A DNA stretch of 21,572 nucleotides, taken from positions 1 through 21,572 of the IMG/VR virus record IMGVR_UViG_3300037882_000904; one strand, given 5' to 3'. This document shows, piece by piece, positions 1-21,572 of this stretch. The position numbers and the translations under genes are program-made. The notes under the pieces are model-generated. The model saw nothing but the letters and a program-made list of their open reading frames with translations, was not told where the DNA came from and searched no databases. The first letter of the stretch is position 1; the number at the start of each line of letters is the position of its first letter. This DNA comes from a virus.

Positions 1-129
1 CGGCTCGCCTCGCGACATGCGGTAGCACGCTACTGCCGCAGACATGACGCACGCCTTGTTTTTTTCGTAATCGCCGATGCCACTCACTAAAGTGAATTCA
101 GGTAGGTCTAATAGTCCGCATTTGCTCAT
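1..129 (-). CDS. Partial conserved hypothetical protein (N-terminus only)
   Basis: Forty-three codons are open to the left edge, beginning MSKCGLLDLPEFTLVSGIGD. The start is supported by an AAGGGGA Shine-Dalgarno-like sequence shortly upstream of the ATG on the minus strand. The visible stretch has GIGDYEKNKACVMSAAVA followed by a GEP motif. This resembles, from memory, the start of a small family in phages and bacteria in which 'ACVM-A-A...GE' precedes a cysteine-rich CVCPV segment; that second half lies outside the window, so the match cannot be confirmed. It is the last gene seen of the left-end cluster. No function is assigned. Confidence 0.7.
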   Translation of the reverse strand, partial: MSKCGLLDLPEFTLVSGIGDYEKNKACVMSAAVACYRMSRGEP

Positions 130-205
130 TTTTGGTTCCCCTTGTTGGATTTTCGTTTCGCACGGCAATGTTGTATGCGAACACTCGCGAAAGTGAAATA
201 GGTTT

Positions 206-232
206 CGCAACTGTTTTCTGAAAATAGTTGCG
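206..232. repeat. Near-perfect inverted repeat (hairpin or operator)
   Basis: CGCAACTGTTTTC faces GAAAATAGTTGCG across one central base, with a single G.T mismatch. It sits in the 119-base gap between the 31-residue membrane peptide gene (ends 249) and the partial gene (starts 129). It could be a weak terminator or a dimeric repressor site. The octamer GTTTCGCA occurs three times nearby (155-162, 202-209, 262-269). No clear U-tract follows, so its role is undetermined. Confidence 0.4.
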
Positions 233-248
233 GATCGCAGTTTTCAGG

Positions 249-344
249 CTAGAGATTGAAGGTTTCGCACAAAAGAAAAAACGTCGCTAGGCTCGCAAGA
301 GTCAAAAGTGAGCCTGTCAAGCATCCGAGAACGTAGTTCATCAT
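249..344 (-). CDS. 31-residue single-span membrane peptide
   Basis: A very short reading frame begins MMNYVLGCLTGSLLTLASLA and ends ATFFLLCETFNL. Residues 4 to about 27 form one continuous hydrophobic segment, enough for a single membrane span, with almost no soluble part. The start at 344 follows AAGGATTCCCGCG, a fair Shine-Dalgarno site. It lies 29 bases after the stop of the upstream RRPGAGRP-protein gene, so the two are probably co-transcribed. Small membrane peptides at accessory ends of phage operons include holin-like proteins, immunity and superinfection-exclusion factors, but nothing here picks one. A longer in-frame version from 434 would run back into the upstream gene and lacks a ribosome site. 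Confidence 0.5.
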   Translation of the reverse strand: MMNYVLGCLTGSLLTLASLATFFLLCETFNL

Positions 345-373
345 CGCGGGAATCCTTTCCGTTTGTGATTGTG

Positions 374-616
374 TCAGCCGGTGCCAGTGGTATCGGGCGC
401 TTGCGGAACGCGACTTGAGCGATTGCTGGCCCATTCTCGGAATCCTCTTGAATGCCGAACGAGCCGCTCGATCTGCCCGGACACGCTCCCAAGAGTCGCG
501 AGGTACTCACGCACATCCGGCGTTAGTGAGACGGAGCCGCAGACGGTCGCAACTCCGTTGATTGGCGGGCGGCCCGCACCGGGGCGACGACCGCCTCGTG
601 ATTTTTGCGTGGTCAT
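374..616 (-). CDS. Small basic RRPGAGRP-motif phage protein
   Basis: The 80-residue protein begins MTTQKSRGGRRPGAGRPPIN. The GGRRPGAGRP motif is common at the N-terminus of small phage proteins, including many small terminases and DNA-binding accessory proteins, and is AT-hook-like. The rest (SLTPDVREYLATLGSVSGQIERLVRHS) looks like a short helical segment similar to ribbon-helix-helix-type phage proteins in which 'VSGQIERLVR' forms the second helix. Its ATG overlaps the stop of the upstream NUMOD4/HNH-like gene as ATGA, which fixes the start and implies translational coupling. A longer frame starting at 781 is rejected because it overlaps that gene heavily. A DNA-binding or regulatory role is plausible but unproven. 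Confidence 0.75.
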   Translation of the reverse strand: MTTQKSRGGRRPGAGRPPINGVATVCGSVSLTPDVREYLATLGSVSGQIERLVRHSRGFREWASNRSSRVPQAPDTTGTG

Positions 617-1164
617 TTTTCGCTCTCGATCATCAGGTTGAGGGCATCGACATCCAGCCTCGTACTCGGCTGGCGGAGTCGCACGCCTTTTTTCGTGAGT
701 CGCTCCACTCTCGACGATACCGCTGCCGACGAAACCCCGAGTCGGTCGGCGCATTCCGCAGATGTCTCTGACGCCTGCCAAGCGCGAACGAACTCGATAT
801 CAGACACACCACTTCGGCTGAGTCGCCACGCCAGATTGTCCGCGTGGCAATTCATTTGGTTGCCGTCAAGGAACTCGATGATCGCTCCACCCGGACGCTC
901 ACCGTGATAGACCTCGCACACGACGCTGGCGAGGTCGATTGACACCCTCGATTTTGCCGGGCCGAGCTTCACTCGCAGTCGCCCAACGCCACGCCTGTTC
1001 CTCTGCATGCGCGGCGATGCGATCAGTGCCGTTGGCTCGCTCCCGGCTTTCGCGGCGATGGTCGAATAGACCTGACCTTCGCGGGTGACGACGTATTCGG
1101 GATGCCCCGGTATTGGTTGGGATTCTGCATTACTAGGCAGGCTAGATTGAATTCTGCGCGTCAT
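613..1164 (-). CDS. NUMOD4/HNH-derived protein with helix-turn-helix; HNH probably inactive
   Basis: Residues 16-35 (PIPGHPEYVVTREGQVYS) match the NUMOD4 motif of homing-type HNH proteins. Residues 60-114 follow the HNH_3 layout: a strand region, VVCEVYHGERPGG, then EFLDGNQMNCHADNLAW. In active members the DGN is preceded by a His (H-x-DGN-x-x-N-x-x-x-x-NL-W); here that position is Phe98, so the first catalytic His is missing. Residues 120-165 (DIEFVRAWQ...SAECADRLGVSSAAVSSRV) form a helix-turn-helix of the kind that often follows these domains in phages. The start has a strong AAGGAG...GGAAC ribosome site and lies about 65 bases below a good minus-strand promoter. The gene leads a small operon. 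I infer a DNA-binding regulator descended from a homing endonuclease. Confidence 0.75.
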   Translation of the reverse strand: MTRRIQSSLPSNAESQPIPGHPEYVVTREGQVYSTIAAKAGSEPTALIASPRMQRNRRGVGRLRVKLGPAKSRVSIDLASVVCEVYHGERPGGAIIEFLDGNQMNCHADNLAWRLSRSGVSDIEFVRAWQASETSAECADRLGVSSAAVSSRVERLTKKGVRLRQPSTRLDVDALNLMIESEK

Positions 1165-1238
1165 GTTCCTTCTCCTTGTTCTTGGACTTTCGTTTTGATA
1201 ATCGTTCCGTGAGGCTTGCTTGCCTTACTGGAGTCAGT

Positions 1239-1266
1239 ATCGTATCCCAGACGATTGAATTGTCAA
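1239..1266 (-). promoter_or_regulatory. Predicted sigma70-type promoter for the left-end operon
   Basis: On the minus strand TTGACA (1266-1261) and TACGAT (1244-1239) are separated by 16 bases. The -35 is a perfect consensus and the -10 matches four of six positions. The predicted start near 1232 gives a leader of roughly 65 bases to the ATG at 1164. It lies in the 166-base divergent gap between this operon and the plus-strand gene at 1331. I saw no convincing plus-strand promoter in the same gap. Confidence 0.55.
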
Positions 1267-1330
1267 CTGCAAATCGTCCTGTTGATCCAATTGACGCCGC
1301 AAGCGTATCGTGGCTTAGGAGAACACGACC

Positions 1331-1543
1331 ATGCTCAAGCCAACCCTCGTTATCATCGCGACCATGTGCCTCTCGTGGGGGATGGCAGTCGTGATTCATA
1401 CGGTTCGAGGTGCCTCATCACCATCATCAATGGATATGGTGGTCGCGTGCGCGCGCTGCCATACATTGCAGCGGGTCTCGACGCCGGTCTACTCGTGCGT
1501 CGAATGCGGGCGAGTGCAGGTGTCACGGGCGATCAGCCGCTGA
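1331..1543 (+). CDS. Small membrane-anchored zinc-ribbon protein, only plus-strand gene
   Basis: The 70-residue protein has an N-terminal hydrophobic segment (about residues 5-23, LVIIATMCLSWGMAVVIHTV) that could be a membrane anchor or signal. It is followed by a four-Cys zinc-ribbon pattern, C40-A-R-C43 and C56-V-E-C59, on the predicted cytoplasmic or exported side. The start is supported by TTAGGAGAACACGACC before the ATG. It is transcribed against every other gene here and ends five bases from the stop of the opposing oxygenase gene, inside a shared palindrome. An isolated, oppositely oriented small gene in a phage late operon is typical of a moron-type insertion expressed independently. 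Function unknown. The overlapping minus-strand frame at 1142-1399 is less credible. Confidence 0.6.
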   Translation: MLKPTLVIIATMCLSWGMAVVIHTVRGASSPSSMDMVVACARCHTLQRVSTPVYSCVECGRVQVSRAISR

Positions 1544-1555
1544 GTGACTCAGCGG
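1537..1555. terminator. Palindrome containing both convergent stop codons
   Basis: CCGCTGAGT and ACTCAGCGG flank a single central G, giving a 19-bp perfect palindrome. The plus-strand stop (1541-1543) and the minus-strand stop (1549-1551) both lie inside it. Its position between convergent genes suits a bidirectional terminator. There is no clear U-tract on either side, so factor-independent termination is doubtful, and a protein-binding palindrome is possible. Confidence 0.45.
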
Positions 1556-2091
1556 AACGTTGCTTGAGACGCTCCGGATGCGTTTTGGTCGATAGACCAA
1601 AAGAACAAGCAGAGCGACCGTCGGATCGACCTCACGGGGTTGACTCGATGCCATGTTCCCGGAGTGCTAAACATCACCATGCGGTTACGCTTGCTCTGGA
1701 TCGCTTGCAATGTCTCGCCTTTTTCGTTGCAAATCTCAAACTCTCCACCGTCGCAGTCGTCGAGATACAGCACGACAGAAGCCTCTCGCTTCCACGGCAG
1801 CAGCGGATGGCGCTCGGAATCGAGGTGCAGGCCAAGCTGCCCGCCGAAGTCGATCTGGTGCAGTCCGCTGCCGTGCAGGTGGTCCAAGTCGGGGAACGCA
1901 CCGGGAACGTCGAGCAGTGCCATCTGCCCCAACAGCATCCGGGCCGCGTGAGGCAACGTGTTGGCGTTCTTGGTTGCGAGTTTCCCCCACTCGCCATACG
2001 AGTGCCAGTGACCAGATTCTGGTGATGGCCAGTTTGATCTCAGTGACTCAATCAGTCCCGGAGCGGCAAAGTCGTCTTTCACAACGCACAT
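1549..2091 (-). CDS. 2-oxoglutarate/Fe(II)-dependent oxygenase (prolyl-hydroxylase-like)
   Basis: The 180-residue protein carries the jelly-roll oxygenase signature. It has GQLGLHLDSE with the iron ligands His89 and Asp91, then a strand pattern (ASVVLYLDDCDGGEFEI) typical of prolyl-4-hydroxylase-like enzymes. The distal ligand is His148 in GTWHRV, and Arg157 or Arg158 in RRSLCLFFW is placed to bind 2-oxoglutarate. The full catalytic set is present, so it is probably active. Such enzymes hydroxylate protein side chains, nucleobases or small molecules using O2 and 2-oxoglutarate. I chose the ATG at 2091, which overlaps the methyltransferase end by 13 bases; a start at 2154 would lie deep in that gene. 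It is the last gene of the tail-tip cluster, so a substrate in that cluster is likely but inferred. Confidence 0.85.
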   Translation of the reverse strand: MCVVKDDFAAPGLIESLRSNWPSPESGHWHSYGEWGKLATKNANTLPHAARMLLGQMALLDVPGAFPDLDHLHGSGLHQIDFGGQLGLHLDSERHPLLPWKREASVVLYLDDCDGGEFEICNEKGETLQAIQSKRNRMVMFSTPGTWHRVNPVRSIRRSLCLFFWSIDQNASGASQATFR

Positions 2092-2669
2092 GGCTTGATC
2101 CCGCAGATAGTGACGTTCAAAAATGATGTTGCAAGCGGATTCCAGACGGCACACTCACCGTTCGGCGTGATCGTGCATGGCCCATCGTAGCCGCTCGCGA
2201 GGACGTGTAGGCCAGCGTCGAAGCACAGCGAGTTCAGCGCCGGAACGCTGAACCTGTAGTAGTCATGAGGGTATCCGTGAAGCGGGAACGTCTGGTGTGT
2301 TTGGATGTGCAGCACGCCACCCGGTTTCAGGAGTTGACCCATCGCGTACATTGCGACCCAAGGCCGTTCGATGTGTTCGAGAACCGCCGGGCAGAAGATG
2401 CCATCAAAACGTAGATCGGTCGTTTTGTGGAGAGACTGCAAGTCACCAACGATGTCAACGCCATCACCGGATTCGATGTCTGTTGTCGTCCAGTCAGCCC
2501 GCTGGCAATGCTTTCGATGGTCGGTCTGGAACGAACCCGGCCACGGCTTCGCGCCGCACAGCAGGATGCTTGGCCGATTAGGCATCACAGCCAGCCGGAG
2601 CTTCCATTCATCGAGTGGACTCCTCAGTGGTTCCGTGCTGCCCGCCACTGATGGATTTTCGCTTCCCAT
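2079..2669 (-). CDS. SAM-dependent methyltransferase (class I, type-11-like)
   Basis: This is a 196-residue protein. Residues 34-45 (SILLCGAKPWPG) stand where motif I should be but lack the usual GxGxG, which is atypical. Asp64 in TTTDIE suits ribose binding. FDGIFCPAVLEHIERPW (88-104) and LLKPGGVLHIQTH (113-125) are the best class I methyltransferase signatures, followed by PHDYYRFS (134-141), a motif I associate with methyltransferases in glycan and surface-sugar gene clusters. The ATG at 2669 has CGGAG eight bases upstream and overlaps the end of the glycosyltransferase-like gene by 46 bases; a second possible start is at 2585. The overlaps on both sides imply co-translation with the glycosyltransferase-like protein and the oxygenase. 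The substrate cannot be read from sequence; an O- or N-methyl cap on a sugar is one possibility. Confidence 0.8.
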   Translation of the reverse strand: MGSENPSVAGSTEPLRSPLDEWKLRLAVMPNRPSILLCGAKPWPGSFQTDHRKHCQRADWTTTDIESGDGVDIVGDLQSLHKTTDLRFDGIFCPAVLEHIERPWVAMYAMGQLLKPGGVLHIQTHQTFPLHGYPHDYYRFSVPALNSLCFDAGLHVLASGYDGPCTITPNGECAVWNPLATSFLNVTICGIKPCAL

Positions 2670-3823
2670 TTGTTTAGCTCCGATTCTTGATATAGGTCAT
2701 GAACATCATCCCCAAACAGGCATCCCGTTTCGTGAGCGTCGAAGATATTTGCTGGCCACGCTTCGACACTCGCGAAGAATCCCGGCTGCAATCGTCTCCA
2801 GTCGCGATCAAACACGTCTGCGTTGCGGAACCAATAGTTGGTCCCGCTGTAGTGCCACTGGTGATTGCCGACGAACTTAAATGATCCGTATCGCTTGAAT
2901 ACTCCAACCATCGGGAACGATTCCAGTCCGCGACGCACGCTGCCGAAGTCATCCAAGCAAATTTCATACTGCATTGCCGCCCATCGCTTCGTGAGCGATC
3001 CAACGTGATGTCGCACACCCTTGCCGTGTCCGTAATACGTGACGTTGTTTCCGTCGCGTGGCAGAGTTTCCATAAGCTGGAAGAACGTCTGCCCCTCTCT
3101 CAGTGCCGAGTTGTTGGGGAGTTCAATCCAATTGTCAACGCGGACTCCAGACATGTATTCCCGCACGTCGCTAGCCGAGTCTGTCACGCCGTCCGTGACT
3201 ATCGCAATTGAGCGAACTCCGTCGAACAGTTCAATGCGTCGCTTGAGTTCGTCGAGATTCCATTGCCATGATCCGTTGCCGTGCTTCGGCCATAGGTGAT
3301 AGATGAGGTTCCGTGTTGGTTCTTCGGCTTGATGTCTTGCGGTAGCTGGTGATTGCAGCCACTTTCCAGTTGGACACGATTCGGCAGGGAGCTTCGTTTT
3401 TGCTGGCAAATAGCATCCACATTCGTTGCACCTATCGTTGGCGAACAGTGGACACGCACGACAAACAGACATCCGCGATTCAGCCACGGATTCCGGCACT
3501 ACCGCGAATCCGCTGAGTGTCCACCGAGCCAACGCCTTGGCGGCTGTCATTAGATGAGTGACCGTTGGAGTGACCGGCGGAATTGTCGATGGTCTTTTGC
3601 CACAGCATCCGCCGCCTGAGCTTCCTGCTTCGGCTGGTAGGTGCCTTATGCTGATCCCGCTAGACTCCAATGACACATATGTTTTACTGCCCTCATCAAG
3701 AGTCAGCGGCGACATACCCCACTGTTCACGATACTTGTTGACTGTTTCAATCGGCAGGGTTGACTTGCCCTCGCATATCTCCCGTCTGCGACTACCAAAA
3801 GCGAACACTTCGCATTCTTGCAT
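2624..3823 (-). CDS. Zinc-cluster domain fused to glycosyltransferase-like domain
   Basis: This is a 399-residue two-part protein. The N-terminal part has scattered Cys (C4, C17, C73-C74) and then a compact cluster, CRACPLFANDRCNECGC with CPTGKW further on (C121, C124, C132, C135, C137, C150). This Cys pattern is one I associate with small zinc domains of phage tail-region proteins. From about residue 170 the protein changes character: NLIYHLWP, then FDGVRSIAIVTDG, YYGHGKGVRHHVG, HYSGTNYWFRNADVF (324-338) and VEAWPANIFDAHETGCLF. These resemble a family of uncharacterised glycosyltransferase-like proteins with HAKGV and HYSGTFFWFR motifs; this is from memory, with no search run. The start has GGAG seven bases before the ATG and lies three bases after the cysteine-rich gene. 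The zinc part may tether the enzyme to the tail. Confidence 0.65.
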   Translation of the reverse strand: MQECEVFAFGSRRREICEGKSTLPIETVNKYREQWGMSPLTLDEGSKTYVSLESSGISIRHLPAEAGSSGGGCCGKRPSTIPPVTPTVTHLMTAAKALARWTLSGFAVVPESVAESRMSVCRACPLFANDRCNECGCYLPAKTKLPAESCPTGKWLQSPATARHQAEEPTRNLIYHLWPKHGNGSWQWNLDELKRRIELFDGVRSIAIVTDGVTDSASDVREYMSGVRVDNWIELPNNSALREGQTFFQLMETLPRDGNNVTYYGHGKGVRHHVGSLTKRWAAMQYEICLDDFGSVRRGLESFPMVGVFKRYGSFKFVGNHQWHYSGTNYWFRNADVFDRDWRRLQPGFFASVEAWPANIFDAHETGCLFGDDVHDLYQESELNKWEAKIHQWRAARNH

Positions 3824-3826
3824 TTC

Positions 3827-5701
3827 TCACTCCGTTAGCGTGACGCGATATCTGATAGGTCCAACACTGAATGGGTCATATGGTCCCCATGCACAATAAA
3901 CCCAAGGAACTCGTGACTGATCCTTCCAATCGCTCTCCATGAGAAATGGAGTGCATTGTCTATATGGAAGAAAACTAAAGCTAACGTCCTCTGAAGTTTG
4001 ACCCGACGCCTCTATTCGCGTCATCTTAAATAGCTCGGCACTCGAATATGCCCATTCAAGGATGAATGTCCCGCCGCTAGGGAGCGGTGCTGACCCAATG
4101 TAGCCGCACATTAGCGTCGCCGACACCCATCGCTGGTAGTAGTTCAGCGTGACGCTAAGGTTACAATTCGTGATTGTCGTGACAGGATTCCCCGGATCGT
4201 TATACGGGAAAGTGATTGTCGTGCGAATAGCTTCCAAGTCGGCATATAGCACTTTAGGTGGGCCGCCGCATCGCTCAGTGATACAGGGGCCACACACAGA
4301 CTCGCCACAATCTGTTCCGCATCGGTTCGCCCATCCATTTAGCCAATTCTGAAAGAACGGGTACGCCGGGTCGTATGAACTCCTCATGCTAAACGACAAT
4401 TGCGGGCCACATTCTACCATTTCGCTTTTATTCAAAGGCACTGCCATTGTGCCGTTAGCTTGCATCAGACAAACGCTTGAGTCAGTGAGATTCCCCAACG
4501 GCTCGGGACAGTTTCCTTTTGTGAGGCTCAGCGTCAACGGGATCGCTGATGGCGTGCCAGACCCCACCCACTCTTCACCATTCCATGTCATTTTGCCTTG
4601 AACGTGTACACCGTCTATGCTGCCTATCACGCATAGCACTTCCGGTACACACCGGCATTTTCCACAGTATTGGTAGTCGTATCTCTGGCACTGCCCTGCC
4701 GTAATAACTACGTGCCGCCCCATTGTCGATTCAGCGCGCACCCGCAATCCGCAGGTACACGAATCGATTGGTAGCATCCCCGGCCTGATGTCGTTCGGTT
4801 GATACCCATCGAACGTGTTAGGAGGATCTGCCCAATCGTTCGTGGTGTCCCCAGTCTGCTCGAAATCAAGCTCCAGATAGCAGTTCCCATTTGCGTCACT
4901 CCTGAGGTAGATATGCTCTTGGTCTATCCTCGGATCACCACACTCTGGCATGTAGCTCCAGCGATCATTCAGTGCTTCATCCCAAACGAAGAGAACCCCA
5001 TCTAGCGGAACATTCCGCTTTCTTTGTCCATACACGCAGAGCATCTTAGACGCCTTCTCGCAGTTACATTTGACGTAAGGCGGGTACGGGTCTATCGGGA
5101 TAATAGCGTCTTCAGACGGGATTAGTTCCAGTTTCTTGAACGGTATCTTAGCTGCTCGGTATGAATTGAATGTTATTGTACCAACACAGCTATTACCGTC
5201 TGGCGTGACTATAGTTACTCCTTCAATAGCGATTGACGGTGGAGCCAAGCACGTCGTGTTCGTGTGGTCAATTCGATATATCTCATCAAGACCAAGAGAG
5301 CTTGACTTAAATCTCCAAAACGCGGGAATGCCATAGGGGCTTCCTCTGCCGAGCAGAGTGCCGGTATCCAAATCCGTTTCAATAGATAGTGCTAGATCGA
5401 GGTCGCCAAATCTAGCTAAGTAGATGGTGGAGTATATGCTTTGGGTTGTCGCAAATACTGAAGTCGAAAATTCCTTGCAACAGTCTCTTTGCCCATCATC
5501 CGCACGGAACACAAAGCAAATCAGCTTCGGGACACAGCGGCATGGATTGTCTCGGAACAGTGGCCGGTTGTAGCGGCATGGGTCGCAGCAACAACACCAG
5601 TCTGTGATTCCAGTGCGAACCCCTGCATGGTGACTAAGGCATTGAAGGCCACCATTAAAGGAGTCAGGGCCTTCAGACAGTCGGGGTTGACTACGAGGCA
5701 T
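3827..5701 (-). CDS. Cysteine-rich modular tail-tip/fibre candidate
   Basis: This 624-residue protein contains about four related modules, each opened by a Cys cluster and then a hydrophobic strand. They begin near C36 (CCCCDPCRYN...CRCVPKLICFVF), C212 (CNCEKASKMLCVYG), C338 (CQRYDYQYCGKCRCVPEVLCVIG) and C461 (CGTDCGESVCGPC...GPPKVLYADL). Each module also has a Trp-containing strand such as DRWSYMPECG or EEWVGSGTPSA. The rest is rich in Gly, Pro, Thr and Tyr and looks all-beta. The start at 5701 is fixed by GGAGGAAGACT just before the ATG and overlaps the upstream stop by 11 bases. Position after the tape measure and two tail genes, and before modifying enzymes, suggests a tail tip or receptor-binding protein. 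No collagen repeat, chaperone or known receptor-binding domain was recognised. Base composition looks more AT-rich than its neighbours. Confidence 0.6.
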   Translation of the reverse strand: MPRSQPRLSEGPDSFNGGLQCLSHHAGVRTGITDWCCCCDPCRYNRPLFRDNPCRCVPKLICFVFRADDGQRDCCKEFSTSVFATTQSIYSTIYLARFGDLDLALSIETDLDTGTLLGRGSPYGIPAFWRFKSSSLGLDEIYRIDHTNTTCLAPPSIAIEGVTIVTPDGNSCVGTITFNSYRAAKIPFKKLELIPSEDAIIPIDPYPPYVKCNCEKASKMLCVYGQRKRNVPLDGVLFVWDEALNDRWSYMPECGDPRIDQEHIYLRSDANGNCYLELDFEQTGDTTNDWADPPNTFDGYQPNDIRPGMLPIDSCTCGLRVRAESTMGRHVVITAGQCQRYDYQYCGKCRCVPEVLCVIGSIDGVHVQGKMTWNGEEWVGSGTPSAIPLTLSLTKGNCPEPLGNLTDSSVCLMQANGTMAVPLNKSEMVECGPQLSFSMRSSYDPAYPFFQNWLNGWANRCGTDCGESVCGPCITERCGGPPKVLYADLEAIRTTITFPYNDPGNPVTTITNCNLSVTLNYYQRWVSATLMCGYIGSAPLPSGGTFILEWAYSSAELFKMTRIEASGQTSEDVSFSFLPYRQCTPFLMESDWKDQSRVPWVYCAWGPYDPFSVGPIRYRVTLTE

Positions 5702-6155
5702 AGTCTTCCTCCAGACAACACACACCATCGACTGACCAGAAGCAACCGGGAATGTCCACGCCGCATCTCGATAGATTCAGGTCACTCTTCTTACTGAGCG
5801 TCGCCGTTCCCGATAGTTGCATCAAGAGCGTGATTGGCAGATTGAAATAGCAGTACATTGGGTCAAATACGCTTACTTCGTCGCCGACGCTCACTGACGA
5901 AGCATCACAAGAGACTTGCGTCACCACGGCCCTCACATACTCGCAGCCTACCACTCGGAATGCGGAGGTGTAGTAGCCGATTGCAATAACGCGGAACCAA
6001 ATCTTGCCGCCATTGCTGCCGCCACCACTGCCGCCGTGAGCGATGAACCTTCGTCCTGACGGACCTCCCACTATGTTCATCAGTAGGTCATGGTCTTGAC
6101 GCAACTGGTGAATGCTGTCCGCATCTAACGAAAACCCTTCTCCAAGCTCACTCAA
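5691..6155 (-). CDS. Tail-region structural protein, function unknown
   Basis: This is a 154-residue protein with a TTG start, one base after the stop of the upstream gene and preceded by TTGGGGCCATAAA. A short N-terminal helix (IHQLRQDHDLLMNIVGG) is followed by a Gly/Ser linker (HGGSGGGSNGGK) and then a compact, probably all-beta part with VGDEVSVFDPMYCYFNLP and a terminal CFWSVDGVCCLEE. The ...GDEV-V-DP...C-FNLP... pattern recurs, from memory, in tail-cluster proteins that accompany cysteine-rich proteins like the one next to it. It may be a tail-tip or baseplate-like adaptor between the preceding protein and the 624-residue protein. The assignment rests on position only. Confidence 0.6.
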   Translation of the reverse strand: MSELGEGFSLDADSIHQLRQDHDLLMNIVGGPSGRRFIAHGGSGGGSNGGKIWFRVIAIGYYTSAFRVVGCEYVRAVVTQVSCDASSVSVGDEVSVFDPMYCYFNLPITLLMQLSGTATLSKKSDLNLSRCGVDIPGCFWSVDGVCCLEEDYAS

Positions 6156-6156
6156 T

Positions 6157-7194
6157 TTATGGCCCCAAGAATGCGGCGAAGACGCTGAAGTCTTTCCGCT
6201 TGTACGGTGCGATCAGTGAGTAAGTCAAACTGGATTCTGGAATGGCAATTCCGGGAACGCCGATCTCTACGCCAAGGCCGTTCATTGGGACAGGTGTCGT
6301 GACGGATTCTTCGTTCACATCCTTGATGTTCTCCCACTTCGTCCCATTGCGCTTGCGCGTCCCCGTGTCCAGAACCTCAACATCCCACGGCTCCGGGGCT
6401 TCTGTTTCCGTCCCATGCAGGTCTCGCTTTGAGCGAAGCACAATCTCAAAGCTCATCGCGACATAATCGATGCCGTTCTCCTGCTTCGATACAGGCAGGC
6501 TGATCGACCCTAGCTTTGCACAGCCCTTGGGCACTGTCAACGCCGTTCCGTAGAAGTCGATGGTGAACGAGGCGTTGTTGACGGAATCTTCGTAGTCCAC
6601 GATCCACGTCGGGATCGACGCCAAGTTCTTCGACACGACAGCCACCCACTCCGTTGCTGGGTATTCCAAAATTGGCTCAAACGGATCGGACGCGGAGTTC
6701 GTTGGCGACTTCATGTTGAATGTCGGCTCGACTATCGCTGCCGAGTAGTTCTGGTAGTAGTCGCTACGCTTGATCTTTCCACGGAACAAACGCATCACCT
6801 TCTGAGACTTCCAGAAGATCGACGGCTTCCGCATCAGTGGCGTTGTGCCGCGATCACGCTCCTCTTTTGACAGAATCGACTTGTAGCCACAAGTGACGTG
6901 CCAAGCCTTACGCGAGCCGCTCACACGCTGCGGAGAACGCTCCGTGCAATAGACCGTGAACGTGCCGGGGAATGTCGCCCCAAGCGCGGGGATGGCAATG
7001 TTGTTTAGTCCAAAGTTCTCTCCGCACTCGCAGACGTTAGGCACGCCCGGCCCAACGGCGTTCATCACGACGGCCGGTGACTCGTCGATGATATCGCTGA
7101 TGACGAGGAAGACGCGGGTTGCCGTCGCACCATCAGACGCGGTTTCGCTGATGGTCATCTCTTCAAATAGTTCGCGAACGCACATGATCGCCAT
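6157..7194 (-). CDS. Tail protein directly downstream of tape measure, unknown family
   Basis: This 345-residue protein starts three bases after the tape-measure stop, the slot where siphoviruses usually carry the distal tail protein. Recognisable stretches are WHVTCGYKSIL, SPTNSASDPFEP, VVSKNLASIPTW, a central FYGTALTVPKG, GIDYVAMSFEIVLR and ESVTTPVPMNGLG near the C-terminus. Together these look like a conserved phage tail-region family I have met as 'hypothetical', in which an NSAGDPF-like motif precedes a beta-rich body ending in PV-LNG-G. It has no lysozyme or peptidase motif. It could be a distal tail or tail-hub protein; the position is good evidence that it is structural, but the fold is not established. 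Two in-frame ATGs (7194 and 7185) are possible. Confidence 0.6.
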   Translation of the reverse strand: MAIMCVRELFEEMTISETASDGATATRVFLVISDIIDESPAVVMNAVGPGVPNVCECGENFGLNNIAIPALGATFPGTFTVYCTERSPQRVSGSRKAWHVTCGYKSILSKEERDRGTTPLMRKPSIFWKSQKVMRLFRGKIKRSDYYQNYSAAIVEPTFNMKSPTNSASDPFEPILEYPATEWVAVVSKNLASIPTWIVDYEDSVNNASFTIDFYGTALTVPKGCAKLGSISLPVSKQENGIDYVAMSFEIVLRSKRDLHGTETEAPEPWDVEVLDTGTRKRNGTKWENIKDVNEESVTTPVPMNGLGVEIGVPGIAIPESSLTYSLIAPYKRKDFSVFAAFLGP

Positions 7195-7197
7195 AGG

Positions 7198-9399
7198 TCA
7201 AAGCCTCACAGTTCTGTCTTTTTCCTTGCCGATCTTCTTTTCAATTTTCTCCAGCACCTTCAGTTGCTTCTTGTCCGTGTCTTCCACTGACTGTGACCCA
7301 GACAAGGCTTTCGCGATGGCCGATTCAGCCGCTTGCGTACCGACAGACATCGCAGCGGACGACTTGCTGCCGTTGCCTTGCAGGTCGATCTTTTCCTTCA
7401 GTGCGTCTTGCTGATCGGCGTTTTCACGTAGCTCGGCGTCGAGTCGGTCTATTTCTTCCGCTCGTTTTCTTTGGGCGATGCGATTTGATTCGTTTTTTCC
7501 ACGGAGACGGTCCTCTTGCTCTTGCGTAAGAGACCTCTTGGATATCTCCTCGTCTTTTTTCAGGTGCTTGGCGTCAATATCTGCCAGCTTTCTTTGAAGA
7601 TCGCTCGCCGTTTCCATTTCTATTTCAGATGACAATTCAGCCACCTTCTTCTCTTCGGTAGCATTGGCTTCTGATATCCTCTTGTCCCTTAATGCAGTTT
7701 CCCTCTCCAGAAGCGAATCCTTGTCCTTCTGGAGTATTTTCATCTTTTTTATTTTATCGACTTCGATGTCATAAGCCCGATCCGCTTTTTCTTTCGCGGC
7801 CTCTAACTCGGGCTGGTTGTTCTCTTTCGTTGCGTCTAGCTGCCGTGCCCTTACTCTATCTACCTGTTCGATTTGATAGTCTGCAATCTCCTTAGCTTTA
7901 AGCCTTCTCATCTCTGAAATGACTTCCTCAGAACGCGACGTGGCCTCTTCTGCATCGCTGAATGCTTTTTCAGCAGTCTTTGCGCGTTCTTCGGCGAGGT
8001 CGAATTCTTCTTTCGCTCGCTTTGCTTCAGCCTCATCCTGCTTCGCAGACCCCTGTTGTCTTTGCGAAATCCCACCCGGCATACCTATGCCACCACCTAT
8101 TGCTGCTGCTGCGTTGTTCCTCGCCTCGGCATTCGCGTTCTTGAGTTCACGTCTCGCTTCTTCTCGTGCAGCTATTGCGTCACTGAGTTCACGATCCTTG
8201 GCCATTGCGATCTTTTCCTGCTCTAACATCTTCTCCTCTAGCGACTGGATTTCATTCAGCGTTGCCTCGCCTTTTTTATCCTTTGTTACATCCTTCTCCC
8301 TGTCGGATAGCGCCATCAACTTCCCGAGTTGTTCTGCCACTTCCTGCTGCCGCTTACCTGACTCCTTGAGCTTGTCGTTCCACGCATCTTGAGCCTTCTC
8401 AAGTGCCTTCGTGTCGTATAGCCATCGAGCCACCATCGGCACAATCACAGTCGCCAACGAAGCCCCAATCGCGACTGACACACCCACCATCGGGTTGAAT
8501 GACGCTGCCAGTTGTGCCGCGTTGTTGGCGGAACCACGCAGCCCCATCGCCACGCCTTCGATGTTGGTCTTCGCCATTGAGAAGCCGACTGTGAAGTCTT
8601 CAAAGCCGCGTCCGATTTCTTGGATGCGGTTGCCGGTGAGTCCCGCAGAACCAGCCCCGGCAAGATTCCCGCGTTCCGTCTCGACCCTGATGTTTCCCTC
8701 TCGAATGACATCATTCTGTTTATGCAGTTCTGCGGTCTCTGCCTGTGTCAGTCTGGTAGTGGCATTGATGCGTTTTTGGCGTTCGTCGTATTCATGGTTA
8801 ATTCTCTGCATCGTGTCCATGACGCGAACATTGGCACGATTTAAGTCTCCTCGCAATGCCGATATTTCTTTTTGTGCAGCGTCTTCGGCCTTATCACGCG
8901 CGGCCATAATGCGCGAATAAGCATCGATAGCCTCTTTTACTTCACGTTCGTACTGAGCGTCTGCGGCAGCGGCTGCCCGTTGGGATTGGCGTTCTGCATC
9001 TGAAGCAGCCTTATCACGCTCGGCCATAATGCGCGAATAAGCATCGACAGCCTCTTTTACTTCGCGTTCGTACTGAGTGTCTGCGGCAGCGGCTGCCCTA
9101 GCGGCGGCCGCTAACGCCGCTGCTTCTTCCGCTTCAATCGCCTTGATCTTCGACGAAGCAGCTACGAGATTGGATCGCCTTGACTGTTCCTCGCTTTTGA
9201 CATTGAAGAGCGCCGCCGCCTTCTGCTGCTCCAGCCCACCGCCGCTGCCGAGTTCTATGCCGCGTTCAGCACGGAACGATGACATCTTGGACTGCACATC
9301 GCCAAGCGTCTTCATGGCGTCTGTCAGCGATGACGGATCGACATTCATCCCAACCATGAGGCTGAGATCGCTGATACCGCCGGAGGTTGAGCCAGCCAT
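7198..9399 (-). CDS. Tail tape measure protein
   Basis: The 733-residue protein sets tail length and is ejected with DNA. The N-terminus (SLMVGMNVDPSSLTDAMKTL) is typical of tape measures. Residues 80-240 are long Ala/Glu/Arg-rich coiled coil with a 40-residue-period duplication (residues 101-130 and 141-170). GRGFEDFTVGFSMAKTNIEG...LRGSANNAAQLAASFNP (263-303) is a family-typical segment, followed by a hydrophobic span at about 304-328. Residues 335-733 are again coiled coil, very rich in Lys, Glu, Asp and Ala. At the usual rule of about 0.15 nm per residue the tail would be near 110 nm. The start has GGAGG nine bases upstream and follows the GT frame by one base. No peptidase or lysozyme insert is seen. 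Confidence 0.93.
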   Translation of the reverse strand: MAGSTSGGISDLSLMVGMNVDPSSLTDAMKTLGDVQSKMSSFRAERGIELGSGGGLEQQKAAALFNVKSEEQSRRSNLVAASSKIKAIEAEEAAALAAAARAAAAADTQYEREVKEAVDAYSRIMAERDKAASDAERQSQRAAAAADAQYEREVKEAIDAYSRIMAARDKAEDAAQKEISALRGDLNRANVRVMDTMQRINHEYDERQKRINATTRLTQAETAELHKQNDVIREGNIRVETERGNLAGAGSAGLTGNRIQEIGRGFEDFTVGFSMAKTNIEGVAMGLRGSANNAAQLAASFNPMVGVSVAIGASLATVIVPMVARWLYDTKALEKAQDAWNDKLKESGKRQQEVAEQLGKLMALSDREKDVTKDKKGEATLNEIQSLEEKMLEQEKIAMAKDRELSDAIAAREEARRELKNANAEARNNAAAAIGGGIGMPGGISQRQQGSAKQDEAEAKRAKEEFDLAEERAKTAEKAFSDAEEATSRSEEVISEMRRLKAKEIADYQIEQVDRVRARQLDATKENNQPELEAAKEKADRAYDIEVDKIKKMKILQKDKDSLLERETALRDKRISEANATEEKKVAELSSEIEMETASDLQRKLADIDAKHLKKDEEISKRSLTQEQEDRLRGKNESNRIAQRKRAEEIDRLDAELRENADQQDALKEKIDLQGNGSKSSAAMSVGTQAAESAIAKALSGSQSVEDTDKKQLKVLEKIEKKIGKEKDRTVRL
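8889..9098 (-). repeat. Two 90-bp direct copies (120-bp period) in the tape measure gene
   Basis: Bases 8889-8978 and 9009-9098 are near identical, with four differences by eye, and are separated by 30 unrelated bases. They encode two copies of a 30-residue coiled-coil unit (R-AAAAAD-QYEREVKEA-DAYSRIMA-RDK). The spacing keeps the frame. This looks like a recent duplication that changes tail length in 40-residue steps. Confidence 0.9.
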
Positions 9400-9400
9400 G

Positions 9401-9733
9401 TCAGAAGCCTCCAGTCAAAGACGCCAACGAATTCACCATCGCGTTGAACCGCTCTTCCGAGTCTTCATCTTGATCTACCTCTTCGATGTATTTCGGGATG
9501 AAGTCACGCACGGGGATGCTCCGTTTGATATGCGGGTTGATCGCTGACGCCGCCACTGTCGCCGCCTGTAGCCAATCCTGCCCCCAAGGCTCAACTCGAA
9601 AGTATGCCATGCACCTTTCGAGTTGAGAGCTAGGGGTTTCTCGCAGGAACCGGTCAACGTCTATGCCGTAGCCGGTGACGACGCCTCGGGTAATGAGGAA
9701 CCAAGCGAATCGCTCTGTTTCGTCAATTGTGAC
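9401..9733 (-). CDS. GT extension of tail-assembly chaperone, read by -1 frameshift
   Basis: From base 9733 the -1 frame is open for 110 codons with no stop. It reads VTIDETERFAWFLITRGVVT, then GYGIDVDRFLRETPSSQLER, and continues into MAYFRVEPWGQDWLQAATVA to the stop at 9401. The upstream 41 codons look protein-like (ERFAWFL, ETPSSQLER), so the true product is not just the 69 residues beginning at the ATG at 9610. YFRVEPWG...PFIP-like segments are typical of the T half of lambda G/GT-type chaperones. GT binds the tape measure and recruits tube subunits, and is absent from mature tails. The fused product would be about 235 residues (125 from G plus 110). Independent initiation at 9610 is possible but I see no good ribosome site. 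Confidence 0.85.
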   Translation of the reverse strand, partial: VTIDETERFAWFLITRGVVTGYGIDVDRFLRETPSSQLERCMAYFRVEPWGQDWLQAATVAASAINPHIKRSIPVRDFIPKYIEEVDQDEDSEERFNAMVNSLASLTGGF

Positions 9734-10107
9734 TTTTTTTCGGCGTCCAATCGCTGAGCCTTCGTCATGTCCGAAAGCTCATAGATTCTGCCAGCGATGC
9801 GAGCCACGATCTCGGGATGCTTGCGACCCATCATGATCGCCCCGCTGTTCTCATCAGGGAACAACAGGACGCCCTTGTCGTCGATCAAACCCATCGCACA
9901 GCAAAGTGCGTTGAGTCCACCGGGGATCGCAATCCCCTTTTCCCGCAAGTCGCGGGATCGGTCAAATAGGCGTTGTCGCTGGTCGCACATCAACGAACGG
10001 ACACGAACGGTGGGAACCGCTTGTCCTTCCAGTTGATGCTCCGGCAGTTCAACAAACGCCGTGTCGGAGTCGTCCAGCAACAGAAACGCTTCGCGGCTAA
10101 GATTCAT
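9661..10107 (-). CDS. Tail-assembly chaperone, G-type (zero-frame product)
   Basis: The 148-residue protein begins MNLSREAFLLLDDSDTAFVE. It lies between the tail tube and tape-measure genes, the conserved place for the chaperone pair. The fold region (VRVRSLMCDQRQRLFDRSRDLR... HPEIVARIAGRIYELSDMTKAQRLDAEKK) is helical, as in this class. About 24 residues before its own stop it contains the slippery heptamer that gives the longer GT product. Two adjacent ATGs (10110 and 10107) follow GAGGGGA; the second has the better spacing. The start overlaps the stop of the preceding gene by 11 bases. A longer frame from 10140 is unlikely because it runs into that gene. Confidence 0.85.
   Translation of the reverse strand: MNLSREAFLLLDDSDTAFVELPEHQLEGQAVPTVRVRSLMCDQRQRLFDRSRDLREKGIAIPGGLNALCCAMGLIDDKGVLLFPDENSGAIMMGRKHPEIVARIAGRIYELSDMTKAQRLDAEKKSQLTKQSDSLGSSLPEASSPATA
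9733..9739 (-). promoter_or_regulatory. A-AAA-AAG slippery site for programmed -1 ribosomal frameshift
   Basis: On the minus strand the zero frame reads GCC GAA AAA AAG TCA, so the heptamer A AAA AAG is in the exact phase needed for tandem -1 slippage. Re-reading G9733 puts the ribosome in the frame of the GT extension, open for 110 codons. A AAA AAG is among the most efficient known bacterial -1 sites. A stimulatory structure downstream was not assessed. Confidence 0.88.
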
Positions 10108-10312
10108 CATTCCCCTCACTTGGTGTTGTTCCGCAGCCACAATCGGCTGCGGCGTCTATTAGTGCCGAAGGAGGAACCGCCTCGTAGGCCAGCGGTTCCC
10201 AATCCTCGGCGTCCGGGTCCGTCACGGTGTCTGCCTTCGCGTACACCGCGCCGGGATTCGAGATTTGATAGATCGACGTGTGCGCTCTCGCGCGAGCGTG
10301 CATAAGCAGCAT
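10097..10312 (-). CDS. Small acidic protein between tail tube and chaperone
   Basis: This 71-residue protein begins MLLMHARARAHTSIYQISNP and has an acidic, Pro-rich middle (DTVTDPDAEDWEPLAYEAVPP) and two closing Cys in CGCG. The ATG at 10312 is preceded by GAAAGGGATCAAC, a good ribosome site, and the stop overlaps the chaperone start by 11 bases, so it belongs to the tail operon. No family is recognised. It could be a minor tail or accessory protein. Low-complexity ends and short length keep confidence moderate. Confidence 0.6.
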   Translation of the reverse strand: MLLMHARARAHTSIYQISNPGAVYAKADTVTDPDAEDWEPLAYEAVPPSALIDAAADCGCGTTPSEGNDES

Positions 10313-10323
10313 GTTGATCCCTT

Positions 10324-10776
10324 TCAGACTTGAGCGGCGACTGGAGTCGGCTTGCCCGTAACGCGGAACTTGTGCGTCACTGAGATTGGCTTGTCGTTCG
10401 CAAAATCAACGGTTCCACCGAGGTAGATCACCGGATACGCCAAGGTTGCAGCAGCGCTGGCCAACGCCCCGCCGCATGTCGTCGCACGCTTCGGGAAGGT
10501 CACGGTCAACGTGTCGCAAGAAATTGTCTCCAGCAACGAGAAGTAGTTGACCTGAGTCGAATAGCGTGTCGCGACTTCGATCTCGCCCCAGTCAGCGATA
10601 TCGCCCTTGACGAACGTCTTCCCGCCACTGGCGAGGTGAGTTGTCTCGATTGGATCAAGCGTGAAGCCGGTCCACTTGAACATTTCTACTTGGCTGGACC
10701 CGATCAGGGTCGTTGCGCTGGTGAGGGCAATCGTCGCCCCGTAGAACGTACCCACTGTCAGTGTTTGGTCTGCCAT
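10324..10776 (-). CDS. Major tail tube protein
   Basis: This is a 150-residue, strongly beta-type protein starting MADQTLTVGTFYGATIALTS. Its length, composition (Thr, Gly, Val, Ala rich) and order (after the DUF3168-like tail terminator, before the chaperone pair and tape measure) fit the siphovirus tail-tube subunit, which stacks in hexameric rings. ATHLASGG-like and TRYSTQVNYFSLLETISCDTL strands precede a C-terminal ISVTHKFRVTGKP segment of the kind that forms an inner-tube strand. The ribosome site AAAGGATTACGCA is good. No Ig-like extension is visible. Identification is from position and composition. Confidence 0.75.
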   Translation of the reverse strand: MADQTLTVGTFYGATIALTSATTLIGSSQVEMFKWTGFTLDPIETTHLASGGKTFVKGDIADWGEIEVATRYSTQVNYFSLLETISCDTLTVTFPKRATTCGGALASAAATLAYPVIYLGGTVDFANDKPISVTHKFRVTGKPTPVAAQV

Positions 10777-10788
10777 TGCGTAATCCTT

Positions 10789-11262
10789 TCAACAAGAGTG
10801 GAACAGCTTGACTTCGAGAGCTTCACAGTAGAAGTCGATTTCATCACCTAGAGACGGGTCGGTCGAGTTGTCGTATCTGTCGAGCAGTTCGCAGTGATCG
10901 ACAGTGAACGCCCCCCATGACTGCGAGCCGGTTTGGTTCACCTCAACACCAAGTGCCGCGATCACGGCGTCGGCCAGAACACATGCCCGTGTATGCGTTG
11001 CGGCAAAGCAGTAGATTCCCATCGGGGAGACGCGGAAGTTGTCTCCACGCTGAAGTTGCTGAAAGATGTTCTCGCCCTGCGTCTTCTTCATGACGATGTA
11101 GGAGTTGAACAATCCGCCAGACGTGGCCGGTTGACGTATCCCTTCCGGGGCACGCCTCGCGAAGATGCTTGGTTCGAGCTTCGTTGTTCCAACCAAAGAT
11201 ATGACTGCGGGAGTCGCCTTCAGCTTGTCACCGACTGCGGTATAGGGAGCGGCTGTGGTCAT
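10789..11262 (-). CDS. Tail terminator/completion protein (DUF3168-like)
   Basis: This 157-residue protein begins MTTAAPYTAVGDKLKATPAV. DKLKATPAVISLVGTTKLEPSIFARRAPEG is the usual opening of DUF3168/gp17-type tail terminators, where the DLL-P-xx-ALVG stretch and an early PEG occur. The FTVDHCELLDRYDNSTDPSLGDEIDFYCEALEVKLF ending is also in keeping. The protein closes the end of the tail tube and joins it to the head connector. Its ATG overlaps the stop of the gp10-like gene as ATGA, with AAGGGGGGCGTC just before, which fixes the start and rejects the longer frame from 11328. Confidence 0.8.
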   Translation of the reverse strand: MTTAAPYTAVGDKLKATPAVISLVGTTKLEPSIFARRAPEGIRQPATSGGLFNSYIVMKKTQGENIFQQLQRGDNFRVSPMGIYCFAATHTRACVLADAVIAALGVEVNQTGSQSWGAFTVDHCELLDRYDNSTDPSLGDEIDFYCEALEVKLFHSC

Positions 11263-11963
11263 GACGCCCCCCTTGCGAATGCTCTGTCGAGACCGGCTTT
11301 GGTTTCGTTCAACAGGATGTTGCGGCATGTCTCACGCATGGCTGCGTATGCCTTGCCGATGGGTGCGTAGGGCTGCTTGCTCTTGGGAAAGTCGCCTGTA
11401 CTGTGGCCTTCGTCGCCTTTTCTGAATCGTCCACTCTGCTTGCGGAATGGACCTTGAGAAGCCAGTTCCCTACTTCCGGTTGATCTGAGGGAGAACTTCT
11501 GCGTTGGCTCGTACACAGTTCGATGTGAACCGTCTGCTCTTTGCTTAACTGTCCGCTTGCGAATCAATGGCTTCGGAACACGCACGCGACCGCTGGCTGA
11601 TTCGCGTCGAGTCATTCGCGGGCTGGTCAGGAAGTTGCTGCGTTCCATCAGCGTCGCCAGCGGGTTCTGCTTGCTGCGATAGCCGATGATCCCTAGCGTT
11701 GCGCCGAAGTTCCTATACGCCTTGACCTTGAACGCCACGGTGTCCTTGTAGTGACCGCTCACGCCTTCATCGTTGCCGTGCTTTCCTGTTCCGACTGGCA
11801 CATGCTTCTGCATGTTGTCTGCGAACGCTTGCGAAGCCTTCTTGACTGCTCCACGGAATACTCGTTTCTGGACCTTCTCCGTGAACGTCGAGATAAACTG
11901 CTTGAGTTTGTCCTCGGTCTCTTTCGTCATCGCCAGAGTCATGTTCACTTTGAGCTTGGCCAC
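11259..11963 (-). CDS. HK97 gp10-like minor virion protein
   Basis: This 234-residue basic protein begins with a GTG start (residues MAKLKVNMTLAMTKETEDKL). KLKQFISTFTEKVQKRVFRGAVKKASQAFADNMQKHVPVGTG is the hallmark of the HK97 gp10 family, in which an N-terminal helix precedes 'A...vPv-TG-L'. Here a large basic insert (GRVRVPKPLIRKRTVKQRAD..., about residues 120-190) makes it longer than the usual 120-150 residues. The C-terminus PYAPIGKAYAAMRETCRNILLNETKAGLDRA is again family-like. It acts in head-tail joining. The GTG overlaps the upstream stop by one base (TAGTG), with GAGG about 11 bases upstream. The insert may be an extra domain or a lineage feature. Confidence 0.85.
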   Translation of the reverse strand: MAKLKVNMTLAMTKETEDKLKQFISTFTEKVQKRVFRGAVKKASQAFADNMQKHVPVGTGKHGNDEGVSGHYKDTVAFKVKAYRNFGATLGIIGYRSKQNPLATLMERSNFLTSPRMTRRESASGRVRVPKPLIRKRTVKQRADGSHRTVYEPTQKFSLRSTGSRELASQGPFRKQSGRFRKGDEGHSTGDFPKSKQPYAPIGKAYAAMRETCRNILLNETKAGLDRAFARGAS

Positions 11964-12322
11964 TAAACATTGACCTCTTCTATTCCCATAATGACAACTT
12001 CACGTCGTTCGCCGCCGTCGTCATAAACTGAGTCGATCCCAATCACCTTGCCGCAGATCACCAATCTCATTCGAGGAGTGATCGACCTCGTTATCGAATC
12101 GCTCCGAACCCTGTAGATGCCTCTCAGCATCGGAATCGTCGTCATCGCCTGCTGGAACTCGCGTCCGCTTGTCGGCATCTCTGCCACCCGGATTTCCGCG
12201 TACTTCAACCAACCTATTTCTACAGAGTGCATGTCGGCCACTGTCTCAACCGGACATTGAACAACGCACGGCACTCTGTATTTGCCCGCGTCGATTCGCT
12301 TTGTCTTGTATGGCTGTCTCAT
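11963..12322 (-). CDS. Head-closure/head-tail adaptor protein
   Basis: The 119-residue protein starts MRQPYKTKRIDAGKYRVPCV. The opening and overall size fit the SPP1 gp16 / HK97-type head closure (phage head-tail joining) family, in which an N-terminal strand is followed by a small beta-barrel with a segment like FQQAMTTIPMLRGIYRVR and a closing VIGIDSVYDDGGERREVVIMGIE. It sits between the connector and the gp10-like gene, as in related phages. The ATG at 12322 overlaps the stop of the connector gene as ATGA with GGAG nine bases upstream; a start at 12337 is possible but less supported. The call comes mainly from gene order. Confidence 0.75.
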   Translation of the reverse strand: MRQPYKTKRIDAGKYRVPCVVQCPVETVADMHSVEIGWLKYAEIRVAEMPTSGREFQQAMTTIPMLRGIYRVRSDSITRSITPRMRLVICGKVIGIDSVYDDGGERREVVIMGIEEVNV

Positions 12323-12918
12323 CGATATCCGCTCCATCTGATGCGGTCGATAATTGCCCGGTAGTTGGCCATCTGCTCGTCCACCAGAGTTCCCACCGCC
12401 TCACGGCTGATAATGGCTTCCGCTGCCAACAGCCGAATTGCCTGACACGCTCGTTCCGGCACGCTCGACACCCCGCCGTAACCAGCGACAAACGTCACTG
12501 TCACTGAGTTCTCTTGGCATCGCGCCACAGGCCACGCTTGCCCGTATGCCAGTGCGATCCGGCCCGGTTCCGACTGCACGTTTGCGATGTAGTTCGCTGG
12601 AGACCACGTTTGCGTCACGCCAAGCCCATCGACGTATGTGACGCTCGTGACAGACTGAACTGGGCATATCCGCAGTTCGATGGCGTCTGACGGAAAGCGA
12701 TCCATGTGCAACTGCCACGTCTGCGTTATCAACGCCCGTTGCAAGTCCGTCTCGACCATCTCACGCCCGAGCTTCAGATACCGTTCGTAAACCACATCCT
12801 CATCGTTGCAGTCGCCCACCCGTGCGTGCTTCTTCAGCAACGCAATCGTGACCGGCTCTATAGTCGGTTCGACGATGCGAGCGAGGGTCGAGCGGAGGTT
12901 GTGGAATCTATTGTTCAT
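12319..12918 (-). CDS. Head-tail connector (gp6-like)
   Basis: This 199-residue protein is predominantly helical. PVTIALLKKHARVGDCNDEDVVYERYLKLGREMVETDLQRALI matches the usual opening of HK97 gp6 / phiE125 gp8-type connectors. The central WQLHMDRFPSDAIELRICPVQSVTSVTYVD and FVAGYGGVSSVPERACQAIRLLAAEA are also typical of the family ('...P-PV-SV-sI-Y-D...GYG...P-...A...L'). It forms the ring beneath the portal. The start is supported by AAATAAGGCGACG before the ATG. It lies seven bases after the 48-residue gene stop and overlaps the head-closure start. Confidence 0.88.
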   Translation of the reverse strand: MNNRFHNLRSTLARIVEPTIEPVTIALLKKHARVGDCNDEDVVYERYLKLGREMVETDLQRALITQTWQLHMDRFPSDAIELRICPVQSVTSVTYVDGLGVTQTWSPANYIANVQSEPGRIALAYGQAWPVARCQENSVTVTFVAGYGGVSSVPERACQAIRLLAAEAIISREAVGTLVDEQMANYRAIIDRIRWSGYR

Positions 12919-12925
12919 CGTCGCC

Positions 12926-13072
12926 TTATTTGCTTCCCGATGCCTTGAAACTCAATCCGCATTCTCGGCGATGAGACTGATCGCCCTTGGCAATGTGCGA
13001 TGTAAGCTGTGATGCGTTCCCGTCTTGACGGACCTGAAACGACATCTGCCCGAGTGTGTTATCGACAGCCAT
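12926..13072 (-). CDS. 48-residue basic protein behind a strong ribosome site
   Basis: This frame begins MAVDNTLGQMSFQVRQDGNA and ends SFKASGSK. The ribosome site is the strongest in the window (AGGAGGATTCAGC before the ATG), and the stop is seven bases before the connector start. It is polar and basic with one Cys and no evident family. It lies between a terminator-like hairpin (13110-13142) and the connector gene, so either its transcript comes from read-through or an unseen promoter is nearby. Structural accessory or connector-associated roles are possible. Confidence 0.65.
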   Translation of the reverse strand: MAVDNTLGQMSFQVRQDGNASQLTSHIAKGDQSHRRECGLSFKASGSK

Positions 13073-13098
13073 GCTGAATCCTCCTGCATACTACGCCA

Positions 13099-13142
13099 GA
13101 AACAACAAACAGCGCACGGGAACAATTGCTACCGTGCGCTGT
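13099..13142 (-). terminator. Terminator-like hairpin after candidate decoration gene
   Basis: An 11-bp perfect stem (arms 13109-13119 and 13132-13142, ACAGCGCACGG with its complement) encloses a 12-base loop. On the minus strand it is followed by GTTTGTTGTTTC. It starts four bases after the stop at 13147. A broken but T-rich tail suggests partial termination, which would reduce downstream connector and tail expression relative to capsid. The same 12-base tail, with one change, follows the leader hairpin of the capsid gene. Confidence 0.6.
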
Positions 13143-13146
13143 GGAA

Positions 13147-13620
13147 TCACGAGTCCGCTTGAGCAACAGCGACAACGGCAGCGGGTTGAGTCGATGGAAC
13201 GCTGCGTGACTTGTCCTGCAACGCGATGATGGAAGCCAACGAGTAGTTGGCGACAGTCGCACTCACCGTCAAAAAGACGTACTGCTTCGAGAGAGCGTTG
13301 CGGCTCGCGGTGATGGCCACGATCTTGTTCGACGTGGCACCGCCAACGTCAGTGATGACCAAGTTCCCGCCAGTGATGACGCCAGCCGAAGTCGAGGCCA
13401 GCGTGATGCCGGTTGGGGTTGGTACGGTCGTGCTGGAAGCGGTGTTTTCCTTGACGGCCAAGGTAATCACCGAACCGGCGACAATCGTTCCGAACCTAAC
13501 GAGGAACGTCACTTGATCGTGACCGGCCATGTCCAGAACGGCGGTGTTCGTAGCCGCGAGAGTTGCAGCGACGGCACCAACGCCGTCTTGAATCACATGA
13601 TTTTCGCTGAAGACTTGCAT
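13147..13620 (-). CDS. Candidate head decoration or minor capsid protein
   Basis: This 157-residue protein begins MQVFSENHVIQDGVGAVAAT. It is rich in Thr, Ala, Val and Ser (for example GSVITLAVKENTASSTTVPT and NKIVAITASRNALSKQYVFLTVSATVANY), suggesting an all-beta jelly-roll or Ig-like fold. It is encoded two genes downstream of the major capsid, a slot often filled by decoration or stabilising proteins. The ribosome site GAAAGGATGCCTC is good. A small tail or head fibre is also possible. No family is recognised with certainty. A hairpin directly follows it, as in heavily expressed structural genes. Confidence 0.6.
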   Translation of the reverse strand: MQVFSENHVIQDGVGAVAATLAATNTAVLDMAGHDQVTFLVRFGTIVAGSVITLAVKENTASSTTVPTPTGITLASTSAGVITGGNLVITDVGGATSNKIVAITASRNALSKQYVFLTVSATVANYSLASIIALQDKSRSVPSTQPAAVVAVAQADS

Positions 13621-13653
13621 GAGGCATCCTTTCGGAGTTGTGTGTTACGTGAA

Positions 13654-13842
13654 TCAATTACGCTTTGGATCAGCAACAACAGCCGAAGCCATTCCGCGGT
13701 CGATGTAGTTCTTGGCCTCGTTTTCTGGCATCTCAACAATTTCGCCAGCCGCCTGAACGAAGTCGCCGACATAACGGCCAGCAGCGTCAAACTTGTGGCC
13801 TGCCCGCGATCCAGCCAACTTCACCTTCACCATATCAGCCAT
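13654..13842 (-). CDS. 62-residue capsid-region protein
   Basis: This protein starts MADMVKVKLAGSRAGHKFDA. It has the pattern VKVKL-(S/T)xx-G...GDFVQAAGEIVEMPENEAKNYIDRGMA, which recurs in small phage proteins near the major capsid: a beta-hairpin, 'GE-VE-P-EEA-LID-G-A', and a short tail. Function unproven; in several phages such proteins are annotated as head or head-fibre associated. ATG 13842 has AAGGAG with eight-base spacing; a frame from 13869 is not preferred. It begins about 30 bases after the hairpin that follows the capsid gene. Confidence 0.75.
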   Translation of the reverse strand: MADMVKVKLAGSRAGHKFDAAGRYVGDFVQAAGEIVEMPENEAKNYIDRGMASAVVADPKRN

Positions 13843-13873
13843 TTGATCTCTCCTTGTGTTTGAATTCATCTAT

Positions 13874-13906
13874 GGGGCACTCGCAACGAATTGCTGCGAG
13901 TGCCCC
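13874..13906 (-). terminator. Hairpin after the major capsid gene
   Basis: A 12-bp perfect GC-rich stem (arms 13874-13885 and 13895-13906) encloses a nine-base loop, 18 bases past the capsid stop. No U-run follows on the minus strand (ATAGATGAATTC), so intrinsic termination is doubtful. A mRNA-stabilising or processing 3' hairpin fits, and so does partial termination. Confidence 0.55.
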
Positions 13907-13924
13907 GTTATATGTCAGCCAACA

Positions 13925-15286
13925 TCAGAGTTGGGTCATCTTCTTGACAGGGTTGTCACCAGCGTTGAGCAGGTTGCCATCCGCTTCCATGAACGCGAGG
14001 AACACGTCTTGGTCGTTCTCTCGCGCGCGTTCGGTCAAGCGGTAGAGGCGAATCCCGCCAACTTGGCGAATCTTGTATTGGCTCATCTGGCCAAACAGCA
14101 TCGTAATCTGACCCGTCGAGATCGCGGACGCCATGTCCTGATTGATCGTGTACGGGTAACGGTTCAAGGTGTCTGGAGCGCCGGTGTTGCTACCTTGCTG
14201 CCAGAGGTACTCGCCCGTGCCAGTCTTGAGCTTTCGGAGAGCCTTGAGGATGTTGTCATGGAACATATAGCCGACACCGGGCATCATGCGCCGGCTTGGG
14301 TCAAGCGAGTGTTCCAAGTCGATCACTTCGTCGAACGCGATGGCCGTGGACGACGCGGTGACGTTGCCAGCAGCCGCAGCCACGGTGATACCACGCATCG
14401 TGGCTGCACCGGTTCCGTTCGTGGCCTTGCTGTTCTGGATGCGGCCCAGACGTTGACCCAACATTTCGGACAAGACCGAAGTCAGGTTCACTGCGTTGTC
14501 GCGGAGCAACTCGAATGGGACATAAATCTCATCCGACGTGAACTTGTACGCATTCCAAATCACTTGACCGAACGTCGGATCAAGCGGGGTAACAGGTTGC
14601 CCCTCACCGATCTGACGACCAGTGTTCTGGGTGTCGTTGGCGGTTGGCCATCGCATTGGCTCAGCGCCGTTTGTGCGGATGATTTCCGCGACATTCAGCA
14701 TTCCGCCATAGGCCAGCATGGCCCGTTCAAGGTTGGCCACAAACGTATCGCCATAGGTAAAGCCGCCGCTGCTTCCGTCTTGCGACGATAGAGCGTTGCG
14801 TACCTGCGAGAAATCGTTGTGGAGGGGGATTTTGCAGCTAGAGCGGTTGTTCAGCGAGAACCCGCAAGCTGCTGCAGCTTGTCGATGTTCGTCCGTGACA
14901 TTACCAACATCAGACGGGTCATGACCCATCCGCATCCAGCCCTGCAATGCAAGAGCATGGTTAGCGACGCCGCCATTACCCTTCGGGCCACCATCAAGGC
15001 TGGAGCCGTCACGGCCGAATTGAGGACGCTTCGAGTTGGCGACGAACGGCTTGTAGCCGCTGATCTCTTCCAGTCGCTGGCGACGATTGTCGTCCTCGGC
15101 GGCAGACGCTTCAACAGCAGTCCGCTCGGTCGTGAGGAGGGTCAGGTTGTCATCGTATTCGGCGTTGATGACATCCCAAGTCGCCTTGTCTTCCGCTCCC
15201 CAATTCTCCGACGTATCGGCGAGGTTCTTGATGCGGGTGGCGAGGTCGTCACGCTTAGCTTGCAGTTCGTCTAGTCGCGCTGTCAT
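13925..15286 (-). CDS. Major capsid protein, HK97 fold with coiled-coil delta domain
   Basis: The 453-residue precursor starts MTARLDELQAKRDDLATRIK. Residues 1-75 are a charged coiled coil, the scaffold-like delta domain removed by the prohead protease. The body has typical HK97-like stretches: GFSLNNRSS, TYGDTFVANLERAMLAYGGMLNVAEIIRTNGAEPMRWPTANDT, GQVIWNAYKFTSDEIYVPFELLRDNAVNLTSVLSEMLGQRLGRIQN, GVGYMFHDNILKALRKL, a VNRY-like PYTINQDMASA stretch and QMSQYKIRQVGGIRLYRLTERARENDQDVFLAFMEADG. This order is characteristic of the family. The ATG at 15286 has GAAGGAAACGAC in front; the longer frame from 15421 would translate the leader hairpin and is rejected. It has its own promoter and is followed by a hairpin, in keeping with high output. 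The cleavage point was not determined; a lower-complexity stretch near residues 85-105 is a candidate. Confidence 0.94.
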   Translation of the reverse strand: MTARLDELQAKRDDLATRIKNLADTSENWGAEDKATWDVINAEYDDNLTLLTTERTAVEASAAEDDNRRQRLEEISGYKPFVANSKRPQFGRDGSSLDGGPKGNGGVANHALALQGWMRMGHDPSDVGNVTDEHRQAAAACGFSLNNRSSCKIPLHNDFSQVRNALSSQDGSSGGFTYGDTFVANLERAMLAYGGMLNVAEIIRTNGAEPMRWPTANDTQNTGRQIGEGQPVTPLDPTFGQVIWNAYKFTSDEIYVPFELLRDNAVNLTSVLSEMLGQRLGRIQNSKATNGTGAATMRGITVAAAAGNVTASSTAIAFDEVIDLEHSLDPSRRMMPGVGYMFHDNILKALRKLKTGTGEYLWQQGSNTGAPDTLNRYPYTINQDMASAISTGQITMLFGQMSQYKIRQVGGIRLYRLTERARENDQDVFLAFMEADGNLLNAGDNPVKKMTQL

Positions 15287-15319
15287 GTCGTTTCCTTCGT
15301 GGCTAGTGTCGCCATGCGG

Positions 15320-15385
15320 GAAACGACAAACGGTCGCTCCGCTAGCAACAAGTTTTGAGACCTGATGAACGCGGAGCGACCGTTT
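15320..15385 (-). promoter_or_regulatory. Leader hairpin in the capsid 5' UTR, 15-bp perfect stem
   Basis: Arms 15328-15342 and 15371-15385 are perfectly complementary over 15 bases and enclose a 28-base loop. On the minus strand the stem is followed by GTTTGTCGTTTC (15331-15320). It lies between the predicted promoter and the capsid ribosome site, ending about 40 bases before the ATG. It may be an attenuator, or a 5' stem that stabilises the message. Confidence 0.6.
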
Positions 15386-15456
15386 ATAGAATCGGTTGCT
15401 TGCTGTTCGGCTTCGCGACAATCAATGTCGCTCGGCCAATCGGTTATGTGGGCGAG

Positions 15457-15486
15457 ATTCTAAACTGACAGTCAAATAGCCGTCAA
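15457..15486 (-). promoter_or_regulatory. Predicted sigma70-type promoter for the capsid gene
   Basis: TTGACG (15486-15481) and TAGAAT (15462-15457) on the minus strand are separated by 18 bases; each hexamer matches five of six consensus positions. It begins immediately after the protease stop and gives a leader of about 165 bases to the capsid ATG. Confidence 0.55.
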
Positions 15487-15490
15487 GTAA

Positions 15491-16213
15491 TTATTCCGAA
15501 ATTGTCATCGCCCGCAATCGTGCTTCCACCATCTGGCGGTGACGACCACGAGCTTCGTCGTTGAAGACGCCCGCAATGTCAGCTTCGTTCTTCGTCTTCT
15601 TCTTCATCGGGATCACCTCGTCGCAGAAGCCCTCTTCGACAGCCTGCTTGCCGCTCATTGATGTCCCATCCGACGAGCCATCCATCAGCTTCAGCATTGT
15701 CTCGACCTTCCGGCCAGTCCGGGCGGCGTAGGTGGCCGCAATCTGCTCATCCACTTGCTTCAGGTACTCAGACACCTCGTCCATCACCTTGTGATTTCCG
15801 ATACCGACGCCCATCGCCCGGTGACACATGAACGTGCCATTCTCGGCGATCCGTCGCTTGTCAGCCGCCATTAGGATGATTGTCGCCGCACTGGCACACA
15901 AGCCCGTCACATCCATCGTGACCATTGCGTCGTGTTGAGCGAAGGCGTTGTAGATCGCGATCCCGTCGAACGCCAAACCGCCCGGAGAGTTGATATCCAC
16001 GTTGATCGGCTTGCCCTTATTGGACTTGATGTAGCCGGTCAGCGACGACGAGTTCAGCCCCTGCCAATCATCGCCAATCGCGCCGTGAATCATCATGCTC
16101 ACGGAACCGTCAGCTTCGTTGCGGACGCCGATGCGGAAGTCTTCCGAACTGAGTGCGTTACGAACCTCATCGGAAGCCGACAGGTTCACGATCTGCTTGA
16201 AGTTCAAGGACAT
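15491..16213 (-). CDS. Prohead protease, ClpP-type (S14-like)
   Basis: This 240-residue protein begins MSLNFKQIVN. It has the ClpP/S14-like fold pattern: INVDINSPGGLAFDGIAIYNAF, then catalytic Ser108 in GLCASAATIILMAAD and His131 in FMCHRAM. A later Asp (178 or 182) probably completes the triad. SMSGKQAVEEGFCDEV is the usual C-terminal signature. This class cleaves the capsid scaffold domain during maturation and is encoded between portal and capsid, as here. The start at 16213 follows AAAGAGAAGCC and is ten bases after the portal stop; a longer frame from 16399 lies inside the portal gene and is rejected. The stop is followed at once by the capsid promoter. Confidence 0.92.
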   Translation of the reverse strand: MSLNFKQIVNLSASDEVRNALSSEDFRIGVRNEADGSVSMMIHGAIGDDWQGLNSSSLTGYIKSNKGKPINVDINSPGGLAFDGIAIYNAFAQHDAMVTMDVTGLCASAATIILMAADKRRIAENGTFMCHRAMGVGIGNHKVMDEVSEYLKQVDEQIAATYAARTGRKVETMLKLMDGSSDGTSMSGKQAVEEGFCDEVIPMKKKTKNEADIAGVFNDEARGRHRQMVEARLRAMTISE

Positions 16214-16223
16214 GGCTTCTCTT

Positions 16224-17894
16224 TCAGAAAAGGTTGGTTGCGATTTCCGTGGCAATGCGGGACTCGAATTCAGCACAGAACTTCTCGACGTTCGCTTCAA
16301 GCTCCGTGCTGGAGTGTGGCGGCTTCGTGACGGCATCAATACCCGATACCGCTTCGTTGAAGAATCGACCGGCCCAAGCGTAGCACAAATCATCGCCACG
16401 CTGGTCCGTCATCGCAGCGACAAGATTGGCCACCGGGAGGACTGATTCATGGAATACATCCCGATGCTCATTAGCCTTCGAGTCGAGCCACGACAGGAGC
16501 TTGGCTGGCTTCTTGGATGACGCCTTAGCATCGAACGCCACACGCCTTGCCATGCGGGTGATCGCACCATGAACCAGAGCAGTGACTTCCTTGCTGATTT
16601 CGTTGGCTGGCTTCGCTGGCTTCACGGCTGGATCAGCAGCTTTCTTTTTCGCAGCAGGATCAGCCTTCTCAGAATCAACCGCAGCAGCACTCTTCGTGTT
16701 TGGGTTGACGTACTCGTTGCCCTTCGGGTCTTTACGTAGCGGAAGGTTGATCTTCCTTCGCCATTCGTTGGCGTTGATGACTTCTGCGTTCCGTTCAATC
16801 TGCAAGACCTCAGCCATTGTCTTCGTGTCTACTTCGATCAGTTTCGAGTAGTTGTGTTCCATGTACCGCGAGCCGCTGCGCCTCTCTTCCGGAGACAGTA
16901 GCTTCATCTCACATTCGCCTGAGATAGCACCAAACCAATGGGCAAGGCATGAAGTGACGTATTCGATCTGTGCCTGCTCTTGGCTGTTGTAGCTGACGGA
17001 ATCCTTCAGCCCCAGCTTCGACGGTGGCATCATCAGGAAGCGAGCAATTTCGCGAACTTGCTCGTTTCGCAACTCACCCATCTGCGCCTTCTGCGGGTCA
17101 ACCGTCGTCGATTGCCACTTCGCACCGTCACGCAAGATCGCCGTGCGGAACCAGTTGTCTTTGCCCTTCGTGCGCTTGCTCCATCCGATTTCGAGGTTCT
17201 CCGCTGCGGTTTCTTTCCACGAAGCCGGAATCTCCAAGATGCCGCCTGCCATTGAGCCGTTCGCGAAGAACTTGGCACCAAAACCTTCCGCTGCAAGAGC
17301 CAGCCCAATGGCATTCCGAGCTTGAACCACGAGGCTCAAGCCAATGCCGTTCATCAGCGACATGCCCTTGACGTGCAACACCTCGTCTCGGAACAACGGT
17401 TGTGGATTACCATCCACTTCGGTCATGTAGTACAGCGTGCCGTCTTCCGCTCGCTTCGGGAACGTCCTATCTGGGAGCAGGTTGTACAGTCCGGCTGGTG
17501 CGCCACCTCTTCGCCCGCCACGGTCGATCCAAGCGTATGCGTTCTGCCAAAGAATGGCGTGCAACATCAACCGACGCCAGAACTCGAATGCTGGCGTTTC
17601 GTCATTCGGTTCGGACGAGACGAGGAACTGGGCCGGATGACTCCGATCAATCTCCCTGTCGCCATCGTCCTTGTGGACGTTCAGTGTGGCGTTGGCGACA
17701 TCACCACTGATTACACCCACGCCTTGCCACATCGCCCCGAGGCTCATTGCACTACGCGGAGTCACTGACTCGCCGGACGACGCGGGTTCACCTTGGCGGA
17801 ATAAGTCCCACGCTTCGGGATCGTTCAGGGAGAACGCTGGATTCTCAGGAGTCGCGTTCGTCGTCAGCATTGAAGACAGCAGGCCGAGCAGCAT
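16224..17894 (-). CDS. Portal protein, HK97 family
   Basis: This 556-residue protein forms the dodecameric ring at the packaging vertex. SLGAMWQGVGVISGDVANATLNVHK, HPAQFLVSSEPNDETPAFEFWRRLMLHAILWQNAYAWIDR, LLPDRTFPKRAEDG, EVLHVKGMSLMNGIGLSLVVQARNAIGLALAAEGFGAKFFANGS and QVREIARFLMMPPSKLG are all in the order expected for HK97-type portals. The body ends around residue 400 with GNEYVNPNT. The C-terminal region is extended by a Lys/Ala/Pro-rich linker (DSEKADPAAKKKAADPAVKPAKPA) and a helical tail of about 125 residues, longer than the typical family member. The start has AGGAATCGCC. The small membrane protein gene ends eight bases upstream. Confidence 0.93.
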   Translation of the reverse strand: MLLGLLSSMLTTNATPENPAFSLNDPEAWDLFRQGEPASSGESVTPRSAMSLGAMWQGVGVISGDVANATLNVHKDDGDREIDRSHPAQFLVSSEPNDETPAFEFWRRLMLHAILWQNAYAWIDRGGRRGGAPAGLYNLLPDRTFPKRAEDGTLYYMTEVDGNPQPLFRDEVLHVKGMSLMNGIGLSLVVQARNAIGLALAAEGFGAKFFANGSMAGGILEIPASWKETAAENLEIGWSKRTKGKDNWFRTAILRDGAKWQSTTVDPQKAQMGELRNEQVREIARFLMMPPSKLGLKDSVSYNSQEQAQIEYVTSCLAHWFGAISGECEMKLLSPEERRSGSRYMEHNYSKLIEVDTKTMAEVLQIERNAEVINANEWRRKINLPLRKDPKGNEYVNPNTKSAAAVDSEKADPAAKKKAADPAVKPAKPANEISKEVTALVHGAITRMARRVAFDAKASSKKPAKLLSWLDSKANEHRDVFHESVLPVANLVAAMTDQRGDDLCYAWAGRFFNEAVSGIDAVTKPPHSSTELEANVEKFCAEFESRIATEIATNLF

Positions 17895-17902
17895 GGCGAT
17901 TC

Positions 17903-18055
17903 CTACTTGGTTGGTTTAGTAATCGCCAAAGCGTACAGCACCATCATGAATCCCGTGAAGCAAACACTCAATGGAACGCTCCACATCGACAGGCCGAACG
18001 CGACGAGAGACAGGCCAGACAACAGCAAGAGTTCCTCAGCGATCTTGTTACGCAA
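17903..18055 (-). CDS. 50-residue two-span membrane protein between terminase and portal
   Basis: The frame begins with TTG at 18055 and reads LRNKIAEELLLLSGLSLVAF, then GLSMWSVPLSVCFTGFMMVL and YALAITKPTK. It has two hydrophobic segments (about residues 8-24 and 26-46) split by WSVP. Similar two-span peptides ('...L-G-A-...G-...P-a-...G...') sit between terminase and portal genes in several HK97-like phages; this is from memory. GAGG lies about six bases upstream, and the start overlaps the terminase stop by eight bases, implying translational coupling. It is followed by the portal start nine bases on. A membrane anchor for assembly, or exclusion of other phages, are both guesses. Confidence 0.6.
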   Translation of the reverse strand: MRNKIAEELLLLSGLSLVAFGLSMWSVPLSVCFTGFMMVLYALAITKPTK

Positions 18056-19880
18056 ATTCGACCTCGTTCTTCAAGTAGTGCCTTCCATCCGGAACTCTAT
18101 TGGCCAGTGAATACAAACGCTCACTGAACGCCATCAGCATCGCCACCATCGCGTCGATCTTCTTTGTGCCATCCGACTTATCCGGCATCCGCTCGCCCTT
18201 GGCGTTCGTGCGAATTATAAGGTTTGAAGCCTGCCATGCCAACACAGGACACCCATTATGACGGATCAACCTGACTGGCTGACGGTTCACCATGCGGGTC
18301 TGAGTCAATAGAGTCAGGAGAGTCTTGATCGGTTCGTTGTAGTGACATGCCGCTTGCGTGAACTCAAAAACCTGAATCCCGTGAGTGTTCAGCAACGACT
18401 GGCCCATCTGCCTTGCTGTGTTTCTATCGAACGCCCACGTACCCACCGTGTGCAAGCCAGCCCTCTCGACGATGTAAGACTCGATGGACGCATAATCGAC
18501 TGCATTGCCGGGAGACGCACTTAGAACTCCGTCGCTAATCCACTTATCGACGATTCCAAGCTGCATGTGTTCCTTGCGATCTATCGCCGTGAACGACTTG
18601 CCGAAGAACTCGTATCTCACGAACTCCTCGCCATCGTCGTCCGTCTGCGTGAAAGACGCACATTCCATCACAGCCGAGAAGTCGTCAACAGCGCCCAAGT
18701 CGAAGCCGCCATTGATGCCATCGGCTTCAGACCAATCCGACAACTCGTCCGAACACATCTCCCACACCTCGGGCATGATGACACGCTGACGAGACGAGAC
18801 GATGATGTTCAGGTTCTTCTGGAAGAACTCCGACTGCTTGTCTACCCGCTGCTTCGCCATCAGGGCCGACTCGCGCATTCGCTCAATCTTCGGCGTGTGG
18901 CCTGCACCGCTACCGATACCGGGATTTGCCTTCCTCCAGATCAGTTCGTTGTACGGATCGTCCGGCTTAATAATGCCATCGCCATCACACCACGCACACG
19001 ATTCGCCCTGACAGCGGAAGCAAGCCTGCTCCAATGGGTAGTCCAACGCACAGATCATCGCGAACCACGAGTCATCCACGATGTCGCCGCTAATGACGGA
19101 CTCCAAGCACCGCACCGCGTAGTCGTGGTTCTCGCGCCAGATTGTCGAGGTGTCGTCGCCATACGTCGTGATCGTGATCGTGATCGGCTGAGACCTCGCA
19201 CCGAAGCCGGACGCCAGCGTGTCCACGAGGCCACGATGCTGCTCGCGGTAGGCGTGTTCCTCATCCTTGATGATGAAGTGCGGGTTGAATCCGTCCACAG
19301 TCTTCGAGTCAGACGCAATCGGGCGGAAGATCGAATCGACGCCGGGGAACTCAATCGTCAGTCGCGACGGCGTGATCTTAGATCGATCCGAGAACGCCGG
19401 AGACTGTTCGATCATCCTCTTCGTGCATTTCCAGACGATGGTCGCTTGCTCTTGGCGAGTTGCAGCAACGTAGCCTTGCGCGCCACGTTCAACGGGATCG
19501 TCGAACAGCGACAAGTAGATCGCGAGGAAAGACGCGAAAAGACTTTTGCCAGCCTTGCGACCTACCTCTATTTGCGCCTGACGAAACCGCCGCAAGCCAT
19601 CGGGCTTCTGTCGCCATCCAAATATGCACCACACCATGAACATCTGCTCGCCGCGCAGGATCAGCGGCTTACCTGCCCACTCGCCCTCGTAGTGGTTGCA
19701 CAATCGAGAGAACGCAATCGCCTTCGACGCCAGCTTCTCGTTGAATTCATAGCCGCGATCACCAGCTTTCACGAGATCATCGACGTGACGATGCACGGCC
19801 AGTCGCTCCAGCCTGCCGGTGACAATCCGGCCACTGAGAACGCCGTCGATGTATTCCTGAACGTCGTCAGCAATTGACAT
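18048..19880 (-). CDS. Terminase large subunit with extra Cys cluster
   Basis: This 610-residue packaging motor has an N-terminal ATPase and a C-terminal nuclease. The Walker A-type segment is GRKAGKS (107-113), preceded by RQAQIEVG. Walker B is HFIIKDEEHA (201-210), with Asp206 and Glu207, and TITITTYGDD follows as the coupling segment. Nuclease Asp394 and Asp400 lie in GGFDLGAVDDFSAV, and the last acidic residue is Asp576 in GTKKIDAMVAM. An unusual CFRCQGESCAWCDG (C287, C290, C295, C298) sits between ATPase and nuclease; a CxxC-x4-CxxC cluster there is not standard. I chose ATG 19880 (GCAGGCAAGC upstream). A GTG start at 19949 would open inside a hairpin and has no ribosome site. The stop overlaps the two-span membrane gene. 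Confidence 0.93.
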   Translation of the reverse strand: MSIADDVQEYIDGVLSGRIVTGRLERLAVHRHVDDLVKAGDRGYEFNEKLASKAIAFSRLCNHYEGEWAGKPLILRGEQMFMVWCIFGWRQKPDGLRRFRQAQIEVGRKAGKSLFASFLAIYLSLFDDPVERGAQGYVAATRQEQATIVWKCTKRMIEQSPAFSDRSKITPSRLTIEFPGVDSIFRPIASDSKTVDGFNPHFIIKDEEHAYREQHRGLVDTLASGFGARSQPITITITTYGDDTSTIWRENHDYAVRCLESVISGDIVDDSWFAMICALDYPLEQACFRCQGESCAWCDGDGIIKPDDPYNELIWRKANPGIGSGAGHTPKIERMRESALMAKQRVDKQSEFFQKNLNIIVSSRQRVIMPEVWEMCSDELSDWSEADGINGGFDLGAVDDFSAVMECASFTQTDDDGEEFVRYEFFGKSFTAIDRKEHMQLGIVDKWISDGVLSASPGNAVDYASIESYIVERAGLHTVGTWAFDRNTARQMGQSLLNTHGIQVFEFTQAACHYNEPIKTLLTLLTQTRMVNRQPVRLIRHNGCPVLAWQASNLIIRTNAKGERMPDKSDGTKKIDAMVAMLMAFSERLYSLANRVPDGRHYLKNEVEFA

Positions 19881-19897
19881 GCTTGCCTGCACCAATG

Positions 19898-19911
19898 TCA
19901 ACAATTGTTGA
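19898..19911. repeat. 14-bp perfect palindrome upstream of large terminase
   Basis: TCAACAATTGTTGA lies 18 bases before the chosen large terminase start, in the 98-base gap between the terminase genes. The length and perfection suit an operator or recognition site; function is not shown. TTGACA follows on the minus strand, but any -10 at normal spacing would be inside the coding region. Confidence 0.45.
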
Positions 19912-19946
19912 GATTGCGATGGAATAGCCTTGTTTTGTAGAGTCTG

Positions 19947-19974
19947 CACCTTGGGGAATTATTTCCCCAAGGTG
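19947..19974 (-). terminator. Hairpin between terminase genes, 12-bp stem
   Basis: CACCTTGGGGAA and TTCCCCAAGGTG flank a TTAT loop, 12 bp perfect, four bases after the small terminase stop. No U-tract follows on the minus strand. It could modulate terminase ratios, stabilise mRNA, or be part of a cos/pac recognition site; the sequence alone does not decide. Confidence 0.5.
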
Positions 19975-19978
19975 TCCG

Positions 19979-20404
19979 TCAGCGATATTCATTCTGCAAT
20001 GCCTCGAACGGGTCTAGCTCCTTGGCCTCCTCTTTCGGCACCAACAAGACCTGACGTGAGCGTGGAGTCAGCCCGAACTGGAACAACAGCGTGTTCACGG
20101 CTCGACCAATCGCCAGCGACTGCTTGTTCAGATCGATGTCTAGCGGGCGATCACGTAATGCCTTGCGATGCTCCGACTGACGCCACAGCAGATCAGCCAG
20201 TTCCTCGACCGCATCCGAGTCCTGCTCGAATGCAACGCCACTCAGTAGGTCGTATACGCGATCCCAGATCGCGGACACCTCAGTTGGCAGGTCATCCGGC
20301 TTGATCGGGACGCCGTTGCCGCAGACGTTGACAGCGGCCTTCTTGGACCTGCCGCCACGATGATTTGGATTGTCTGGAAAACTGCCGCTGCCGGGACCGC
20401 CCAT
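19979..20404 (-). CDS. Terminase small subunit, P27 family
   Basis: This 141-residue protein begins MGGPGSGSFPDNPNHRGGRS. The Gly/Ser/Arg-rich N-terminus is typical of small terminases; GVPIKPDDLPTEVSAIWDRVYDLLSG and DSDAVEELADLLWRQSEHRKALR are the helical core, and AVNTLLFQFGLTPRSRQVLL is the P27-type ending. It recognises phage DNA and feeds the large subunit. The HNH stop lies four bases upstream, with GAGGTGACGAC (part of the HNH end) as its ribosome site, so translation is coupled. The longer frame from 20434 is rejected as it overlaps the HNH gene. Confidence 0.9.
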   Translation of the reverse strand: MGGPGSGSFPDNPNHRGGRSKKAAVNVCGNGVPIKPDDLPTEVSAIWDRVYDLLSGVAFEQDSDAVEELADLLWRQSEHRKALRDRPLDIDLNKQSLAIGRAVNTLLFQFGLTPRSRQVLLVPKEEAKELDPFEALQNEYR

Positions 20405-20408
20405 GTCG

Positions 20409-21488
20409 TCACCTCGATTTGGTAAACTCCGCAATCGTCATGTCGCTCTTGCTGATGTTGCACGCACGGCACGCCGTCCTCAAGTTGTCCAGCGAGTGTC
20501 TTCCACCACGAGACAGCGGTATCACATGATCGCGGTTCGGGTAGTCGTCGTGATTCGGGTCAACACTGAACAACGTCAACTTACCGCAGATGTAGCACAG
20601 TCCGCAATCCCGACGATGAATCGCACGCAGGCTAAGGAGCCGCTTCTCCTCGTGAGTTACCACTTCCTTGATGAGTTGCCTGTACGCCAACTTGCGTGTC
20701 TTGCGATCCGCTCGTTTCGCTGCCACACGGCACTCGATGCAGCTACCTACCGCTCCACGTTTCGCCTGACACATGAACGTGATGCCACATTGCCCGCATA
20801 TCGCGACACGCCTAGCCGCACGCTTGGCTGATTTTTCGGCGGCTATCTGCTCGGATTTCGCTTCTCTAGACCTCTGCATCAACAGCACGCGCAGACGCGA
20901 CCTGAACGCCTTCTGAGTAGCCTTGAGCCTCGCCTCGAAGCCCCACTGTTTGAACGTACATTGACGTGAGCAGTACATGCCTTTGTTGTCGCCACGCTTC
21001 GGCGGGACTGATGTTCCGCACCAGCAACATATAGTTGGCTTGCTTCTACGGGAATCCACGCGGCATTTTGACGAACAATACTCACTATGCTTGTTGGCCG
21101 TCGTAAATGACACTCCACACAGCTTGCAAACCCTTGCGTTCCGGTTGCTGCTGACGTGTTTAATGCGAAGATCGCGACACTCGTCTGAGCATGTGATTTT
21201 ACGTCCATTTACGGAGTAGTGTTTCCCGCACTGCACACATTCCTTCTGAATAAGCGGGAGAGGCGCAGTCGATTTACATGGAACGCACACCTTTAGCGGC
21301 CAGCCGAGTTCGCTGTACCCGATAGTAACGCCGCACCGCTTACATGACGGAACGGGGCGCACGGGGCGCACGGGGCGCACGGGGCGAAACCGATCCGTGC
21401 GGCACTGATCGCACAGACGCCACTGGCGACACCAAGCAAACGCCGGGATTGAGTTCTTGCCGCACTGCTTACACAACCTGTTTCCCAT
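20409..21488 (-). CDS. HNH endonuclease with six zinc ribbons
   Basis: This 359-residue protein begins MGNRLCKQCGKNSIPAFAWC. Six CxxC...CxxC ribbons follow, including CKQCG..CDQC, CKRCG..CVPC, CVQCG..CSDEC, CKLCG..CSSKC, CCWCG..CSRQC and CGQCG..CIEC. A C-terminal HNH domain has CYICG, RDHVIPLSRGG, LDNLRTACRACNISK; catalytic His in DHV, Asn in the NL segment, and the CRACN metal pair are present. It lies directly before the small terminase, as do HNH proteins needed for packaging in HK97-like phages (gp74-like). The many ribbons are unusual and could bind DNA at a cos site. I chose ATG 21488 (AGGGGGATGCGTCT upstream); a start at 21539 has no ribosome site. A VRP repeat lies between the first and second ribbon. 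Confidence 0.88.
   Translation of the reverse strand: MGNRLCKQCGKNSIPAFAWCRQWRLCDQCRTDRFRPVRPVRPVRPVPSCKRCGVTIGYSELGWPLKVCVPCKSTAPLPLIQKECVQCGKHYSVNGRKITCSDECRDLRIKHVSSNRNARVCKLCGVSFTTANKHSEYCSSKCRVDSRRSKPTICCWCGTSVPPKRGDNKGMYCSRQCTFKQWGFEARLKATQKAFRSRLRVLLMQRSREAKSEQIAAEKSAKRAARRVAICGQCGITFMCQAKRGAVGSCIECRVAAKRADRKTRKLAYRQLIKEVVTHEEKRLLSLRAIHRRDCGLCYICGKLTLFSVDPNHDDYPNRDHVIPLSRGGRHSLDNLRTACRACNISKSDMTIAEFTKSR
21352..21387 (-). repeat. Four tandem 9-bp units encoding VRP repeats
   Basis: ACGGGGCGC occurs four times in a row on the plus strand, the last copy changed in its final base. Translated on the minus strand it gives RPVRPVRPVRPVP between two zinc ribbons of the HNH protein. Tandem 9-bp units keep frame and can vary in number, so length variation is expected. 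Confidence 0.9.
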
Positions 21489-21510
21489 AGACGCATCCCC
21501 CTGTGTCGCC

Positions 21511-21538
21511 ATTGTACCAGTCGGATTGTGTCCGTCCA
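21511..21538 (-). promoter_or_regulatory. Weak predicted promoter for HNH/terminase operon
   Basis: TGGACG (21538-21533) and TACAAT (21516-21511) on the minus strand are 16 bases apart; the -10 matches five of six positions, the -35 four. The likely start lies just before the AGGGGGA ribosome site, which agrees with translation from 21488. The next 34 bases to the right edge hold no gene that I can support. Confidence 0.35.
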
Positions 21539-21572
21539 TGAATTCGATTGATTGCTAAAGTTTTTTCAACCC

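Follow-up and report, generated by a model that had tools for sequence, protein, structure and literature searches.

A candidate cassette for tail-tip hydroxylation, glycosylation and methylation in a siphophage of a planctomycete-like host

A 21.6-kb virus record (the window, 21,572 nucleotides) carries, directly after the gene for a cysteine-rich tail-tip candidate (TIP), three tightly packed genes for a glycosyltransferase-like protein (GT), a methyltransferase (MT) and a 2OG-Fe(II) oxygenase (OX). The gene set is not a product of chance, because it recurs in many diverged phages. We consider it rather likely that the three products jointly modify the receptor-binding tail tip, by hydroxylation, glycosylation and O-methylation, and that the phage is a siphophage of a planctomycete-like host.

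Gene layout and enzyme identities

The window contains a minus-strand structural module of the HK97-type siphophage kind, and all features described here lie on that strand. Its genes include HNH (20409–21539), TerL (18048–19949), the portal (16224–17894), a ClpP-type protease (15491–16399) and the capsid (13925–15421), then head-tail genes, and a tail assembly chaperone match (9661–10140). The tape measure candidate (7198–9399), a cysteine-free protein of 733 residues, is placed after the chaperone match. Two conserved tail genes follow. One encodes a candidate distal tail protein of 345 residues (6157–7194), the position of which is conserved in relatives; the other is small (5691–6155) and has homologues immediately upstream of TIP in several relatives. 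Next comes TIP (3827–5701, ATG at 5701), a protein of 624 residues that includes 37 cysteines.

GT (2624–3823; 399 residues) is encoded with the structural genes, 3 bp after TIP, and many relatives are alike in this. It comprises an N-terminal module, a zinc ribbon and a GT-A-fold domain. Its gene overlaps by 46 bp that of MT (2079–2669; 196 residues), a class I SAM-dependent methyltransferase, which in turn overlaps by 13 bp the gene of OX (1549–2091, ATG at 2091; 180 residues), a prolyl-hydroxylase-like enzyme. Thus the first-pass annotation, which had three enzyme genes, overlapping or a few bases apart, directly following a 624-residue cysteine-rich protein, is confirmed on the open reading frames. 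A longer OX frame starting from GTG 2154 was rejected, as the starts of homologues give it no support.

The sole Pfam-A match of OX is PF13640 (7e-14), and no TET/JBP oxygenase domain is found in it. The oxygenase signature that had been read from the letters holds up: the HxD iron ligands H89 and D91 (1819–1827), together with the distal iron ligand H148 and the 2OG-binding R157 (1621–1650), are invariant in 19 sequences. The top PDB match of the OX profile is a putative hydroxylase, 9blq (1.3e-12), for which the literature search found nothing. Further matches are prolyl 3-hydroxylase 1 (P3H1), OGFOD1, prolyl 4-hydroxylase, HIF prolyl hydroxylases and Egl nine homologues (EGLN1), and PKHD-type enzymes also occur among them. 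Our best guess from these profile matches is that OX is a protein hydroxylase, most likely a prolyl one. A tblastn search of phage records with OX returned weak oxygenases only. Marine phages commonly carry PHD-like oxygenases (PMC12774648), and therefore the OX family by itself is not new.

MT matches PF08241 with 27.8 bits against a cut-off of 21.2 (4.1e-6). Its membership in the class I SAM methyltransferases follows from the Methyltransf_11/23 match and from the motifs after motif I; the stretches LEHI (at residue 97) and KPGG (at residue 115), which the earlier reading had taken as methyltransferase marks, are present. The glycine-rich SAM-binding motif I of the window MT, ILLCGAKPWPGS, is degenerate. 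MT relatives at the same place retain LEIGGG at motif I, and the MT of locus L022, where the gene order is that of the window, is intact. At least two types of MT occur in GT loci.

The GT family and its N-terminal module

By several lines of evidence, the C-terminal half of GT is a GT-A-fold glycosyltransferase, as judged from its predicted structure. The catalytic domain spans residues 170–385 (2669–3316) and includes the motifs HxKG (266–269) and WHYSGTNYW (323–331). Pfam, PHROGs and NCBIfam gave no family for this half, and a search of PDB sequences with GT gave no meaningful match. None of the 68 members of the GT alignment matches a glycosyltransferase model in Pfam, Glycos_transf_2 and RgpF (PF05045) included. 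RgpF had been considered as the GT family from H-x-K and GT.FW motifs, and was rejected on that result; it is absent in 59 genomes of the planctomycete phylum. In phage records, tblastn found nothing for the glycosyltransferase half, the zinc ribbon alone being matched for the GT protein. Scans of IMG/VR with the single GT or OX protein found no relatives, and the GT family was recovered via a DNA pattern for WH[YF]xGTxxW. The family comprises 118 viral relatives, of which 80 were kept, and six genome relatives, five of them in Planctomycetota assemblies and one in an Omnitrophota assembly.

Across the 68 aligned sequences, E243, W281, G307, G327 and E354 are invariant, and H266, K268 and G269 are near-invariant. 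The HYSGTNYWFR segment, singled out at first reading, falls within the most conserved region of this family, which has over 100 viral relatives. An AlphaFold2 model made with the 68 sequences gives pLDDT values of mostly 94–98 for blocks of the C-terminal half, the lowest being 78–83. In Foldseek comparisons with the PDB, the model matched ArnC, GlcAT-S/P and dolichyl-phosphate mannose synthase, with E values of 1.6e-5 to 2e-4, and also GtrB; TM-scores were modest, and nucleotidyltransferases of related fold (IspD, GlmU) were among the matches too. Against viral models, it matched several phage proteins at TM 0.71–0.73, plus giant-virus glycosyltransferases. The first-pass annotation had allowed that the glycosyltransferase-like half might turn out to have a different fold; by predicted structure the fold is GT-A, so that fear is not borne out.

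Domain fusions among the GT relatives also bear on function. GT2 domains are fused to GT relatives in loci L009, L032 and L054, and methyltransferase domains in L031, L036, L037 and L043, those of L031 and L036 scoring below the Pfam cut-off. No GT-OX fusion was seen among the relatives. The canonical DxD metal-binding motif after the fourth strand is missing in GT, and the conserved HxKG is found there instead. GT-A enzymes that work without metal exist, and the replacement of DxD by HxKG makes a metal-independent mechanism possible for GT.

The N-terminal module, residues 1–40 (3704–3823; GSRRREICEG...TVNKYREQWG), is proposed to dock GT onto TIP. It is found on GT relatives and on a protein of another kind in locus L113. 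There, the gene after TIP encodes the N-terminal module as in the window GT (41% over 107 residues) and then a Mannosyl_trans3 domain (PF11051, 4.7e-38); next come a cupin of the mannose-6-phosphate isomerase type and two methyltransferases. Thus, an unrelated, recognised glycosyltransferase replaces the window GT domain beside a related tail tip. In L027, a stretch resembling this N-terminus and a cysteine-containing helical domain make up a separate small gene, and in L011 a radical SAM/SPASM protein comes after GT. These arrangements suggest that the module may serve for docking and recruit tailoring enzymes to the tip.

The zinc ribbon, residues 110–155 (3359–3496), matches PF19668 (DUF6171, 8e-7) and, over residues 108–155, phrog_13558 (4.5e-15). 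Stand-alone zinc ribbons adjoin a gp37-gp38 adhesin tip and a flavin-dependent halogenase in cyanophage S-SRM01, and a tail fibre in cyanophage S-CBS2. In cyanophage S-SSM7 the ribbon likewise stands alone; a 2OG oxygenase follows after 4 nt, with nucleotide-sugar epimerases nearby. The zinc ribbons of other myophages are found among small genes of unrelated kinds. These contexts give loose support to the idea that the ribbon works together with adhesins of the tail and with tailoring enzymes.

Linkage of the enzymes to a variable tail tip

In relatives the recurring order is tape measure, two tail genes, cysteine-rich protein and GT, then MT and OX either way round. The order TIP-GT-MT-OX of the window is also found in L012, L013, L014, L022 and L042, and TIP-GT-OX-MT in L019, L028 and L124. 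OX is present in 25 of 91 GT loci, always on the same strand and 45–1190 nt 3′ of GT, and the 1.34 Mb of GT loci holds no OX away from GT. A scan that started from OX returned known loci and two more: L124, which has the full set, with OX 23 nt downstream of GT, and L120, in which OX lies at the start of the contig and the upstream part is cut off. Counting the window and L124, there are 24 distinct contigs in which GT and OX occur together, OX being on the same strand 23–1190 nt downstream. MT is present in 19 of these contigs, and the complete set of cysteine-rich gene, GT, MT and OX in 14.

Removal of near-identical copies left 87 GT domains. OX lies within 2 kb of 18 of the 35 that have a cysteine-rich gene upstream versus 10 of the 52 that do not (Fisher p = 0.0023, a value that ignores shared ancestry). 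For the other 17 of the 35, no OX falls within that distance, although the contig breaks off in some cases; OX is therefore not obligatory. In the GT tree, the OX-linked GTs fall in a single clade, one fragment excepted, and the linkage is therefore partly a matter of shared ancestry. The arrangement is kept down to about 30% GT identity. The co-occurrence expected by the first-pass annotation is thus found, with homologues of all three genes beside the cysteine-rich tail gene in other phages, and the tight coupling to tail-tip genes that it had stressed is strongly supported by this recurrent gene order.

TIP has homologues of 35–50% identity in L022 (38%), L027, L113 (50%) and L115, and a scan starting from TIP returned four phages. 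A cysteine-rich start is common to the TIPs, and a C-terminal C-x-P ... E motif is present in 12 aligned TIPs. The TIPs of L012, L013, L014 and L042 are about 70–77% identical over their first ~260 residues (that of L014 with an insertion), and their last 120–170 residues are unrelated to one another. The enzymes alongside these divergent ends stay alignable, at 37–80% for GT, 58–97% for MT and 70–88% for OX. The insertion in the L014 TIP is an FGE/C-type-lectin-type domain (PF03781, 7.6e-32); in the locus fragments examined, no diversity-generating reverse transcriptase was found near this TIP. Such variation is what would be expected of a receptor-binding protein. The structure model of TIP is unreliable (pLDDT 44), and the tail-tip role therefore rests on position and modularity. 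The presence of OX is not mirrored by any TIP residue: Pro585, which is invariant, also occurs in the TIPs of phages where no OX was detected, L036 and L050 among them.

A proposed pathway, its rivals and its precedents

We propose a substrate, residue, sugar, order of steps, chemistry and biological role for the cassette, as follows. The cysteine-rich TIP would be the receptor-binding tip and the substrate. OX would hydroxylate TIP residues, most likely prolines. GT, recruited to the tip through its N-terminal module, its zinc ribbon or both, would then add a sugar, for which PBCV-1 A064R prompts the guess of a 6-deoxy-hexose, for example rhamnose. MT would O-methylate the sugar that GT has added. 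The resulting glycan may change how the tip binds or how stable it is, or may conceal it from receptor decoys or the defences of the host. Several observations above count against this reading: no TIP residue varies with OX, the TIP model is unreliable, part of the linkage reflects descent, many GT loci lack OX, and motif I of the window MT is degenerate. The fully specified version, with hydroxyproline made on the tip by a PHD-type OX, glycosylation by a new GT-A family, capping by MT and an N-terminal module that permits swapping of the glycosyltransferase, is one that we put forward only tentatively.

The enzymes might instead modify glycans or proteins of the host surface, in receptor masking or superinfection exclusion, with late expression as the sole reason for their place in the tail operon. 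Phage-encoded modification of host surface glycans is well known from serotype conversion. The lipid-linked glycosyltransferases ArnC and GtrB among the PDB matches of GT would suit such a function, as would the neighbourhood of the S-SSM7 zinc ribbon. The GT model, however, is without long C-terminal membrane helices, and many phages that have diverged from one another carry the cassette directly after the cysteine-rich tail gene, frequently with gene overlaps. We hold a host-surface target to be unlikely, since the enzymes go with the tail-tip gene and the N-terminal module is kept beside a related TIP despite a swap of the catalytic domain.

Less probable still, the three enzymes may not serve one pathway on one protein: OX and MT could tailor a sugar or nucleotide-sugar, or OX could modify another protein. 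OX is missing at many GT loci, the MTs are of more than one type, and the domain fusions described above tie methyltransferases, and not OX, to the sugar. On the other hand, protein prolyl hydroxylases rank high for the OX profile, and OX is strictly a neighbour of GT.

DNA hypermodification is very improbable: an oxygenase with a glycosyltransferase is a known logic of phage DNA modification, as in the TET/5hmC-type phages, but OX belongs to PF13640 and not to TET/JBP, MT lies outside the DNA methyltransferase families, and the genes adjoin the tail tip and not replication genes. Equally hard to credit are hitch-hiking moron genes without joint function, for although morons are frequent in phage late operons and the linkage lies largely within one GT clade, the arrangement persists among strongly diverged GTs with changed order and swapped glycosyltransferase domains, and alternative enzymes, such as the radical SAM protein of L011, occupy the same place.

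No description of a phage system of this kind was found in the literature searched, subscription papers being mostly outside it. A search there for phage tail, hydroxylase, glycosylated virion protein and oxygenase in combination gave no match, and nothing was found on planctomycete phage tail glycosylation. The earlier claim that no such system has been described thus stands for phages in this literature; it does not extend to giant viruses, which offer close functional precedents (PMC9614988). Mimivirus L230 is a bifunctional lysyl hydroxylase and glucosyltransferase that acts on collagen-like proteins, hydroxylating their lysines and attaching glucose (PMC9614988). The window likewise has a virus-encoded 2OG oxygenase and glycosyltransferase, with the difference that L230 is known to hydroxylate and then glycosylate a viral protein and the window pathway is proposed from genes. 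L230 is one fused protein of a eukaryotic giant virus, whereas the window has separate genes in a tailed phage; and L230 acts on lysines of collagen-like proteins, whereas OX is prolyl-hydroxylase-like and the cysteine-rich TIP has no collagen repeats (Gly-X-Y). In PBCV-1 A064R, two rhamnosyltransferase domains are joined to a methyltransferase domain, and domain 2, like the window GT, was without recognisable homology to known glycosyltransferases; A064R and A061L combine glycosyltransferase and methyltransferase for one viral glycan (PMC9614988). The PBCV-1 glycans differ in being N-glycans on the capsid protein of an algal virus, made without an oxygenase. The 638-residue BFVD entry M1IF74, which equals A064R in length and may be its orthologue, matches the window GT in structure.

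Dictyostelium Skp1 is modified by a prolyl hydroxylase and then by a hydroxyproline GlcNAc-transferase. The sequence of PHD-type hydroxylation and O-glycosylation of hydroxyproline is the one proposed for the window; Skp1, however, is a cytoplasmic eukaryotic protein, and its glycosyltransferase belongs to another family than the window GT. Egl nine, HIF-PHD and OGFOD1 are among the solved structures that best match the OX profile, and their similarity to OX is remote. We know of no oxygenase or methyltransferase linked to the virion glycosylation of mycobacteriophages. In that system, phage-encoded glycosyltransferases act on phage structural proteins, namely capsid and tail-tube proteins, at their C-termini according to the citing account (Freeman et al. 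2023, Cell Host Microbe, cited in PMC12619734); for the window, the target is a proposal, and it is the tail tip.

In none of the known systems compared here do an oxygenase, a glycosyltransferase and a methyltransferase come together at the tail tip of a phage. If the proposal is true, phages make hydroxylated, glycosylated and methylated attachment proteins with enzymes of their own, and the logic of giant viruses would extend to bacterial viruses. The findings also point to a glycosyltransferase family, so far undescribed, that counts more than 100 members in viruses. They further point to modular retargeting of glycosyltransferases to a single substrate, and to a testable connection of the cassette enzymes with cysteine-rich, variable tail tips in phages of poorly studied planctomycete-like hosts.

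N-terminal domains of the glycosyltransferase-like proteins

The N-module, i.e., residues 1–40 of the glycosyltransferase-like protein (GT), proposed to dock on the tail tip, has a second copy at viral locus L113 (11633–12643, minus strand), where it is joined to a zinc ribbon and lies on the strand opposite to the tail operon. In the GT proteins of two other viral relatives, L030 (8489–10693) and L032 (8498–10870), the domain order is TubC_N docking domain, GT2-like domain, and new GT domain, and the 2OG-Fe(II) oxygenase gene is found downstream. TubC_N docking domains are known from peptide synthetases.

Genes and domains around the cassette

Directly after the window's enzyme cassette, on the minus strand, lies a gene (613–1164) for an HNH-type protein with an HTH-like C-terminus, probably a homing endonuclease. 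In relative L014, the tail-tip protein (1042–2955) carries an FGE-sulfatase/C-type-lectin-type domain as an insertion. Such domains occur in known targets of diversity-generating retroelements; no reverse transcriptase was found in the contigs examined around this tail-tip type.

Possible other tailoring enzymes

At relative L011, which has a Cys-rich tail gene of the same kind as at other cassette loci, a radical SAM/SPASM protein (10671–11738) immediately follows GT, suggesting that a different peptide-tailoring enzyme occupies the same slot.

In cyanophage S-SSM7 (193223–203417), a 2OG-Fe(II) oxygenase gene starts 4 nt downstream of the zinc-ribbon gene, and nucleotide-sugar epimerases lie downstream. 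In cyanophage S-SRM01 (40318–48602), the zinc ribbon adjoins the gene for a gp37-gp38 adhesin tip as well as a flavin-dependent halogenase; together they could be another tail-adhesin tailoring set.
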